Source of the DNA: a virus | IMG/VR virus record: IMGVR_UViG_3300031227_000028 | Location: 18,857-82,856 of that record | Strand: one strand, 5' to 3' | DNA: 64,000 nt | Shown here: piece by piece, positions 1-64,000 of the stretch | How the letters are laid out: each line of letters begins with the position of its first letter | Numbering within the stretch: position 1 is the stretch's first letter | Position numbers and translations under genes: made by a program | The notes under the pieces: model-generated | What the model saw: only the letters and a program-made list of their open reading frames with translations | The model's database searches: none | Told to the model about the DNA's origin: nothing

Positions 1-66
1 AATTGATTGTTTATTGTGATATCCACATTCTTTATAAATTTTTAATGTTTTTATTTTTTCATCCAT
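1..66 (-). CDS. Partial CDS, N-terminus only (hypothetical)
   Basis: Reading leftwards from an ATG at 66 gives 22 open codons (begins MDEKIKTLKIYKECGYHNK) that run off the left edge. The upstream GATTAGAGATGAAAAAA resembles the GATTGGAGAT-type ribosome site used repeatedly elsewhere in this window, which decides the start; an in-frame ATG at 75 is possible. Too little is visible to assign a product. Confidence 0.5.
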   Translation of the reverse strand, partial: MDEKIKTLKIYKECGYHNKQSI

Positions 67-161
67 TTTTTTCATCTCTAATCGTTAATCTTTAATTATA
101 ATATAATAATACCATTACTAATATATAAATGTTATGTTTATTCATTTATATATGAAATACC

Positions 162-252
162 CTGTAGGTGACTAGTGATTTAAGGGTTTATATCAGAATA
201 ATCGGTCTATTACAGTAGGTGACTGTAGGTGACTGGTGATTTAAGGGTTTAT
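162..252. repeat. Direct repeat, about 30 bp, two copies plus a fragment
   Basis: Copies at 162-191 and 223-252 differ at two positions or fewer (core ctgtaggtgact(a/g)gtgat followed by ttaagggtttat). A partial copy, cagtaggtgact, lies at 213-224. The second copy overlaps the stop codon of the minus-strand gene ending at 241. Function unknown; a 3'-end RNA element or a recombination remnant are both possible. Confidence 0.75.
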
Positions 253-966
253 TTCAATAATATCGTCAGAATTAGGTTCAATTTGGTCTGATTCTTCAGA
301 ATCCTGACCAAACATCTTTTTAAGTATAATAGAGGCTGTGTCTTCAGCTATATTAGCATTTAAATTCATATTTACATTAGTATTTCTAGTTTTGGTACCA
401 TGTAACTGCTTATGCACGTCTAATTTAAGCTTCTCAATCTGCATCATATGTTTAGGATTATCGCATAATTTCTCAATTTTTTCTAAGTTTGTATATATTT
501 GACCTGCTCCAAGCTCAGAATCCGTCATAAATTCAACAAATTTATCGATTTTCTTATCAGATACTCCAGAATTTTTCATTCCTAATACCTTTTGGGAGAT
601 TCTTGCTTTTAAAGAGTTCATTGAGCCTGTTCTCTTGCCTATTCTATCAGGTCCTGCCCTCCCTGCCTTCTTTATATAAACTTCAAATGATGCTCTGCTA
701 TTCTGAAACCATTTTGTTAAATCTCTTGGTCCTTGAAAATATCTAACTTCTTCTGTTACTTGATTGACTTCACCTTGAAAATTTTTTCCTTCTTTTTTAT
801 AAACGACTATTTTTTCGCCTAATTCATTATTATAAGAAGAAATATATTCATGTTCCCATTTAAATACATTAGAAGGCGGTGTTATTACTTTAGTTAAATC
901 GACTTTCCCAATATTTTCACATATCTCAGCCTCTTTTAGCTCATCTTTTAAAATTTTCTTATACAT
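241..966 (-). CDS. Hypothetical protein, possible terminase small subunit-like
   Basis: The gene encodes 241 residues. The N-terminal half is mixed; a basic stretch near residues 95-125 (KKAGRAGPDRIGKR) is followed by predicted helices and a helical segment at about 150-190 that includes KLKLDVHKQLHGTKT. The C-terminus is acidic. The helix-rich centre with a late helix before HGTKT is reminiscent of terminase small subunits, but I cannot establish homology and the large subunit is not in the window. It is the third downstream gene of a minus-strand operon beginning at 2140. The start follows a weak ribosome site. Confidence 0.45.
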   Translation of the reverse strand: MYKKILKDELKEAEICENIGKVDLTKVITPPSNVFKWEHEYISSYNNELGEKIVVYKKEGKNFQGEVNQVTEEVRYFQGPRDLTKWFQNSRASFEVYIKKAGRAGPDRIGKRTGSMNSLKARISQKVLGMKNSGVSDKKIDKFVEFMTDSELGAGQIYTNLEKIEKLCDNPKHMMQIEKLKLDVHKQLHGTKTRNTNVNMNLNANIAEDTASIILKKMFGQDSEESDQIEPNSDDIIEINP

Positions 967-1060
967 ATTGCTACCAAACTTGCGTTATTTTAATAGATTA
1001 TATCTGTAATACTAGTTAATAATTAAAAAAAAATAATTAAAAATACGTTAGTTATGACGT

Positions 1061-1678
1061 TTATTTAGGCATATTTGACTGTCTTAAAAGTTTCATTTCT
1101 TCATCTCTTTTAATTTCATCAAGTTTTTTTTGATAAATTGGGTTTTCATTTAAATATTTATCAGTTTGTTCTTTATTAACTTTCATATATTTAAGAAATT
1201 TCTCTTCATCTTTATAATCAATTTCCATAGCATTTCCGCAACCTCTTTGTTTACAAGTTAAATTGTAAACCCATCCATATTGAGCTTCTGTGCTAACACC
1301 ATTTACAACTGCTTTTTTAGTTGCTGGCTTTCTTATAATTGCATTATCAAATTTTCCTTGAATTAATTTACCAAAAGCAAATCTTTCACTTTCTGCATAT
1401 TGAGTAAAATCTACGCTAAAAGGGTCAATTTTAATTTTATTTTTTACTTCATTATTTAATGTAAGCATGAACGATTCTGTTTTATCTGATAAATTTTTTT
1501 CAAAATCTATTTTAGCACATCTTGCACAAAATGGTTGTCTTTTTCTATTATATTCTGCTTCGTTATCAGCTTTTATTCTATTAAAAATAACTTTTGGAGA
1601 CTTTTCTTTATCAAATATGTTTTTATAGTCTGCTTTTTCCTCTAAAGTCTGTTCTCTGAAAATCTTACCTTCTACCAT
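1061..1678 (-). CDS. Hypothetical zinc-binding protein
   Basis: The gene encodes 205 residues, not recognised. Two cysteine pairs, CARC near residue 51 and CKQRGC near residue 142, could form one zinc site. The C-terminal 50 residues are charged and helical. It starts one base beyond the stop of the upstream gene (1680-2006), so translation is probably coupled. Confidence 0.6.
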   Translation of the reverse strand: MVEGKIFREQTLEEKADYKNIFDKEKSPKVIFNRIKADNEAEYNRKRQPFCARCAKIDFEKNLSDKTESFMLTLNNEVKNKIKIDPFSVDFTQYAESERFAFGKLIQGKFDNAIIRKPATKKAVVNGVSTEAQYGWVYNLTCKQRGCGNAMEIDYKDEEKFLKYMKVNKEQTDKYLNENPIYQKKLDEIKRDEEMKLLRQSNMPK

Positions 1679-1679
1679 T

Positions 1680-2006
1680 TTATTCTTTATCCTCTTCGTT
1701 AGCGTCTCTACCGCTATCTAACGCACTATCGTCAATTACTGGTTTTTCTTTTTCTTCAACACCTAATGTTAAATGTTCATTATAAATATCAAATAAATTT
1801 TTATTTTGGTCAACAATTGATTGATATTTTTTCATATTTTGTCGATATTGTTCTATCTTATAATTATAATCAGCTTCATATCCACCACGTAAACCGTTTT
1901 CAATAACTGATGCTTGATAAGCATAATAATCCATTTCTGTTTTACATTTATCTATTGCTTTTTGTGTTCTTCTTTTTTCATCTTCGTTTAATTCTCTTCT
2001 TACCAT
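1680..2006 (-). CDS. Hypothetical coiled-coil protein
   Basis: The gene encodes 108 residues, almost wholly charged and helical with an acidic C-terminus; not recognised. Its ATG overlaps the last codons of the upstream ribbon-helix-helix gene (ATGGTAA), which points to translational coupling in one operon. Confidence 0.6.
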   Translation of the reverse strand: MVRRELNEDEKRRTQKAIDKCKTEMDYYAYQASVIENGLRGGYEADYNYKIEQYRQNMKKYQSIVDQNKNLFDIYNEHLTLGVEEKEKPVIDDSALDSGRDANEEDKE

Positions 2007-2140
2007 AATAAACCCTCCAATATAATTTCTATTGCTGTATCTTGATTTAATTTTTCTCCTCTAACAATTCCCATATTGTCAATAAAATTTTTTAAATTTT
2101 CATGAGCAAAATCGCTTACAGTAACATTAAGTTTTTTCAT
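2000..2140 (-). CDS. Small ribbon-helix-helix DNA-binding protein
   Basis: This 46-residue protein reads MKKLNVTVSDFAHENLKNF at its start, followed by a second helix ending IEIILEGLLW. A short beta strand (KLNVTVS), a helix, a turn and a second helix are the ribbon-helix-helix (CopG/MetJ-like) layout. It is the first gene of the minus-strand operon and abuts the repeat-rich intergenic region, so autoregulation or control of the divergent helicase gene is plausible. The family call rests on pattern only. Confidence 0.6.
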   Translation of the reverse strand: MKKLNVTVSDFAHENLKNFIDNMGIVRGEKLNQDTAIEIILEGLLW

Positions 2141-2299
2141 AAAATAATAATTATTTTACCTATTTATAATTACTATATTATATAATATTATTTACATTAA
2201 AATTTTAATTTTGTATCTACTTTTGAAAATTTTATACTGTTTTAGTACTAATACAATACTAAAATCTTCAAAAGTATATAAAATTTCTAAAAAAACAGC

Positions 2300-2317
2300 G
2301 TTCTTTTATAAAAGAAC
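2300..2317. repeat. Perfect 18-bp palindrome, copy 1
   Basis: GTTCTTTTATAAAAGAAC is a perfect inverted repeat without a spacer. The same core recurs at 2507-2522. It could be a dimeric-protein binding site or a cruciform. Confidence 0.8.
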
Positions 2318-2506
2318 ACAACATTCTCGAAAAAATCGATATATTCAAACTTTTCAAAAGTATATAATTATATATTAATAATTATAATTATAATTATAAT
2401 TATTGATATTGAAAGATTATTATATATATATATTATATATATTTTATATAATTATATAAAAATATAAAAAATATATAAGTGAGTCTAATTTTCACGGTTT
2501 TGACGG

Positions 2507-2522
2507 TTCTTTTATAAAAGAA
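2507..2522. repeat. Perfect palindrome, copy 2
   Basis: TTCTTTTATAAAAGAA is the same core as the palindrome at 2300-2317, about 200 bp away, again flanked by acggtt-like sequence. Confidence 0.8.
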
Positions 2523-2773
2523 TCGACTTTTTTTTCAGTTTGTATATACTTCCACTGATTTTAGTATTAAATTAGTACTAATATATATACTTTTGTATAT
2601 ACTTTTATACCATTTTCTTTTATATAACTTTTGAATCGTAATATTTTAGATACAATAATTATAATTATAATAATAATTATTAAAAACACGGTTTTCCTAT
2701 AATTATAATTATTGTATATACTTTTATTCTCCACTTTTCAAAAGTATATAAAATGATATTTTTATATATTATC

Positions 2774-2788
2774 AAGGCATTATACCTT
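2774..2788. repeat. Palindromic element AAGGTATAATGCCTT (reverse orientation)
   Basis: On the minus strand this reads AAGGTATAATGCCTT, the same imperfect palindrome that sits at the 3' ends of the genes ending at 5432 and 25381. Here it lies upstream of the helicase promoter. It may be an operator rather than a terminator. Confidence 0.6.
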
Positions 2789-2845
2789 AATTAGGTAATA
2801 AATAAATATTATCATATTATTGGGTTTATATTCTCTATCATAATA

Positions 2846-2858
2846 ATATATATAAATA
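2846..2858 (+). promoter_or_regulatory. Archaeal-type TATA box for the helicase gene
   Basis: The sequence aatatatataaat lies about 30 bases upstream of the ATG at 2886, preceded by ctctatcat, an element also found upstream of other promoters here (5477, 22838, 31034). The short distance suggests a short or leaderless mRNA. Confidence 0.5.
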
Positions 2859-2885
2859 AGTTAATATTTTTAATAATTACACACA

Positions 2886-5432
2886 ATGGGAGATTCAATA
2901 GATTACAAAAAATTAAAACAATGTAGAAAAACTATAATAGAAAAATATGGTAATTCTGTATCTAGTTTAATAACTACAAAACTACTTTTTTCTCTATATA
3001 TTCATAACAAAGCAAATCTTAATGTAAAATTTATTTATGTAAGAAAAACATATTTTAAAAACGCTGATAAAATAATAGAAGAGAAAAAATATGAACGTTT
3101 TTATAAGCAATTTAAATCAAGAGAAAATATGTTTTTAACTGCTGAAAATGAAGATTTTCTTATTTGTAATGAAGAATTATCAGAAATTATTTTAAGTTTT
3201 TTTACAGATATTTATAATGATGAAAAAATTAAATCTAATGATAGACATATAATTGAACAAAATGATGAAGAATCTATAATTGATAATATATATACTCTAT
3301 CTGATTTTAAAAAGAAATTTAATGGCAGGAGCGATGTAATAGAATTAGATTCAGGAATTCTTGAAAGTAATTGTTATGTTCCAAATAAAATATTACATTT
3401 TAATAATATTCATTCTCTTATTAATAATAATGAAGATTTTAAATTTATAATGAATCCGTTGATTTCATTATCAAAATATTTTGATGCTAAAAAGACAGAT
3501 AATATAATAAAATTAGAATTTAATATTATAAGAAAAGTTACAAGTTCAAATTTTTTTGGAGACCATTTAGTATCACAATATTCAATACAATGTCCTAGAT
3601 GCGCTGTTAAATTTAATTTAATGCCATATCAAACGCATAAAAATATTAAACATTTTTGTGGTGGTGCTTATGAACCAGCTAACCAAGCGATTAAGTCTAC
3701 TGCATGTAAAGCTGAAACATTAACTCCATTATTTCTATATGAAATCGAGCTGTTAAATAATGAGAATGATGGTAGCAAAGATAAAGAAGGTAATAAAGTT
3801 TATATTTATTCATTTGAAACAAATTTAAAACCTGGTAGATATGTAGGAGATATTTTTAATACAATAGGAGATTTAGATAAAAATAAGCAAGATATGTATC
3901 TAGTATTTTTATTAGGATATAAACATTATAAACCAAAAGTATCAAATAGCTTAATAAGTAATAATGAATCTATTAATTGGTGTAAAGAAAATAAATTACC
4001 AAATGCTAGATTCCTTGATGCTTTATTTTCAGTAAGAAATTGCTATAAGAATTATACTACTCATTTGATAAGCGATAAAGGGTTTTTATTACAATTATTT
4101 GTTACAATATCAGGATTAGGTAAACTTATTTTTAATTATGATAAATTAGGAATATCAGTAATAGGTAATAAATCATTATCTAAAACATATATAGGTAGTA
4201 TTTTTAGTATGTTATTAGATAGAGATTATCATTTCATTCAAAGTGGAGAAGATGTTTCAGGGCCAGGGTTAAAAGGTGGAATTAACAATAAAAAGTTAAT
4301 AAATGGACAAAATACTAGTATCTTTGAACATGGAATCTTTACAATAAGTGGATTAACTGTATTTGATGAAGGTGAAAACTTTTATAGAGATGATTTACTT
4401 AATAGTACATTAAAAACATTCTTGAATAGAACAATTACAATTTCAAAAATTGGAGGAAGAGAAGGAATAGAACAAAACTATACTCCTTTAATTTTTTGTA
4501 ACTTCTTTAACTTCCAAAAGAATGAATATGTAAAAGAAATAGAAAATAATTATAATAGGTTTTATAATTCAGAAATTCAAAAAGGTACAGTAGAAAAAAC
4601 ACATGGTACAAGAAAAACTGATACATGTCAATATGTAAGACGTCAAAATCTATTTCTTCCTCTTAATTATTATAAATCTAAACTAAATAATAATCCCTTG
4701 TGTAAAGCCATTGCCCTAGTTCGTGAACGATATACTAATTCAGAAATCGATTGGCGAACTGGGGGTTCAATGGCCTCTTCTTACAGATTACTTTTTGATG
4801 TAATTTGCTGGAATACGAAGAAAAAAGTTGATAAAGATAACCAAAGAAAATCTGGTTTTAATAACAGTATTCTGCCGTTAATTAGTCAATTACCTTATGA
4901 ATCGTTCCAGGAAGAGCTTAAATTACACTATAACCCTAGTAAAATAAAGATTGATTTATATGATGAATTATATAATTCTGATGAAGTAAATCATCAATTG
5001 CAAAAGCTTAAAGAAAATATTAGTAAATTCCTTTTAGATGATGGTTTAGAATTACATAAACATTTATCGCATAACTCAGTTGAAATGGATGAGAAATTAA
5101 GTTTCATCCTATATAATGCAATTATAGTAATGCAGTTATGTGAAGATATCAATTCAGTCTCAATAAGTGAGAATATTAAAATGTGGTGTAAATTAATCTT
5201 CCTTAAATGTAAACGTGGAGTAAGTCAGAATGAATACGATTTTAAAACTCATAATTTAAAATACGATGAAGTTGATTATGACTATATTAGCCTGGAAGCT
5301 GACATTGAAGATATTGAGAAAGACGAAGAATCAGTAAGAATTGCTAAGAATATTATAGAATTAGAAGAAAAGAAAGAAATTGATGAAAGAAATGAGCAAG
5401 AAAACAATGAAGTAGAGATTACCCTTGATTAA
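2886..5432 (+). CDS. MCM-like replicative DNA helicase (AAA+)
   Basis: The gene encodes 848 residues. It has the order of an MCM protein: an N-terminal region with a zinc site (C236, C239, C258, C274), then an AAA+ module. That module has a Walker A-like GNKSLSKT at 427-434, an MCM-like SGEDVSGPGLKGG at 453-465, a Walker B-like GLTVFDEGENF at 489-499 (D494, E495), a sensor-like NRTITISKIGG at 514-524, and NRF near 557-559 where MCMs have the arginine finger. MCM is the 3'-5' replicative helicase of archaea. The N-terminal 200 residues and the acidic C-terminus are unlike host MCMs, so this is a divergent viral form. It sits beside the candidate origin. Confidence 0.75.
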   Translation: MGDSIDYKKLKQCRKTIIEKYGNSVSSLITTKLLFSLYIHNKANLNVKFIYVRKTYFKNADKIIEEKKYERFYKQFKSRENMFLTAENEDFLICNEELSEIILSFFTDIYNDEKIKSNDRHIIEQNDEESIIDNIYTLSDFKKKFNGRSDVIELDSGILESNCYVPNKILHFNNIHSLINNNEDFKFIMNPLISLSKYFDAKKTDNIIKLEFNIIRKVTSSNFFGDHLVSQYSIQCPRCAVKFNLMPYQTHKNIKHFCGGAYEPANQAIKSTACKAETLTPLFLYEIELLNNENDGSKDKEGNKVYIYSFETNLKPGRYVGDIFNTIGDLDKNKQDMYLVFLLGYKHYKPKVSNSLISNNESINWCKENKLPNARFLDALFSVRNCYKNYTTHLISDKGFLLQLFVTISGLGKLIFNYDKLGISVIGNKSLSKTYIGSIFSMLLDRDYHFIQSGEDVSGPGLKGGINNKKLINGQNTSIFEHGIFTISGLTVFDEGENFYRDDLLNSTLKTFLNRTITISKIGGREGIEQNYTPLIFCNFFNFQKNEYVKEIENNYNRFYNSEIQKGTVEKTHGTRKTDTCQYVRRQNLFLPLNYYKSKLNNNPLCKAIALVRERYTNSEIDWRTGGSMASSYRLLFDVICWNTKKKVDKDNQRKSGFNNSILPLISQLPYESFQEELKLHYNPSKIKIDLYDELYNSDEVNHQLQKLKENISKFLLDDGLELHKHLSHNSVEMDEKLSFILYNAIIVMQLCEDINSVSISENIKMWCKLIFLKCKRGVSQNEYDFKTHNLKYDEVDYDYISLEADIEDIEKDEESVRIAKNIIELEEKKEIDERNEQENNEVEITLD

Positions 5433-5448
5433 GGTATAATGCCTTAAT
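5428..5448 (+). terminator. Hairpin at the 3' end of the helicase gene
   Basis: A 7-bp stem (ATTAAGG / CCTTAAT) with loop tataatg overlaps the stop codon. It is the same element as at 25377-25397 and, inverted, near 2774-2788. Terminator or processing site is inferred from position. Confidence 0.5.
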
Positions 5449-5460
5449 TCTCATATTTGC

Positions 5461-5561
5461 TTTATAAAGGTATATACTCTATCACCTAAAGGTATATAAA
5501 GAAAACCAGCGTAATTATAATTATAATTAGTGATTAATAATTAATGATTGGAGATAAAAAA
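5461..5561 (+). promoter_or_regulatory. Promoter and leader of the small-gene operon
   Basis: Two TATA-like boxes (tttataaagg at 5461 and ggtatataaa at 5491) flank tatactctatcacctaaa. A leader with attataattataatt and gattggagat follows, ahead of the ATG at 5562. The leader matches those at 22870, 25480 and 31070. Confidence 0.55.
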
Positions 5562-5855
5562 ATGGAATTCGATAAAAACCTAAATTGCACAACAACATTA
5601 AAAGAATGTAACAGAGAAAAATTAGATTCAATTGTGTATGTAAAAGAAAGCATTTCAAAAGTTAAAAGTGATTTAAAACTTAATATTGCAGATTTAAAAG
5701 CTCAAATAGTAGAATTAAATAAAATAGCAGATGAAGATATTATTGATTTAAAAGTAGATATTGAAAAATTAAAAATACCTATGACTGAAGATGAATATAA
5801 CAAAACAATAAAAGAACATATAATAATAATAAAAGAAATGCAGATGAGGTACTAA
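5562..5855 (+). CDS. Hypothetical coiled-coil protein
   Basis: The gene encodes 97 residues from the ATG at 5562. An upstream in-frame ATG at 5544 would place the GATTGGAGAT ribosome site inside the gene, so the later start is preferred. The protein is charged, with hydrophobic heptads from about residue 30 to the end. Not recognised; first gene of a run of small, closely packed genes. Confidence 0.65.
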   Translation: MEFDKNLNCTTTLKECNREKLDSIVYVKESISKVKSDLKLNIADLKAQIVELNKIADEDIIDLKVDIEKLKIPMTEDEYNKTIKEHIIIIKEMQMRY

Positions 5856-5857
5856 AA

Positions 5858-6103
5858 ATGTTTATGAAAATATATGGAAATACATATAACAAAGTAAAAC
5901 AGTTAAAACGTGAGATAGAAGTTTTAGAAGGTACTTATAAAGAATATAATGAAGCTTTAAAATCATGTGATATTACTGAAGCTAACTATAAAGGTATTAA
6001 AGCTACTTTCAATAATAGTTTAGAAAATTTTAGAAAACAAATTAATGCAAAGCAAAAAGAAATCAATTATGAATTAAGTAATAGAGTTGTGAATACAAAA
6101 TGA
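5858..6103 (+). CDS. Hypothetical coiled-coil protein
   Basis: The gene encodes 81 residues, basic and helical (KVKQLKREIEVLEGTYKEY). It begins two bases after the upstream stop and overlaps the next gene by ATGA. Not recognised. Confidence 0.6.
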   Translation: MFMKIYGNTYNKVKQLKREIEVLEGTYKEYNEALKSCDITEANYKGIKATFNNSLENFRKQINAKQKEINYELSNRVVNTK

Positions 6104-6342
6104 AAAAAGCTGAAAATCATTTAGAAGTTTGTGAATATAACTGTAAATTTAATTTAAATAATGAATGTGTTTATGGTTTAAGAAATTTAGGTTGTTATTT
6201 AGATAAGAAAAAAGAAGAAGATATGAAATTAACAACGTTTTTAGCTTGCGTAGAATTTGGATTTAAAGGACATGAAGCAGGTCATAATTTACAAAAAATT
6301 TTAGAAGATTTTATTGCTATTTATAAAAATCAAGAGGAATAA
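6100..6342 (+). CDS. Small cysteine-containing hypothetical protein
   Basis: The gene encodes 80 residues. Four cysteines near the N-terminus (C11, C15, C23, C32) could bind a metal; the rest is helical. It overlaps the upstream gene by four bases. Not recognised. Confidence 0.55.
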   Translation: MKKAENHLEVCEYNCKFNLNNECVYGLRNLGCYLDKKKEEDMKLTTFLACVEFGFKGHEAGHNLQKILEDFIAIYKNQEE

Positions 6343-6344
6343 AA

Positions 6345-6416
6345 ATGTGTATGTATATGAATGATAGTTGTTATGATTGTCCAAATAAAGATGAATGTGA
6401 GGAATTTGAAGAATGA
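6345..6416 (+). CDS. 23-residue cysteine-rich microprotein
   Basis: The reading is MCMYMNDSCYDCPNKDECEE plus three residues. Four cysteines (2, 9, 12, 18) lie in 23 residues. The gene starts just after the upstream stop behind CAAGAGGAATAAAA and overlaps the next start by ATGA, so it fits the operon's packing exactly. Function unknown; possibly a metal-binding peptide. Confidence 0.5.
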   Translation: MCMYMNDSCYDCPNKDECEEFEE

Positions 6417-6613
6417 AAAGATTTCCAGTATCAATTGAAAATGGTAAAATTATATCAATTGTAGGTAGCATTGATTTAGAAGAACCTTATGCATCAAAAT
6501 TTAAAAACATTGAGCTTAGTCTTGATGTAGAATATCTTAAAATAACAGAAAACGGAGAGGAAAGGAAAAAATTAATTACAGCTAAATTAGTTCCAATAAA
6601 AAAATGGAAATAA
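6413..6613 (+). CDS. Hypothetical protein
   Basis: The gene encodes 66 residues, predicted mainly beta (FPVSIENGKIISIVGSIDL). It overlaps both neighbours by a few bases. Not recognised. Confidence 0.55.
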   Translation: MKRFPVSIENGKIISIVGSIDLEEPYASKFKNIELSLDVEYLKITENGEERKKLITAKLVPIKKWK

Positions 6614-6885
6614 ATCCTCAAAGATTTACATGGGAAACAGCAGGTCTTAGAACTGGTTATCATATTTACGATTTTATAAAAAGAGATGATAATGAAGAAT
6701 TTGTTAGGGTGAATAAAGACAAATATAAATTAATTGGAACTTGTGATGGTGTATTATTATCAGTTAGACCTAGAACTAATGAATTTGCAGCACTGTTTGA
6801 TATTTTAGACGAAGATGAATTAGAAGATAAAGTATGGATTCATTTTCCTAATACATTTAAAAAATTATTCGAGGAAACAAAATGA
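6604..6885 (+). CDS. Hypothetical acidic protein
   Basis: The gene encodes 93 residues with an acidic C-terminal third. It starts within the end of the upstream gene and overlaps the following gene by ATGA. Not recognised. Confidence 0.55.
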   Translation: MEINPQRFTWETAGLRTGYHIYDFIKRDDNEEFVRVNKDKYKLIGTCDGVLLSVRPRTNEFAALFDILDEDELEDKVWIHFPNTFKKLFEETK

Positions 6886-7085
6886 CGAAATATAATTGTG
6901 GTTGTGAAAGTGAAGGAATCATTCTTGTGAGTAAACATGATTTTGAAATATCAAAAATAAAGAAGTGGTCCGATAGTGTAGGAGTTGCAGGAACTAGAGA
7001 ATTATGTCTATATTGTTGGTGTGAAAAACATAATATTAAGTTACATTCTAGTTGTAAAATGTTAAAGGGAAAATGGGTGAAATAA
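6882..7085 (+). CDS. Small zinc-ribbon-like protein
   Basis: The gene encodes 67 residues with a CGC pair near the N-terminus and CLYCWC near residue 42, plus a later H and C. This suggests a zinc-binding fold. Not assigned to a family. Confidence 0.55.
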   Translation: MTKYNCGCESEGIILVSKHDFEISKIKKWSDSVGVAGTRELCLYCWCEKHNIKLHSSCKMLKGKWVK

Positions 7086-7484
7086 ATGGCAGCAATGGAT
7101 AAAATATATGGAAATAAAAAACAATACAATCAATTAATGAAATTTTATGAAGATAATTTTGATGATTACAAAAGTTTTACAGGATTGGATTATATTAGAA
7201 AATATGATTATACACCTAAAGAACTTAAAACTTATAAGAAAGATGATGAATTACCAATAGTTAATCAAGAAGTTATTGCTGATACTTGGTTGATATTAAG
7301 ATGTAATTTTGATTGGGTAATTGACCAATTAAAAGATATGTATAATTGTGATGATTATTTTAAAATAGATATGATAGAAAATTTAAAAAATAATGTTCAA
7401 AACGATTTTTGTCAATCATTAATAGAACATAAAAAAGCTGAAAGAGAAATGTATAGAATCAATAAATTATGTGAAAAAGAATAA
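7086..7484 (+). CDS. Hypothetical protein
   Basis: The gene encodes 132 residues, rich in aromatic and acidic residues and probably helical. It begins directly after the upstream stop and lies 11 bases before the glycosyltransferase gene. Not recognised. Confidence 0.6.
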   Translation: MAAMDKIYGNKKQYNQLMKFYEDNFDDYKSFTGLDYIRKYDYTPKELKTYKKDDELPIVNQEVIADTWLILRCNFDWVIDQLKDMYNCDDYFKIDMIENLKNNVQNDFCQSLIEHKKAEREMYRINKLCEKE

Positions 7485-7495
7485 GGAAATAAAGA

Positions 7496-8764
7496 ATGAA
7501 AATAATAGCAACAATAATGGGACAAAATTGCGAAAAAACATTATCATTATGTTTAAAATCAGTTAAAGATTTCGATGGAATAGTTTATTTAGATGGTGGT
7601 AGTACTGATGATAGTAAATTAATAGCATTAGATTATGATTTAACAATAATTAATAATAAATTTGATAAAAGTAATCCAAATATGATAAGTATTCAAAGAA
7701 ATTATTATCTTAATTATCTTAAAAAAACATATAAAGAAGAATTAGAAGACGTTTTTATTTTAGTTCTTGATGCAGATGAATTTGTTTCAGAAGGAGCTTA
7801 TGAAATATTAAAAAATGATATAAAAAAATTAAAAAGCTATACTGAAGATGGTCAAGGTTTAATGTCAAATATCATAAGTCCAAAAATGCGACATCTTATA
7901 TATAATTTATCTTATGAAGATGCAACTAGAGAAACACATTTTGCACCTAATAGATTATTTAACTTAAAATTTGCTGATAAATATCCAAAAGGAGAACATG
8001 GGATTCTTAATAATTCTGGTACTAGTTATAAATATAGTGGAATTACTATATGGCATTTAGGTTATTTAGGAGGACCATGGGGAATTAAAAAAAGATATGA
8101 CCAACAAATACTTAGAAACACTGGTCACGCAAAACAATATTTAAAAGATTGGAATAAAGCTCATTTATTAGGACATTATCCAATTAAAAAAGTTAATGTT
8201 TTAGATTTACCAAAAATATTATTAGAAAATTTTAGTCTTGATAAAGACGAAATATATTTTGAAGGTAGAGGAATTGAAAGCAAACATTTTATTGATGCTA
8301 TAGATTGGAAAGAATTTTTTAAATGTAAAACAGCATATGAAATTGGTTGCGGAAGAGGTCCAAGAGTTTATGCATTAAATAATATTGGTGTTAAAACTTA
8401 TGGTTGTGATATTAATAAATGGGCTTGTGAGCATAAATTTCATGATAATATTGAACAAATGGATATTACTAAAATAAATTCTTGGAAAAATAAATATGAT
8501 TTAATAATTGCATATGATGTATTGGAACATATTGAAGAAAACGATTTATGGAGAGTAATTGATTATATGAAGTTTGGAACAAGAAAATATATTTTAATAT
8601 CTGTACCAGTAATTGGTGACCTAAATTTAGAAGCTGACCCTACTCATAAAATTAAACAAACAAAAGATTGGTGGATTAAAAAGTTTACAGATAGAGGATT
8701 TAAATTAATTGAAACACCACAACATTTTTTATATAGAAATCAATTAATGATATTTGAGGTTTAA
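7496..8764 (+). CDS. Bifunctional GT2-like glycosyltransferase / SAM methyltransferase
   Basis: The gene encodes 422 residues in two parts. Residues 1 to about 250 form a GT-A fold: an N-terminal strand, DGGSTDDS near 33 and the metal-binding DADEF near 98. Residues from about 270 to 422 form a class I SAM-dependent methyltransferase, with motif I EIGCGRG, GCDIN as the acidic end of the second strand, and DLIIAYDVLEHI. The product probably transfers a sugar and methylates it or the acceptor. The target could be virion protein, host surface glycan or modified DNA; the sequence does not say. The fusion is intact with no stop between the parts. Confidence 0.8.
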   Translation: MKIIATIMGQNCEKTLSLCLKSVKDFDGIVYLDGGSTDDSKLIALDYDLTIINNKFDKSNPNMISIQRNYYLNYLKKTYKEELEDVFILVLDADEFVSEGAYEILKNDIKKLKSYTEDGQGLMSNIISPKMRHLIYNLSYEDATRETHFAPNRLFNLKFADKYPKGEHGILNNSGTSYKYSGITIWHLGYLGGPWGIKKRYDQQILRNTGHAKQYLKDWNKAHLLGHYPIKKVNVLDLPKILLENFSLDKDEIYFEGRGIESKHFIDAIDWKEFFKCKTAYEIGCGRGPRVYALNNIGVKTYGCDINKWACEHKFHDNIEQMDITKINSWKNKYDLIIAYDVLEHIEENDLWRVIDYMKFGTRKYILISVPVIGDLNLEADPTHKIKQTKDWWIKKFTDRGFKLIETPQHFLYRNQLMIFEV

Positions 8765-8765
8765 A

Positions 8766-9074
8766 ATGAGCGAAGAAAAATATGTATGCGGAAAGCCAAT
8801 GAATGTTTGTAATGCTGATGGCATTAGCTCTGTAATGAATTATAGACTTAGAACAGAAAAACAAGAAAATTATAAAGATATCCTTGGAACTAGTTATTAT
8901 AAAAAGGAAGATGTTAATAATAATTGTATAAGAAACAAAAAATTATTAGAAGCGATACAAAAAATTAGAGATGATATACATAAATCTCATGGAGATAATT
9001 GTTATCGTGAAGATATGAATTATGTTGGTGCTGATGCTTTAGACGCATTAGAAGAAGAATTAGGTTTAAAATGA
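8766..9074 (+). CDS. Hypothetical protein
   Basis: The gene encodes 102 residues from the ATG at 8766, behind TTTGAGGTTTAAA; an upstream ATG at 8754 lies before that ribosome site and is disfavoured. The C-terminal half is helical and acidic. It overlaps the next gene by ATGA. Not recognised. Confidence 0.6.
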   Translation: MSEEKYVCGKPMNVCNADGISSVMNYRLRTEKQENYKDILGTSYYKKEDVNNNCIRNKKLLEAIQKIRDDIHKSHGDNCYREDMNYVGADALDALEEELGLK

Positions 9075-9382
9075 TTAAAATAAGTTTAGATTTACAAAAA
9101 GATTATGACGAAAAAGGTCAGGTTAAAGGATGGATTGATATGGCATCGATTAATTTTTATGAAAAAGATGATAATCAAGCAAAAAGTATAGATGATGATG
9201 GTAGCGAATTTATTATATTAGATACTCCTTGTCTTTCTTTTGAAAAATTTGATAGAAAAATGTCAGAAATATCAGGAGAACCAGTTAATGAATATTTTTA
9301 TAGTATTAAACTTAATATGATAGATGTACCTATGGTTGAAGAATTTTTTAAAAAATTTGGTGTTGTAATAAATGACGAATGA
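9071..9382 (+). CDS. Hypothetical protein
   Basis: The gene encodes 103 residues, mixed alpha/beta (MIKISLDLQKDYDEKGQVKG). It is coupled to the upstream gene by a four-base overlap and overlaps the start of the frameshifted gene at 9372. Not recognised. Confidence 0.6.
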   Translation: MIKISLDLQKDYDEKGQVKGWIDMASINFYEKDDNQAKSIDDDGSEFIILDTPCLSFEKFDRKMSEISGEPVNEYFYSIKLNMIDVPMVEEFFKKFGVVINDE

Positions 9383-9540
9383 AATTTTAAAAAGATTAAC
9401 ACATATAGTTTTTTTGGCGTGATGGTAAATTAACTTGTGAGCAAGAAGTTGAAAAATTATTACACGAATTAGGCCATATAATAAGTAAAGACAAAAAAGT
9501 TTTAGAGGAAATAGAAAATGATAAAAGAAAAAATAAATAA
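9372..9540 (+). pseudogene. Frameshifted small gene (or T7 sequencing error / programmed shift)
   Basis: From the ATG at 9372 the frame reads MTNEILKRLTHIVFLA and stops at 9422. The +1 frame from the T7 run at 9409-9415 continues as WRDGKLTCEQEVEKLLHELG through to a stop at 9540 with protein-like composition. Removing one T would give a single protein of about 55 residues that packs perfectly between its neighbours. True disruption, assembly error in the homopolymer and programmed shifting are all possible. Confidence 0.55.
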
Positions 9541-9844
9541 AACATTAGCACTAATTATTTTTATTAGTTTTATTGCACTTGGATTAGTATCTGGAGCAAT
9601 ATTTTTAATAATAAATGATAATAAACAAAAGGTTTTAAATAACGAAACAAAATTATATAATGTAACTGAAGTTAATAGTTATTTAGATCAAGCATTTGAA
9701 ATAGGTTATAAACAATCTGAATCAAATATACAACAAGTTATAAATAAATCTTTATATGATGGTTATATAGAATTTAATATTAATAATCAAACAATAACAT
9801 ATATTCATCCATTATTATGTGATAGAATAAATATAACAGAATAA
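9518..9844 (+). CDS. Single-pass membrane protein, hypothetical
   Basis: The gene encodes 108 residues. A basic start (MIKEKINK) is followed by a hydrophobic segment at about residues 10-33, then a hydrophilic domain with several N-x-S/T sites, suggesting a short cytoplasmic N-terminus and an external C-terminal domain. It overlaps the upstream frameshifted gene. Function unknown. Confidence 0.65.
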   Translation: MIKEKINKTLALIIFISFIALGLVSGAIFLIINDNKQKVLNNETKLYNVTEVNSYLDQAFEIGYKQSESNIQQVINKSLYDGYIEFNINNQTITYIHPLLCDRINITE

Positions 9845-9846
9845 AA

Positions 9847-11112
9847 ATGATAGATAAGATGAGAACATTTTTTGAGGAAATTGTAACATTTAATGACTTT
9901 ATAGAAGTTAGGATAATGGATAATAGAACAAAGAAAATGTTTTCAAATTATGTTTCAGATTATAATGAATTATTAAAAACGTTAGATATATATAAATCGG
10001 ATAAATTTAATATTTATTACGGTATTAATACAAGAAAAGTTAGAGGACGTAAAGATATTGATGTTGAATTAAGAAATTTGTTTTATTTTGATGTTGAACA
10101 TGGTCAAGTTAAACCGCCTTTAACTAATGAAAATTATAAGAAAAAATTAATAACTACTATTAGAGAAATTACAATTTATTTAAGAAAAGTATATGATATT
10201 AAACCATGTGCAATTGTAAAAAGTGGGAGAGGGTATCATTTATATTATAAATTTATACCTTTTAATGCAGCAGATTATAAAAAACAATTTGTTGCTTGGT
10301 TTAAACAAATACAAAATGAAATAGAAATTATTCAATCATGTAAAGATATTAAAATAACAGACTCAGTTTTTAATGTTTCAAGAATTGCAAGTTGTCCTTA
10401 TACTAAACATACTAAATATTTAGAAAAACCATTAAGAGAAATTTTAATTATTGATACTAAAAAAATAAACGATTTAATTCCTTTAATAAAAAAATTTAAA
10501 GTTCATCATATTATAAAATCAAAACAAACAAACATCAAGAAAAAAGGAAATAAATATACTAAAGATACTATTTTTAAATCACCAGAATTCTTACTCATTG
10601 CTAATTATGATAATCTACCAGAAGGCAATATAAATAATCATTTAATTTTGGCCTTAAAATTGTTAATGAAAGAAAATAATCTAACTAATTTCGAAGATAT
10701 GACGTTAGCATTAAACGATTTAGGCTATGAAAATAAGATAATGGATTGGACAGAATTAGATGAAGATTATGAATATAGTAATAGATTATTAATAAATTGG
10801 TGTTGTAAAAATTATGATTGGTGTGTTGATAATAAATATAAATTACCATATAAATATATGAATAGGAAAAAATGTGATATTAAAAAAGAAAGCAAAAATG
10901 TTAAATTTCCTGATAAAGAATTAAAAACTTTTAAACAAGTTGAGCAATATGTTAAAGCGTTTAATAAAATACATATGGAAGAACGTGATGAAGATGTTGT
11001 GATTTATTATGATTGTCTTAAAAATAAAATTAAAAATAATATAATTAAGCCCAAATTATGGGATTTTATTATAATAAATAAATTATTAGAACAAATATTA
11101 TTATTAAAATAG
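9847..11112 (+). CDS. Archaeo-eukaryotic-type primase (AEP / PrimPol-like)
   Basis: The gene encodes 421 residues. The AEP motifs are visible in order: FYFDVEHG (D82, E84) as the catalytic acid pair, SGRGYHLYYKF with H131 as the nucleotide-binding histidine motif, and KITDSVFNVSRIASCPYTKH near 185-205 supplying the third acid. The C-terminal 200 residues are helical and lysine-rich, probably the DNA-binding or helicase-contact region. It would make primers for the viral replisome (MCM-like helicase, polymerase B, PCNA). It starts two bases after the upstream stop and is the last gene of this operon. Confidence 0.75.
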   Translation: MIDKMRTFFEEIVTFNDFIEVRIMDNRTKKMFSNYVSDYNELLKTLDIYKSDKFNIYYGINTRKVRGRKDIDVELRNLFYFDVEHGQVKPPLTNENYKKKLITTIREITIYLRKVYDIKPCAIVKSGRGYHLYYKFIPFNAADYKKQFVAWFKQIQNEIEIIQSCKDIKITDSVFNVSRIASCPYTKHTKYLEKPLREILIIDTKKINDLIPLIKKFKVHHIIKSKQTNIKKKGNKYTKDTIFKSPEFLLIANYDNLPEGNINNHLILALKLLMKENNLTNFEDMTLALNDLGYENKIMDWTELDEDYEYSNRLLINWCCKNYDWCVDNKYKLPYKYMNRKKCDIKKESKNVKFPDKELKTFKQVEQYVKAFNKIHMEERDEDVVIYYDCLKNKIKNNIIKPKLWDFIIINKLLEQILLLK

Positions 11113-11121
11113 ACAAAAAAC

Positions 11122-11138
11122 AAAACATATATATATAA
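11122..11138 (+). promoter_or_regulatory. Archaeal-type promoter
   Basis: The sequence aaaacatatatatataa, a BRE-like purine run plus TATA box, lies about 35 bases upstream of the small gene starting at 11170. Confidence 0.5.
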
Positions 11139-11169
11139 CTTAATATTATTAATAATATTAGAGGTTAAA

Positions 11170-11361
11170 ATGACTTTAGAATATGGAACAAAAGATGATA
11201 ATGAATATATACAAACTATTATTCATATAAGAGTAGCTAATAAGAAATTCTTAAAAGCAATGGCAGGTATAAATGGTATTTCAATGAAAGAACAATTAGA
11301 TAATACATTAACAGAACAGAGAAAAATATTTGATAAACAAGTAAAACAATTCAAAAATTAA
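11170..11361 (+). CDS. Ribbon-helix-helix-like protein
   Basis: The gene encodes 63 residues. IIHIRVANKKFLKAMAGING followed by SMKEQLDNTLTEQ matches strand-helix-turn-helix spacing of ribbon-helix-helix regulators. It has its own promoter and a GAGG ribosome site. It could regulate the downstream replication genes; the exact family is uncertain. Confidence 0.55.
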   Translation: MTLEYGTKDDNEYIQTIIHIRVANKKFLKAMAGINGISMKEQLDNTLTEQRKIFDKQVKQFKN

Positions 11362-11400
11362 TAATCCTAATGATAGTATTCTATCAAGGATAGTGGATTA
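11362..11400 (+). promoter_or_regulatory. Nested RNA hairpin upstream of the gene at 11442
   Basis: An outer stem TAATCC/GGATTA encloses an inner stem TGATAG/CTATCA with loop tatt. It begins directly after the preceding stop codon and ends 41 bases before the next ATG, so it could attenuate or regulate translation of that gene. Confidence 0.45.
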
Positions 11401-11441
11401 CCACAATCAAACAGCTGTAAAAGCAAACGAGGAAAATAAAA

Positions 11442-12074
11442 ATGGAAGAAGAAAAAAATTTATTTGATGAAATGACTAATATACCTGAACAAAAACCAAA
11501 TACAAACAACGATGTATCTGTAGCAGATGCTGTTCAAGAATTAGAAAAAGAAGAGGTAGTGGTTGATTCTGTTTTTGATTATAATAAATTACCAAGCACT
11601 ACAGGTTCTTCATATAATAGAGTTAATTTAGATAATGAAGAAGTTGTAATTAGTAAAGCAGAAATTAAATTACCACATCCTAATTCTGATTGGGTTGAAG
11701 GAAGAACTAATAAAAACATACACTATAAAGGATATCAATTTATTGTAAGTTATGATACTGAAAACGATGACCACGAAAATTATAGCGGTATGAGAGGATT
11801 CCAAAAAACAAACGGTAGTTTAGGTGAACCAACAATTTATACAAAAAAATTAAGCACACAAGCTAGTAAATTATTTGGTAAATTTAAAGAATATATTATA
11901 AGAACTGTTAAAGTTGAAGAAAAAGAAATGACTTCTGATATTTTTGAAGCTTCTTATGGTTTAAAACAATTTATGGCTTTCTTAAATAGTAAACCAAAAG
12001 CTTTACTTAGAGTAATAGAAGTAGATTATGATGGTAAAATTACTGAGAAAAACATGATAAGTAAATTTCTTTAA
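11442..12074 (+). CDS. Hypothetical replication-region protein
   Basis: The gene encodes 210 residues with an acidic, low-complexity N-terminal 50 and a more structured C-terminal 130. Not recognised. Its place between primase and nuclease-helicase, and its acidic disordered tail, would suit a DNA-binding accessory protein such as an SSB analogue, but no OB-fold signature could be confirmed. A terminator-like hairpin follows. Confidence 0.55.
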   Translation: MEEEKNLFDEMTNIPEQKPNTNNDVSVADAVQELEKEEVVVDSVFDYNKLPSTTGSSYNRVNLDNEEVVISKAEIKLPHPNSDWVEGRTNKNIHYKGYQFIVSYDTENDDHENYSGMRGFQKTNGSLGEPTIYTKKLSTQASKLFGKFKEYIIRTVKVEEKEMTSDIFEASYGLKQFMAFLNSKPKALLRVIEVDYDGKITEKNMISKFL

Positions 12075-12105
12075 ACCTTTATAGGTTTATTTTTTTTATT
12101 TTTAT
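12073..12105 (+). terminator. Intrinsic terminator-like hairpin plus T tract
   Basis: AAACC tttata GGTTT at 12073-12088 is followed by a run of about 15 nearly all T. It lies at the stop codon of the preceding gene. Confidence 0.65.
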
Positions 12106-12138
12106 TAGAAACAACTATACAAAATAGAAGGTAAATAT

Positions 12139-14271
12139 ATGAAATTTAACTTAAGCCCTAGCAGTATGAACGTGTATTTTGAATCACAGTTAATGTACTA
12201 TTTTCAAAAAGTAATTAAAGCACAACTAAGCGATTGGGTGCCACAATGTTATGGTGCATTAGGAAATTGCTTACATTCAACTTTAGAAGAAGTTGATAAA
12301 CTAAATAAAGACCAATTAGAAAGTCTATTCTGGGAGAAATACTATGGTTCAGCAGCTGCTAAATCAGTTGGAATTAGAGGAACATATCCTGACCCATATA
12401 AATATTCTGAAGCAGTAAGATATGGTAAAGAAATATTTGAATTAAAATATGATATAATATCTTGTGAAGAAATAATTACTATTCCTATTTATGTTAATAA
12501 TGAGCATACTATTTATTTAAAAGGTATTATTGATGTTCAAGCAAAATTAAAAAAAGATGGAAGTTATGTAATCGTTGACCATAAATCAAGTACTAGTATA
12601 GATAAAGGAGATAATTTCAAACGTCAAGGGTTATTTTATTCAATGTTAATTTATAGAGTAAAAGGAATTCTACCAACGCAAGTTATTTTTGAATATGAAA
12701 AAATTAAAAAAACTAAATCATTTTCGTTTACAATTAAAGAATTAGATGATTTTTATGATTTATGTATTTCTACTATTAATGATATAATAGGTAAAGGAAC
12801 AGATATAAGACAGTTTGAAATTGGTGAAATTAATAGTATTTTTAATGGTCATAAAACTTTATGTGAACAAGTAAAAGAAAGTAGAAAAAATAAATTAAAT
12901 TTTGGTATAGCTATATATGGTAATACATCAATACTTGTAGGAGATATAACTGATATTTTAAAAAATAAATTAGATAAATTAATGTCATATGAAAAAGAGA
13001 ATGCAGAATTTATAAAACAAAATAGTGATTGGGATGGGATAGTTCATTTATATAATAAATATAAAAATACATTTCCTACAGGATATATTCCTTTAGTTAA
13101 AAAAATATTAAAACATTATTCTGAATATATGAAAAAAGATTATAGATTAGAAATGAAAGATATGAGAAAACAAACTAAAAAAATTACATATTGTGAAAAA
13201 CTAGAAGGTATTAAATTTAGAAGTTATCAAGAAGAATCTAGTATTGCATTCTTTAAAGCCCAATATGGAATTATTAAATTAAAAACAGGGTTAGGAAAAA
13301 CAATAGCTGCTGGTGAAATAATTAGAAAAGCTGGTTTAGTTACTTTATGGGTTATTGATAGAAAATTATTAGTTGAACAAACAGCTAAAACTTATCAAGA
13401 ATTATTTAATGAAGAAATAGGAACTATTACTGAAGGTAAAATTGATATTAAAAATATTACAATTTGTACTTATCAAACGTTAAATAGAAGATTTAAAGAA
13501 TTAGCTGAATATTTAAAAACAGTTGGATTTTTAGTTGTAGATGAATGTCATAAAGCTAGTGCAATGAGTATAAAAAATATTGCTGAACGATGTACAAATA
13601 CTAAATATAGATTAGGACTTTCAGCTACTCCTGATTTGAAAAATGAATGGCCTGAAGTAAAAGGTATATTAGGAGATATATGTTATCAATTAGATAAAGA
13701 TGACCCACGTAATAAAGAATTTTTAGCTGAAGCTGATATAAATTTTATATCATTAGATGATAGAAAGTTTGCTGATAGTGGTGATTATCGAGAATCATAT
13801 AATAGTTATATTGTTCATAATGATATAAGAAATAATTGTATAAAAAAATTAGTTGATAAACATAAAAACGAAAATATATTAATTGTTACAAAATTAATTG
13901 AACATGCAAAAATATTAAGTAAATTACTTAATTGTGCAATTATAATTGGTGAAACATCTACAGAAGAAAGAAATAGAATTACTGAAGAATATGCAAAAGA
14001 AAAACCTTTTATTTGTGTAGGTAGTGTTCAAATAATTTCTGAAGGTTGGGATGTACCAACATTATCTGTTTTAATTCAAGCCAGTGCAATGTCAAGTAAT
14101 ATTAAAACAATACAAGGATTAGGTCGTCCTTTAAGAAAGAATAACAATAAAGATAAAGCAATATATTATGATTTTTTAGATAAATATAATAAATACACAA
14201 ATGATGCATCAAAAAATAGAATAAAAGCTCTTAAATATGAAGGAAATATATTAAAAGTAATAAATGGATAA
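12139..14271 (+). CDS. Fusion of PD-(D/E)XK (RecB/Cas4-like) nuclease and SF2 helicase
   Basis: The gene encodes 710 residues. Residues 1 to about 210 carry a RecB-type nuclease: H46, D132 (GIIDVQ), D147-x-K149 (VIVDHKSS) and Q163/Y167 (QGLFYSMLIY). The four cysteines of a Cas4 iron-sulphur site are not evident. Residues from about 355 to 700 form an SF2 helicase: TGLGKT at 383-388, DECH at 468-471, SATP near 495 and QGLGRPLRK in motif VI, most like UvsW/XPB-type helicases. It probably processes recombination or replication intermediates. It lies just before PCNA and the clamp loader. Confidence 0.8.
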   Translation: MKFNLSPSSMNVYFESQLMYYFQKVIKAQLSDWVPQCYGALGNCLHSTLEEVDKLNKDQLESLFWEKYYGSAAAKSVGIRGTYPDPYKYSEAVRYGKEIFELKYDIISCEEIITIPIYVNNEHTIYLKGIIDVQAKLKKDGSYVIVDHKSSTSIDKGDNFKRQGLFYSMLIYRVKGILPTQVIFEYEKIKKTKSFSFTIKELDDFYDLCISTINDIIGKGTDIRQFEIGEINSIFNGHKTLCEQVKESRKNKLNFGIAIYGNTSILVGDITDILKNKLDKLMSYEKENAEFIKQNSDWDGIVHLYNKYKNTFPTGYIPLVKKILKHYSEYMKKDYRLEMKDMRKQTKKITYCEKLEGIKFRSYQEESSIAFFKAQYGIIKLKTGLGKTIAAGEIIRKAGLVTLWVIDRKLLVEQTAKTYQELFNEEIGTITEGKIDIKNITICTYQTLNRRFKELAEYLKTVGFLVVDECHKASAMSIKNIAERCTNTKYRLGLSATPDLKNEWPEVKGILGDICYQLDKDDPRNKEFLAEADINFISLDDRKFADSGDYRESYNSYIVHNDIRNNCIKKLVDKHKNENILIVTKLIEHAKILSKLLNCAIIIGETSTEERNRITEEYAKEKPFICVGSVQIISEGWDVPTLSVLIQASAMSSNIKTIQGLGRPLRKNNNKDKAIYYDFLDKYNKYTNDASKNRIKALKYEGNILKVING

Positions 14272-14275
14272 ACAA

Positions 14276-14290
14276 AACATTTATATATTA
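14276..14290 (+). promoter_or_regulatory. Archaeal-type promoter of the PCNA gene
   Basis: The sequence aaacatttatatatt is the recurrent BRE/TATA box of this window, about 57 bases upstream of the PCNA ATG. Confidence 0.65.
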
Positions 14291-14346
14291 GTTATGATTA
14301 TTTATTATTTATTATGATTAAAAAAATTTATATGAGGTAAATAAAA

Positions 14347-15051
14347 ATGAAAATAAAAAAACAAATTATTAGAGATTTTTTAAAAGAAAGTGCATTATCT
14401 GGTGATAGTTCACTTACTGAAGTAAAATTAGATTTCAATGAACAAGCAATGTGCTTAACTGCAATAACTGGTGGTAATGCTGTAATGGTAAAAGCTCAAT
14501 TAATTTCTGGTGCATTTGAAGAATATGAAGCAATTGGAAAAATTGGAATAATTAATTATTCTGAATTGACAAAAATTATTGATGCATTAAATGATAATAT
14601 TGAAATTAATAAAGAAGGAAATTTATTAGTATTTAAAGGTGGGCGAAAAATTGAAGTACCATTAGCTGATGAATCATTAATTAAAGATATTTCAAAAATT
14701 CCTAGTTTAGAATATGATTATACATTTGCTTTGAATAAATCAGTATTTGACGCTATTAATAAAAATATTGTATTCTCAATGAATAAAAATGATAGTAAAA
14801 CTATTCAATTTACTGGTGAAAATAAAATATTAAATATTAAATATGGTACTAAATATAAATTTGAAGATAGTATTGCAGTTAATGAAATTAATGCTAATAA
14901 AATTGATGTTAAATTTGGAGAGCCTTTATTAAATGCTATTACAAATTTAAGTGGTGATTTAACAGTTCAAATGAAAAGCGAATTTCCAATAACTATTATG
15001 AAAAAAACTGAAATGTATGCAATTAAGATTATTGTAGCACCAAAAGTTTAA
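14347..15051 (+). CDS. DNA sliding clamp (PCNA-like)
   Basis: The gene encodes 234 residues, close to the usual PCNA length of about 245. Two similar beta-rich halves are visible, with MCLTAITGGNAVMVKAQL early on, an interdomain region near 110-125, and the ending KKTEMYAIKIIVAPKV, like the C-terminal strand of archaeal PCNA. It would form a ring tethering polymerase and other clients to DNA. It is followed by the clamp-loader ATPase. Proteins with clamp-binding-like tails are encoded nearby, at 16526, 18431, 19602 and 22192. Confidence 0.75.
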   Translation: MKIKKQIIRDFLKESALSGDSSLTEVKLDFNEQAMCLTAITGGNAVMVKAQLISGAFEEYEAIGKIGIINYSELTKIIDALNDNIEINKEGNLLVFKGGRKIEVPLADESLIKDISKIPSLEYDYTFALNKSVFDAINKNIVFSMNKNDSKTIQFTGENKILNIKYGTKYKFEDSIAVNEINANKIDVKFGEPLLNAITNLSGDLTVQMKSEFPITIMKKTEMYAIKIIVAPKV

Positions 15052-15099
15052 ATTTTTATTTTATTTTATTTTATTAAATTATTAAGAGGGAGAAACAAA

Positions 15100-16026
15100 A
15101 TGAATATTGACGATTTAAAAAACATTGCATGGATGATTAAATATAGACCAAAAACATTAGATAATGTTGTTGGAAAAGAAGCTAAACTATTGAAAAAATA
15201 TGTTGATAGTAATAATTTACAACATTTTTTACTATCTTCTAGAACACCAGGTACAGGAAAAACAACTTGTGCAAAAGCTATTATTAATGATACTGGAGCA
15301 GATTACATTGAAATAAATAGTAGTGATGAAAGAGGAATAGATGTTATTAGAGATAAAATTAAATTATTTGTTAGTACGATGAGTTCTAAACCTGGTTTAA
15401 AAAAAATTGTATTTTTAGATGAAATGGATTCTATGACTAAAACAGCTCAAGATGCACTTCGTAATATGATGGAGAAATTTATGACTAATGCTATCTTTAT
15501 TCTAACTTGTAATTATATTGAAAAGGTTATTGAACCAATCAAAAATCGTTGTGAAGTTATAGTTTTTGATAGTCCTGATAAAGCAGAGATTAGAAAATAT
15601 TTATTGAATATCATAGATGCTGAAAGCGTTAAATATACTAGTGATGGATTAAATAAATTAATTGATATGAATTATCCAAGTATAAGAGAATCTGTTAATA
15701 CTTTACAAAAGTTTAAAACTATGGATATTGAATTGAATCCTATTAATTTAAAAAAAAATAATGAGAAATTTGATATTTTATGGACAGATATTAAAAGTGG
15801 TAAGGTTTTAAATGTTAGAAAAGAAATCTGTGAAAATAATTATAACCCTGAATTATTATTAAAACATTTTTGGGCAAAAACATATACAGATGAAAAATTA
15901 ACTATAAAACAAAAAATTAAATTAGTATCTGTATTAGCAGATGTTGATTATAAAATGAGTATTGGTGCATCAAAAAATATTCAAATAGATAATATGTTAT
16001 TTAAAATAGTAGGTGCTTTAATATAA
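15100..16026 (+). CDS. Clamp-loader ATPase (RFC small subunit-like)
   Basis: The gene encodes 308 residues. It has the RFC box near the start (WMIKYRPKTLDNVVGKE), Walker A TPGTGKTT at 49-56, Walker B FLDEMD (D107, E108), sensor 1 TCNY, and NRCEV in place of the SRC arginine-finger motif. It would open and load the viral PCNA at primed ends. A strong GAGGGAG ribosome site precedes the ATG. Confidence 0.9.
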   Translation: MNIDDLKNIAWMIKYRPKTLDNVVGKEAKLLKKYVDSNNLQHFLLSSRTPGTGKTTCAKAIINDTGADYIEINSSDERGIDVIRDKIKLFVSTMSSKPGLKKIVFLDEMDSMTKTAQDALRNMMEKFMTNAIFILTCNYIEKVIEPIKNRCEVIVFDSPDKAEIRKYLLNIIDAESVKYTSDGLNKLIDMNYPSIRESVNTLQKFKTMDIELNPINLKKNNEKFDILWTDIKSGKVLNVRKEICENNYNPELLLKHFWAKTYTDEKLTIKQKIKLVSVLADVDYKMSIGASKNIQIDNMLFKIVGALI

Positions 16027-16031
16027 TTAAA

Positions 16032-16526
16032 ATGGATTTATTCAAAACTTTAAATAAAATATATACTGCAAGAGATACTGATTGGGTTAAAGATATTGAT
16101 AGTAATGTGTCAAATGTACCTATTAATATTATTTTATCATATAATATTAAACTTAGTAATGTAGTAGCTTTTTTAGATAAATATACATTTAGATTAGATG
16201 TTAAGAATTTTTGTATATTAGCTTGGGCAATTATACACCCTAAATATAATTCAATGCCTTTTAGTAAAAAAATAAAAGCTAATGAAAAAGAAAATAATAA
16301 ATATCAATTTTTATTAGATAAAATACAAACTAGAATGGAAATATCAAACAATGATTGGGTTGATTCTAAGAATTATTATATTGAAGACATTGAAAGAAGA
16401 ATAACAGATTATTTAACTTTATTTGGTTGTACTAAAAAAGAATGGAAATCAATTGGAATTGATTTTGAAGAATCAAAAAAAATTAATATTGTAGATATAA
16501 AAAAAGGATTAGATAAATGGTTTTAA
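16032..16526 (+). CDS. Putative clamp-loader accessory subunit (T4 gp62-like), clamp-binding C-terminus
   Basis: The gene encodes 164 residues and starts five bases after the RFC-like gene. Its size, helical make-up and position right after the loader ATPase resemble the T4 gp44/gp62 pair. It ends in KKGLDKWF, a clamp-binding-like tail matching the last six residues (GLDKWF) of DNA polymerase B in this window. The clamp contact is inferred from that shared ending; homology to gp62 is a guess from context and size. Confidence 0.5.
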   Translation: MDLFKTLNKIYTARDTDWVKDIDSNVSNVPINIILSYNIKLSNVVAFLDKYTFRLDVKNFCILAWAIIHPKYNSMPFSKKIKANEKENNKYQFLLDKIQTRMEISNNDWVDSKNYYIEDIERRITDYLTLFGCTKKEWKSIGIDFEESKKINIVDIKKGLDKWF

Positions 16527-16531
16527 TTAAC

Positions 16532-16548
16532 AAAACATTTATATATTA
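16532..16548 (+). promoter_or_regulatory. Archaeal-type promoter of the transporter/TGT operon
   Basis: The sequence aaaacatttatatatta sits just after the stop of the loader gene and about 80 bases before the transporter ATG, leaving a leader that holds a hairpin. Confidence 0.65.
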
Positions 16549-16570
16549 TATATGTAATAAATAATTATAT

Positions 16571-16596
16571 TGATAGGAGACTGTTACTCCTAATCA
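16571..16596 (+). promoter_or_regulatory. Leader hairpin upstream of the queuosine-precursor transporter
   Basis: TGATAGGAG pairs with CTCCT(A)ATCA around the 7-base loop actgtta: nine base pairs with one bulged A. An A-rich segment (agaacaaaaaaaatacgg) and the GGAG ribosome site follow. A stem-loop plus A-rich tail ahead of a queuosine-salvage gene recalls preQ1-I riboswitches, but the loop does not visibly match that consensus, so only a structured leader is claimed. Confidence 0.45.
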
Positions 16597-16627
16597 AATA
16601 GAACAAAAAAAATACGGAGATATAAAA

Positions 16628-17278
16628 ATGATAAATGAAATAATAATAACTTACAAATTTTTTGGTAAGAGAGGCTTATTTGTATTCACAGGTATAGCAA
16701 TAATCTTAGCAAATATACAAGTTTTGAAAACAGTACAATTATTTGGAATGGTTGCAACATTAGGTAATGTTATATATGGATGTTCTTTTTTGATAACAGA
16801 TATATTATCTGAAAATCATGGGAAGAAAGATGCTAAGACAGCTGTTATAATAGGATTGTCTGCAGCAATAATATCAACTGTTATAATGTATATATGTACT
16901 TTATTCGTTCCACATTCAAGTGATTTCGCTAGTGGGGCTTTATCAACAATTTTTAGTGTTATGCCAAGAATAATGATTGCATCTTTAATAGCATATACAA
17001 TATCTAACTTTAATGATGTACATATATTCCATAAAATAAAAGCTAAAACAGGAGATAAACATCTTTGGATTAGAAATATTGGTTCAACATTTTCAAGTCA
17101 ATTATTAGATACAGTAATTTTTAGTGTAATAGCTTTCTGGGGAATGTTTAGTAGAGATATATTTATTCAAATAATGTTAACTACATATATTATGAAAATT
17201 GTAACAGCAGCTTTAGATACACCTTTCCTTTATCTTGCTAAATGGATGAAGAAAAATGGTCATGTGAGTGAGGAATAA
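16628..17278 (+). CDS. Queuosine precursor transporter (QPTR / YhhQ family)
   Basis: The gene encodes 216 residues with about six hydrophobic segments. Family hallmarks are GNVIYGCSFLITDILSENHG (TDI..E.G) near residues 47-66 and the late IRNIGSTFSSQLLDTVIF motif. YhhQ proteins import preQ0/preQ1-type 7-deazaguanines. It opens the operon that continues with two TGT/DpdA-like enzymes starting two bases after its stop, so its probable job is to supply the modified base from the environment or host. No biosynthetic gene (FolE, QueD, QueE, QueC) is seen in the window. Confidence 0.9.
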   Translation: MINEIIITYKFFGKRGLFVFTGIAIILANIQVLKTVQLFGMVATLGNVIYGCSFLITDILSENHGKKDAKTAVIIGLSAAIISTVIMYICTLFVPHSSDFASGALSTIFSVMPRIMIASLIAYTISNFNDVHIFHKIKAKTGDKHLWIRNIGSTFSSQLLDTVIFSVIAFWGMFSRDIFIQIMLTTYIMKIVTAALDTPFLYLAKWMKKNGHVSEE

Positions 17279-17279
17279 A

Positions 17280-18431
17280 ATGGATAGAAATTTTTTTGAA
17301 GAGAATAAATTAGTATATTTGCCAGCAACCCTTCCATCTGCTGAGTTATGTATAAATAATGATGAACCAACTGCAAAACAACCTCACTTTTGGAATAAAG
17401 AAACATCAATATGGTACTATCCAAATTTATTAATTAGTGCATATCATGCAGATAAAATTGAAGATATTAGAAAATTAATGGGAATAGATAAAGATGTAAA
17501 AATTCTTTATGATAGTGGAGGTTACCAAATGGTAACCTTAGGAGGAAATATTAATCCTAAAGATTTAATAGAATTACAATTAAAAAATTCTAATGCTGGC
17601 CTTATATTAGATAATCCTCCTTTTAAAATAGGATTAGGAAATTCACAGTTTGGTGAATCAATGAATGAAGATGAAATATCAATATGTCTTAATAAAACAA
17701 AAGAGAATGCTAAAATTGCAATGGCTAATAATATAGGACCAAATAAAATTAGATTATATGGTGTAGTGCAAGGAGAATCATGGGAACAAATTAATAGATG
17801 GTATGATTCAATGCATGAATTAGAAGAAGAATATGGAAAATTTGATGCCTGGGCAATGTCACCAAAACCATCAACAATAGCATTATATGGAATTTTATTA
17901 TTAGAAAGAAAAATTAAAACCCCAATACATTTTTTACAGGCTACAAGTAGAGAAGCAATATCCACTACCGCATATATTAGAAAATTATCAAAAAATTTGA
18001 TAACTATTGATAGTTCAAATTTTTCATCTGGTACAAGATATGGAAGAATAATAAATTATGAGCATTTAGGTATATTTGATATAGGCGAAGGAAAAAGAGA
18101 AAAAAATAAAAAAGGTTGGTTTTGTGATTGTCCTATTTGTAGAGAAAGAAAAATTGATATTGAAAATTTATCAACAACAGATTTAAAATATATAAATATT
18201 CATAATTTATATCAAATAGTTAAAATTGTAAAAGTTGCAGATTGGTTAGTTGATTATAGTGAAGTAATGTTTTTTAATTGGATTAAGAAATTTAAATCAT
18301 CATGCACTGGTGCAATTAAAATGTTACAATTTTATGATAAATATGGATTAGAAAGAACTAAATTAAATTACTCAGATATATTCACAGCAAATGATAATAT
18401 AGTAAATCAAAAAGGTTTATTTGATTTTTAA
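17280..18431 (+). CDS. TGT/DpdA-like 7-deazaguanine transglycosylase 1 with C-terminal PIP-box-like tail
   Basis: The gene encodes 383 residues; the start at 17280 follows GTGAGTGAGGAATAAA. Features of the tRNA-guanine transglycosylase fold are DSGGYQ (D78) as substrate-recognition acid, GVVQG at 161-165, the likely nucleophile D244 in TIDSSNFSSGTRYGR, and a zinc site C282, C284, C287, H308. No PUA domain is present. The chain ends NQKGLFDF: Q377, L380 and F383 fit the Q-x-x-L-x-x-F PCNA-binding pattern. Together with the QPTR gene upstream this suggests a DNA-modifying DpdA-type enzyme. A tRNA target cannot be excluded from sequence. Confidence 0.8.
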   Translation: MDRNFFEENKLVYLPATLPSAELCINNDEPTAKQPHFWNKETSIWYYPNLLISAYHADKIEDIRKLMGIDKDVKILYDSGGYQMVTLGGNINPKDLIELQLKNSNAGLILDNPPFKIGLGNSQFGESMNEDEISICLNKTKENAKIAMANNIGPNKIRLYGVVQGESWEQINRWYDSMHELEEEYGKFDAWAMSPKPSTIALYGILLLERKIKTPIHFLQATSREAISTTAYIRKLSKNLITIDSSNFSSGTRYGRIINYEHLGIFDIGEGKREKNKKGWFCDCPICRERKIDIENLSTTDLKYINIHNLYQIVKIVKVADWLVDYSEVMFFNWIKKFKSSCTGAIKMLQFYDKYGLERTKLNYSDIFTANDNIVNQKGLFDF

Positions 18432-18456
18432 ATTATATAGATTAGGAGAAAATAAA

Positions 18457-19602
18457 ATGAAAAGAACATTTTTTGAAAATAATAAATTAGTTTTTATCCC
18501 TGCAATTTTACCTAATAAAGATCTTTTTGGTAAAGAAACAGATAAATATTCTTTTTTTTCTGATAAGTCTTTATATTTTTATCCTAATGTTTTAATTAGT
18601 GCATATCACGGGAAACATTTAGATATTAGGAAAGAATTAGAATGTAATGATAATGTTATGATTTTAGGTGATTCAGGTGGATTTCAAGCAGTAACTTTAG
18701 GTGGCGATATAAACGCTAAAGAAGTTATTAAATGGCAAATGAATAATTGTAATGCTGGTTTAATACTTGATAAGCCTCCATATAAATTTGGTGGAACAGC
18801 GCAATTTGCAGGTACACCATCTAAAGAATTTTTTAATGAATGTTTAGAAAAAACAAAACAAAATGCTTTAATAGCTCTTGAACATAATAAAGGCGAAAAG
18901 AAAATTAGATTATATGGAGTAATTCAAGGCGAAACATGGGAACAAATGAAACAATGGTATGAAACAATATCATCAATTCAAACAAATGAGAAAAAATTTG
19001 ATGCATGGGCATTATCACCAAAACCATCAAATGATGTTTTTAAAATTGCAATGCTTGGTATTTTATGTTTAGAAAAAAAAATAGATACACCATTGCATAT
19101 ACTTCAAATTTCAAATCGTCCTGGAATAATAGTTGCTGCTTTAATAAGATTTTGTATTCAACAAACAGTAACTATAGATAGTTCTTCTCCTTCAAAAGCA
19201 TCACGTTTTGGGGAAATATATAATCCATATACATTTTTAGCAGAAATTAAAACCGGGCAAAGAAGACCAAAAGAAAAAATGAATGGATGGATGTGTGATT
19301 GCCCAATATGTCAAGCAACTAATATATCTTTTAATGATGTTGAAAATAAAAATTATGAAAATATTTTGGATTTACATAATTTATATCAAATAGTGCGTTT
19401 TGTAAAATATATGGATTGGGTAGTACAAGATAAAGAAATATTAATGAAAATGGTAAAAACTGTTTCAATTAATGCTTATAATGCAATTGAAATGATTTAT
19501 TATTATAAAGAATATGGATTAGAAAGAACTAAATTAAAATATCCAAATGTATTTGAATCAAATAATGATGCATCAAATCAAAAAGGATTATTTGAATTTT
19601 AA
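18457..19602 (+). CDS. TGT/DpdA-like 7-deazaguanine transglycosylase 2 with C-terminal PIP-box-like tail
   Basis: The gene encodes 381 residues from the ATG at 18457 behind TTAGGAGAAAATAAA; an earlier start would lie inside the previous gene. It is a full-length paralogue of the preceding enzyme: DSGGFQ (D72), GVIQG at 154-158, nucleophile D241 in TIDSSSPSKASRFG, zinc ligands C280, C282, C285, H307, and the shared YGLERTKL before the tail. It ends NQKGLFEF, again PIP-box-like. Both copies keep the catalytic residues, so this is not an obvious active/inactive pair; a heterodimer or two different substrates or sites are possible. Confidence 0.8.
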   Translation: MKRTFFENNKLVFIPAILPNKDLFGKETDKYSFFSDKSLYFYPNVLISAYHGKHLDIRKELECNDNVMILGDSGGFQAVTLGGDINAKEVIKWQMNNCNAGLILDKPPYKFGGTAQFAGTPSKEFFNECLEKTKQNALIALEHNKGEKKIRLYGVIQGETWEQMKQWYETISSIQTNEKKFDAWALSPKPSNDVFKIAMLGILCLEKKIDTPLHILQISNRPGIIVAALIRFCIQQTVTIDSSSPSKASRFGEIYNPYTFLAEIKTGQRRPKEKMNGWMCDCPICQATNISFNDVENKNYENILDLHNLYQIVRFVKYMDWVVQDKEILMKMVKTVSINAYNAIEMIYYYKEYGLERTKLKYPNVFESNNDASNQKGLFEF

Positions 19603-19611
19603 GGTAATAAA

Positions 19612-20085
19612 ATGGCTGTGAAACAAGAAACATATGATAAATGGATAGCTAAATATGGTCCAAATGCAAGAATTGGTTTAGATATTATAGGTAAATGTAA
19701 TTTATATCCTAAAGAATTAGGGAGAATATTTTTACCTACAATAACAGAGGCAATTAAAAAAAATAATTGTTATATAATTGATGATAGGAATTGGGTATTT
19801 TTTAATTATAATAAAAAATTAAATAAAATGAAACTTCAATATATATTATCAATGGACCATAAAGGAACTATTTTATTAAAACATCTTGAATCAATTTGTG
19901 CAGAAAGACATATTCCTATAATTTATTTAACTGTTGTTGCAGGAATGCCAGCAGTTGATTGGTATTATAAAAAAGGTTTTATAAAAGTTAAAGAAAGACA
20001 TTCAAGGAAGGGAACTTTATTGTTTGATGTTGAGAAGAAGTTTTTTAAAATAGGTTTAGAGAAATGGTATAAAAATGAAATATAA
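19612..20085 (+). CDS. GNAT-fold acyltransferase-like protein
   Basis: The gene encodes 157 residues. The C-terminal half has a GNAT-like pattern: CAERHIPIIYLTVVAGMPAV then WYYKKGFIKVKERHSRKGT, that is, a strand, a helix and the typical Y..GF.. ending. It lies nine bases after the second TGT-like gene and overlaps the start of the polymerase gene. GNAT-type enzymes include phage Mom, which modifies DNA bases, so a role in further decorating the modified base is possible but unproven. The C-terminus has IGLEKWY, loosely like the GLDKWF clamp-binding tails nearby. Confidence 0.55.
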   Translation: MAVKQETYDKWIAKYGPNARIGLDIIGKCNLYPKELGRIFLPTITEAIKKNNCYIIDDRNWVFFNYNKKLNKMKLQYILSMDHKGTILLKHLESICAERHIPIIYLTVVAGMPAVDWYYKKGFIKVKERHSRKGTLLFDVEKKFFKIGLEKWYKNEI

Positions 20086-22192
20086 ATCGCAAATAGACAA
20101 AATGATTAGTAATTGTTTGGTATATGATATAGAAACAAGCGCTAGTTATCCTGATGGTAAACCAATAAACATTAAAACAGATTTTAAAAATTATATTAAA
20201 TATGCAATAGTTAAATGGGTAGGTTTTTATTCTTATAAATATAATAAATATTATGAATATAATGCTATTATACAACTTGATGAAATTGACCAAATGTTTA
20301 AAGACCATAGACATATTATTGGTATAAATAATATAGAATTTGATACTCCTATTTGTATGAATAATAATATTATAAAACAATATCAACATAAACAAATAGA
20401 TTTACAGGTTATTCTTGGAAATAATTTATTACAAGGGCATAAAAATAGAGCAACATTTATGGGTGTAAATTTAAAAAAAATTATTATTAATGATAAAGAA
20501 TATGGACCTAATACTTTAATGAGTTTAGCTTATCATTTTAATTTACCAGTATTAAAAGGAGATATAGATTATAATATATTTTTTAAAAATCATTGGGATG
20601 AAAAAGAAACTAAAAATATTATTAAATATTTACATGGTGATATAGAAGTAACTAAATTATTATTTGATAAAGTAATTAATTTCTGGACTATATTTACAGA
20701 TTGGTTATATATTGAAGATGTAGAAAAATGGGCTTGGTTAAAAAGTAGTATTGCCAGTTTAACTTATCTTGCAGCATGTAAAGTTAAAAATGTTTTACCA
20801 ACATATGGAAGTATAGGAGAAACTGAAGATATGGGTGGAAGAGCAGTAATGCCTATTAAAGATGAAATATATAATGTTCATTATTTAGATGAAGCATCTA
20901 AATATCCACATATATTTGCTCAGTTTAATTTATTTAGTGAAGTAGATATATCAAGTTATACTAATGAACAAATTGAAAAAGCAATTGCAAATAATATAAT
21001 ATGGCATGGCAATGATAAATTTAAAGTTAAAGGATATTATTATATAAAAGAACAATCTATATTAGCTAAAGATGTATTAAATAAATTAAAAACAAGAATA
21101 GCTGTTAAGAAAATACTTAAAAAAGATAAAAATGGTAAATATATTAATATTGATGAACATAATTATATGAAAATAGAAATTGACCCATTGTTAAAAGATT
21201 TTATATTTGATAAACAATTATCTGATTATATTATAAATTCATTAAATGGATTACAATATGCTATTAAAATCTTTTTAAATTCATTATATGGTGCAGTTAG
21301 AAGTGGAATATTTGAACAAATACATACTCCTAATGCTGGATATGATTGTTGTTGGATTGGTCAACAAATTCATGAAAAAGTTGAAAAAGAATTTAAAGAC
21401 CGTGGATATGACACAGTAGGTGGATTTACAGATTCCTGGTTTATAGAAAAAAAAGAAGGAGATACTAGAGAATTAATGATTAAATATTGTAAAACTATAA
21501 TGAACAAATTAAAAGAATCATTTATTTTTCCTGCAGATACACATATAATTGATTATGAATGTTTTATGGATTATTTATTATATAATAAAGATAAGAAAAA
21601 TGAATATAAAAAAAATAATTATTGTTTCATATCTAATGGTAAAGTTAAAGTTGTAGGATTTCCTATAAAAAAAAGTAATTCATCTAAACTAGGAAATATA
21701 ATACTTAATAAATATATTATTCTAGAAGGATTAAAAAGAAATAATTTAAAATTTAAAAAGAAATATTTTGATAATATAATTGCAGAAGAATTAAAAAATG
21801 ATATTACTTTATCTGCTGTTGTTTTTAAATGTAATCCATCAATAACTTATAAAAAAATAAATCAATTACAAGCACAAGTAAGTCGAGCATATTTTGATGG
21901 TTTAGGTGGAGAAATAGCTATAATTAAAAATAAAAAATTTGGTAAAGTAGGAAAAACAAATAAATATTGTACTATAAAAGAAGCAATAGAAAATAATATA
22001 CAAGTTGAAGATTTAGATTTAACTAAATTATTTAATGAACTTAATCCATTTATTAGAAAAGAAAAAGATATGGATTTATTTAGTTTTGTTGGTGGTGATG
22101 ATAATTTATTTGATGAAAAAGTTGATGAAAAAGTTGATGAAAAAGTTGATGAAAAAGTTGAAACAAAAACGGGGCTAGATAAATGGTTTTGA
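20075..22192 (+). CDS. Family B DNA polymerase with proofreading exonuclease and PIP-like tail
   Basis: The gene encodes 705 residues, short for the family. Exonuclease motifs: DIE at 18-20, NNIEFD ending D90, and YLHGD (Y185, D189). Polymerase motifs: A, LDEASKYPHI (D272); the KTRIAVKK fingers helix near 339-346; B, KIFLNSLYG at 398-406; C, GGFTDSWF with D453. The usual first Asp of DTDS is replaced by F451; the second, metal-binding Asp is kept. A flexible linker of repeated VDEK (about 676-694) leads to the terminal GLDKWF, a clamp-binding tail. It should be the viral replicative polymerase. Confidence 0.9.
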   Translation: MKYKSQIDKMISNCLVYDIETSASYPDGKPINIKTDFKNYIKYAIVKWVGFYSYKYNKYYEYNAIIQLDEIDQMFKDHRHIIGINNIEFDTPICMNNNIIKQYQHKQIDLQVILGNNLLQGHKNRATFMGVNLKKIIINDKEYGPNTLMSLAYHFNLPVLKGDIDYNIFFKNHWDEKETKNIIKYLHGDIEVTKLLFDKVINFWTIFTDWLYIEDVEKWAWLKSSIASLTYLAACKVKNVLPTYGSIGETEDMGGRAVMPIKDEIYNVHYLDEASKYPHIFAQFNLFSEVDISSYTNEQIEKAIANNIIWHGNDKFKVKGYYYIKEQSILAKDVLNKLKTRIAVKKILKKDKNGKYINIDEHNYMKIEIDPLLKDFIFDKQLSDYIINSLNGLQYAIKIFLNSLYGAVRSGIFEQIHTPNAGYDCCWIGQQIHEKVEKEFKDRGYDTVGGFTDSWFIEKKEGDTRELMIKYCKTIMNKLKESFIFPADTHIIDYECFMDYLLYNKDKKNEYKKNNYCFISNGKVKVVGFPIKKSNSSKLGNIILNKYIILEGLKRNNLKFKKKYFDNIIAEELKNDITLSAVVFKCNPSITYKKINQLQAQVSRAYFDGLGGEIAIIKNKKFGKVGKTNKYCTIKEAIENNIQVEDLDLTKLFNELNPFIRKEKDMDLFSFVGGDDNLFDEKVDEKVDEKVDEKVETKTGLDKWF
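22108..22160 (+). repeat. In-frame 12-bp tandem repeat encoding VDEK
   Basis: The unit gatgaaaaagtt is repeated four to five times within the 3' end of the polymerase gene. It encodes a charged, flexible linker between the thumb and the terminal clamp-binding motif. Repeat number probably varies between related viruses. Confidence 0.8.
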
Positions 22193-22323
22193 ATTATTGT
22201 AGAAGATGTGGAAGAAAACTTAATAGCGATAAAGATTATGGGCCAGTATGTTTAAAAAAAGTTATATTTGAAAGAAGTTTAAATAAAGATTTACTTGTTG
22301 ATTTTGAGGTTGAAGATGTTTGA
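22183..22323 (+). CDS. DUF6011-like zinc-ribbon small protein
   Basis: The gene encodes 46 residues with CRRCGRKLNSDKDYGPVCLK near the start, a C-x2-C...C pattern like the small DUF6011-type ribbons common in phages. Its ATG overlaps the polymerase stop (ATGGTTTTGA) and its own stop overlaps the ATG of the next gene. Function unknown. Confidence 0.65.
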   Translation: MVLNYCRRCGRKLNSDKDYGPVCLKKVIFERSLNKDLLVDFEVEDV

Positions 22324-22822
22324 AGATTTAGAAGAACCAAAAATAAAAGCTATTAAGAAAAAACGTAAGAAACAAATATTAGAAGGATTATTTTCTCAAT
22401 CTATAAAAAAATATCCTAATTTATTAGGACATAAATTACATAATAACCCTTTAGCCCATCAAACTACTCATGCTGATTTTGAAGTATTAAATAAAAATGG
22501 TAATATTTATTTTGTTGAAGCAAAAGAATCTAAATTAAATGATAAAGGATATGGTTCATTTGCATTTAAAAGATTAACTCAAAGAAATTCTTTAATTTTT
22601 TATTCTAATTTTTCTAATTATACTTTTAGTTTTATACTGTTATTCTTTCGTTCTAACACTATGGAAAAATCAAGGTGTTTTGCTATACCTATAGAAAAAT
22701 GGTGCGAATTTGAGCAAGTAATAGGCAAGAAATCAGCTAATATACACGATATAAATGAAAATTTTGCTGATTATATATTAGAATACAGTAATAAACAGTT
22801 TAATCTAATGTTCTTATGTTAA
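22316..22822 (+). CDS. RecU-like PD-(D/E)XK nuclease (putative Holliday junction resolvase)
   Basis: The gene encodes 168 residues from the ATG at 22316 behind TTTGAGGTTGAAG. It has HADFEVL then YFVEAKES, the D...E-x-K nuclease core, followed by a conserved FKRLTQRN segment, as in RecU/Holliday junction resolvases. The basic N-terminus (KAIKKKRKKQILEG) would contact DNA. It probably resolves recombination or replication junctions before packaging. It is the last gene of the polymerase operon. Confidence 0.7.
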   Translation: MFEDLEEPKIKAIKKKRKKQILEGLFSQSIKKYPNLLGHKLHNNPLAHQTTHADFEVLNKNGNIYFVEAKESKLNDKGYGSFAFKRLTQRNSLIFYSNFSNYTFSFILLFFRSNTMEKSRCFAIPIEKWCEFEQVIGKKSANIHDINENFADYILEYSNKQFNLMFLC

Positions 22823-22826
22823 TATT

Positions 22827-22918
22827 CTATTATATGCTCTATTATCTAAACCTTTATATATGAATACTGGTTTATTATAATTATAATTATAATTATTAAA
22901 ATGATTGGAGATATAAAA
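22827..22918 (+). promoter_or_regulatory. Promoter-leader cassette, copy A
   Basis: The order is ttctattatatgctctatt, then atctaaacctttatatatg (BRE/TATA), then tactggtttattataatta with further attataatt repeats, then gattggagat before the ATG at 22919. It is nearly identical over about 65 bases to the cassette at 31020-31106 and shares its leader with 25445-25516. Confidence 0.75.
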
Positions 22919-23128
22919 ATGGATGAAAAAAAAATTATTGAAGGAATTAAATTTGAATTAAATTTAAAAAATAATGAATTTGAAGCACGTTATGTTGGAA
23001 CAATTACAAGATATAATATAACAGAAAAAAATAATTTTAATTCTTTTATAGATGAACATTTAATTCTTGAAGCATCAAAAAATATGGCTAAAAAATTATA
23101 TATAAAATTATATAAAAAGGTAGAATAA
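22919..23128 (+). CDS. Hypothetical protein
   Basis: The gene encodes 69 residues from the ATG at 22919, chosen because GATTGGAGAT lies just upstream; an ATG at 22901 would absorb the ribosome site. Lysine-rich, mixed fold, not recognised. Confidence 0.6.
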   Translation: MDEKKIIEGIKFELNLKNNEFEARYVGTITRYNITEKNNFNSFIDEHLILEASKNMAKKLYIKLYKKVE

Positions 23129-23129
23129 A

Positions 23130-23453
23130 ATGAATAAAAAAACAGCAATTGCACAAGATTTAATTTTTTCAGGAGTATATAATACATTTGCAGAAGATAC
23201 TAAAGCTAAAAAAAAAGATTTTAAAGGTTATAGAAATGTTATGGTTAATCATGAAAGTGGTTATAGTTTATATGTTGAAAAACAATATTTTATTGACCAA
23301 GAAATTAAAGATTTAAAAAATAGAGTAAGTAGATATGAACAAAGAGCAATTGATTTAGTTAATAAATATGAAACAGATAGAAAAATTATGTTAGAAAAAA
23401 ATCAAAATGATAAAAATAGAATATTAGAATTACAATCAGGAGATAAAAAATGA
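23130..23453 (+). CDS. Hypothetical protein with C-terminal coiled coil
   Basis: The gene encodes 107 residues. The N-terminal 45 look globular (AIAQDLIFSGVYNTFAEDT); from about residue 50 the chain is a charged coiled coil. It overlaps the next gene by ATGA. Not recognised. Confidence 0.6.
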   Translation: MNKKTAIAQDLIFSGVYNTFAEDTKAKKKDFKGYRNVMVNHESGYSLYVEKQYFIDQEIKDLKNRVSRYEQRAIDLVNKYETDRKIMLEKNQNDKNRILELQSGDKK

Positions 23454-23692
23454 GTGAAAAAAAAATTTCGAAAATAATAGATATTGATAATCAAATAATG
23501 AATAAATATGATTTATGTTCAGGTGTAGATATGCTTAAACATAAAGATGAATTTATTAAAGCATTAAAAAATGCTAATATAGAAAATATTACACAAAAAG
23601 ATTATAATAAATTAGAAGATATGAATTATCATACACCTTTAGAAATAATTATTGAAGCAGGAATGTTTAAACAAAATAATCAGGTAAATTAA
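23450..23692 (+). CDS. Hypothetical protein
   Basis: The gene encodes 80 residues, helical and lysine-rich. It is coupled to the upstream gene by a four-base overlap and ends one base before the ligase ATG. Not recognised. Confidence 0.55.
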   Translation: MSEKKISKIIDIDNQIMNKYDLCSGVDMLKHKDEFIKALKNANIENITQKDYNKLEDMNYHTPLEIIIEAGMFKQNNQVN

Positions 23693-23693
23693 A

Positions 23694-24641
23694 ATGAATG
23701 GAAAAAAATATAAACCATATTTAATAACAAACGATACTCCAAATTTAGATATATTAGATTATTCTTTATATTATAAATCTAAAAAGAGAGATGGTATTAG
23801 AGTAAATTTTAATAAAGGAGAAATGCTTTCAAGGTCTCTTAAACAAATTCAAAATAAACAATTACAAGAACAATTTCAAAATTTAAAAGATTTCTCAAAA
23901 AAATATAATGCAATTATTGATGCTGAATTATATAGTCATAGTTCAACGTTTCAACATATAACTTCATTAGTAATGACTCAAAATTATAATGATAAAAATT
24001 CTATTAAAAAACATGGAAAAGTTTTAGAAATTCCAATTGATTTTAAAGCATATATTTTTGATATAATTTTTGATGATAATTATGAAGAAAAATTTGAAAA
24101 TAGATATTTAAATATGTTAAATTTATCAGAAATTGAAAATCAAAATAATTTTAAAGTTGTTAAACAATTAGGATGTTTAGATAAAAAAGATGTTATAACA
24201 TTTTATGAAGATAATTTAAAAAATGATTATGAAGGTGTAGTTTTAAAAAGAAAAGATATGCCATATAAATGTGGAAGAAGTACTTTAAAGACTGGTGATG
24301 CATTAAAATTAAAACCATATAAAAGATTTGATGCAATAATAAAAGGAGTTACTGAAAGAATGGAAAATACTTCTGAATCGTTTAAAAATGAATTAGGTAA
24401 TTCTACTAAATCTAGAAAAAACGAAGATATGATTCCAACTGGAATTGCAGCTGCATTTATAGTTGATTATGAAGGAAAAGAAATGAAAGTATCTTTAACT
24501 GGAGATATGGCTTATAGAAAAAATATCTTTGAAAATAAAGAAGATATGATAGGTAAATGGATAGAATTTGAAGGAATGGAAGTTGGTTCTAAAAATGTTC
24601 CAAGACATCCATCATTTATTAGATTTAGAGATGCAAAATAA
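23694..24641 (+). CDS. ATP-dependent DNA ligase (short viral type)
   Basis: The gene encodes 315 residues. The nucleotidyltransferase motif I KRDGIR (K31, D33-G34, R36) supplies the AMP-acceptor lysine. DAELYSHSS gives motif III, DYEGVVLKR motif IV and LKLKPYKRFDAIIKGV motif V. A compact OB domain follows, ending WIEFEGMEVGS. The length fits minimal ligases of the T7/T4 phage type without an N-terminal DNA-binding domain. It would seal Okazaki fragments. No clamp-binding tail was seen. Confidence 0.88.
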   Translation: MNGKKYKPYLITNDTPNLDILDYSLYYKSKKRDGIRVNFNKGEMLSRSLKQIQNKQLQEQFQNLKDFSKKYNAIIDAELYSHSSTFQHITSLVMTQNYNDKNSIKKHGKVLEIPIDFKAYIFDIIFDDNYEEKFENRYLNMLNLSEIENQNNFKVVKQLGCLDKKDVITFYEDNLKNDYEGVVLKRKDMPYKCGRSTLKTGDALKLKPYKRFDAIIKGVTERMENTSESFKNELGNSTKSRKNEDMIPTGIAAAFIVDYEGKEMKVSLTGDMAYRKNIFENKEDMIGKWIEFEGMEVGSKNVPRHPSFIRFRDAK

Positions 24642-24656
24642 TAATATAAATAATAA

Positions 24657-24720
24657 TAGTATATATAAATAGTAATGTAATTATTATAATTATAATAATT
24701 ATTTAATAGGAGGTAGTAAC
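24657..24720 (+). promoter_or_regulatory. Promoter and strong ribosome site for the small RHH gene
   Basis: Agtatatataaatag (TATA) is followed by an AT-rich leader and TAGGAGGTAGTAACA, one of the strongest Shine-Dalgarno sequences in the window, before the ATG at 24722. Confidence 0.5.
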
Positions 24721-24721
24721 A

Positions 24722-24868
24722 ATGGTGCAATCATTAGTAACTTTTACTGAGGAAGATAGTAACTTTATTGACGAATATAAAAAAGAAAAAGATATTTCAT
24801 CAAAACAAGACGCTATAATTGATATGGTAAAAAGAATTAAAAAAATCGAAGAAGAAAACAAACAATAA
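24722..24868 (+). CDS. DUF2683-like small ribbon-helix-helix protein
   Basis: The gene encodes 48 residues: MVQSLVTFTEEDSNFIDEYK, then DISSKQDAIIDMVKRIKKIEE. A beta strand followed by two helices resembles the small DUF2683-type proteins I associate with archaeal genomes, DPANN in particular. Likely a DNA-binding regulator. It has its own promoter and a near-perfect ribosome site, so it is probably well expressed. Confidence 0.6.
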   Translation: MVQSLVTFTEEDSNFIDEYKKEKDISSKQDAIIDMVKRIKKIEEENKQ

Positions 24869-24891
24869 ATAACACTATGGAGGGTGTAAAA

Positions 24892-25191
24892 ATGACTATA
24901 ATTATTGAAGAAGAAGAAGGAATTGATGCAAAAATATTTCAAGGTAATGCATTTAAATTTAAAATTAAACAAGATAAAATTGATGATTTTAAAGGAAACT
25001 ATGATGTATTTGCTGATGAAAAATGGAATAAATATAAAATAAAAATAGCAGATTTAATTCAAAAAAGAATGACAAAATTTGTTAAAGAAATTGTTGCTGG
25101 GGGAACTTGGGAAGAAGATTTTAAATCTATTTTTAGCGGGCTAATTGATTTAATTGAAGGAACACAAGGAGAAGCTAAAGTTTTTGAATAA
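24892..25191 (+). CDS. Hypothetical protein
   Basis: The gene encodes 99 residues from the ATG at 24892 behind ATGGAGGGTGTAAAA; the ATG at 24877 contains that ribosome site and is disfavoured. Acidic N-terminus, helical C-terminal half. Not recognised. Confidence 0.6.
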   Translation: MTIIIEEEEGIDAKIFQGNAFKFKIKQDKIDDFKGNYDVFADEKWNKYKIKIADLIQKRMTKFVKEIVAGGTWEEDFKSIFSGLIDLIEGTQGEAKVFE

Positions 25192-25192
25192 A

Positions 25193-25381
25193 ATGGAAAC
25201 AGCAAAATCATATAAAAAGTTACTTGAGCCTATACAATATAGTGATGATAGAAAAAAAGCAATGATAGAACTTGGTTATGATATTGATGAATTGCAAAAA
25301 GAATTTAAATTAAAATACGGTGAACAAGAAAAAAATTTAGATTCATTAAACATGCTTAATTCTATTTTAAATAAAGATTAA
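25193..25381 (+). CDS. Hypothetical protein
   Basis: The gene encodes 62 residues starting one base after the upstream stop; a TTG start inside that gene is less likely. Helical and charged. A palindromic hairpin overlaps its stop codon. Not recognised. Confidence 0.55.
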   Translation: METAKSYKKLLEPIQYSDDRKKAMIELGYDIDELQKEFKLKYGEQEKNLDSLNMLNSILNKD

Positions 25382-25397
25382 GGTATAATACCTTAAT
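25377..25397 (+). terminator. Hairpin terminator-like palindrome
   Basis: Stem ATTAAGG/CCTTAAT with loop tataata, followed by a T-rich stretch (tattttttattttc). It is the same element as at 5428-5448. Confidence 0.55.
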
Positions 25398-25444
25398 TAT
25401 TTTTTATTTTCTATTTCTTTATAAATAATTAACGCTCAAAAACA

Positions 25445-25516
25445 ATACATTTATATATTAGTACTGGTTTATTATAATTATAATTATAATTAAATGATTG
25501 ATTGGAGATGAACGAA
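25445..25516 (+). promoter_or_regulatory. Promoter-leader cassette, copy B
   Basis: The order is atacatttatatattag (TATA), then tactggtttattataatta with attataatt repeats, then gattgattggagatgaac before the ATG at 25517. The leader matches copies A and C; the core promoter is a variant. Confidence 0.7.
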
Positions 25517-25693
25517 ATGGATGAAGAAAAAAATTATGAAAGGTCAAAAGATAACAAACGGTATAAATATTCAGAAACTGATAAAGATAACACAAGTTAT
25601 TATTATCAAGCAACTTCATCAAAAAATAATGAAGATGGAAAATATACAGGACATTATAATTCATGTAGTAAAGAAGATTATTATGAATTATAA
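25517..25693 (+). CDS. Low-complexity hydrophilic hypothetical protein
   Basis: The gene encodes 58 residues made almost wholly of D, E, K, N, S and Y, probably disordered. The start at 25517 is set by TTGGAGATGAACGAA. Function unknown. Confidence 0.5.
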   Translation: MDEEKNYERSKDNKRYKYSETDKDNTSYYYQATSSKNNEDGKYTGHYNSCSKEDYYEL

Positions 25694-25727
25694 ATAATTA
25701 TAACTAATGATTTGGAGATGAAAAAAA

Positions 25728-26090
25728 ATGGATGAAATTATGAAATCAAAATTAGAAATTTTAATTAAACAAATTAAAAATAAACAAATATCTATTGTTT
25801 ATAAAAAAAACGATATTAAAAATATTAAAGAAATAATTGAAGCAGAAAGTTTAAATTTAAAAGTTATTATACAAAGTGAATTAGATGAAAAAAATAAAAA
25901 GAAATTTTCAAATGAAGATTCTAGAAGATTAGAATTTATTCAAAGAAGTATTAAAGATATAAGTTTATGTAAAAAAAATCATAGAACATTTGAAATGGAA
26001 ACTAATTGTAGAGCAATGGAAATTGATTTAGAATATGATAAAAACGAATTAAGAATGTATGAAATTTTATCAAGGTTAGGTGTAATATAA
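25728..26090 (+). CDS. Hypothetical coiled-coil protein
   Basis: The gene encodes 120 residues, lysine- and isoleucine-rich, helical almost throughout. GATTTGGAGATG precedes its ATG, the same ribosome-site style as other early genes. Not recognised. Confidence 0.6.
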   Translation: MDEIMKSKLEILIKQIKNKQISIVYKKNDIKNIKEIIEAESLNLKVIIQSELDEKNKKKFSNEDSRRLEFIQRSIKDISLCKKNHRTFEMETNCRAMEIDLEYDKNELRMYEILSRLGVI

Positions 26091-26092
26091 TA

Positions 26093-26455
26093 ATGGTTGA
26101 TAAAAAATTAATGAATAAAAAACTTAAAGATTTAACTATAAAAGAAGTTGAAGAATATTTAAAAAATAAAGAAAATTATAATTTTGATGTATCATATAAA
26201 AATATAACAGACGATTGTAAATTTACACCTTTTTGTAGCGGTGGTTCAAATGACCCTAAATATGGTTGTAATAAAATATATTATGATTTAGCAATTCATT
26301 ATAAAAAAAGACTTATTTTTAGATTAGATATTAATAGTTTTAAAAATAAATCAACATATCCTAAAGATAATGTTCTTATATCAGAAGGAATAGAATATCA
26401 ATTTCATTGGTTAGATAATGGAAAATTTATGATAGTTAAAAAATATTCAAAATAG
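26093..26455 (+). CDS. Hypothetical protein
   Basis: The gene encodes 120 residues. A central segment with three cysteines (DDCKFTPFCSGGSNDPKYGC) is followed by beta-rich sequence. It starts two bases after the upstream stop. Not recognised. Confidence 0.6.
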   Translation: MVDKKLMNKKLKDLTIKEVEEYLKNKENYNFDVSYKNITDDCKFTPFCSGGSNDPKYGCNKIYYDLAIHYKKRLIFRLDINSFKNKSTYPKDNVLISEGIEYQFHWLDNGKFMIVKKYSK

Positions 26456-26468
26456 AGGTTAAATAATA

Positions 26469-26594
26469 ATGGTAGACATAGTAATTTATCACAAAAGTGA
26501 TTTAGACAGGATTGGTTCAGCAGCAGCAGGATTTGACATGTCAATACCAGACTTTTATCTTAATTTTTTAATAAGGAATATAGTAGAGGAGTAA
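26469..26594 (+). CDS. Small protein, possibly ribbon-helix-helix-like
   Basis: The gene encodes 41 residues: MVDIVIYHKSDLDRIGSAAA then GFDMSIPDFYLNFLIRNIVEE. Strand-helix-turn-helix is plausible. A GAGG ribosome site lies upstream and it ends two bases before the next ATG. Confidence 0.5.
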   Translation: MVDIVIYHKSDLDRIGSAAAGFDMSIPDFYLNFLIRNIVEE

Positions 26595-26596
26595 AA

Positions 26597-26893
26597 ATGG
26601 AAGCAGAAAAAATATCAATGAAAAATTTGTTATACAAAATAACAGATTTAAAAACTCTTGACGGAGTAGATTCAGTAGGAAGTTATCTTTATAATGGATA
26701 CCATGTACAAATTAGTGAACATAATTTAACATGTGCAGAACGAGTTGGTAGATTATATTATAGAAGAAGAAATAATGGTTTATGTGTTAATTGTGGAAAA
26801 AAAGTTACTAGAATGAATCCTAAAACAGGAAAATTATACAGACTTTGTGAAAAGCATAGAAAACAAATTGATTTAAAAAAGAGAGTAAGATGA
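26597..26893 (+). CDS. Protein with C-terminal zinc ribbon
   Basis: The gene encodes 98 residues. The C-terminal third, RRRNNGLCVNCGKKVTR...YRLCEKH, is a C-x2-C...C-x2-H ribbon. The N-terminal part is not recognised. GAGGAG precedes the start and ATGA overlaps the next gene. Confidence 0.65.
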   Translation: MEAEKISMKNLLYKITDLKTLDGVDSVGSYLYNGYHVQISEHNLTCAERVGRLYYRRRNNGLCVNCGKKVTRMNPKTGKLYRLCEKHRKQIDLKKRVR

Positions 26894-27354
26894 AAACTAT
26901 AGAAGAATTACAAAAACGTTTAGAAGGTGCCTTTAAACATAGTAATTTTTTTGATTCTTTACATGAAGTTAATGAAGTAAAAAAAGTTATTGGTGCAAAG
27001 GAATTAACTAAATTTTTAAAAAAGAAAATTAATATTATAAAAAAAGAAAAAAGAGAATATAATTTAAAAGTCAAAAATATTAGAATTAAATATGGTTCAT
27101 TTAACGAATATATATATGAAGAAGCTTTACAATATATAACTCATAGTTATAAAGTAGGAGAAATTGTTGTTGTTGAATATTGTGATTCATATAAAGCCCT
27201 TAAAATACATAAAATAACAAAAAAAGGTTATGATTTATGGGATGGAAATAAATTGGCCACAATAATGAAAATACCAGAATCTAGTATATTAGGTTATGGA
27301 CATAATTTAAATAAAATAATTAAAGAAAATGACAAAAAGAAGGTCAAAAATTAA
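26890..27354 (+). CDS. Hypothetical protein
   Basis: The gene encodes 154 residues, with a helical lysine-rich first half and a beta-rich second half (YKVGEIVVVEYCDSYKALKI) like a small SH3-type barrel. Not recognised. Its end overlaps the next small gene. Confidence 0.6.
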   Translation: MKTIEELQKRLEGAFKHSNFFDSLHEVNEVKKVIGAKELTKFLKKKINIIKKEKREYNLKVKNIRIKYGSFNEYIYEEALQYITHSYKVGEIVVVEYCDSYKALKIHKITKKGYDLWDGNKLATIMKIPESSILGYGHNLNKIIKENDKKKVKN

Positions 27355-27451
27355 TTCAACTTTTTTTCTTGATATAATTGGTGAAGATAAAGTTGATAAA
27401 AAGAAATATAAAAAAACAGATAAATATAAACCCAACGATTATTTTATGTAA
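27329..27451 (+). CDS. Small basic hypothetical protein
   Basis: The gene encodes 40 residues, lysine-rich (MTKRRSKINSTFFLDIIGED...). It starts 26 bases inside the previous gene in another frame and ends just before the promoter of the tRNA region. Confidence 0.45.
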   Translation: MTKRRSKINSTFFLDIIGEDKVDKKKYKKTDKYKPNDYFM

Positions 27452-27454
27452 ATA

Positions 27455-27484
27455 ATATTATTTAATACAAACATTTATATATTA
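27455..27484 (+). promoter_or_regulatory. Promoter of the first tRNA segment
   Basis: Tattatttaatac followed by aaacatttatatatt. The same 30-odd bases recur at 29036-29064 ahead of the second tRNA segment, so the two halves of the array are probably transcribed from matching promoters. Confidence 0.65.
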
Positions 27485-27576
27485 GTTGTTATATTATTAT
27501 GAATATGTATAAGACAACAAGTTTAACCAATATGTGTATGAGTAATTTATTACTTGCGTCATTTTAGTTATAACTA

Positions 27577-27619
27577 TGTTGTTAAGCTTATTCTTTTTAT
27601 TTATCTGTTTAACAACAGG
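27577..27619 (+). ncRNA. Leader stem-loop upstream of the tRNA array
   Basis: TGTTGTTAA pairs perfectly with TTAACAACA around a 25-base T-rich loop. It lies between the promoter near 27470 and the first tRNA. Between 27452 and 27642 no gene was seen; this stem is the only clear structure. Function unknown. Confidence 0.4.
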
Positions 27620-27642
27620 TTGAAATATATTAAAATTTATAG

Positions 27643-27716
27643 AAGTGTAGGCTAGTCAGGTCAAAGTCACGCGGCTCATGACCGTGAGAACGTTGGTTCA
27701 AATCCGACCACTTCTA
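27643..27716 (+). tRNA. tRNA-Met (CAT)
   Basis: Acceptor AGAAGTG/CACTTCT with A73, D-arm from TAGGCT, anticodon stem CGCGG/CCGTG with loop CTCATGA, and T-arm GTTGG TTCAAAT CCGAC. CCA is not encoded. Initiator or elongator status, or a C34-modified Ile, cannot be decided from sequence alone. Confidence 0.93.
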
Positions 27717-27721
27717 TTTTG

Positions 27722-27739
27722 TTTAAATGTACATTTAAA
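27722..27739. repeat. 18-bp perfect palindrome between tRNAs
   Basis: TTTAAATGTACATTTAAA lies between the Met and Asn tRNA genes. It may be a processing or termination hairpin. Confidence 0.5.
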
Positions 27740-27752
27740 TAAACGTGATAAA

Positions 27753-27813
27753 AATAATTACCTACCGTTTAGAAACGAAAGGAGGAGTGATTCCCTCGTT
27801 GCAAGGAATTATT
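27753..27813 (+). ncRNA. Possible structured RNA between tRNA-Met and tRNA-Asn
   Basis: AATAATTaCC pairs with GGAATTATT to close a domain holding two hairpins (CGTTTAGAAACG and GAGG...CCTC). It lacks a T-loop (TTCRANY) and a tRNA-like anticodon arm, so it was not called a tRNA. Function unknown. Confidence 0.4.
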
Positions 27814-27826
27814 GTTTATTTTTATT

Positions 27827-27897
27827 GCCGATGTAGTATAATGGTATTATACCTGGCTGTTGACCAGATGATAGGGGTTCAATTCCCTTCGTCGGCG
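27827..27897 (+). tRNA. tRNA-Asn (GTT)
   Basis: Acceptor GCCGATG/CGTCGGC, G73, anticodon loop CTGTTGA in stem CTGG/CCAG, and T-loop TTCAATT. CCA not encoded. Confidence 0.93.
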
Positions 27898-27903
27898 TTT
27901 TAT

Positions 27904-28024
27904 ACGTGTGTGGCTGATTGGTAAAAGCGCTGGACTTAGAATGAAAATTCGTCTACAAGATGTTTTTACATAAGTTATCCAGTTTCCTAAGTGGATGTTG
28001 TGTGTTCAATTCATACCACACGTA
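27904..28024 (+). tRNA. tRNA-Leu (TAG) with intron
   Basis: Acceptor ACGTGTG/CACACGT, A73. Anticodon stem CTGGA/TCCAG is split by an insert after CTTAGA, so an intron of about 36 bases (near 27941-27976) lies one base 3' of the anticodon, the canonical archaeal site. A long variable arm and T-arm GTGTG TTCAATT CATAC support Leu. It needs the host splicing endonuclease. Confidence 0.88.
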
Positions 28025-28031
28025 TTTTTAT

Positions 28032-28116
28032 GCTACGATGGCTCAATATGGCACAGCAACAGATTGCTAATCTGTGAGACAATAACTCTTTTCGGTTCAA
28101 ATCCGAATCGTAGCGT
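28032..28116 (+). tRNA. tRNA-Ser (GCT)
   Basis: Acceptor GCTACGA/TCGTAGC, G73, anticodon loop TGCTAAT in stem CAGAT/ATCTG, long class II variable arm, T-arm TTCGG TTCAAAT CCGAA. Reads AGY codons. Confidence 0.92.
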
Positions 28117-28213
28117 TGAAGGAGAAGCTAAAAATGGTCTTATTGGAAGCAAGAGGCAATGCTTGACGAAGAGAAACTTATAACTGTAGCGGGTTATACA
28201 TTCATTATTTTTT
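28117..28213 (+). ncRNA. Unassigned spacer with two hairpins
   Basis: Ninety-seven bases between the two serine tRNAs hold AAGCA/TGCTT and TATAAC/GTTATA hairpins. No T-loop and no convincing ORF were seen. It could be a structured RNA, a degenerate tRNA or a spacer. Confidence 0.3.
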
Positions 28214-28294
28214 GCTAACAAAGCGAATGGTAAGCGTGCCGTCTTGAAAACGGTTGGTCCTTGCGGCTCGTCAGTTCGAATCTGGCTGTTAGCG
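28214..28294 (+). tRNA. tRNA-Ser (TGA)
   Basis: Acceptor GCTAACA/TGTTAGC, G73, anticodon loop CTTGAAA in stem CCGT/ACGG, class II variable arm, T-arm GTCAG TTCGAAT CTGGC. Reads TCN codons. Confidence 0.92.
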
Positions 28295-28323
28295 TTATTA
28301 AAATAAAAAAAATATAAATTATT

Positions 28324-28397
28324 GGGCGAATAGTTAAATCTGGTATAACGTCCCGCTTGCAACGGGGAGGCTTCGGGTTCAAATCCCGATTTGTCCA
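28324..28397 (+). tRNA. tRNA-Ala (TGC)
   Basis: Acceptor GGGCGAA/TTTGTCC includes the G3-U70 pair that marks alanine tRNAs; A73; anticodon loop CTTGCAA in CCCG/CGGG. CCA not encoded. Confidence 0.94.
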
Positions 28398-28406
28398 TAT
28401 ATTAAA

Positions 28407-28607
28407 ATGAGTTATGATAAAAATCATACAAAAGACGATTGTGATAAATGTCTTGAAAGGGTTGGAAAAGAAAATTTAACACCTATTAAGTTTTTATATC
28501 TTGATAGGAATGATTTAATGCATCCTGATTATTATCATAACGCAACTAAAGCACAAAAAGATTACAAATTATATTATGTTTGTAAAAATTGTTTAAAAAA
28601 TTATTAA
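28407..28607 (+). CDS. Small zinc-ribbon protein embedded in the tRNA array
   Basis: The gene encodes 66 residues with CDKC near residue 12 and CKNC near residue 59, giving a C-x2-C...C-x2-C zinc site. It begins nine bases after tRNA-Ala and ends one base before tRNA-Thr. Not recognised; such ribbons occur in many phage proteins. Confidence 0.65.
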   Translation: MSYDKNHTKDDCDKCLERVGKENLTPIKFLYLDRNDLMHPDYYHNATKAQKDYKLYYVCKNCLKNY

Positions 28608-28608
28608 T

Positions 28609-28682
28609 GCACGTGTGGCACAGTGGTCTACTGCGTCTGCCTTGTAAGCAGAATTACCCCAGTTCAAATCTGGGTACGTGCT
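28609..28682 (+). tRNA. tRNA-Thr (TGT)
   Basis: Acceptor GCACGTG/TACGTGC, anticodon loop CTTGTAA in TCTGC/GCAGA, T-loop TTCAAAT. Confidence 0.93.
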
Positions 28683-28688
28683 TTTTAT

Positions 28689-28760
28689 GCATCATTGGGC
28701 AAGTGGTAAGTCGTCTGTCTGCAAAACAGAAGAACCCCGGTTCAATTCCGGGATGATGCT
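28689..28760 (+). tRNA. tRNA-Cys (GCA)
   Basis: Acceptor GCATCAT/ATGATGC with the cysteine-specific U73; anticodon loop CTGCAAA in TCTGT/ACAGA; T-loop TTCAATT. Confidence 0.94.
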
Positions 28761-28761
28761 T

Positions 28762-29046
28762 ATGGTAAAATATAAAAAAAAATATGGGCATGAATATCCA
28801 ACATTAACAGTTCCAATGAAATCACTTCAAGAAGAAAATTTATTTATTAATCCTTATTGGAATGAATGGAATACTCAAAAAGATAGTTTAAGAGTTATAT
28901 GTGATAATAAAAAAATAGTTAAACAAAATAAAAATAGAATACATAAATTTTCAGTTTGGGATATTAGAGAAAAAGGAATACAAGAAAAAAATAAAAAAAA
29001 ATTAATTATAAGAAAGAAAAGAAAATTATTAAATAATATTATTTAA
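28762..29046 (+). CDS. Small basic hypothetical protein in the tRNA array
   Basis: The gene encodes 94 residues from the ATG at 28762, one base after tRNA-Cys ends; a longer frame reading back through the tRNA is not credible. The C-terminus is strongly basic (KNKKKLIIRKKRKLL), suggesting nucleic-acid binding. Not recognised. Confidence 0.55.
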   Translation: MVKYKKKYGHEYPTLTVPMKSLQEENLFINPYWNEWNTQKDSLRVICDNKKIVKQNKNRIHKFSVWDIREKGIQEKNKKKLIIRKKRKLLNNII

Positions 29047-29064
29047 TACAAACATTTATATATT
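29036..29064 (+). promoter_or_regulatory. Promoter of the second tRNA segment
   Basis: The sequence aatattatttaatacaaacatttatatatt repeats the promoter at 27455-27484 almost exactly. Confidence 0.65.
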
Positions 29065-29165
29065 AGATATGGTTTTATATAATTATAATAAATAATCTTA
29101 ATATTAATTTATTAAGAAATATTAAATAACTAGATAATTATAGGTGTTATCCCAATCATATTAAA

Positions 29166-29241
29166 ATGAACATACAAGAATGGAGACAGGACGGGGAAAG
29201 AGGCTTTGACATAGTGTTTAAGCCTATCTATCGTTAGTCCT
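29166..29241 (+). ncRNA. Structured leader or 23-codon ORF upstream of tRNA-Val
   Basis: AGGAC (29188) pairs with GTCCT (29241) around a perfect inner stem AGGCTT/AAGCCT (29201-29225), a nested RNA fold. A 23-codon ORF (MNIQEWRQDGERGFDIVFKP...) spans 29166-29237, so this could instead be a short peptide gene. The rest of 29047-29318 shows only the promoter and AT-rich sequence. Confidence 0.35.
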
Positions 29242-29318
29242 TCCATGGTTCATATCAATTTCTAAATAAATAAAAAAGAACATTGGCCATGTGCCATGGA
29301 ATTCTAAAAAAAATATAC

Positions 29319-29389
29319 AGTCGTATAGTTTAATGGTAAAATTATCCGTTTACACCGGATGGCTATGAGTTCAATTCTCATTGCGACTA
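29319..29389 (+). tRNA. tRNA-Val (TAC)
   Basis: Acceptor AGTCGTA/TGCGACT, A73, anticodon loop TTTACAC in ATCCG/CGGAT, T-arm ATGAG TTCAATT CTCAT. Confidence 0.93.
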
Positions 29390-29403
29390 TAATAAACCTT
29401 TAT

Positions 29404-29476
29404 GCTCTAATGGTCTAGTGGACAATGACATCTGGCTTTCGACCAGAAGACCTGAGTTCAATTCTCGGTTGGGGTA
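29404..29476 (+). tRNA. tRNA-Glu (TTC)
   Basis: Acceptor GCTCTAA/TTGGGGT contains several G-U pairs; A73. Anticodon loop CTTTCGA in TCTGG/CCAGA; T-arm CTGAG TTCAATT CTCGG. The D-arm is almost identical to that of tRNA-Gln at 29999. Confidence 0.88.
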
Positions 29477-29482
29477 CTTTAC

Positions 29483-29557
29483 TGGGTGGTGGTCTAGTTT
29501 GGCTAAGACTCTCGACTTGGACTCGAGAAACCGGGGGTTCAAATCCTCCCCATCCAA
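29483..29557 (+). tRNA. tRNA-Pro (TGG)
   Basis: Acceptor TGGGTGG/CCATCCA, A73, anticodon loop CTTGGAC in CTCGA/TCGAG, T-loop TTCAAAT. Confidence 0.92.
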
Positions 29558-29567
29558 TATTTATTTT

Positions 29568-29639
29568 GCCTGTGTAGTGTAATGGCTATCACATGAGACT
29601 GTCTATCTCAAAATTTGGGTTCAATTCCCAGCATGGGCG
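29568..29639 (+). tRNA. tRNA-Asp (GTC)
   Basis: Acceptor GCCTGTG/CATGGGC, G73, anticodon loop CTGTCTA in TGAGA/TCTCA, T-loop TTCAATT. Confidence 0.93.
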
Positions 29640-29643
29640 TTAT

Positions 29644-29718
29644 GGAAGTATAGCTTAATCTGGTTAAAGCACCGGTCTTATATACCGTTGAATCTGGGTT
29701 CAAATCCCAGTATTTCCA
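29644..29718 (+). tRNA. tRNA-Ile (TAT)
   Basis: Acceptor GGAAGTA/TATTTCC, A73, D-stem GCTT/AAGC, anticodon loop CTTATAT with a four-pair stem CGGT/ACCG, T-arm CTGGG TTCAAAT CCCAG. A TAT anticodon is unusual: most archaea read AUA with a modified CAT tRNA. Confidence 0.88.
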
Positions 29719-29723
29719 TTTAT

Positions 29724-29796
29724 GGACGTATGGCTAAGTGGTTAAGGCAGTCGACTGATATTCGAAAGAACACCGGTTCAAATCCGGTTATGTCCA
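29724..29796 (+). tRNA. tRNA-Ile (GAT)
   Basis: Acceptor GGACGTA/TATGTCC, A73, anticodon loop CTGATAT, T-arm ACCGG TTCAAAT CCGGT. Confidence 0.91.
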
Positions 29797-29802
29797 TTTT
29801 AT

Positions 29803-29912
29803 GCACCCATAGTCTAAACTGGAAGGGCTCTTGGCTTCGATACAATTGTATGGCTAGTAAGACGCTTTTTTGAAGATACCAAGGTATCCGGGTTCAAATC
29901 CCGGTGGGTGCT
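29803..29912 (+). tRNA. tRNA-Arg (TCG) with intron
   Basis: Acceptor GCACCCA/TGGGTGC. Anticodon stem CTTGG/CCAAG is split after CTTCGA, giving an intron of about 37 bases (near 29841-29877) directly 3' of position 37. T-arm TTCAAAT. It decodes CGN, not the AGA codon that is common in this window. Confidence 0.87.
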
Positions 29913-29917
29913 TTTAT

Positions 29918-29991
29918 GTGAATGTAGCAAAACGGTTTAATGCACTCGACTTTTAATCGAGAGACTGAGGGTTCAAATCCCTTCATTCACA
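29918..29991 (+). tRNA. tRNA-Lys (TTT)
   Basis: Acceptor GTGAATG/CATTCAC, A73, anticodon loop CTTTTAA in CTCGA/TCGAG, T-loop TTCAAAT. Confidence 0.93.
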
Positions 29992-29998
29992 TTTTTAT

Positions 29999-30071
29999 AG
30001 GGTAGTGGTCTAGTGGACAATGACATCTGACTTTGGATCAGAAAACGGCAGTTCAATTCTGCCCTACCCCA
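29999..30071 (+). tRNA. tRNA-Gln (TTG)
   Basis: Acceptor AGGGTAG/CTACCCC with an A1-C72 mismatch, A73; anticodon loop CTTTGGA in TCTGA/TCAGA; T-arm GGCAG TTCAATT CTGCC. The D-arm is shared with tRNA-Glu, suggesting duplication and anticodon change. Confidence 0.88.
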
Positions 30072-30076
30072 TAATT

Positions 30077-30148
30077 GCTTGCATAGCATAACGGTTAATG
30101 CTTCAGGTTGTGGTCCTGATAATCTGGGTTCAATTCCCAGTGTAAGCT
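30077..30148 (+). tRNA. tRNA-His (GTG)
   Basis: Acceptor GCTTGCA/TGTAAGC, anticodon loop TTGTGGT in TCAGG/CCTGA, T-loop TTCAATT. The base before position 1 is T, so the G-1 needed by histidine tRNAs is not encoded and would have to be added. Confidence 0.91.
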
Positions 30149-30155
30149 TTTTAAT

Positions 30156-30228
30156 GGACATATAGCATAATGGGAGTGCGCTGAGCTGAAGCCTCAGTAT
30201 TGTTGGAGTTCGACTCTCCATATGTCCA
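30156..30228 (+). tRNA. tRNA-Phe (GAA)
   Basis: Acceptor GGACATA/TATGTCC, A73, D-stem GCAT/GTGC, anticodon loop CTGAAGC in CTGAG/CTCAG, T-arm TGGAG TTCGACT CTCCA. Confidence 0.92.
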
Positions 30229-30238
30229 TCATATTAAA

Positions 30239-30745
30239 ATGGCATACGAACTATATAAAATAAAAAAGGATAAAGAAAATTATTTTAAAGATTGGTCTAG
30301 TGATAAACTTTTAACTTTAACTGACGAAATAAAAGAAGTAGTCTATAAAAAGTATTTAGTTAAATGTGATGTTTTTAAAAGAGATAATTATAGTTGTCAA
30401 AATATTAATTGTAAAAATTTAAATAGTCCATTAACAATGCATCATGTTAAATTTCAAAAAAATGGTGGAGAACATAAAATAAAAAATTGTGTAACTTTAT
30501 GTGAACCATGTCACGTTTTATTTCATAGAGCTAGAACAGCAATTACTTATAAAAATAATAAATATCTTCCTATTCATATTAGAGGTAAAACTTTTATGTT
30601 AGATAGACAAGATAAAATTAACTGGAAAGAAATTAAAAGTCATATGAGAAAACTTAGAAAAACTTTAAGAAAAGAAAGAATTTATTTAAGTTGGAAAGAT
30701 ATGAATTTATTAATGAAATTTTTAGAATTAAATTTTGAAGATTAG
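30239..30745 (+). CDS. HNH endonuclease in the tRNA array
   Basis: The gene encodes 168 residues from the ATG at 30239. The HNH core is RDNYSCQNINCKN, then LTMHHVKF and NCVTLCEPCHVLFH: the histidine pair, the asparagine and the zinc-binding cysteines are all present. The C-terminus is basic and helical. Placed between tRNA-Phe and tRNA-Gly, it may be a free-standing homing-type nuclease that has spread into the array, or a recombination or packaging nuclease. Confidence 0.82.
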   Translation: MAYELYKIKKDKENYFKDWSSDKLLTLTDEIKEVVYKKYLVKCDVFKRDNYSCQNINCKNLNSPLTMHHVKFQKNGGEHKIKNCVTLCEPCHVLFHRARTAITYKNNKYLPIHIRGKTFMLDRQDKINWKEIKSHMRKLRKTLRKERIYLSWKDMNLLMKFLELNFED

Positions 30746-30750
30746 TTTAT

Positions 30751-30825
30751 GTATCTGTAGTGTAGTTTGGTCTATCATCTGGGACTTCCAATTCTGGGAC
30801 GTGGGTTCGAATCCCACCGGGTACA
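30751..30825 (+). tRNA. tRNA-Gly (TCC)
   Basis: Acceptor GTATCTG/CGGGTAC, A73, anticodon loop CTTCCAA with a wobble-rich stem, T-arm GTGGG TTCGAAT CCCAC. Confidence 0.88.
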
Positions 30826-30832
30826 TTTTTAA

Positions 30833-30903
30833 CCGCTCGAGATATTTGGTAATCATACGAGGCTGTAACCCTTGTTCTATCGGTTCAATTCCGGTCGGGT
30901 GGA
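30833..30903 (+). tRNA. tRNA-Tyr (GTA)
   Basis: Acceptor CCGCTCG/CGGGTGG with the C1-G72 pair typical of archaeal tyrosine tRNAs; A73; anticodon loop CTGTAAC in CGAGG/CCTTG; T-loop TTCAATT. Confidence 0.92.
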
Positions 30904-30911
30904 TTTTTAAT

Positions 30912-30984
30912 GGGCTGTTGGTGAAATCTGGTATCATATTTGGCTCCAGACCAAATGTTATGGGTTCAAATCCCATGCAACCCA
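30912..30984 (+). tRNA. tRNA-Trp (CCA)
   Basis: Acceptor GGGCTGT/GCAACCC with one C-A mismatch, A73; anticodon loop CTCCAGA in TTTGG/CCAAA; T-arm ATGGG TTCAAAT CCCAT. Last tRNA of the array. Confidence 0.9.
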
Positions 30985-30990
30985 TATATA

Positions 30991-31020
30991 AAAGCTTTAT
31001 AAAGGCTTTATAAACCCTTT
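30991..31020 (+). terminator. Terminator-like hairpin after the tRNA array
   Basis: AAAGC...GCTTT (30991-31009) is followed by ataaacccttttt, directly after tRNA-Trp and before the next promoter cassette. Confidence 0.5.
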
Positions 31021-31106
31021 TTCTATTATATACTCTATCATCTAAACCTTTATATATGTATACTGCTTTATTATAATTATAATTATAATTGATTGGAGAT
31101 GACAAA
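31020..31106 (+). promoter_or_regulatory. Promoter-leader cassette, copy C
   Basis: The order is ttctattatatactctatca, then tctaaacctttatatatg, then tactgctttattataatta with attataatt repeats, then gattggagatgacaaa ahead of the ATG at 31107. It closely matches copy A at 22827-22918. Confidence 0.75.
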
Positions 31107-31715
31107 ATGAATACATATGAAAAAAAAATTATGAATGAAATTGAAGGAGATTATGAATCAAATTTTATTTTAATTCCATTAGGACAATGTGAATTTTGTG
31201 GTCATAAATCAAAGATGGGTTATGAAGTAGTTCATAAAATTACTAAAAAAGTTTTAAAAGTTGGAACAACTTGTGTTTATACTTTAGTTAATCTTAACAA
31301 ACAACAAAAAAGAATTTTAGATAATATTATTAAAAAACAAAAACACGATTTAAAATATGCTAGTATAAAAAAATACTTAGAAGCTAAACATAAAGATGAA
31401 TTAATTACATCAAATCAAAGTTACAATAGACAACATCATTGTCATGACGAAATTATAAATGAAACTGAAGAATGGGTATTTTACAAAGTTGTTGATGATG
31501 AAACAAAAGAAGTATATGCAAATACTCAAAGTACAAAAGAAAAATATTATTCAGTTAATTATATTGTTGATTATTCATATCATTCAGTACAAACACAAAA
31601 AAATGTTGTAAGTCAAATATTAAATAAAATCAACAACACCCAATCAAATATAAATAACTATTGGTTTGAAACATATAAAGAATTAACATCAGTAGATTTA
31701 AAAAATTTAAAATGA
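31107..31715 (+). CDS. Hypothetical protein with N-terminal zinc motif
   Basis: The gene encodes 202 residues from the ATG at 31107, set by GATTGGAGAT. GQCEFCGHKSKMGYEVVHKI then LKVGTTCVYTL near residues 27-60 looks like a zinc ribbon followed by a VG..C motif seen in many phage hypotheticals. The middle is lysine-rich and helical. It is the first gene of the translation/glycosylation operon. Confidence 0.6.
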   Translation: MNTYEKKIMNEIEGDYESNFILIPLGQCEFCGHKSKMGYEVVHKITKKVLKVGTTCVYTLVNLNKQQKRILDNIIKKQKHDLKYASIKKYLEAKHKDELITSNQSYNRQHHCHDEIINETEEWVFYKVVDDETKEVYANTQSTKEKYYSVNYIVDYSYHSVQTQKNVVSQILNKINNTQSNINNYWFETYKELTSVDLKNLK

Positions 31716-31725
31716 GGCGATATAA

Positions 31726-31869
31726 ATGGATAAAAAAACAATTATAAATGGATTAAATTCATGGGAAACAAATAAGGTTTATGTATTTGATGGATTAAAA
31801 TATAAAGAAGTTAAAATGATTACAAAAGGAATGGGGAAAGGTATTATATTACATATAAATATAAATTAA
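31726..31869 (+). CDS. Small hypothetical protein
   Basis: The gene encodes 47 residues (MDKKTIINGLNSWETNKVYV...). It starts ten bases after the upstream stop behind TGAGGCGATATAA. Beta-rich; not recognised. Confidence 0.5.
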   Translation: MDKKTIINGLNSWETNKVYVFDGLKYKEVKMITKGMGKGIILHININ

Positions 31870-31883
31870 AATAGATGATTTAA

Positions 31884-32015
31884 ATGTTAATAACAGCAAT
31901 AAATAAATATAATAAAACTATTATATTAGAATATGATAGCGTTAAACAAGCTATTAGTAATAATTATCAAGCATATGAAAATAAAACATTGACTAATTTT
32001 AAACAATTGAGGTGA
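31884..32015 (+). CDS. Small hypothetical protein
   Basis: The gene encodes 43 residues (MLITAINKYNKTIILEYDSV...). It fits between two other small genes with short gaps. The ribosome site is weak. Not recognised. Confidence 0.45.
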   Translation: MLITAINKYNKTIILEYDSVKQAISNNYQAYENKTLTNFKQLR

Positions 32016-32023
32016 ATTAAAAA

Positions 32024-32188
32024 ATGGTTAGCAAAATAAAACAATTAATAAAAAAATACGATAATGAGATGGATTATATTCGTAACTTAACATATGAACG
32101 CATAAAATCATCAACAAAAGCAGCTAAACTATATGGGAAATCATACCCATCAGTTTTAAAAGCTAAATACCCTATATTTTTACTATAA
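32024..32188 (+). CDS. Small hypothetical protein, possible helix-turn-helix
   Basis: The gene encodes 54 residues, basic. SSTKAAKLYGKSYPSVLKAK has a helix-turn-helix flavour. Preceded by TTGAGGTGAATTAAAA. Not assigned. Confidence 0.5.
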   Translation: MVSKIKQLIKKYDNEMDYIRNLTYERIKSSTKAAKLYGKSYPSVLKAKYPIFLL

Positions 32189-32192
32189 GAAA

Positions 32193-32855
32193 ATGGATAA
32201 ATCAATAAAATTACTAAAAGAACATTGTATATTTACTAATCCAGAAGATTGTTATGTATTATTTGCGATTGCACGTAGGAAAAACAACCTATACTTAACG
32301 AATAGTCAAGAGGTGGTGTTTAGACAAGTGATAAAAAATAATGAAAATATCGAGCGTAAATACAATAAATTAATATCTCAATGTAATGATTATCAATATA
32401 CTGATGGAAAAACAGATATAAAAAGAAAATTAAATTTTTATGTTTATGTTTCAGTAAATTCACGAAATGCATTAAAAGCTTATATTGAACTTCAAAAAAG
32501 ATTTAATCAATATGTATTTGAGCTATTAAAAAATAATGATAATTATCATTTATTTAAACGTCTTGATTCAATATGGTTATCTGATTTAATGAAGCCAAAT
32601 TGTAAAAGTAGTAAAAGATTTTTATTAGATATTGATACTAAAGAACAAGAAAAAATAGATAAGATAAGTGGGTTATTAGATAAAGTTACTTTAACAATTA
32701 AATGTTATAAGAATGAAACTAAAAATGGATTTCATTATATTATGGACCCATTTGACAAACAAAAATTTCATAATCTATTAACTGAAAATAATTTAAAAGA
32801 TATTTGTGAAGTAAAAACAGATGGATTATTTTTTGTAGAGAATTTAGGTGAATAA
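32193..32855 (+). CDS. AEP-like nucleotidyltransferase domain protein (second primase-like gene)
   Basis: The gene encodes 220 residues. KRFLLDIDTKE (D146, D148) and TKNGFHYIMDPFD (H181) resemble the DxD and histidine motifs of archaeo-eukaryotic primase domains found alone in many phages. A third acid is not obvious. It is distinct from the 421-residue primase at 9847-11112. Sitting four bases before the CCA-adding enzyme, it could be a primer-making or RNA-repair nucleotidyltransferase. Confidence 0.5.
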   Translation: MDKSIKLLKEHCIFTNPEDCYVLFAIARRKNNLYLTNSQEVVFRQVIKNNENIERKYNKLISQCNDYQYTDGKTDIKRKLNFYVYVSVNSRNALKAYIELQKRFNQYVFELLKNNDNYHLFKRLDSIWLSDLMKPNCKSSKRFLLDIDTKEQEKIDKISGLLDKVTLTIKCYKNETKNGFHYIMDPFDKQKFHNLLTENNLKDICEVKTDGLFFVENLGE

Positions 32856-32858
32856 AAA

Positions 32859-34220
32859 ATGAGAGAAAAGATAAAAATTCCAGATAATGTAACAAATATT
32901 ATGTCTCACCTTATAGCTCATGGTTATGATGCATATATTATTGGTGGGGCAATAAGAGATTACTTTCTTGGAATAATTCCTCACGATTGGGATTTATTTA
33001 CAAATTGTCCTGACTTAGTTAATGAGTTTCCAGAAGGAAATGTAATTGGTGGAGAAGAAAGACAAGCAAAGATTTTAACTGTGATAGTGGACGGAATAGA
33101 AGTATCACAATATCGAGCAAATGGTGAACGAACAGAAGTAGGAAATGATTTGGAAACTCATTTATCTACTTGTGATTATAATATCAATGCAATGGCATGT
33201 GATATAAATGGAAACATCATAGATTTACATGGTGGAATATTTGATTTAAAACATTGGACATTTGAATTTGTTGGTGATGGAAACCAAAGAATAAAAGAAG
33301 ACCCTCTACGAATATTAAGAGGTATAAGACTTATTCTGAAGAACCGATTACATCCAAGCCTGGAAACAGAAACAATTTTAGAAGAGAATGGTATTAAGTT
33401 ATATGAGTTACCAAAAGAAAGAATCCGAGAAGAATTTCTTAAACTTTTAAAATATGAAAAATGTTTTGATATATTAAAAGAATTTGAATTGTTAAAATAT
33501 ATCATTCCAGATATTGAAAAGTCATATAACATGAACGGTGGCGATTATCATGATGAAACTGTTTTTGAACACATGAATTATTCATTTAAAGAAGCTTGTA
33601 AGATAACTGATAATGTATTTTTTAGATTAGCTGCAGGACTTCATGATTTTGGTAAGATTTCTGCTATATCAAGAACAGTATTAATTGACCCTAGAACTAT
33701 GAGAGCTATAGAAGATTCAAAGACACATTTCTATGAGCATGAAAGAATTGGTGCAGAAAAAATTGAAGAATGGATGAGAGAATATAAATTTGCTGAAAAG
33801 GAAATTAAATATGTTGTTACTTTAGTGCGAACTCATATGTGGGCTTGGACTGAAACAATTTCAAAACGGTCTTATATCAAACATTTCAAGAAATTTGAAG
33901 ATGCAGATATTGATATTATGGATTTTGTTACTATGACTTATTGCGACAATCAAGGTAATATGAAAAACTCTAGAATTAAATTTGCTGATTGGGTAAGAGA
34001 TAGTCCAATTCATAAAAAATATTATGAGTTAAAACATACTAATGAACCATTTTCAGTTAAAGATTTAGCAGTTGGCGGTAAAGATTTAATTCAATTAGGA
34101 TTTAAACCTGGACCAGAAATGGGAAAACTTTTAAAAAAACTTTTTGAAAAAGTAATGATATGTGAAATTAAAAATGATAAACGTGAATTAATTACATTTT
34201 TAAAAGAATTTAAGGAATGA
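32859..34220 (+). CDS. cca: CCA-adding enzyme (tRNA nucleotidyltransferase, class II, with HD domain)
   Basis: The gene encodes 453 residues. The N-terminal poly(A)-polymerase head has YIIGGAIRDYFLG and HDWDLF (the DxD metal site), then RRD-like GVEVSQYR and EDPLRILRG of class II enzymes. The C-terminal half has an HD phosphohydrolase domain (HDETVFEHM, AAGLHDFGKI). It adds CCA to tRNA 3' ends; the HD domain may remove 2'-phosphates or cyclic phosphates. Archaea normally use the unrelated class I enzyme, so this gene looks bacterial in origin. None of the 22 viral tRNA genes encodes CCA. Confidence 0.9.
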   Translation: MREKIKIPDNVTNIMSHLIAHGYDAYIIGGAIRDYFLGIIPHDWDLFTNCPDLVNEFPEGNVIGGEERQAKILTVIVDGIEVSQYRANGERTEVGNDLETHLSTCDYNINAMACDINGNIIDLHGGIFDLKHWTFEFVGDGNQRIKEDPLRILRGIRLILKNRLHPSLETETILEENGIKLYELPKERIREEFLKLLKYEKCFDILKEFELLKYIIPDIEKSYNMNGGDYHDETVFEHMNYSFKEACKITDNVFFRLAAGLHDFGKISAISRTVLIDPRTMRAIEDSKTHFYEHERIGAEKIEEWMREYKFAEKEIKYVVTLVRTHMWAWTETISKRSYIKHFKKFEDADIDIMDFVTMTYCDNQGNMKNSRIKFADWVRDSPIHKKYYELKHTNEPFSVKDLAVGGKDLIQLGFKPGPEMGKLLKKLFEKVMICEIKNDKRELITFLKEFKE

Positions 34221-34513
34221 GAAAAATGACTATGCCTATAAATATAATGAATTGTAAATTAATCACTATTTATAAATTATTAGAAACTATAAATAATCAA
34301 AGTGGTAAATATAAAGTAACTAACATAAATATAATATCTAAAAGATCTAAAATAACATATGCTCATACTTTTGATATGTTAAAATTATTGATAAAAACTA
34401 AATTAATTGAGAAAAAAACTATACAACATGGAATATATCAATATAATTTAACTAAATCAGGATATAAAACATTAATTGCAATATCGTTTATAAATAGTAG
34501 TATATATAAATAA
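34217..34513 (+). CDS. Winged-helix transcriptional regulator-like protein
   Basis: The gene encodes 98 residues. TNINIISKRSKITYAHTFDM then KLLIKTKLIEKKTIQHG gives a helix-turn-helix plus wing as in archaeal/phage wHTH regulators. It overlaps the CCA-enzyme stop by ATGA. The target is unknown. Confidence 0.6.
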   Translation: MRKMTMPINIMNCKLITIYKLLETINNQSGKYKVTNINIISKRSKITYAHTFDMLKLLIKTKLIEKKTIQHGIYQYNLTKSGYKTLIAISFINSSIYK

Positions 34514-34536
34514 GTTTATATAATATTATTTATAAA

Positions 34537-34764
34537 ATGGGTAAAGCTCCTTCAATTTATAGAAAAATAAGAAAGTCAACAACTAATTCTCCTTTTGGTG
34601 ATACATTTGCAATTACCATACCAAGAGATATTGCTGATGAATTCTCAGGTACATATTTTAAAATTCATAAAAATAATAATACTATTTTCTTAGAATCTGG
34701 ATGTAGACTTCCAAATAAAAATAGTAAAAGAGATGTAAATAAATATTTTTATGTGAGGATATAA
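34537..34764 (+). CDS. AbrB/SpoVT-like swapped-hairpin DNA-binding protein
   Basis: The gene encodes 75 residues. FGDTFAITIPRDIADEFSGT then YFKIHKNNNTIFLESG resembles the AbrB loop-hinge pattern of strand, I-P-R-x-I-A helix and strand. Likely a small dimeric regulator. It ends directly against the glycosyltransferase start. Confidence 0.6.
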   Translation: MGKAPSIYRKIRKSTTNSPFGDTFAITIPRDIADEFSGTYFKIHKNNNTIFLESGCRLPNKNSKRDVNKYFYVRI

Positions 34765-35979
34765 ATGGTAGATAAAAAAATAAAAATATTATGGTTAAGT
34801 GATAGTCCACTTACTAGTACAGGATATGGAACTATGACTTTAAATATTTTAAATGGTATGACAGAAAAAGGAATTGAGTGTCATTGTATATGTCACAATC
34901 AACCTGGACAAACTTTAAAGCCTGGAATTAAATTTATGGATGATACAGAAATTAAATTTCATTTACATGGTGCAGGTGTAGAAAGATATTCTAAAGATAA
35001 AGTTAAATATTTATTACAAGAATTAAAACCAGATTATTTTGTAACATTATTAGATACATTTATGATTACAGAAGCTGGGTTTTTAGGAATGAATTTCAGT
35101 CCTGCTAAAAGTATATTTTATTTTCCTTCAGATGGAGAAGACCAATTACCTTTATCTTGCGAGAAATTATTTACTTCTGGGACATACCAGTATCCTATTG
35201 CAATGGCAAAATTCGGTCAGCAACAAGTTAAGAAAGCCCATAACATTGATGCATTATATATACCTCATGCAGTTAAACATAAACTATTTAGACCATATAA
35301 TGATAAAGAAAAAGTAAAAAATAGATTAAAATGGAGTAATAAATTAGGTGTAGATTTATCTAAAAAACAAATTATAGGAACTGTTGCTAGAAATCAAGGT
35401 AGAAAAATGATGGATAGAATGATTCCAATAATGAAATTAATTGCAGCTAAAAATGAAAATGCTGTAATGTTAATGCATACAGACCCATTTGATAGAGCAG
35501 GTTATTTTGATATGATGTATGAAATTAAAAAACATAACCTAGAAAATAAATTTATTTTTACAGGTCTTAATTTTTTGAATCCATATACATATACAGAACT
35601 TTCTGAAATTTATAATTTAATGGATATATTCTTATTGACAACAACTGGAGAAGGATTTGGTGTTCCAATAATAGAAGCTATGTCTTGTAAAGTACCTTGT
35701 GTTGTAACTGATTATACAACAACAAAAGAATTAGTTTTAGACCATAATTCTGGATTAGGTATTATAGTAAGTGCGGAAATTATGGGAACATGGAATGTAA
35801 AACGTGGTGTCTGTGATATTGAAGATGGAGCTAATAAATGTCTATTCCTTTTATCAAATGATAAATTAAGAACAAATATGGGAGAGAATGGCCGTAAAGC
35901 TGTTTTAAAATATTATACTTGGGATAAGGTATTGAAAGATTGGTATAAATTATTCAATAAATTAAAAGGTGATTATTAA
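34765..35979 (+). CDS. Glycosyltransferase family 4-like
   Basis: The gene encodes 404 residues. It shows the GT-B fold of GT4 enzymes: an N-terminal STGYGTMTLNILNGM glycine loop, a middle GTVARNQGRKMMDRMI and the C-terminal nucleotide-sugar motif TTTGEGFGVPIIEAMSCKVPCV (E..FG...EA). It transfers sugars from NDP-sugar. It starts a cluster with a methyltransferase, a GT2 and another GT4. The acceptor is not identifiable. Confidence 0.85.
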   Translation: MVDKKIKILWLSDSPLTSTGYGTMTLNILNGMTEKGIECHCICHNQPGQTLKPGIKFMDDTEIKFHLHGAGVERYSKDKVKYLLQELKPDYFVTLLDTFMITEAGFLGMNFSPAKSIFYFPSDGEDQLPLSCEKLFTSGTYQYPIAMAKFGQQQVKKAHNIDALYIPHAVKHKLFRPYNDKEKVKNRLKWSNKLGVDLSKKQIIGTVARNQGRKMMDRMIPIMKLIAAKNENAVMLMHTDPFDRAGYFDMMYEIKKHNLENKFIFTGLNFLNPYTYTELSEIYNLMDIFLLTTTGEGFGVPIIEAMSCKVPCVVTDYTTTKELVLDHNSGLGIIVSAEIMGTWNVKRGVCDIEDGANKCLFLLSNDKLRTNMGENGRKAVLKYYTWDKVLKDWYKLFNKLKGDY

Positions 35980-36230
35980 TGATATCATATAATATAAAAG
36001 ATAAAAATGAAATTAATAAATTAATAAAAGATATGAAAGCATTTATAAAAAATATACGTGTTTTTGTTTCTGATTTTCAAGAACAAACAAAATCAAATAA
36101 TGTATTAGAATTTTTAACATGGCTTGAAAATAAAACAGAAAAAAGAATTTATGATAAAAAAGTCGAATTAGAACAGAAATTAATACATAATCATAAAATA
36201 AAAAATAAAGAGATGACTAATAATGATTAA
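35979..36230 (+). CDS. Hypothetical coiled-coil protein
   Basis: The gene encodes 83 residues, charged and helical. Its ATG overlaps the previous stop (TAATG) and its end overlaps the methyltransferase start. Not recognised. Confidence 0.55.
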   Translation: MISYNIKDKNEINKLIKDMKAFIKNIRVFVSDFQEQTKSNNVLEFLTWLENKTEKRIYDKKVELEQKLIHNHKIKNKEMTNND

Positions 36231-36720
36231 TCATAGACAAAATGTATTATCTGAAATTGATAAATTTATTGCTGATAATGATATTAATAATTTAAGATGT
36301 TTAGAATTAGGTTCTGGTAATGCAAGCGATTTTAAAGATAAATTTGAACAATATAATATTAAAGAATGGTTAATGACAGATAAAAATGATAATATATTTA
36401 TGGAAAATTTACCATATGAAGATGATTCATTTGATTTAATTTTTAGTTGTCATGCGTTTGAACATTGTGAAAATCCCTTAAAAGCATTAAGAGAAATGAA
36501 AAGAGTATCCAAAAAATGGGTAATAATTATAACACCATTTCATTGTAAACATCAAATTTTAAATGCGGATTTTGACCATATTTTTTGTTTAACTGAAATA
36601 CAAATGAAAAGATTATTTAGATATACTGGAATAATAGAAGATAAAATTTATGTTCAAGATATAATGGGAGCTAAAGAACAAGATTATAATTTAATTAGTA
36701 TTGGTAAAGGTGATTATTAA
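36223..36720 (+). CDS. SAM-dependent methyltransferase (class I)
   Basis: The gene encodes 165 residues. Motif I is CLELGSGNA, WLMTDKND gives the second strand acid, and SFDLIFSCHAFEHCENP is the motif 4 pattern of small-molecule/glycan methyltransferases (type 11). It lies among glycosyltransferases and may methylate glycans. Confidence 0.8.
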   Translation: MINHRQNVLSEIDKFIADNDINNLRCLELGSGNASDFKDKFEQYNIKEWLMTDKNDNIFMENLPYEDDSFDLIFSCHAFEHCENPLKALREMKRVSKKWVIIITPFHCKHQILNADFDHIFCLTEIQMKRLFRYTGIIEDKIYVQDIMGAKEQDYNLISIGKGDY

Positions 36721-36923
36721 TGCCAGCTAAAATATTAAAATCTACAGAAACACCAATTGATTATATAATTAAATGTCAAAGAGAAGGAGTTAAACATTGT
36801 CTTTCTTTTGAAGAATTTAAAGATTATATAGAATTTGATTGTTCTTTAAAAGTTAGTTTTCCAAAAATATTAGAAGAAGTTTATAATAAATTTAAAGATG
36901 AATATTATAAAATAGAGGTTTAA
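36720..36923 (+). CDS. Hypothetical protein
   Basis: The gene encodes 67 residues, mixed helical, with overlapping start (TAATG). Not recognised. Confidence 0.55.
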   Translation: MPAKILKSTETPIDYIIKCQREGVKHCLSFEEFKDYIEFDCSLKVSFPKILEEVYNKFKDEYYKIEV

Positions 36924-36924
36924 A

Positions 36925-37776
36925 ATGAATAATAGAATAACTATACATATTGCTTGTAAAGATAGACCAAGTGAATTAGCTTTATTATTACAAAGTCTTA
37001 GAACACAATCTTTAGAAAACTGGGATTTATTAATAGTAGATGATGCTTCTCAAATACCTCTTGGACAAAATGAAGTTTTAATGAAATTAATTAATAGAGT
37101 TAAATTAGAAAAACATAAATGTAAATTTATAAGAAATGATGTTTCTCTTGGTGTGTGTCAAGCTAGAAATATTTGTATTGAAAATGATAAATTTAATAAT
37201 ATGTATACTGCAAGACTTGATGACGATAGTATATTAGAACCATTTTGTTTAGAGAAATTATATTTAGGTATAGTAAAATTAAATTATGATTTAATTGGTG
37301 GAACAATTCCTATTTGTCATTCACCTTATTTTGAACGACAAAATAAATATTTAAAAGGTTTTATTAACGAACATAAATTTAATAAGAAAGGCGATTTAAT
37401 ATTTAATGCAGATGAATGTGCTTATACATATACTAAAAATGATTATTTACCTACACATCAATTTAGAACATATTGTGTTTATAAATCTAAATTAAATAAA
37501 ATAAAATATCCAAAAAATCTTTCTAAAATAGGATTCAGAGAAGAAGGTTTTTTTAGTATGAAAGCAATTTTAAAAGGATATAAATTAGGGATATGTACTG
37601 GAGCAATAGCTAATCATATACAATCAACTTCTGGTGGTTGTCGTGACCCTGAATATCCAAAATTTGTTCAATCAGATGATAAAATATTTAGAGATTGGTT
37701 AAAAAACAAATTTGAAAAACATGGTGATTTTCTAAAAGAATATAAGAAAAAATATACTAAACAGGTGAAAAAATGA
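36925..37776 (+). CDS. Glycosyltransferase family 2-like
   Basis: The gene encodes 283 residues. GT-A signatures are CKDRPSELALLLQSLRTQ, LLIVDDASQ near residue 38, and the metal-binding DDDS in ARLDDDSILEP near 96. A later FREEGFFS may hold the catalytic base. It is followed with four-base overlap by a GT4 gene. Confidence 0.85.
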   Translation: MNNRITIHIACKDRPSELALLLQSLRTQSLENWDLLIVDDASQIPLGQNEVLMKLINRVKLEKHKCKFIRNDVSLGVCQARNICIENDKFNNMYTARLDDDSILEPFCLEKLYLGIVKLNYDLIGGTIPICHSPYFERQNKYLKGFINEHKFNKKGDLIFNADECAYTYTKNDYLPTHQFRTYCVYKSKLNKIKYPKNLSKIGFREEGFFSMKAILKGYKLGICTGAIANHIQSTSGGCRDPEYPKFVQSDDKIFRDWLKNKFEKHGDFLKEYKKKYTKQVKK

Positions 37777-38867
37777 AGTTAACAATTGAAGGACCAATGT
37801 TTGATACTAGTGGTTATGCAAATCATGTAAGATATTTTTCTAATACTTTATATGATGTTAATAAAGATATTAAAATAGAAACAACTTTAGTTTCAGGTTG
37901 GGAACATATGTGTAATAGTCAAGAATTAGAAATGATTAAAAAACCATATGATGAAGATAGCACTTTAATATTTATTGGACAACCACCAAGTTGGCCATTT
38001 GCTATTGCAAAGAATCCTAAACATTTTATTGGATATTTAGTTTGTGAAGGAGATAAAGTTCCTAATTTTTGGTTAAAACATATTTTTGATGAACGAGTTG
38101 ACCAAATATGGGTACCTAGTAAACATGTAAAAAATGCTATTATAAATTCATGTTCAAATCCTAGTGATTTAGAATATCTAAATAATAAAATAAAAATAGT
38201 TCCTCATGGAGTTAATTTAGAATTATTTCAACCAAGAGATAAAGATAATAAAATTTATACATTTATTTGTAATAAAGGTTGGTCAAAAGGAATACATGAT
38301 AGAGGAGGAGTGCAATTTTTAGTTAAAGCATTTACAGAAGAATTTACTAGTAAAGAAAATGTTAGATTAAAAATTAAATTAAATACAGCATATCATTATC
38401 AAGGTTGGAATATTGATGAAGAGTTTAAAAAACTTAAATTAAATAAAAAAATTAATAAACCTAAAGTTGAATTAGCTATTGGTAATATGACGCAAGATGA
38501 ATTAGTTGAATTCTATAATAGTGGTGATGTATTTGTTTGTCCTACAATGGGAGAAGGATTTGGTTTAACTTATGCTGAAGCAATGTCTTGTCAAGTGCCT
38601 TGTATTGCAACTAATTTTGGTGGTCAAAAAGATTTTATAAACACTAAAAATGGTTGGTTATTAGATTGTAAACTTATAGATTCATATGAAGAAGAAGGAG
38701 TTAAATGGGCTTTACCAGATGTTGAACATCTTAAAAAATTAATGAGAGCTTGTTTTAAATATAAGAAGAAAGCAATTGAAAAAGGTGAACAAGCATATAA
38801 AGATATTTCTAAATATAGCTGGCGTAATTCTGTAAAAAAAGGAATGAAGTTCCTAAAGGAACTTTAA
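37773..38867 (+). CDS. Glycosyltransferase family 4-like
   Basis: The gene encodes 364 residues. GT-B/GT4 features are FDTSGYANHVRYF near the start, VPHGVNLELFQP, NKGWSKGIHDRGG in the middle and PTMGEGFGLTYAEAMSCQVPC near the C-terminus. It is the last plus-strand gene before the virion operon on the other strand; a bidirectional hairpin overlaps its end. Confidence 0.87.
   Translation: MKLTIEGPMFDTSGYANHVRYFSNTLYDVNKDIKIETTLVSGWEHMCNSQELEMIKKPYDEDSTLIFIGQPPSWPFAIAKNPKHFIGYLVCEGDKVPNFWLKHIFDERVDQIWVPSKHVKNAIINSCSNPSDLEYLNNKIKIVPHGVNLELFQPRDKDNKIYTFICNKGWSKGIHDRGGVQFLVKAFTEEFTSKENVRLKIKLNTAYHYQGWNIDEEFKKLKLNKKINKPKVELAIGNMTQDELVEFYNSGDVFVCPTMGEGFGLTYAEAMSCQVPCIATNFGGQKDFINTKNGWLLDCKLIDSYEEEGVKWALPDVEHLKKLMRACFKYKKKAIEKGEQAYKDISKYSWRNSVKKGMKFLKEL
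38847..38864. terminator. Bidirectional terminator between convergent operons
   Basis: AAGTTCC/GGAACTT with loop taaa. A T-rich run follows on the plus strand (atttttttta) and TTTTTTT on the minus strand. It lies in the short overlap of the convergent genes ending at 38867 (+) and 38853 (-). Confidence 0.75.
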
Positions 38868-40253
38868 ATTATTTTTTTTATATTCCCCATTTATAATATT
38901 AACTAATTGAACTTGTCCTGTATCCCATAAAAATGCATTAGTATTAGTCCATCCACTTGGGTTATTCTTCATATAAAATACTTTTAATGGCAAACTAGTT
39001 CCTACTGTATATGTATTTCTTAATATACCAGCATTGTGAACGTGTCCAGTAATACTTTTACCAAAATCAGTTTCTTTAGTTTTTAATGAACCTCTTCCAT
39101 ATCCAGGACCAGTGTTTCCATGATTAGCTAATTGAATTCCATGTAATTTATAATCTTGGTCCATTTTTAAAAAATTAACATTTTCAGGTAATCCACCGTG
39201 AGTTTTAATACCAATTTCTAATGGATTTTCTCCGTTTGCATAAGCTGATGCTAATTCAAAAGCTGTTCTAGCATTCATTGGGTCTTTAATAAATCTTCCT
39301 TCATCTAAATATCTTTCTAAAAATCCAGGGCTATGATTTGAATATATTACATTAACTTCTCTTCCTTCCATAGCATTTGCAAGTAACCAAAGTTCTTTAT
39401 TACAATCTCTTAATTCTTTATCTAAAGAAAGATTACCTTTATCTGCTCCTTCTCTTATCATTTGATATATTAATTCTTTTTGCATGTGATGAGAAATACT
39501 ATGTCCATTAAAAAAATCATGTAAAAATAATCTATCTGGTTTATATTCTTTTATCATATCAAAATTAGCTTTACGTACTTTTTTATCTGTATAACCATTA
39601 TGATAATCTCCTAATATTAAAGCATCTAAATTAGCTTGTTGTGGTTGAGAATTTGAGCTAAATTTAATACCTAAGTCAACAAAAGTACCATTGACCATTG
39701 AATGAATATTACGATGATGATACTTACTATTGTTAACAATATCTACAACCCAAGCACCATATACATGGTCTCTTAGTGCAATATTTCCTAATCTTCTTCT
39801 TTCTGCACTGGTATCTTTATGTGTTGCATAATTAGGTTCTGTAATTGCTCCTGGTGTAATTAATGCTCTTGGCATTTTAACATTACTATGTGAAATATAT
39901 TTAAGTCTTTGTTTAGGACTTGCAAATATTTTACTTGTTTCTCTTTGACTAAATCTAGCTAATCCAACTAATGGGTCTATTTGATATGGTCTAATATTAA
40001 ATTGATCTATTTCAATATTATCATTAAGTTTTAATTTACCATATTCTATATGATAATCTTTTAAAGAATCATCAATGTTTTCTATATTCCAATCTTGTCT
40101 TGCACTTTCTCCTATTGTGGGTAAGATAATTAATTCATCGGCGAATTCATCTACATAATTTTCTAATGATTTTAAAAAATTTTTATTAGGTTTTGCAAAT
40201 GCTTGAGCTGTTGTTACTACATAAGTTTTTGTTTCATGCTTAATTTTAACCAC
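38853..40253 (-). CDS. Calcineurin-like metallophosphoesterase, phage T5 A1-like
   Basis: The gene encodes 466 residues. The N-terminal TYVVTTAQAFAKPNKNFLKS and LIILPTIGESARQDW match the opening of the A1-like family of phages. Metal motifs are GDYHNG (D216, H218), HDFFNGH near 245-251, SNHSPGF near 305 and GHVHNAG near 408. In T5, A1 is needed for second-step DNA transfer and host DNA breakdown. Here it is the final gene of the virion operon, so it may travel in the particle or act late. A GTG start is implied. Confidence 0.7.
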   Translation of the reverse strand: MVKIKHETKTYVVTTAQAFAKPNKNFLKSLENYVDEFADELIILPTIGESARQDWNIENIDDSLKDYHIEYGKLKLNDNIEIDQFNIRPYQIDPLVGLARFSQRETSKIFASPKQRLKYISHSNVKMPRALITPGAITEPNYATHKDTSAERRRLGNIALRDHVYGAWVVDIVNNSKYHHRNIHSMVNGTFVDLGIKFSSNSQPQQANLDALILGDYHNGYTDKKVRKANFDMIKEYKPDRLFLHDFFNGHSISHHMQKELIYQMIREGADKGNLSLDKELRDCNKELWLLANAMEGREVNVIYSNHSPGFLERYLDEGRFIKDPMNARTAFELASAYANGENPLEIGIKTHGGLPENVNFLKMDQDYKLHGIQLANHGNTGPGYGRGSLKTKETDFGKSITGHVHNAGILRNTYTVGTSLPLKVFYMKNNPSGWTNTNAFLWDTGQVQLVNIINGEYKKNNLKFL

Positions 40254-40262
40254 TCCTTTATT

Positions 40263-40631
40263 TTATTTAAATTGCCATGTTATTTGTAATTGTAATTCTG
40301 CTGTTCCATTAAAAGTTTCTGGATTACTTAAACTATCATAACTCCATAAATCTCCTGTTCCTAATCCTGATGCAGTTCTTCCACCAAATTCTCTTAATGT
40401 TGTACCGCTCATTTGAGATACAGTATAATCATAAGTATATTCAATTTCATTTGGTGTTGTAGTTATTACAGAACTATATCCTGATGAAGCTGTACCATTA
40501 ACTAAACCTGACCTAGTTGAAACAACTGTTCCAGAACCATCACCTATTTCTGCATAACCAGGATATAATCTACTCCCTGTTGGACTTATACTTAATGCAA
40601 GTCCTGATTTCATTATTTCTGTTGATACCAT
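40263..40631 (-). CDS. Putative virion/tail protein
   Basis: The gene encodes 122 residues, rich in Ser, Thr and Gly and beta-predicted (SGLVNGTASSGYSSVITTTP), ending in LQLQITWQFK. This is typical of phage tail or decoration proteins. The specific role is unknown. Confidence 0.55.
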   Translation of the reverse strand: MVSTEIMKSGLALSISPTGSRLYPGYAEIGDGSGTVVSTRSGLVNGTASSGYSSVITTTPNEIEYTYDYTVSQMSGTTLREFGGRTASGLGTGDLWSYDSLSNPETFNGTAELQLQITWQFK

Positions 40632-40638
40632 TTTATTC

Positions 40639-42840
40639 TCATGTATTAAAATCTGTTGTTATATAAGCTTGAAATGCTGGAGTACCTATTGGAAATTTAG
40701 GTGTTATTTTTAATTTAACATTAAATCCAGCTAATTTATTTCCTGAACCGTCTTCACCGTTCTCTATTATAGTTCCACAAGATTGTGGAGTATCTAATAT
40801 AGTTGTATGATAAAATTTATTATTAAAAGGTATACTAGCATCATTAGTATTTGATATTGGTATTATTCCATAATCAATACTACCTGCTGGAATATCGTTA
40901 CTAATATAATTTATTCCTGAATAATTAGTTAAATATGTACTATCCCAAGTAAGAGCAATATTATCTTCATTAATATGTGCTGAAATTGTTGCCGGTGCAA
41001 AACTAGTATAAGCTGATGTATCATAATATGACCCAGTAACTGAACCTAACATATATTCATAATATCTATATGTTGCTCCTTCTCTTGTTGATGCTTTTAA
41101 TCTAGTAATAGCTTCACCTGTTTCTGAATTGTATATTAATCCTGGAGCACCTACACTAACTGTTGTTAAAATATCTGTTAAAATATCATCTTCTAATTTA
41201 GTATAATTATCGTTTTCTAAATCCCATTCTGTAATAATTATATGTGAAGAATCAGTTGTACTACCGCTACTTCTAAAACCTGCTACAGCACCTATTTTTG
41301 GATTTCTAAAATTTATATATTGACTAACTGATGCATAATGGTCAACCGAACTTGCAGTTGTTCCAATACCAGTTTGACTATCTGATGTTAAATTTCCATT
41401 TACAAATCTTAATATTGTATCTTGCCCTTGGTCAAATACATCATCTTCCACAGAAAAACCAATATAATATAATATTTTACTATTATTATAATAAAATTTT
41501 CCTAAAGACATAGTATAATCAAGTGAACTCATACTATCTCCTGAATAAAGAGTTGGACTAAAAGTATCTCTAGCAGCTACAAGAGTAGTTCCAGCATCTG
41601 ATATATATAAATCTCCAATTCTACATTCTAATGCTATTGCTCCATTATCATCAGTATAACCATGTGTTATAATATTTTGAGATACAAAAGTAGTACCAAT
41701 CATTGCAGCTTGAGCTGGTAGTATATTAGTTATTGTTGTATAATATTCATCTCTAATATCACCTGATGAAACTGAACCTGGTACAGTTTCTAATTCATCA
41801 ACTGCATGAGTATGTTCCCATTGAATAACTCCTGAACTATTATATTTATAAGTAAAATAATCTCCATACCAAATTAATGAATCTGGGTCACCACTGAGAG
41901 AAATAAATGCTGCATGCCATTCTCTAAGTAAATTTGTACTTACATAAACATTATAACTACTATCAAACGCTATAGATTGATATGTTCTTAATATACCTCC
42001 ACTAGGTGTAGCATGTGAACCTCCAAATCTATCGTTAAAACTTGTTGCTGTAGGAACTGTTCCACTTGGCATAGTATAATCTATAGGTACATTTACAAGT
42101 TGTGATTTTAATTGTATATCAATAATAGCTGCTCTATAAGTTCCTTGACTATCTAAATATAATGTTTTAAGATATCTTCCTTTTGTAACTGGACTTAAAA
42201 AATCAGTTTCAGAAGTTGTAAAATCCATAACTAAATATGAACCATTATATTTAGTTAATATAGTATCCCATTCAACTTTATTAGGAATATCTTCTGTCCA
42301 AGTTATTGTTGGAGATATATTCTCCCAACCGCTTGGTAAAGTTACAGTACCAGCTAATATATCATCAACTAAATAATAAGCAAATGAATAATATTTATTT
42401 AATATTTCATTTAATTGATTAATAGCATTTGTTAAATCGTTCCAATTATCAAGTGTTGGATAATCTGTATCAACACTTAAAGTTGGTAAAGTAAAACTAT
42501 CAACAGTTGAATCATCAAAAAATTTATATAATACATTTGTTAATACTTCTTGAGCATTTAATAAATCAATTCTTAACGCTGGAACTTTTATTACTAAAGC
42601 ATCCATATCAGTTTTAATAGCGTTCCATCTAGCAACATTAAGATAATCTCCGTCTTGATAATCATAACTAGCTGTTGCAGTATATGAAGTAGACGTTTGA
42701 ACCCAACCACCTGTACCGGTGTCTAAAGTAGCTATCATAGTAACTATAGCGTTATGTATTTTAGTTGAATTCTCCACTGATTCTTGAATTTCACTAATCA
42801 TTGAAGGAAAACATCTTTCTGATAATATACGTTCTTTCAT
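40639..42840 (-). CDS. Large tail-associated protein, possible receptor-binding or spike
   Basis: The gene encodes 733 residues. The first 150 are helical with repeated Trp-Asn motifs (LNVARWNAIKTDMDAL, YPTLDNWNDLTNAINQL), reminiscent of structural connectors. The rest is beta-rich with DxD and Tyr/Ser-rich stretches. Position late in the tail operon suggests a distal tail protein. Not recognised. Confidence 0.5.
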   Translation of the reverse strand: MKERILSERCFPSMISEIQESVENSTKIHNAIVTMIATLDTGTGGWVQTSTSYTATASYDYQDGDYLNVARWNAIKTDMDALVIKVPALRIDLLNAQEVLTNVLYKFFDDSTVDSFTLPTLSVDTDYPTLDNWNDLTNAINQLNEILNKYYSFAYYLVDDILAGTVTLPSGWENISPTITWTEDIPNKVEWDTILTKYNGSYLVMDFTTSETDFLSPVTKGRYLKTLYLDSQGTYRAAIIDIQLKSQLVNVPIDYTMPSGTVPTATSFNDRFGGSHATPSGGILRTYQSIAFDSSYNVYVSTNLLREWHAAFISLSGDPDSLIWYGDYFTYKYNSSGVIQWEHTHAVDELETVPGSVSSGDIRDEYYTTITNILPAQAAMIGTTFVSQNIITHGYTDDNGAIALECRIGDLYISDAGTTLVAARDTFSPTLYSGDSMSSLDYTMSLGKFYYNNSKILYYIGFSVEDDVFDQGQDTILRFVNGNLTSDSQTGIGTTASSVDHYASVSQYINFRNPKIGAVAGFRSSGSTTDSSHIIITEWDLENDNYTKLEDDILTDILTTVSVGAPGLIYNSETGEAITRLKASTREGATYRYYEYMLGSVTGSYYDTSAYTSFAPATISAHINEDNIALTWDSTYLTNYSGINYISNDIPAGSIDYGIIPISNTNDASIPFNNKFYHTTILDTPQSCGTIIENGEDGSGNKLAGFNVKLKITPKFPIGTPAFQAYITTDFNT

Positions 42841-42842
42841 TT

Positions 42843-43166
42843 TTAAGTTCCTGAATAAGATATTTCTGTTCTAGTTATTTTAGCATTATTACCTATAAAT
42901 CTATAATAAATTCCACTTGTTGATGCATCTGAAAATTTATTAGATACACCTCTATCAAAACTATATATAGCTAAAGTGTTTCCGCTATAAAAATTTGGTA
43001 TTCTAGGTTGATAACTATTTTCATTATCACCGTTACTTGAAATTTGATATTGAATATTATTTAAATTTTCTCCATCAATAGTAAACCAAACTGTATTATA
43101 TGAATCAATAGCATTTTTTGCTATTTGTTTTCCTTTTAATATTTTAGGTAGTAATGGTATTGGCAT
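42843..43166 (-). CDS. Hypothetical tail-region protein
   Basis: The gene encodes 107 residues, beta-rich (YNTVWFTIDGENLNNIQYQI), between two large tail genes with gaps of one to two bases. Not recognised. Confidence 0.5.
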   Translation of the reverse strand: MPIPLLPKILKGKQIAKNAIDSYNTVWFTIDGENLNNIQYQISSNGDNENSYQPRIPNFYSGNTLAIYSFDRGVSNKFSDASTSGIYYRFIGNNAKITRTEISYSGT

Positions 43167-43167
43167 C

Positions 43168-45009
43168 TTAAACTATACGAACCTCTCTAGTTATATTATG
43201 AGCTTCTGGACCATATCCTAAGCTTGCAGTAACATTAAATAATCCTTTTATAGAACCATTTATTTGCCAAAAATATGTTAACCTTGTTGAAAATGGAAAT
43301 TCAGCTATGTCCCAAGGATTAGCTGTTGGGTCAGATTCTGTAGCAGGAGAATTAACAAGTATTACATCATCAAAAGTAAAACTATATGTACTATTTGATA
43401 TTTCCCATAATATATTATAATTATAATAATCATCAAACCCAGTATTATTAAACTCTACCCATACAAACCAGTCAGTTGTTTCATTTCCTATTGATGTTGG
43501 TAATGGATAATTATTTGAATATACCCATCCTATTGCTGTTGTATTAGTGGTATTATATACATTTAATCCTGTTTCTGATACTGTACTACCATTAGCAGTT
43601 ATATTTAAAAAATGTGTACTATATGTAGTTGAAACATTCATTGGTTTCCAAGTAAAATCATATAAACCAGTTGTTCCTATTGAAACATTTTCTGTTGTAT
43701 TAATTAATCCTAAATGTGCTATTGTATTTGTATCTAATTGGTTAAATTCAAAATCTTTACTAAATACACCATCACTAGTAATATTAACTTGAAAATTCAT
43801 TGTCTTATATAAAAAATATTCCGCTAATCCTGCTGTGGTATTAGCCATTATAATATCATTAAGAGTTATTCCTGTTATTTCATCTTCAAATATAATTGAA
43901 AAATCTTCTGATTCATTTGCATCTAAATAATCTAACCAACTACAAATACTAGTATATCCTGGTGATATTGTTAATGTTATATTAGTATCAACATCCATTC
44001 TTGATGAACTATCTGAATTACAAGTATTACCCATCCATAAAGAATAAGCACTTTCTGATGATAAACTAATATTATCTATTAAAGGTATAGATAAATTATT
44101 AGTTCTACTTAATGTAAAAATATATGTAAAATTTTTTAATTTAATTGAACTTAAATCAATTAATCCTGTTGAGTCAGTACCTTCTATTATATTACCTGAC
44201 ATATTTTCGTATGAATATGATAAAGTATAATTTGTATGAACATTATCTATCCCACTTGTATCATATGTAAATTGATAAGCAGTAATATAAGTTGATGGAC
44301 TTATTGAATTTGTATATGTTCCTTGTAAAGCTGAACCAACAGCAAATCCATCAAAATGTAAAGCATTGAAAGTTAATGTATTATCACTACATACAATATC
44401 TGTACAAATAGAAGGGTCATTACAATCACCAGTTAAAACATTGGATGCTACTATTTCTGAATTATATACTAAATCATTATAAGTTGATTGGAATGTATCA
44501 GAATAATATATATTATAATCATCGCAAGATATATTTCGTACAATTATGGTTGCTGATTTATTTAAATTATTAGCATAAATATTACTACTATTAACTGCTA
44601 TAAAATTTTCTCCCGATATTACATCTTCTGTAAAAGTTATATCAGTAATATCAACTACATTATTCCACTTTGTTTTTATTGATGACGAGTCAATAGTAAA
44701 ATCAACAACACTTGTTTTTTCTAAATCAGATAAAGCTGAAACATTAGTACTATCTCCATAATCATAAAAAGGTGCAGAACAATCTTCTGTCCATTCTTGT
44801 GAAACAATCCAATCAGAACAAACACTACTACCAACACAAAGATAACCTAAAGGTGGTTCTGGAAAATAAGTAGTATATCCATCTGTTGTACATACTGAAG
44901 GACAAAAATTTTTTGTACATCCACTATTACCACCAAGTCCAAAAACATTAATACTCAACAAAACCCCAACCAGTAAAAATATAAACATTAATCTTATTTT
45001 ATTTTTCAT
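43168..45009 (-). CDS. Secreted, N-glycosylation-rich surface protein in the tail operon
   Basis: The gene encodes 613 residues. A classical signal peptide is present: basic start MKNKIR, hydrophobic core LMFIFLLVGVLLSINVFG, then a cysteine-rich segment. The rest is beta-rich with very many N-x-S/T sequons. Such architecture is that of an archaeal surface glycoprotein rather than a cytoplasmically assembled tail protein. It may be displayed on the host cell or added to virions at the membrane. It overlaps the upstream gene by four bases. Confidence 0.65.
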   Translation of the reverse strand: MKNKIRLMFIFLLVGVLLSINVFGLGGNSGCTKNFCPSVCTTDGYTTYFPEPPLGYLCVGSSVCSDWIVSQEWTEDCSAPFYDYGDSTNVSALSDLEKTSVVDFTIDSSSIKTKWNNVVDITDITFTEDVISGENFIAVNSSNIYANNLNKSATIIVRNISCDDYNIYYSDTFQSTYNDLVYNSEIVASNVLTGDCNDPSICTDIVCSDNTLTFNALHFDGFAVGSALQGTYTNSISPSTYITAYQFTYDTSGIDNVHTNYTLSYSYENMSGNIIEGTDSTGLIDLSSIKLKNFTYIFTLSRTNNLSIPLIDNISLSSESAYSLWMGNTCNSDSSSRMDVDTNITLTISPGYTSICSWLDYLDANESEDFSIIFEDEITGITLNDIIMANTTAGLAEYFLYKTMNFQVNITSDGVFSKDFEFNQLDTNTIAHLGLINTTENVSIGTTGLYDFTWKPMNVSTTYSTHFLNITANGSTVSETGLNVYNTTNTTAIGWVYSNNYPLPTSIGNETTDWFVWVEFNNTGFDDYYNYNILWEISNSTYSFTFDDVILVNSPATESDPTANPWDIAEFPFSTRLTYFWQINGSIKGLFNVTASLGYGPEAHNITREVRIV

Positions 45010-47945
45010 TCTAACCCAATCTCCCCATCAATGTATGTAACATTAACAGCTGTTCCTGCACCATCATCATTAGTTGTAATATAATGAGCAGATATATTTG
45101 TTGATATTGTTGTATTAATATAATAGTTTGAAGTTATATTCCATAAACATCCGCTATTTGGTTGACTTATTGAACTAATACCATTATTACTAAAATTATA
45201 ATAAATTGGATATGCACCAGTTGCTGTTAAAGCTCCTGTAGTAAAATTATATACAGTATCAGTTGAACTCCAATTAGGAGTATAACTAATATTGCTTTTA
45301 GTTAATCCATAATTGTCCCAACAAAAACTTATTGATGAATTATATTCTGAAACAGTTGTAAAATTATAATCTAAAAGATAATTACTCCATAATCCATCAC
45401 TAACTAATATAGTATAATGATATGTTGTATCTGCTTCTCTATCTGTCCATAAATAACTAGTATTTGAACCACTTGTAACTCCAGTAGTTGTTTCTATAGG
45501 AGAACACGAATAAGTATTTTCACATGGATAATATATAACAGTTAAATCTCTGCCTTCTTCATCTAGAACATACACTGATAAATTAACCCAATTTAATTTT
45601 CCAGTGGCTCCAGCATCAGGAGAAACTAATGTAATAGTTACATTATTATATTGTCTTACCGCAATATATGAATAATATGAAGTTCCACTTGTATTAGTTG
45701 AATCATTTGAACCATAATAATCATAATTCAATCCACATGTTATGAATGAACCCACAGTAGATGCATTAGTAAGAATTTGTGAACCTATTTCCCCAGATAT
45801 TTCAGTATATGTTACTAAATTTACTGATTCATACCACGTATAATTTTGAACAGTAATAGGATTAACATTAGTATAAGTACAATTAATATAATCAACTCTT
45901 GTAGCATTTAAAACAGCTACTGTTGGTGTTATAGAAACAACTACTCCTCCAAATACTTCTGCTGTTGTAAATGTTATATTACTTTCTGAATCATTATAAA
46001 TTGTGTCACTAACTATATAAGACCAAGAATATGTAGTATTTATTATTCTATCATCCCAAGTTGTTGAAACTGTTGAACCATTTGTAACTGGATAAAAATT
46101 TGTTGCAGTACATCCAAAATCTGCACATTTATATATTGATACATTCATGTCTCTTCCTTGTTCATTTGAAACAGTTAAATTAAGATAAATAAGTTCTCTT
46201 TGGTCTGTTGCTGTGTCAATTGGAGATTCAGTTATAGTAAATGTATTTGTATCCCAAGGTAAAATTAATGTTGTAGTTGTGCTATTAAGTAAATAATCAG
46301 TACTCTCAAATGTATAATTAACTCCACATTTTAAATATGTTGAACTTGCAGTTTCATTTGAAGATATATTTTGTGTTGTTAAACTATCTATTAAAATAAA
46401 AGTAATATTATCACTTGAATTATACCAAGAATAATTATTAAATACTACTCCAGTTGCAATAGTATGTGAACAACTAACATTCTCAGAAAAAGTAATATTA
46501 CCTACAGCTGTAGTTGGAGTTTGAGTTATGATAATTTCTGAACCAATTAAAACATGTCCTTCTATTTTTCCAGAACCTTCTTGTCCTAATAATACTCCTA
46601 AATTACCATCATAATCTAAAGCCATATCTGGCATTATTTTTGTTTGTGAACCAGCTTGTTCAAACGAAGTACTATAAGTTGCATCATAATTCCATGATGT
46701 ACCATTCCATAAATAACCGTTTGCTGAATCAATATAACCTCCAACTAATGCTAAATAATCTGTACCATTAAAAGGATTATTAATGACATCTATATATGTA
46801 TTTGAACTAGTAGGTAATCCAACTACTATAGATGTATCTGCCACCCAAGTTTTTGTAATTGAATTCCAATAATAAGATTTATCATCACCACTATCTTGTT
46901 GTGAAATAATTAAATCTATTTCATCATTTCCAGAAATATTAGTAAATGAAGTTATTTTAAACCAAGGACCATTAACTGATGTATTAATTCCTGATATTGC
47001 TGTTGCATTAACTGCCCAAGATGAACCATCATATTGATATGCAGAATATGTAAATTCAGAAGTTTCATCACCAATAACTATTAAGCTCCAATTATTATCA
47101 TTAAATAAATTATATACAAATCCACAACTTGCCCATTTTAAACTAGCCATACTATTTAATAAAGTAGCATTTTCTACATAAGATGAACCATTCCATTGAT
47201 ATGCTGTTAAATTATTTAAATCTGTTCTTGTAGCAGAAGCAGATGATGCTTCAAGCATTATTTTATTATGTCCATAAAAATCACTAGCAGTACAAGTTCT
47301 ATGATTTTCATAATATGCTATTGCTGGGGCAATTGTATTATCTAAGGTCCATCCATATGATACCACTGGATCAAACATTCTTACATCATATTCTTCATAA
47401 CTTGTTTCTGGTTTATATCTAATTATTATTTTATCTGAACTTAATTGTTGAAATACTTTTGAGTAATAAGCACTGTCTTCCCATTCAACTTTCATTCTTC
47501 TTCCAAATGAAAATGGTGAATTTATTATTTGAGTTTCTCCACCATAAGTAATATCTCTATATTCAAAATGTAATATTTTGCCTTCACAATTTATACAAAT
47601 ATGTTTAGTTTCTATTGGAACTAATTCAACATCTGTTACATTACCATTAAATATATATTTAGATATAGTAGTTATATTATCTTTCCATAACGATTTTCTC
47701 TCTATAATAGTAAGGCCATTTTCATCATAAGTAGTTACTTCTCTTGATTTAGCACGCATTTTAGTTGTACCATCAAATAAATTTACATATTCTTTAGCTC
47801 CTAAATTCCATCCATCATCCCAAGTATAATATTCTGTTACTGTATTTTCTACTACTATCTTAACATTATCTGGCATCATTATATATATGCTAGCTGTAAG
47901 AATTATCATTATTAAAGTACCTAAAATTATTTTTTGTTTAACCAT
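45006..47945 (-). CDS. Membrane-anchored or secreted repeat protein (Ig/Fn3-like), tail operon
   Basis: The gene encodes 979 residues. The N-terminal hydrophobic helix IILGTLIMIILTASIYIM is a signal anchor. Residues up to about 500 look globular with DGNLGVLLGQEGSG-type propeller-like repeats. Two Ig/Fn3-like repeats follow, marked by NEQGRDMNVSIYKC and DEEGRDLTVIYYPC, with many N-x-S/T sites. It is probably exported by Sec and glycosylated. A cell-surface or virion spike role is inferred. Confidence 0.6.
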   Translation of the reverse strand: MVKQKIILGTLIMIILTASIYIMMPDNVKIVVENTVTEYYTWDDGWNLGAKEYVNLFDGTTKMRAKSREVTTYDENGLTIIERKSLWKDNITTISKYIFNGNVTDVELVPIETKHICINCEGKILHFEYRDITYGGETQIINSPFSFGRRMKVEWEDSAYYSKVFQQLSSDKIIIRYKPETSYEEYDVRMFDPVVSYGWTLDNTIAPAIAYYENHRTCTASDFYGHNKIMLEASSASATRTDLNNLTAYQWNGSSYVENATLLNSMASLKWASCGFVYNLFNDNNWSLIVIGDETSEFTYSAYQYDGSSWAVNATAISGINTSVNGPWFKITSFTNISGNDEIDLIISQQDSGDDKSYYWNSITKTWVADTSIVVGLPTSSNTYIDVINNPFNGTDYLALVGGYIDSANGYLWNGTSWNYDATYSTSFEQAGSQTKIMPDMALDYDGNLGVLLGQEGSGKIEGHVLIGSEIIITQTPTTAVGNITFSENVSCSHTIATGVVFNNYSWYNSSDNITFILIDSLTTQNISSNETASSTYLKCGVNYTFESTDYLLNSTTTTLILPWDTNTFTITESPIDTATDQRELIYLNLTVSNEQGRDMNVSIYKCADFGCTATNFYPVTNGSTVSTTWDDRIINTTYSWSYIVSDTIYNDSESNITFTTAEVFGGVVVSITPTVAVLNATRVDYINCTYTNVNPITVQNYTWYESVNLVTYTEISGEIGSQILTNASTVGSFITCGLNYDYYGSNDSTNTSGTSYYSYIAVRQYNNVTITLVSPDAGATGKLNWVNLSVYVLDEEGRDLTVIYYPCENTYSCSPIETTTGVTSGSNTSYLWTDREADTTYHYTILVSDGLWSNYLLDYNFTTVSEYNSSISFCWDNYGLTKSNISYTPNWSSTDTVYNFTTGALTATGAYPIYYNFSNNGISSISQPNSGCLWNITSNYYINTTISTNISAHYITTNDDGAGTAVNVTYIDGEIGLE

Positions 47946-49546
47946 TAGAAAATCACCTGTCCATTTCCACTATCTAATAAAGCTGTTGATATATCTGTAT
48001 CAACAAAAATTGTATCATAATATTTATCTTCAAAAGTATTATTATAATTAAAAATTTCTAGTGTAGATAATACAGGAGTATATGTGGAATCATATGTTAT
48101 CATATCGTTACCTGCTTGACCAAAAGTTGAATTTCCAAATAAAAATACACTCCCACTAGCTGCACTATAATCTTTTTTAGTTAAAATAAATTTTTTTACT
48201 AAAACATTAATATCATTATATGAAGTTTCAAGTCTAGTTATAAAATCTGGAATACCAGTATCACCAGTTTGTATTTTTCTAATATCGTTAATTATTTGTT
48301 TTAATGTATCAGTTAATCCTTTAATTTTTTGAGACAAACTTATTGTAACAACATTACCACTATAACTTGTTTTAGTATTAAATTTATAAACTACTTTATT
48401 AATTTCATAAGTATTATTATTTTCGTTTTGTTTTGGTAAATTAACTAAAATTGTATTACCTGGGACTAAATATTCTATACCATTTGAAATTAATATACCT
48501 TCCATAAGTGCATCAGCACTTTCTTTAATAATTTGTTTAGCTCTATCTCTTGCTTCAACAGGGTCAGTAATTTCTTTATCAGTAATTACTTGTTCTTTTC
48601 TACCATATGAAATAACTGAACTACTATCTTGAGCAAATTTAACTATAGCTTGTCCTCTATCATAATCAATTGTAAATGCTTCTCCAGATGTTGGAATATT
48701 ATAACCTGAAGCAGTTCCTGAAACAAAAACAATATTACTATTACTAAAATCTACTAGATATTGAACACCAGATAAAGCTCCTTCATTAGTAGCATTTAAA
48801 ATACCACCATTAAGATGAGTTCCACTAACATTAACATCTGTGTTATATGGTGAATAAGTTAAACTATATTCTGAACCACCATTAGCAATAAAATCTTGTG
48901 TTGGAACTTTTGTGAATATTTTAGAACCATAAACCCAAACTCTATTAATAACTTCATCATCATTAACTTGAAAATTTGAACTTATTATATTAGTACTATC
49001 TAAAGTAACACCAGACGAAATTGAACCTTTTAATTCAAAATGTAAATCTCCATCTACATCTACATAAAAATAAAATCCTGCAAGTTCGGCTAATCTTTTT
49101 AAAGCATCAAAAACAGATGTATGATTAAATTGAATTTTATCTATTTCAATTCCAGTAGCATTAACATTATTAGTAGTTAATTCTGGAACATCTCCCATAA
49201 GTGATAAAACTATTGCACTAATTTCTGTATTATTAAAAATAACAGGCTCAACAGTTGAATCAATTAAAATAGTACCTTTATCTTTTCCAGATATTGTAAT
49301 AGTACCTGTATTTTCATTAGCCATATTACCAATGTCATCTACATTACCTTTAAAAATTTTTGTAGTATTTGAATAAATTTCTATTTCGTCATTAATAGTA
49401 AAATCATCTTTTCTAATTCCAGCACCACTATCAAATATAGCTTTAAAATTAGATACTGAATTATATTCTCCTCTACTATTAAAGATAGTTAAATCTTTAG
49501 ATTGAAAATACTCTACTCCATTTAAATATAATTTACCAATTATCAA
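47945..49546 (-). CDS. Tail hub / baseplate protein (gp27, late-control-D-like)
   Basis: The gene encodes 533 residues. The N-terminal beta domain (IIGKLYLNGVEYFQSKDL, DEIEIYSNTTKIFKGNVDDI), the central FDALKRLAELAGFYFYVDVDG and RVWVYGSK, and the later VEARDRAKQIIKESADALMEG follow the pattern of tail hub proteins that cap the tube. It lies just downstream of the tape measure, the usual order. The start is TTG behind AATGGTGAAATATAA. Confidence 0.7.
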   Translation of the reverse strand: MIIGKLYLNGVEYFQSKDLTIFNSRGEYNSVSNFKAIFDSGAGIRKDDFTINDEIEIYSNTTKIFKGNVDDIGNMANENTGTITISGKDKGTILIDSTVEPVIFNNTEISAIVLSLMGDVPELTTNNVNATGIEIDKIQFNHTSVFDALKRLAELAGFYFYVDVDGDLHFELKGSISSGVTLDSTNIISSNFQVNDDEVINRVWVYGSKIFTKVPTQDFIANGGSEYSLTYSPYNTDVNVSGTHLNGGILNATNEGALSGVQYLVDFSNSNIVFVSGTASGYNIPTSGEAFTIDYDRGQAIVKFAQDSSSVISYGRKEQVITDKEITDPVEARDRAKQIIKESADALMEGILISNGIEYLVPGNTILVNLPKQNENNNTYEINKVVYKFNTKTSYSGNVVTISLSQKIKGLTDTLKQIINDIRKIQTGDTGIPDFITRLETSYNDINVLVKKFILTKKDYSAASGSVFLFGNSTFGQAGNDMITYDSTYTPVLSTLEIFNYNNTFEDKYYDTIFVDTDISTALLDSGNGQVIF

Positions 49547-49604
49547 TTATATTTCACCATTATATTTAACCATTATATTTAACCATTATATTTAATCATT
49601 GTAT
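49547..49604. repeat. Short tandem repeat at a gene junction
   Basis: The minus strand reads TTAAATATAATGG in about three consecutive copies of 13-14 bases across the end of the tape-measure gene and the ribosome site of the hub gene. It appears to be duplication of a stop/ribosome-site unit. Confidence 0.65.
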
Positions 49605-50967
49605 TTAATTCTTCTTGAATAGCTCTATTAACTATATCACCATTAACTCCCATGATGTCACCATTAAAATTATAAGTATTACCTTGATTACTAGATGAAT
49701 TTGTATCGTTATTTGTTGCTCCTATTAAGCTAGAAGATTCTGGTATATTTTTTGATTCTTTAGAAGGTAAATTAAAAGATATTCCAGAATCTTCTGTTCC
49801 TAAAAAAGATAATTCATCAACAATAGAGCTAACACCATCAGAAAATAAATTTGCTGCTTCTGCTAATACTCTAAATATATCAACTAATCCATTAAGAGCT
49901 CCAGCCTCTTCAGCTAATTTAAATAAATTACCTAATGAAGTAACCATTGTTCCTAATGATTCACCAAGATTTGTAAATATTTCTAATAAATCAGGACCGC
50001 TATCTTTTATAAAATTTTTAAAAGAAGCAAAATTTTCTTGAGCTTGGTCCATATCAAATGTTTCTAAAAACCCTTCTGCAAGTGGTTTAAGTACATTATC
50101 TATTACATAATTATAAATTTCTTTAACTGAATCTATTACTCCTGTAATTTTATCTTTTATAACATCTGTATTTTCACTTAAAAAACTTAATACACCTGAA
50201 AGCATACCTTTAAAAGCGTCAAATATTCCTGTATCTCTAACTATTTCATCACCCATAATAACTAAAGTATCTTTTAAATTAGAAACCATTTGATTTGCTG
50301 TACCCATTTGATTCTTAAAAGCATCAGCAAATTGACCACCGGCTGCACCAGCGTTTTTAAAAGTTTGTTCTAATAAATCAAAACTAATTTCCCCATTACT
50401 AATCATATCACCAAGTTCTTCACCAGTTTTTCCTGTTGCCTCAGTTAATAAATCAAAAATTGGTATTCCTGCAAAAGCGAATTGTTTAATATCTAACATA
50501 GAAGCTTTTCCAACTGAACCGATTTGTTGTAAGTTAACAATAATTCTATCTAATTCAGGTTGTCCTTTTCCTGCAGCTGCTAAAGCTTTACCTATATCTA
50601 AAAGAAAACTTTCAGATCTAGCTGCATCTTTTGTAACAGTAGTTAATAATTTGTTAGCTGTAATTAAACCAGGTAATTCAAAAGGTGTAGCTGCTGCATC
50701 GATTTTAATTTGTTCAATAGCTTTATCTGCTTCTTCAGCACTTCCTAATAATGTTATGAAACCTTGTCTTTCTTGTTCTAAATTACTTGCTGTTTTTAAT
50801 GCTGCACCACCAGCTGCTACTGTTGCCGCACCGAAAGCTAATAAACTTTTAGTAGCTACTCCAACAACTTTACTTCCAAACCCTTTTAATTTAGAACTAA
50901 AAGCACTAAGTTTACTACTAGCTTTATCTTCTAATGATAATAATATATTAATCTTAGCATCTGCCAT
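49579..50967 (-). CDS. Tail tape-measure protein
   Basis: The gene encodes 462 residues. It has an N-terminal helix (NILLSLEDKASSKLSAFSSK) and alanine-rich hydrophobic region (LLAFGAATVAAGGAALKTAS), followed by the tape-measure domain pattern SNLEQERQGFITLLGSAEEA ... TPFELPGLITANKLL ... SVGKASMLDIKQFAFAGIPI typical of TP901-type tape measures. The C-terminus is helical. Length determines tail length; by the usual rule of about 0.15 nm per residue this would be a fairly short tail. Confidence 0.88.
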   Translation of the reverse strand: MADAKINILLSLEDKASSKLSAFSSKLKGFGSKVVGVATKSLLAFGAATVAAGGAALKTASNLEQERQGFITLLGSAEEADKAIEQIKIDAAATPFELPGLITANKLLTTVTKDAARSESFLLDIGKALAAAGKGQPELDRIIVNLQQIGSVGKASMLDIKQFAFAGIPIFDLLTEATGKTGEELGDMISNGEISFDLLEQTFKNAGAAGGQFADAFKNQMGTANQMVSNLKDTLVIMGDEIVRDTGIFDAFKGMLSGVLSFLSENTDVIKDKITGVIDSVKEIYNYVIDNVLKPLAEGFLETFDMDQAQENFASFKNFIKDSGPDLLEIFTNLGESLGTMVTSLGNLFKLAEEAGALNGLVDIFRVLAEAANLFSDGVSSIVDELSFLGTEDSGISFNLPSKESKNIPESSSLIGATNNDTNSSSNQGNTYNFNGDIMGVNGDIVNRAIQEELNTMIKYNG

Positions 50968-51014
50968 TTTCTTTTTCCTTTAATTATTTAATATAAATAA
51001 AAATAAAATAAAAA

Positions 51015-51101
51015 TTAACATGTACCTTTTCCACGTCCACCTTTTGGTTTACTTGGTCTAGGACTTCTTTTTCTTGGTCCTTTTTTATCTCTATCTGCCA
51101 T
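51015..51101 (-). CDS. 28-residue basic protein
   Basis: The reading is MADRDKKGPRKRSPRPSKPK then GGRGKGTC. The ATG overlaps the stop of the frameshift extension (ATGGCAGATAG). Arg/Lys/Pro/Gly-rich; could bind nucleic acid or be a tail component. Small but well placed. Confidence 0.4.
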   Translation of the reverse strand: MADRDKKGPRKRSPRPSKPKGGRGKGTC

Positions 51102-51285
51102 TTTTTCGTTTGTTTTTCCTTTGTTGTTTAACTTTTTCTAATTCTAAATCTTTTTGATGATAATTATTTGCATCAACAAGGGCATTTATTTCAGCTATAG
51201 TTAATTTTGGAATTGTAAAAAATGTATATCCCATTTCATGAAGGAACCGAATATTTTTAACATCTATTCGGTAGCTGTAAAATTT
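51091..51285 (-). CDS. -1 frameshift extension of the tail-assembly chaperone (gpGT-like)
   Basis: In the -1 frame relative to the upstream chaperone gene, an open frame runs from 51291 to a TAG at 51091 and ends with GYTFFTIPKLTIAEINALVD and a basic tail (KQQRKNKRKNGR). The heptamer A AAT TTT at 51279-51285 matches the X XXY YYZ rule in the correct register. This is the G/GT-type arrangement of tailed phages; the extension would normally be translated only as a fusion. Confidence 0.7.
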   Translation of the reverse strand, partial: KFYSYRIDVKNIRFLHEMGYTFFTIPKLTIAEINALVDANNYHQKDLELEKVKQQRKNKRKNGR

Positions 51286-51644
51286 TCCACATCACTATCT
51301 TTTCCTTTACGTTTTTCTTTCATTTCAAATTGAGATTTACCTGAACTTATAGCCATGATTGCTGTTAATAATGCATCAATATAATTTTTATCATACTTAA
51401 TATTTTTAGCTTCATCTAAACTAAAAGCTGGTTTTAAACAATGATTAACAATTATTTGTTCATCAATATAAGTTTCACCTTGTTTTAATCTACTAATATA
51501 ATCTGCTAATTCACCTTTTGTAATTGGTTTAACTAAAATTGTAGGTTTATTTTCTATATATTCAACAACTACATCAATAGGTACTAACACATTTTCATGA
51601 TTTCTTTCAAATAATATTCTATCTTTACTTAAATATTCACTCAT
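51264..51644 (-). CDS. Tail-assembly chaperone (gpG-like)
   Basis: The gene encodes 126 residues, acidic and helical in the second half (YIDALLTAIMAISSGKSQFE), with the size and place of gpG-like chaperones between tail tube and tape measure. A slippery heptamer near its 3' end gives the GT fusion. It binds nascent tape measure during assembly in known systems. Confidence 0.7.
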   Translation of the reverse strand: MSEYLSKDRILFERNHENVLVPIDVVVEYIENKPTILVKPITKGELADYISRLKQGETYIDEQIIVNHCLKPAFSLDEAKNIKYDKNYIDALLTAIMAISSGKSQFEMKEKRKGKDSDVENFTATE

Positions 51645-52018
51645 TTTATTCCTCCCACTAATTTACTTTTAACAATGTTAACTACTCTATTTCTATTTCT
51701 ATCTGCAGTATTTCTAAAATGTCTTCTTGGACTAATTTTAGAAGTTCCATATTCTAAATGAACTGCATAATCTAAATCACTAATTACTTGAACTTTATCA
51801 ACACTAATTTTTTTCTTTTTAACTGAATTTAAAAATCTACCTGTATCAACACTTGTTTGTTCTGCTCGTCTTCCAGCAACACTTTGTTTAGTTTCTGCTA
51901 ATAAAAGATTAGCTCCTGTATTTAAAGCTGAACTTAATTCATCATTAGTTATTTCTGCTTTTTTTAATAATTTTTGAAGTTTATCTATACCTTCAATTTT
52001 AATTTCAGTTTTTACCAT
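51641..52018 (-). CDS. HK97 gp10-like tail completion / connector protein
   Basis: The gene encodes 125 residues. IEGIDKLQKLLKKAEITNDE, VDTGRFLNSVKKKKI and DLDYAVHLEYGTSKISPRRH are the hallmark segments (DTGRL..SI, YA..vEyGTs...ar.f) of HK97-gp10-type proteins. It overlaps the chaperone start by four bases. Confidence 0.82.
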   Translation of the reverse strand: MVKTEIKIEGIDKLQKLLKKAEITNDELSSALNTGANLLLAETKQSVAGRRAEQTSVDTGRFLNSVKKKKISVDKVQVISDLDYAVHLEYGTSKISPRRHFRNTADRNRNRVVNIVKSKLVGGIK

Positions 52019-52046
52019 TTTTAAAAATTAAAAAAAATTAATATAA

Positions 52047-53030
52047 TCACCATGGATTATATTTTTCAATTGCATCATTAACAACACCACTAACTTTTTG
52101 TGGATTAATTGTTAATGACCATTGTTGTATTCCTTCGCTTGAACTTGGGTCTGGCATATCAGTTAATGAACATCCGCTATAAGTTAAAGTTAAATCTCTA
52201 CTTCCTAAAGTTGGTCCAATATATAATTCCATATTAAATATACTTCCACCTTGGAAATATTGTTCATAAAAAGTTTTAGCCCATTCAGTTGAAGAATCAA
52301 CAGTCATACCAATTTCATGGTCTCTATTTTCTGGTATTGGTACATCAATTTCTTGACTTCCATTATTATAATGTGGTGCGTTTAAATTTTGTGATACATT
52401 ATAATTCCAATCTCTAATATTATTAAAATTTGTTCCACCTAAAGTCCATTTACTATCTGCATGTATAAAAGGTCTTAATGCTGTTTCTGTAATTGCTGTT
52501 ACTGCACCAGAAGTATAAACTGATTCTTTAGCTATTGTTGCAGCTTCTGTTTCTATTATTCCACCTTCAGAACTTGTTATTGTAAATGAATCTACTACAC
52601 AACCATTAAATGTTTTAATATGATTCATTCCTAATCCTGAACATTGTTTAGCGTCTTCAACTGTAAAACTCATTGGTGGACAATTTGTACCACTAGTAAA
52701 TCCATTTGGTATACATGAAACTGCTTCTGTAATTGTATGAGTATAAGGGTTTGCTCCTGTATCTACAACAGTTCCTAATGCATAACCTAACAATCTCCAA
52801 TCTTGTGGATTATAAGTTAATGCTGGTGCATAATCTTTTGCTGTTTGAACGAATTTTCCTACGTTTCTACTATCTGTACCAGTATATCTAACTGATTCTA
52901 CATTTGTACTTTCATTTGGTTCTAGACTAGAAACCATTCCAATCCATTGACCAGTTCCAGAAACGTTTGCATATGTTCCTGATTCAAATATGAAAGCGTG
53001 TTGGTTTCTATCTCCTATAAATCTTCCCAT
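52047..53030 (-). CDS. Major tail tube protein (putative)
   Basis: The gene encodes 327 residues. The N-terminal GRFIGDRNQHAFIFESGTYA, SLEPNESTNVESVRYTGTDS and the C-terminal TDMPDPSSSEGIQQWSLTIN fit tube proteins of siphovirus type: beta-sandwich with a variable insert. It lies between tail terminator-like and gp10-like genes, the usual place. A GAAACG/GGTG ribosome region precedes the ATG. Confidence 0.65.
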   Translation of the reverse strand: MGRFIGDRNQHAFIFESGTYANVSGTGQWIGMVSSLEPNESTNVESVRYTGTDSRNVGKFVQTAKDYAPALTYNPQDWRLLGYALGTVVDTGANPYTHTITEAVSCIPNGFTSGTNCPPMSFTVEDAKQCSGLGMNHIKTFNGCVVDSFTITSSEGGIIETEAATIAKESVYTSGAVTAITETALRPFIHADSKWTLGGTNFNNIRDWNYNVSQNLNAPHYNNGSQEIDVPIPENRDHEIGMTVDSSTEWAKTFYEQYFQGGSIFNMELYIGPTLGSRDLTLTYSGCSLTDMPDPSSSEGIQQWSLTINPQKVSGVVNDAIEKYNPW

Positions 53031-53058
53031 TGTTTTTCACCTTAAATTATTTTTATTA

Positions 53059-53514
53059 TTACACTGCTATATACTTATATGAAATAGATATAACATCTGA
53101 TTTTATACCAGCTTTACCTGGTTCGTCTACTGGAACAATACTATCTACTGAAAACCCATATAAGTCCTCGCTTAAACTAGTTCCAGAAGTAGTAAAAGGT
53201 TGTTGATTTTTTCTAAGTTTGTTTGCAATTGACCAAGATAAAGTATCTCGTTCAATTTCATTTCTACACCAAGCTCTAATTTCAAAAGGCAAAGTCACTT
53301 CCATATCGTTACTATTTTCACCTAATAAATCTAATTTTGGAGAATTTTTTCTAACTGTTAATATAGGATATCTTACTGGTCTATCAGGATAAGAAGTCAT
53401 TACAAATTTTTCATTAGAAATACGAGTACCAGAAATAGGGTCTGTGATATTATTTTTTAAGAAATCTCTTAAATATAAAGATGTACTACTAAATAAACTA
53501 TCTACATTTACCAT
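53059..53514 (-). CDS. Putative tail terminator protein
   Basis: The gene encodes 151 residues: YLRDFLKNNITDPISGTRIS then RYPILTVRKNSPKLDLLG and an alpha/beta body, consistent with gpU-type tail terminators. The role rests on size, fold impression and gene order just before the tube protein. Confidence 0.5.
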   Translation of the reverse strand: MVNVDSLFSSTSLYLRDFLKNNITDPISGTRISNEKFVMTSYPDRPVRYPILTVRKNSPKLDLLGENSNDMEVTLPFEIRAWCRNEIERDTLSWSIANKLRKNQQPFTTSGTSLSEDLYGFSVDSIVPVDEPGKAGIKSDVISISYKYIAV

Positions 53515-53569
53515 TTTTTTGACCTCGCTTAGTCTAATCCTTTACTCGCTTGTAAAAGATTTAAATTAA

Positions 53570-53995
53570 TTATTCACCAATTAGTGAACCATTTGTTAAT
53601 CGTCTTATATATAATTTATGATAAACTTCATCGCCTTGAGCATTCCAAGTTCTTGCTCCACCTTCAATTATACCATATTCATTTTGTATTGGAGAACCAA
53701 TACCTATTTTCATTTCGCCTGATATATTAACATCCGCTAATACATATAATTTTGAATCGTCTGATTTTAATAAACCTTGTTCGTTATGAAATTCTTGTGA
53801 ACTACCATATAAATCTCTATTATTTATTGGTTGTTTTATTCCTGAAGTCCAAACATCAGTAGGATTTTTTAACCCTGATACATTATCATAACCATCATCA
53901 ACATATGTTACTTCAAAATATCTAAATCTAACTGGAAAACCTGTTTCATCAATAACTTGTTGAAAGTCGTCTTTTAAATCTTGTGAAGTAACCAT
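53570..53995 (-). CDS. Putative head-tail connector/stopper
   Basis: The gene encodes 141 residues: beta-rich with VRFRYFEVTYVDDGYDNVSG and KMGIGSPIQNEYGII-like segments, of the size of head-closure proteins. The assignment is by position between adaptor-like and terminator-like genes. Confidence 0.45.
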   Translation of the reverse strand: MVTSQDLKDDFQQVIDETGFPVRFRYFEVTYVDDGYDNVSGLKNPTDVWTSGIKQPINNRDLYGSSQEFHNEQGLLKSDDSKLYVLADVNISGEMKIGIGSPIQNEYGIIEGGARTWNAQGDEVYHKLYIRRLTNGSLIGE

Positions 53996-53997
53996 TT

Positions 53998-54222
53998 TTA
54001 TTTATTACTATAATTTCTTTTTCCGTCGTCTTTTAAATCTTCAGTAAAATTATCAATTCTTTTTTTATCTTTCTTAGATAATTTTCTTGGTAATTCTTTT
54101 GGTATATCTTCTTCATTAACATATTTGTAAGAACCTAAAGATATTAATTCTGTTGCTTTTTCTTCAGAAACTTCAACAATTTCTTTTGGTTGAAATTTAC
54201 CTATATATTTTATTTTAACCAT
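53998..54222 (-). CDS. Hypothetical protein of the head-tail region
   Basis: The gene encodes 74 residues. IKYIGKFQPKEIVEVSEEKA is beta-alpha, followed by a charged C-terminal half. Small proteins of this type often sit beside head-tail adaptors. Not recognised. Confidence 0.5.
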   Translation of the reverse strand: MVKIKYIGKFQPKEIVEVSEEKATELISLGSYKYVNEEDIPKELPRKLSKKDKKRIDNFTEDLKDDGKRNYSNK

Positions 54223-54228
54223 TTTTAT

Positions 54229-54612
54229 TTAACCAAATAATTGATAATGTGAAACTTTTCTACCAATTAAATTTAAATCATCATCAACTAACTCGTTATA
54301 ATAAGCAGCAGCTGCATCGATTGAACTTGAATTAGTTTTATCAATAGTAAAGTCACCCAATTTAATTTTCGAAGCATCTCCACCTTGTAACGCTAAAGGT
54401 TTAACTAATCTAGCTATTGTACCATTTAAAATTATATCTTGATATTTTAAATCAATTGAATCTGAACCTATTTCAACACCAATAAATCTACCAGCATAAT
54501 CTCTAGACCTATCTGCCATTCCAGTTAAAGAAGTACCAGATATACTAGTTGGTATATTATCTATTAAATTATGCACTTCTTGCGTTACACTACCTAAATT
54601 CCATAAACCGAT
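54229..54612 (-). CDS. Putative head-tail adaptor with a non-ATG start
   Basis: From a GTG at 54576 the frame encodes 115 residues, but it is open upstream. An ATC at 54612, spaced from AGGTGAATTAAA as other ATGs here are, adds GLWNLGSVTQE in front. That makes 127 residues and gives an opening typical of small connector proteins. Either ATC is used as a near-cognate start, or the base is an error, or the shorter GTG form is real. Confidence 0.5.
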   Translation of the reverse strand: MGLWNLGSVTQEVHNLIDNIPTSISGTSLTGMADRSRDYAGRFIGVEIGSDSIDLKYQDIILNGTIARLVKPLALQGGDASKIKLGDFTIDKTNSSSIDAAAAYYNELVDDDLNLIGRKVSHYQLFG

Positions 54613-54622
54613 TTTAATTCAC

Positions 54623-55003
54623 CTATTTATATCTAACTTCAACTGATGTTATATTTTTTGCTGAACCTAATCCTGAACCTGTTACATAAATATTTTCCAT
54701 TAAAGCTCTTTCAGTAAATCCGTTTGAAATTGCTCCTGCGGCATTATCAGTAACTGCTACTCTTGGATAACTAACTATATTTGCTGCAAAACTTAATTGT
54801 GTATCTAATAAAATATTTGTACCAGATTCAAAAACATATAAACTACCTGTATTTGTTGTATTATTATAATTGTATTGAATAGATTGTAATAATCCGTTTA
54901 ATGGATTTGATGTATAAACTGGTGCTAATATTCCTCCTGTAGTACTTGTTAAAGTACCTGATTCAGGGAATTTATAATTTTTAAGTCTTTCTCCATTAAC
55001 CAT
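54623..55003 (-). CDS. Hypothetical virion protein
   Basis: The gene encodes 126 residues, beta-rich with Ser, Thr and Gly (LYVFESGTNILLDTQLSFAA). A decoration or connector role is likely from position. Not recognised. Confidence 0.5.
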   Translation of the reverse strand: MVNGERLKNYKFPESGTLTSTTGGILAPVYTSNPLNGLLQSIQYNYNNTTNTGSLYVFESGTNILLDTQLSFAANIVSYPRVAVTDNAAGAISNGFTERALMENIYVTGSGLGSAKNITSVEVRYK

Positions 55004-55012
55004 TTTTAAATC

Positions 55013-55243
55013 CTACATAAATGTATATTTGTTTTTACATTTATTGCATATATAATCATCATATTTAACATGTGTTAATGTTTCTCCACAAACACATTTT
55101 TTAGATTCTTTTTTAATTTTAACTTTAATTTCTTTGATTTCTTTAATTTCTTCTTTAACTTCTTTTTTTAAAACTTTTAATGATTTTACGAAATCTTTTT
55201 TAAAATCTTTTTTAGAATCTTTTTTAGTTTTAGTCTTAGCCAT
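55013..55243 (-). CDS. Lysine-rich protein with C-terminal zinc ribbon
   Basis: The gene encodes 76 residues. The first 48 are almost all K, E, I and D (coiled coil); then CVCGETLTHVKYDDYICNKC gives a C-x-C...C-x2-C ribbon. It lies beside capsid genes. Function unknown. Confidence 0.6.
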   Translation of the reverse strand: MAKTKTKKDSKKDFKKDFVKSLKVLKKEVKEEIKEIKEIKVKIKKESKKCVCGETLTHVKYDDYICNKCKNKYTFM

Positions 55244-55312
55244 AATTATTACCTTAAATAAAATAAAAATAAAAATAAAAAAATAAAAAAAATAAAAAAA
55301 ATAAAAAACAAT

Positions 55313-55666
55313 TTATATTGTACCTGGGCCAATTGCTATGAAAGTTCCACTAGCACTTGCAGTTGTAGTATAAATAACTGCACTACCTGCTGAAACTGCT
55401 GGAATTGCTGATAATCCACCAATAGCTTGTGCAACAATAGTAGGTGCTGATGTAAAAACAGTTCCAAATTGAACTACACCAATACTTCCAGTTGAAGCAA
55501 TAAAAGTATGCGATTGAACAATATTTCCCACAGTAGAAGGACTACCAAGAGATATAATGTTTTGTTTCGCTGAAGTTACTGATAAAGCTGCAAGTTCAGA
55601 TGCATCAACTCCTAAAGCTGCTAATTGGTCAGGTTTACTTAATCCGTCATTTAATGAATTGCTCAT
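55313..55666 (-). CDS. Putative capsid decoration / virion surface protein
   Basis: The gene encodes 117 residues. The C-terminal part, GVVQFGTVFTSAPTIVAQAI, is beta-rich and resembles the F...P.V segment of H-type-lectin-like folds. It directly follows the major capsid gene. The decoration role is inferred. Confidence 0.5.
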   Translation of the reverse strand: MSNSLNDGLSKPDQLAALGVDASELAALSVTSAKQNIISLGSPSTVGNIVQSHTFIASTGSIGVVQFGTVFTSAPTIVAQAIGGLSAIPAVSAGSAVIYTTTASASGTFIAIGPGTI

Positions 55667-55689
55667 TTTTTTATAACCTATTAATATTC

Positions 55690-56544
55690 CTAACTAGTTG
55701 TAATCTTTGCCATAGCTGATGTTTTTAATGCTGAAGCTGTAAATCTATGTGTTAGACTTGCTGCTTTCATATCATAACTAGGTAGATCAAATTTCTCTAT
55801 TGTTAAAGGTCTTTTTTCTGCAATTGCATAAGCTTGGTCTTTATCAATAATATATGAACTAGTTGTAGTCATACCTGCATTAGTTGAAACGCTAACAACA
55901 TTCATACCGAAAATAACTCCAATGAATCCTTTTTCAAGCATTTCTCTGTTACCAACTTTATCAGCTTCAACAAATGTATCAATGTTTCTTAAATCATTTA
56001 ATACTTCATTTCCAACAAACATAGTAGTAGCTGCATAATCTGCATCTTCTAAATATTGCATTCCTCGTGAAATGTTTGCAATAGTTATAGCTGCTCCACC
56101 TGAAACTGTATTAACTGCACTGTCTAAAGCTCCGCTAATAATGATTGAGTTTTCATTTTCAGCAAATCTTTTACCTGCAGTTCTAATTTGTCTTTCTAAT
56201 AGTGGGAACTGAGAATCTTCCATCATTTCTGTGGTAATTCTAATAGCTACTCCATATTTCTTAGGTTTTAGATTTACGTTAGTATAATCTTGTTCGTCTA
56301 TAGGAATAAAAGCACCTTCAGCCACTTCTCTAACATCCATAGTATTGTCTACTTCTAAGTTAACATCAACACTTGAACCTGGTATTTGACCCGGACCAAA
56401 AACTAATGCAGCTTCACTTCTAGGTATAAGTTTTTTATTAACTTCTTCTATTAGTGTTTCAAAAATTTTCTTTGGAATTAAAAGTGAACCTTCTGTACCA
56501 GTTCCTCTATCTAATAATTCTTGTATATTTTGTAATTGTGCCAT
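55690..56544 (-). CDS. Major capsid protein (HK97 fold)
   Basis: The gene encodes 284 residues. It has an N-terminal helix then LIPKKIFETLIEEVNKKLIP, the E-loop-like PGSSVDVNLEVDNTMDVREVAEGAFIPI, KPKKYGVAIRITTEMMEDSQFPL of the spine helix region, and a long P-/A-domain with FAENENSIIISGAL. This matches HK97-type capsid proteins in size and order. It follows a decoration protein and a prohead protease on the same strand. AGGTGAAATAAA precedes the ATG. Confidence 0.87.
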   Translation of the reverse strand: MAQLQNIQELLDRGTGTEGSLLIPKKIFETLIEEVNKKLIPRSEAALVFGPGQIPGSSVDVNLEVDNTMDVREVAEGAFIPIDEQDYTNVNLKPKKYGVAIRITTEMMEDSQFPLLERQIRTAGKRFAENENSIIISGALDSAVNTVSGGAAITIANISRGMQYLEDADYAATTMFVGNEVLNDLRNIDTFVEADKVGNREMLEKGFIGVIFGMNVVSVSTNAGMTTTSSYIIDKDQAYAIAEKRPLTIEKFDLPSYDMKAASLTHRFTASALKTSAMAKITTS

Positions 56545-56554
56545 TTTATTTCAC

Positions 56555-56983
56555 CTATTTAATATGTACTAAGCAATATCCTCCAGATGCTGCACTTGTT
56601 AAAGCTCTACCAATAACTGTTCCTGCTACTACTCCAGTTGCTACTGCATTTGAACCATCGCATAAAACTTCTCCTGCTGCTGTAACTGTTCCATTAGCCT
56701 GTAGTATAAATACTCCTTCTAATGCTACTGCCACTGCTGCTCCTGAAGCTGCTGTTTGCATTGCTATTCCTGTAAATGATGCTCCTGAAGCATTACCTGC
56801 TACTTCTACATCACTTGCTACGTATGAATTTGTTCCTGAACTAACAACGTTGTCAGCTCCTGATGCAAAAACATATACTCCACCAGAAATTACTTCTTTT
56901 GCAATTGCTGTGAATAATTTAGGGCAACCGAAGTCTGCTACTTGTACTGCACCAACTGGGTTACCAATTCCTGTACCTGCCAT
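56555..56983 (-). CDS. Capsid cement/decoration protein (DUF2190-like)
   Basis: The gene encodes 142 residues, alanine-, glycine- and valine-rich beta protein: VYVFASGADN, FTGIAMQTAASGAAVAVALEGVFIL. The pattern of GIA...ASG..v.V...GvF is that of DUF2190-type capsid cement proteins, here between protease and major capsid. Confidence 0.7.
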   Translation of the reverse strand: MAGTGIGNPVGAVQVADFGCPKLFTAIAKEVISGGVYVFASGADNVVSSGTNSYVASDVEVAGNASGASFTGIAMQTAASGAAVAVALEGVFILQANGTVTAAGEVLCDGSNAVATGVVAGTVIGRALTSAASGGYCLVHIK

Positions 56984-56998
56984 TTTATATCACCTTAT

Positions 56999-58231
56999 TT
57001 AATATTGTAATCTTTTATATTTGTTTAAATCGTTTAAGCTTAATTCAATATCTCCTGATTCACTAACTCCAAATTTAAGTCCTTCATAAACGTTTTCTTT
57101 ATTTTCGTTTTTTTCTGGGCTTATTTGTCCTTGTGTTTCATCAACATTTTCTTCTGCTTCTTGATTTGTTGTACCTTCTTCTGTTTCAGTTGGTTCTACA
57201 GTTGCTTCTGGTTCTACAGTTGCTTCTGGTTCTACAGTTGCTTCTGGTTCTACAGTTGCTTCTGGTTCTACAGTTGCTTCTGGTTCTACAGTTGCTTCTG
57301 GTTCATCAACTTCTTCAACTTCTTCAACTTCTTTAGTTACTATTTTATCTAATTCTTCTAAAAGAATATTGATTACTTCTTCACTTAAAGTTGAAATGTC
57401 TCTAGGTTCTATATTTTTTTCTTTAGCTTTTGTAGCATAAGTTTCTCTTAAAACATTTAATTTTTCTTCTTTAATCTGTTCAAGTTGTTTATTAGCAATT
57501 TCTAGTTCTTCTTCTTTAGCAATTAATTCACTATTTTTTGCTTCTAAATCAGCTTTTACCTGATTAAGTTCTTCTTCAGCCATATTTTCGACCTCCTTAA
57601 GTTTATCTGAATGAGTTTGACTGTTAGTTTTTTTTAAATTTTCAATAACAGAATTTTTATTTTTAATGAATTCATCTTTGATTCCACTAAAACTTTCCAT
57701 TGCAGCCAAAGCAAAAGTTGCATTTTGGTCGGCTGGAACTGCTACTAGAGATAATTCTACAAATTGAACTCCTCTCATAATAAACATTTCATCTTGTCCT
57801 TTTTCTGGGTCTGCTTCAATCCAATCTACTTTTTTAACATATGCACCAACAGATACTGAATTAACTAAATTCTTTTCAATTTTATTAATTATATCTTCAT
57901 CCATAACAGTAGCTTCAAAATCGATTCTTTTATCTTTAGAATTAAATTTTGATTTTACAACTTTCCCAACTATATTATCTATAATAGCATTGTGGTCTTT
58001 CAATAAAGGTTTACCCTCTAATGAAGGAGCAGCTGGTTTAAGTTCTTCTGCTAAGAATGTATGCCCATTTAAAGTAGTAGTTTCGTTAATAGCAACACCT
58101 TTAATTGTGAATTCTTTGTCGCCCATATCATCAGGATTATCAGATTCATTAACCTTAGACTTTCCATTAATAAATTCAGAAATAGGTACATTAAAATTCA
58201 GCTTAATGTTTTCATTAAATTCTTCTTCCAT
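56999..58231 (-). CDS. HK97-family prohead protease fused to scaffold
   Basis: The gene encodes 410 residues from the ATG at 58231, behind CGGTGAAATTT; a TTG 12 codons upstream is less likely. The protease part (about 35-200) has LLKDHN with H80 and VNSVSVGAYV with the candidate serine at 125 or 127, plus FVELSLVAVPADQNA, as in family S78. After a coiled coil (about 225-280) comes a run of six VEPEAT-type repeats and an acidic tail, a scaffold-like region. It cleaves itself and the capsid protein during maturation. Confidence 0.87.
   Translation of the reverse strand: MEEEFNENIKLNFNVPISEFINGKSKVNESDNPDDMGDKEFTIKGVAINETTTLNGHTFLAEELKPAAPSLEGKPLLKDHNAIIDNIVGKVVKSKFNSKDKRIDFEATVMDEDIINKIEKNLVNSVSVGAYVKKVDWIEADPEKGQDEMFIMRGVQFVELSLVAVPADQNATFALAAMESFSGIKDEFIKNKNSVIENLKKTNSQTHSDKLKEVENMAEEELNQVKADLEAKNSELIAKEEELEIANKQLEQIKEEKLNVLRETYATKAKEKNIEPRDISTLSEEVINILLEELDKIVTKEVEEVEEVDEPEATVEPEATVEPEATVEPEATVEPEATVEPEATVEPTETEEGTTNQEAEENVDETQGQISPEKNENKENVYEGLKFGVSESGDIELSLNDLNKYKRLQY
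57194..57303. repeat. 18-bp tandem repeat encoding VEPEAT
   Basis: Six near-identical copies of tctacagttgcttctggt lie within the scaffold part of the protease gene (minus-strand coding). They encode an acidic, proline-spaced linker. Copy number is likely to vary. Confidence 0.88.
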
Positions 58232-58267
58232 AAATTTCACCGGTAATTTATAATTATTATAAACCAA

Positions 58268-58305
58268 ATAATGTTTATAAATGTAATATTAAATAATATT
58301 ATTTA
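58268..58305 (-). promoter_or_regulatory. Candidate late promoter upstream of the protease gene
   Basis: On the minus strand, TATTACATTTATAAACATT gives a TATA-like box (TTTATAAA) about 40 bases before the protease ATG, in the only sizeable gap of the virion operon. It may drive the head and tail genes. Confidence 0.45.
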
Positions 58306-58307
58306 AG

Positions 58308-58610
58308 TTATCCAAATGGTCTAAATATAGCAATAATACTTACTATAAAAGCTAAAAACGCTATAAAAATATTAATTTTATTTATATTAGTATTTGGCTT
58401 GGCTTCCATTTCAGCTTTATTGGCGGCTAATGCAGGACATTCAACTTGTCTTGTTTCTAATGCATTAATTTTTAGTTGTGCGTCGGCTATTTTACCATTA
58501 GTAAATTTAGCTCTTTCGTCTATACTATCTAATTTTTCTCTAGAATATTCTGCAAAGTCATCAAACTTTTGACCTAATATTGCTATTGTAACTTTTGTTT
58601 CTCCTACCAT
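58308..58610 (-). CDS. Coiled-coil protein with C-terminal membrane helix (XhlA/holin-accessory-like)
   Basis: The gene encodes 100 residues from the ATG at 58610; a GTG three codons upstream is possible. Residues to about 60 are coiled coil (KFDDFAEYSREKLDSIDERA), then a hydrophobic helix IFIAFLAFIVSIIAIF ends the chain. This layout matches XhlA-type lysis accessories and other membrane-linked phage proteins. No endolysin was seen in the window. Confidence 0.6.
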   Translation of the reverse strand: MVGETKVTIAILGQKFDDFAEYSREKLDSIDERAKFTNGKIADAQLKINALETRQVECPALAANKAEMEAKPNTNINKINIFIAFLAFIVSIIAIFRPFG

Positions 58611-58824
58611 TCGTATCACTGTATATTATTTCTGTTTTTATTCTTTCAAAAAATTTTATTTCTGCTTCATTAAGTTTATTTATATAAGAACAATAATTAT
58701 ATAATCCAATTTGTCCTTTATATGATTGTAATATTTTTTTACTACTATTAATATATTCTAAATCATTATCTTGAGATAATCTAGTTATTATATTCAAATA
58801 ACTTAACTGTTCATCAAGTGTCAT
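58561..58824 (-). CDS. Hypothetical protein
   Basis: The gene encodes 87 residues, helical, with SYLNIITRLSQDNDLEYINS. It overlaps the downstream membrane protein by about 50 bases in another frame. Not recognised. Confidence 0.5.
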   Translation of the reverse strand: MTLDEQLSYLNIITRLSQDNDLEYINSSKKILQSYKGQIGLYNYCSYINKLNEAEIKFFERIKTEIIYSDTNGRRNKSYNSNIRSKV

Positions 58825-59388
58825 TTATTCTCTTAATACACAATTACCATTAGGAATATTTTCACAAGTATATATTACACCATCTTTGGTTAATGTAAAA
58901 TATTTATTTTCAGCTATTATTATTTTTTCGTGTTCAAGTTCATTTATAGTTGAATGATAAATAACTCGTTTTCCATTCCATTTAATAATAATAGTTTCAT
59001 TATCTAATGATTCTATTTCTACATCTGTAAATAATTCTAAATCGTCTACAGGGTCTTGATTAACTGGAAGTGTTGAATTAATTTCTATAATAGCTGATTC
59101 ATTTATGGTTAAATTATAATCATCTATAAAATCTATAGTCTTAACCCACTGGCCTTTGGCTCCTTCTGTAGAATAACACCTAATATAATCTGTAGTATTT
59201 TCTTCATAAGGATATGCAGTCAAAGCTGTTGAACTAATACCACCATAAAAAATACCAGTTTCATTATTGACATCACATGTATACATATTATTTATTTCTT
59301 CTGTTGAGAATGTATTTAACCCTATTCCACCCACAGCTAATGTTAATATTACAAACATTCCTATAATTCCATAATCTTTATTTTCCAT
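58825..59388 (-). CDS. Membrane-anchored extracytoplasmic protein
   Basis: The gene encodes 187 residues. A hydrophobic helix (IIGMFVILTLAVGGIGL) near residues 8-24 is followed by a beta-rich domain with four or five cysteines and many N-x-S/T sites. It is probably exposed outside the cell or on the virion. It lies directly downstream of the tail-fibre gene. Function unknown. Confidence 0.55.
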   Translation of the reverse strand: MENKDYGIIGMFVILTLAVGGIGLNTFSTEEINNMYTCDVNNETGIFYGGISSTALTAYPYEENTTDYIRCYSTEGAKGQWVKTIDFIDDYNLTINESAIIEINSTLPVNQDPVDDLELFTDVEIESLDNETIIIKWNGKRVIYHSTINELEHEKIIIAENKYFTLTKDGVIYTCENIPNGNCVLRE

Positions 59389-59389
59389 T

Positions 59390-62300
59390 TTAGCACCATG
59401 AGTAAGTATTATTATTATACTTACATAACTCTTCTTTAAGCATATTATTTTCCTCTTGTAATCGTTGTATCATTTCTGTATTTAATGCTATTATACCCCA
59501 ATATTCTGGACTTGTAGCTATTATGTCAGTAGAGTTTGTTTCATTATTATATTCTTGAGTATATCCAGATAATAATGGGTCTGCTTTAGCTAAGTCTTGA
59601 GCTATAAATCCATATTCAGTAAAATTACCATGCTCTTCATCCCATGTATATTTGAATGGAGTTATTTCATTATAATTTTCTTCTGTCATATTAATACTCT
59701 TTCTTAACTCTTCTGGTTTATATCTTCCGTCAGAAGAACAATCACCAATTTGACTTCCACCTGAACCATCCCAACATAATGGGTCTGAACCTACAGCTGA
59801 TAATGTTTCAACATATAAATTTCCATTAACATCTAAAGTGGCTAAAGGGTATCTTGATACTACACCAACTAAAGTTTTACTAGATGCAGTTGGATTTAAC
59901 ATTAGATATTCCGTTCCTGCTCTTACTGGTTTAACATATGAATATCCATTAGTACTTTCATATCCTATATCTACATGATTAGTACCATCCTTTCCTATTC
60001 TAAATCTTGACCCAAATGTATTATGAAACATAGTAGCACTAGTTGAATTAATATATAATTGGTCTTCGTGAGATTCTGAAAACATGCTTATATATTCAAA
60101 CCCTTCATCTATATATAATATTCCATCTCCAACATTTAAGTCGTCCCCTACATCAAGTTCACCGTCAATATTTAAATCTTCTCCTATATCAATACTACCG
60201 TCTACTTCTAAACTATCCACACCAAAATGAGCTTTAGTATCTCCACCAAATACTGCTTCATTAGTTATTCCTGTGCTTACAGCAGTCAATATATTACTTC
60301 CACTACTAACTATTCTTCCAGAAAAATATGCTCCAGATGTCTCAGGATATGCATTACCAGTATATTTTATTGCTACATAACTAACACCATCATAAGTAAC
60401 TGTAACTAATGAATATGTTTCGCTTGTTTGTGTAACTTGTAATGTTTTTAAAGTTCCACCAAACATTGAAGATGTACCAGAAGTAACAATTACATCTACA
60501 ATTGCTGATTGATAATTACCAGATGTTCTGTCCATTGTGATTCTTCCATTAACATCATTATTAGCTCCATTAACTACTAAAAGAATATATTGAGGATTTG
60601 CATTCTCAACCATTTGAAAAAGACGATTGACATAATGACCTTGTGCCATTTTAATATTGGTTATATCACCAGTAACAGTTAAATCATCCGCAATAGTAAC
60701 TGCAGTTGTACTTGCAGTTATTTTTGTAACTCCAGCTCTTTGTAATAATAAATTTGCGTCATAAGAACTGAATGCGTCATCAACACTCCATACCGGTTGA
60801 TTAAAAATAAATTTTGCTCTATCAGTGTAAATATGTGCCCAACCAGTATTTAATGGTGTAAAAGTAATATAACCTCGAGGATTAGTTAATTTTAATCCCG
60901 CAGAAGTATCACCATCAAAAGTGATACTTACAGACTCTAATGTTTCGTCATCTAATTGTATTTTACCAACTACTTCTAATGCTTCAGAAGGAGTTGTTGT
61001 TCCAATTCCCACATCACCTGTTACAAAAGTAGCATCTCCTGAACTATTAGTCCAAATACCACCTGAGATACCAGTTAATAAAGAACCATCACCGTGATAT
61101 TGAACTGCAGTTATATCTCCTGTAGTAGTTAAATCTCCACTAGTACTAAATTTTACCATAGCTGGATTACCACTAGGTGTTGCTGAAGTTCCATAATTAA
61201 TATTTAAACTTCCATCTCCACCACCTAATATATTTGTTTGTCTTATAATATTCCAAGAATTTTCAAAAACTGTACCATCTACTTGTTTTAAATCTATACC
61301 ACTACCCCAAGTTCCTGCTTCTGTTGAAACAATATCTAAATAAGAATCTTCTCCAACAATAGCCACATCAGATGAAGAAGCCCAATCTGTTCCTAAATCA
61401 TTTTGTTCTATTTGTAATAACGCTGTAGGACTAGCAGTTCCTATTCCAACATTACCATTATCAGCCTCAATAAAAAACAAAGTTTCCATATTAGTAACAA
61501 GAGTTCCTGCTGTAGTAGCTTGTGCAGAAGCAGCTAAAAATTCTAAATCAGCACCAGTTTTAAAAACACTTCTTATAATGTTCGAACTAGTTGTTGAATC
61601 ATATCCTGATGTTGCATTATCTGGTTCTACCCCATAACCTAATGCCCAATCTGAAGAAGACCTTTCTGTTCCAAGAGTATTTATTGTACCAGTACCATAA
61701 TGTGCTTTTAATACAGTAGAGCCTGTTGTGGAAGATAATTCGTTCCCAGCAGTTATAACTCCTGCAACATCTAATGCTTCAGATGGACTATCAGTTCCAA
61801 TTCCTACATTGTTTGTTGTTGAATCAAGTGTCATGATATTAGTACCATCAGAAAAAAATAATTTAGCATCATCATTTACAACTTCAAAATAACCTTCTGT
61901 ATTTGTTAATATTAATTTTGTAGGATTTGCTGCGCTAGATTCTATCTCTGCATATTGTGCACCTGAACCATAAACATGTAAATGTTCTTGAGGAGTTGTT
62001 GTTCCAATTCCTACATTTCCATCATTCTGGAATACCACCGATGCACCTGTACCATAATAGAATCGTAAATCATCTGCGTTTGCAATGATTGAATACTTTT
62101 CAGCTTGTCCTGTATCATTAATAACAATTCCAGCACCTATAGAATCTTCAATTTCTAAAACTGTATATCCTGCCGAGATAGGAGAAGCAGGTGAAGTAGT
62201 TCCAATTCCTACATTTCCTCCTGAGAGAACTCTCAGCTTTTCAGAACCACCTGCTACAAGATACAAATCATCATCGTCAGCCCCTATAGATACGTAAGTA

Positions 62301-64000
62301 GTACCTGTGGTTCCATCATCCATAAAACTAATTTGGCCCGTATCATCTGTACTTTCAAACACAGCAGCTGTATTTATTGTGCTAGAATTAACATGAAGTC
62401 TTTTTTCTGGACTACTAGTTCCTATTCCAACATTTCCATCACTTGTAATTCTCATATGTTCATCAGATATTGAAACTTCGGTAGTATCAGCATCAGCATT
62501 ACCAGCAAATATTAAATCGCCAATTCCAAATGCTCCAGTTTCTATATGAGCAATCATAGTTTTCAGATTTGCTACTTGTCCTAATGGCATTGAACCTAAT
62601 TTTAATCCTACTAAATCACCAGAAACACTATGGTCATCATGTATTCTTATAAAAGTAGAACCGTTATAGTCATGCAAACTTAGTAATTCTTCTGGGGCAT
62701 CATTTTGCATTCCAACATTTCCTGATTGAAGAAAAACCATTTTAGTATCAATAGCAGTTAAATCATCTTGTACAGTTTGTATATATAAATTTCCATTATT
62801 GACTTTTAAATCCCAATTTTCATCCACCGTAACTCTGTCTTCCAAAAGATATAATGTAGGTCCAGCATCTTCAATTATAATATCGCCATCCTTAACTTCT
62901 AATTTAGCTCCAGGACTATCTGTTCCAATTCCAACGTCTCCATTTTCATCTATAATTACAGCAGTATTCCAAGTTATATCGGCCCCTGCTGTTCCTGAAC
63001 CTGCAACTGAAAAAACATGTTTTCCACTTAATTGATAATAAAGCGATGCTTCATCAGTTGAGATATATTCCCAGCTTCCATCTGTATCAAGATTAGTATT
63101 TTGTCCTAAATTTAAAGACTTTCCAGTTCCCAAAGCAGTTGCACCTGCGATAAATTGATTTGCTCCAAGAGTTAAAGAAGTAAAACCTGCATCAGTTGCT
63201 AAGGGAGTTGTAACTCCAAACCCTACATTTCCACCATTAAACCAAGTATGCCCACTTGCATTTAATATTATTTTAGGGATATCGGTTATGTCAGTTAAGA
63301 TAATGCTTTCATTTACTCGCATTTCACCAACACTTGTTACATTAACTTGTCCTCTGAAAACTGCGTTACCATTAATTGTTAAATCATTAAATTGGACATC
63401 ACTTGTAGTTAAAACATTTTGATTCATATCATAAAGTTCATTATCTCCTTGTCCAGTATTTAATGTAGGAGCATCAAGAGTTCCAATAACTTCTACTGCT
63501 TTTTTGAATGATATAATACCACTTTGTTTTATTCCATATGCTTGTTGGTCAGTACTACCTGCACCTTCACTCCATAATTGAAGTTCGTTATTGTCGCCAG
63601 AACCACTTCCAAGATATTTCCAATACCAACCATATCCATTATATCCAAAATCGATATTCATATCAGAACCACCATCACCAGTTCCTACTTGAAAAATTAC
63701 ATCCCCTGTAGTCGGATAAACAACATGAAGTTTTGCAGCTGGGCTAGTTGTTCCAATTCCTATTCTATCATTACTAGAATCTATTTTTAAAGTATCTGTA
63801 TCAAAAGTATAATTTCCTGTTCCAGTATCTCCAGTATTTAATAAATATCTATCATCTGATTCTGTATTATTATAATAATCAGATTTATCAGCAGACCAAT
63901 TTCCTAAACTAGAAGCAATTGGTTCTGTTATATCTGCATATAATAAATTTGCTTCAGTTGTTGTTGAATAATCAGATTTATCAGCAGACCAATTTCCTAA
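59390..64000 (-). CDS. Tail fibre with C-terminal peptidase S74 (intramolecular chaperone), 5' end outside window
   Basis: The frame is open from the TAG/TAA end at 59390 to the right edge, over 1,530 codons; the ATG at 63661 is internal, since upstream codons read on without a stop (including LHVVYPTTGDVIFQVGTGDG). The body has many NVGIGTTSP-type repeats, as in fibres with trimeric beta-helical shafts. The C-terminus has SSDGRYKPEELRKSIN with the Ser and Lys of the S74 dyad, FTEYGFIAQDLAKADP, and a coiled coil ending in QRLQEENNMLKEEL. S74 domains fold the trimer and cleave themselves off. Probably the receptor-binding fibre. Confidence 0.87.
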   Translation of the reverse strand, partial: LGNWSADKSDYSTTTEANLLYADITEPIASSLGNWSADKSDYYNNTESDDRYLLNTGDTGTGNYTFDTDTLKIDSSNDRIGIGTTSPAAKLHVVYPTTGDVIFQVGTGDGGSDMNIDFGYNGYGWYWKYLGSGSGDNNELQLWSEGAGSTDQQAYGIKQSGIISFKKAVEVIGTLDAPTLNTGQGDNELYDMNQNVLTTSDVQFNDLTINGNAVFRGQVNVTSVGEMRVNESIILTDITDIPKIILNASGHTWFNGGNVGFGVTTPLATDAGFTSLTLGANQFIAGATALGTGKSLNLGQNTNLDTDGSWEYISTDEASLYYQLSGKHVFSVAGSGTAGADITWNTAVIIDENGDVGIGTDSPGAKLEVKDGDIIIEDAGPTLYLLEDRVTVDENWDLKVNNGNLYIQTVQDDLTAIDTKMVFLQSGNVGMQNDAPEELLSLHDYNGSTFIRIHDDHSVSGDLVGLKLGSMPLGQVANLKTMIAHIETGAFGIGDLIFAGNADADTTEVSISDEHMRITSDGNVGIGTSSPEKRLHVNSSTINTAAVFESTDDTGQISFMDDGTTGTTYVSIGADDDDLYLVAGGSEKLRVLSGGNVGIGTTSPASPISAGYTVLEIEDSIGAGIVINDTGQAEKYSIIANADDLRFYYGTGASVVFQNDGNVGIGTTTPQEHLHVYGSGAQYAEIESSAANPTKLILTNTEGYFEVVNDDAKLFFSDGTNIMTLDSTTNNVGIGTDSPSEALDVAGVITAGNELSSTTGSTVLKAHYGTGTINTLGTERSSSDWALGYGVEPDNATSGYDSTTSSNIIRSVFKTGADLEFLAASAQATTAGTLVTNMETLFFIEADNGNVGIGTASPTALLQIEQNDLGTDWASSSDVAIVGEDSYLDIVSTEAGTWGSGIDLKQVDGTVFENSWNIIRQTNILGGGDGSLNINYGTSATPSGNPAMVKFSTSGDLTTTGDITAVQYHGDGSLLTGISGGIWTNSSGDATFVTGDVGIGTTTPSEALEVVGKIQLDDETLESVSITFDGDTSAGLKLTNPRGYITFTPLNTGWAHIYTDRAKFIFNQPVWSVDDAFSSYDANLLLQRAGVTKITASTTAVTIADDLTVTGDITNIKMAQGHYVNRLFQMVENANPQYILLVVNGANNDVNGRITMDRTSGNYQSAIVDVIVTSGTSSMFGGTLKTLQVTQTSETYSLVTVTYDGVSYVAIKYTGNAYPETSGAYFSGRIVSSGSNILTAVSTGITNEAVFGGDTKAHFGVDSLEVDGSIDIGEDLNIDGELDVGDDLNVGDGILYIDEGFEYISMFSESHEDQLYINSTSATMFHNTFGSRFRIGKDGTNHVDIGYESTNGYSYVKPVRAGTEYLMLNPTASSKTLVGVVSRYPLATLDVNGNLYVETLSAVGSDPLCWDGSGGSQIGDCSSDGRYKPEELRKSINMTEENYNEITPFKYTWDEEHGNFTEYGFIAQDLAKADPLLSGYTQEYNNETNSTDIIATSPEYWGIIALNTEMIQRLQEENNMLKEELCKYNNNTYSWC

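Follow-up and report, generated by a model that had tools for sequence, protein, structure and literature searches.

The DNA of phage 9g carries dG+, and the modification in phage CAjan requires DpdA (PMC6884629, Hutinet et al. 2019); a clamp is never mentioned in the main text of this founding DpdA paper. Among haloarchaeal tailed viruses, DpdA has been described in HRTV-29 and a YhhQ transporter in HCTV-1 and HCTV-16 (PMC8651126), the passages on these viruses making no mention of tails or clamps. The alpha-glucosyltransferase of phage T4 co-purifies with the clamp gp45 (PMC13216743; Sommer et al. 2004 cited there), and its clamp binding is not the main determinant of modification level in vivo (PMC13216743). 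In the open-access literature two papers contain both DpdA and sliding clamp, and both appear unrelated, judging by title and abstract; no mechanism for how DpdA finds viral DNA, or for the time of its action, was found in the literature searched. The PCNA clients that carry a PIP box, a Q-x-x-h-x-x-a(-a) peptide at the protein end, include the archaeal RFC large subunit, PolB and eukaryotic DNMT1, the last being a DNA-modifying enzyme; to our knowledge no base-exchange enzyme is among them. The beta-clamp and PIP consensus motifs applied here are those of general knowledge.

The DNA analysed (the window) is a stretch of 64,000 nucleotides, bases 18857-82856 of the 82,856-base virus record IMGVR_UViG_3300031227_000028, which contains the terminase, portal/head morphogenesis and major head protein genes of a tailed virus. 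The host is probably an archaeon, because the virus has a PCNA-type clamp and a tRNA-Tyr (71 bases) of class I with C1-G72, a type characteristic of archaea and eukaryotes. On the same two features a bacterial host for the window virus, hinted at by the 'Bacilli' label of the bin that holds the relative L138 (see below), was discounted. Twenty tRNA genes were located at 27640-30985, including a tRNA-Ile with anticodon UAU and four tRNAs with GUN anticodons (Asn, Asp, His and Tyr).

A replication array on the + strand of the window runs in the order clamp, loader ATPase, small loader-like protein, YhhQ-type transporter, two putative DNA-guanine transglycosylases (DpdA-a and DpdA-b), GNAT acetyltransferase and DNA polymerase. 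The PCNA-like clamp reported at 14347-15051 by the first-pass annotation was confirmed: the 234 aa product matched solved PCNAs in phmmer searches (E 4.2e-5) with an almost full-length alignment (residues 22-234), and its terminal APKV corresponds to APKI in PCNA. It is followed by a clamp-loader ATPase of the RFC small subunit/gp44 type (15100-16026; phrog_168 4e-66, Pfam Rep_fac_C 8e-7) and by a small protein (16032-16526) in the position of a second, gp62/RFC-L-like loader subunit, an assignment that rests only on position and on the tail KKGLDKWF, no informative family match having been obtained from Pfam or phrog. The product of 16628-17278 belongs to the YhhQ/Vut_1 type (Pfam Vut_1 5.8e-50), and its function as a transporter of queuosine precursors (preQ0/preQ1) was assigned after PMC5372724. 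The GNAT gene (19612-20085), a conserved neighbour of dpdA, was identified from a Pfam match to Acetyltransf_10 (2e-4), its L138 ortholog and Foldseek, where the best matches listed were GNATs; the model was weak (pLDDT 52), and the fold class alone was used. The family B DNA polymerase (20075-22192) shares 34% identity with the PF00136 polymerase encoded by L138.

Both TGT/DpdA-like genes lie at the place and on the strand first annotated, and the enzyme class assigned to them is supported by fold and by active-site residues. DpdA-a (17280-18431, 383 aa) and DpdA-b (18457-19602, 381 aa, start codon ATG at 18457) are encoded by adjacent genes, are 49% identical and have the same catalytic and zinc residues. 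Matches to Pfam TGT (2e-5 for DpdA-b) fell below the curated cut-off, at 21.4 and 24.2 bits against 26.3. An AlphaFold model of DpdA-a, built with 27 sequences (pLDDT 81, pTM 0.85), gave a sole significant match in the PDB, the DNA preQ0 insertase DpdA (7ui4, E 2.2e-7), at 12% identity across the structural alignment; the next match from the TGT family, and the best to a tRNA enzyme, was mouse QTRT1/2 (E 1.6e-3). Searching the PDB with a profile of the DpdA family retrieved the archaeosine TGT 1iq8 (4.8e-9) and, more weakly, bacterial TGTs (~1e-4). D78 (within DSGG[FY]Q), D111, D244 (TIDSS) and the CDCPIC motif with His308 are kept in DpdA-a, DpdA-b and the relatives L138 and L016; D78, D111, H217 and D244 are invariant across the 27 sequences, the cysteines are not. 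Beyond the catalytic domain the model contains helices and a tail only, and the C-terminal PUA-type RNA-binding extension of archaeal TGT is absent (383 and 381 aa in total vs 582 aa in 1iq8). Both proteins are predicted to be DpdA-type enzymes that replace guanine in DNA with a 7-deazaguanine, the modified base being inferred.

DpdA-a ends in NQKGLFDF (18405-18428) and DpdA-b in NQKGLFEF (19576-19599), tails that had been read as fitting the PIP pattern. In the model of DpdA-a the last nine residues (375-383) are disordered, with pLDDT < 50. Under a strict definition, Q-x-x-[ILMV]-x-x-[FYW] no more than three residues from the C-terminus, the motif was restricted to DpdA-a and DpdA-b among the 118 genes of the virus (counting both the window and the remaining 18.9 kb of the record). 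This is more than chance, the background being 6 in 1750 genes from other viral loci, with the L016 DpdA among the six; the first reading of the tails stands. As the two proteins are paralogues their tails are not independent, but the L138 ortholog, at 50% identity, also has the motif. Further clients with related tails had been proposed, and these too were recovered in the form of a second tail type, GLDKW[FY], common to the polymerase (KTGLDKWF, 22166-22189), the 16032-16526 protein (KKGLDKWF) and the GNAT, where the stretch KIGLEKWY lies close to the C-terminus (20047-20070) and its KIGLE is kept in L138. The 16032-16526 protein and the GNAT were the best matches in the genome to the polymerase tail, the GNAT ranking third. 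Binding of clamps by polymerase tails is assumed here on the basis of work on T4 and RB69. The polymerase C-terminus additionally contains an EKVD repeat and two clamp-like stretches, MDLFSF and NLFDE, ahead of the final GLDKWF; the L138 polymerase, which ends EMSLDDWGL, has in their place the one short end SLDDWGL. Elsewhere in the array, a 210-aa protein of unknown family (11442-12074) begins MEEEKNLFDEM and ends KNMISKFL, and is possibly another clamp client.

Scans of viral contigs with a single protein (DpdA-a or the clamp) found no relatives, and a search by DNA motif pattern matched just the same virus and apparent chance matches. A second contig, IMGVR_UViG_3300035698_012866 (L005/L014), encodes DpdA-b and the genes after it with identical proteins and looks like the same virus assembled again. 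The genome collection yielded one relative, L138 (SKJH01000119.1), a 9.9-kb contig of 26% GC from a 'Bacilli' bin, with genes for QueD, QueE, a phosphoribosyltransferase, FolE, QueF, DpdA, GNAT, QueC, a short product and PolB. The DpdA of this contig shares 50% identity with DpdA-b and has the C-terminus QNSLFDF after a diverged linker, Q-x-x-L-F-D-F being kept, and its GNAT (5393-5860), 43% identical to that of the window, adjoins DpdA and ends FKIGLEQYEI. Because L138 shares them, the tails, the GNAT neighbour and the tie to 7-deazaguanine chemistry are, as judged by sequence comparison, conserved between the two viruses. QueF converts preQ0 to preQ1 by reduction, and preQ1 is therefore the likely base used in L138. 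QueD, QueE, FolE, QueF and QueC were not found in the record of the window virus, which has the transporter instead; the association with preQ0/preQ1 supply genes nevertheless holds, the YhhQ-type transporter adjoining DpdA-a and synthesis genes surrounding the L138 ortholog. In the next relative, L016, QueD, FolE and QueC are found beside a DpdA that ends QANLFRYK. A search of the L138 bin for PCNA gave no match, which carries no weight either way.

Other features of these two contigs were also recorded. QueE of L138 (435-2213) is split by an intein/Hint-like insert directly after the radical-SAM cysteine motif. L016 contains a 387-aa ORF (973-2133) with a match to HNH/homing endonucleases first and QueD at its end, adjoining FolE, QueC and a DNA methyltransferase. 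The contig L138 is virus-like, carries genes for preQ1 and PolB, and sits in a bin labelled Bacilli; either the label is a binning error or the host of the clade is in need of checking.

The tail is not confined to the window virus, similar C-termini being recognisable in several DpdA clades that include the published 9g type. In 9g itself the gene order is dpdA, beta-clamp, polymerase, and DpdA ends LQDLFDE. The clamp gene lies 0-2 genes after dpdA in phages MiCath, SLUR25, HD01, CA8, RHEph04, VpKK5 and Dp-1, and the DpdA ends across these seven phages are RVQELF, RVMELF, RAQELF, MIQGLF, EQRLF, QPGLF and QRRLF. An alignment of eight 9g-type DpdAs has the L and F of the tail as invariant columns. 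Across contig loci of the 9g family, LF or LW was found within two residues of the end in 70 of 77 DpdAs vs 1 of 908 other genes. In 55 of the 77 loci the gene immediately after dpdA encodes the phage beta-clamp; after dereplication at 80%, L[FWY] was retained within two residues of the end in 37 of 39 DpdAs. Within the dereplicated set, positions -14 to -10 show high column entropy, which drops at Q-4 and E-3, L-2 and F-1 having been fixed partly by the selection of rows. Profile comparison identifies the clamp of the family as a beta sliding clamp (1.8e-5). In most members the 9g-type xQELF does not have the first Gln of the classical QLxLF.

Alignment-based scans of viral contigs yielded about 120 distant DpdA loci, many with a PolB gene (Pfam) within a few kb. 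In a T4-like group a clamp gene (phrog_223) directly follows dpdA and is itself followed by gp44 and gp62; a profile of this T4-type clamp had no match in the PDB, and its identity rests on phrog_223 and gene order. Searches of phage records for clamps using PF09116, PF00705 and PF00712 were uninformative, since PF00712 missed annotated clamps. The ends of DpdA and polymerase, respectively, were QFNKFFKF and MNKFFSFG in L037, IETFFDFN and IESFFEF in L034, QFNALFEFE and TFTSLFDFE in L091, AFNAMFDV and AFSAMFG in L077, and NNNDLFGW and NNTDLFDW in Vibrio phage 2.275.O (L010). When the DpdA tail was ranked against the other genes of its locus, with PolB lineages defined as clusters at 50% identity, it matched the polymerase tail better than any other gene in 7 of 11 lineages, where 1.2 would be expected (p ~2e-5), and not in the remaining 4; with two gene-poor loci excluded it was best in 5 of 9 (p ~3e-4). 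The type of tail differs with the clamp: loci with phage beta-clamps have xQELF, and those with T4-type/PolB replisomes have FxxFFxF or FxxLFxF. Raw counts overstate independence because family members are related, and the independent units are three clamp classes and 11 PolB lineages. In Pseudomonas phage PA5oct (L148 6701-10626) an unannotated relative of DpdA (..FNSLFDVD..) was observed; a polymerase fragment with the end HFDSLFGW precedes it by two genes, and a 7-carboxy-7-deazaguanine synthase is encoded in the vicinity.

Conservation of the tail in homologues, proposed as a check by the first-pass annotation, held for the L138 ortholog and failed for others: no tail was present in DpdA2 of the T4-type phage nt-1, in the DpdAs of 7-11 and six actinophages, or in those of NCTB, GR7B/GR11A and L066. 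A universal tail was rejected on the nt-1 DpdA2, 7-11 and actinophage proteins. Phage 7-11 modifies its DNA, according to PMC8651126.

Taken together, these data suggest that the DpdA-type enzymes replace guanine in viral DNA with a 7-deazaguanine while their tails dock on the PCNA-type clamp, so that modification follows replication. We give this reading a probability of roughly 0.75. It rests on observed sequences, fold, catalytic residues, tails and their conservation, gene order and the matching of DpdA with polymerase tails; that the tail binds the clamp, which base is made and that the enzyme acts at the fork are inferred. The precursor base would be imported by the viral YhhQ-type transporter or supplied by the host, L138 encoding its own pathway up to preQ1. 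The flexible PIP-type tail Q-K-G-L-F-D/E-F of each DpdA would dock on the viral clamp, clamps left behind the polymerase would hold DpdA on freshly made viral DNA, and guanine would be exchanged there after the fork has passed. The tether proposed from the window alone gains support from the kept L138 tail, the matches to polymerase tails and the adjoining clamp genes.

Action on host or viral tRNA, with 7-deazaguanine inserted there and the tails put to some other use, is what the TGT superfamily, the weak Pfam TGT match, the 4.8e-9 profile match to archaeosine TGT and the 20 viral tRNAs, those for Asn, Asp, His and Tyr included, might lead one to expect. It is nonetheless improbable, given a fold far nearer to the DNA-inserting DpdA (E 2e-7) than to the best tRNA enzyme (1.6e-3), a length of ~383 aa, too short to include the C-terminal extension present in archaeal TGT (1iq8 chain 582 aa), and genes that sit within a replication array and encode clamp-type tails. 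Fold and gene context favour a DNA target, as originally supposed.

Should DNA indeed be the substrate, the tails could still serve a role other than clamp binding, such as mutual binding, contact with another replisome protein or folding, their likeness to the motif being incidental. There are no binding data for the clamp, the GLFDF of the DpdAs differs from the GLDKW[FY] of polymerase, loader and GNAT, and several DpdAs, that of 7-11 among them, work untailed. Against this, each of the three clamp classes has its own type of DpdA tail, dpdA adjoins the clamp gene in two of the three, and DpdA and polymerase tails agree lineage by lineage; a non-clamp role is considered unlikely, if marginally easier to entertain than a tRNA target. 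Chance likeness among short hydrophobic C-termini is hardly credible: the motifs are short and the counts come from related paralogues and family members, yet the ends are conserved behind variable linkers in separate clades and occur at rates far above background.

If clamp-directed base exchange on DNA is accepted, base exchange becomes a post-replicative step of the replisome, which would explain both the frequent adjacency of dpdA and clamp genes and the steering of an enzyme from a tRNA-modifying superfamily to DNA. The tail would also serve as a marker by which further DNA-modifying enzymes directed to the clamp could be recognised from sequence. Related phages have DpdA tags suited to the different clamps that they encode, so it is probable that DNA modification just behind the replication fork is common to many viruses, with binding, base and timing again inferred. 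It is a guess that the GNAT, which is conserved and has a tail of its own, might acylate preQ1 in DNA at its aminomethyl group. A broader scheme, in which the clamp is a platform where the two DpdAs insert preQ1 and a clamp-tethered GNAT acylates the aminomethyl group to give N-acyl-preQ1 at the fork, with tethering recurring across beta-, T4- and PCNA-type clades, is speculative and on present evidence doubtful.

Compared with described systems, the window enzymes resemble the DpdA of 9g and CAjan (PMC6884629), a member of the TGT superfamily that is required for 7-deazaguanine in phage DNA and is encoded beside preQ0 genes; the position of its gene beside a phage beta-clamp and its QxLF C-terminal end, both identified here, extend the likeness. 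It differs in belonging to another clade and in being paired with another clamp. The bacterial DNA preQ0 insertase DpdA (7ui4) differs in being part of a cellular restriction-modification cluster. The alpha-glucosyltransferase of T4 is unrelated in fold and chemistry, adding glucose to hydroxymethylcytosine without base exchange, but as a phage DNA-modifying enzyme that binds the sliding clamp of its own phage it represents the closest mechanistic precedent.
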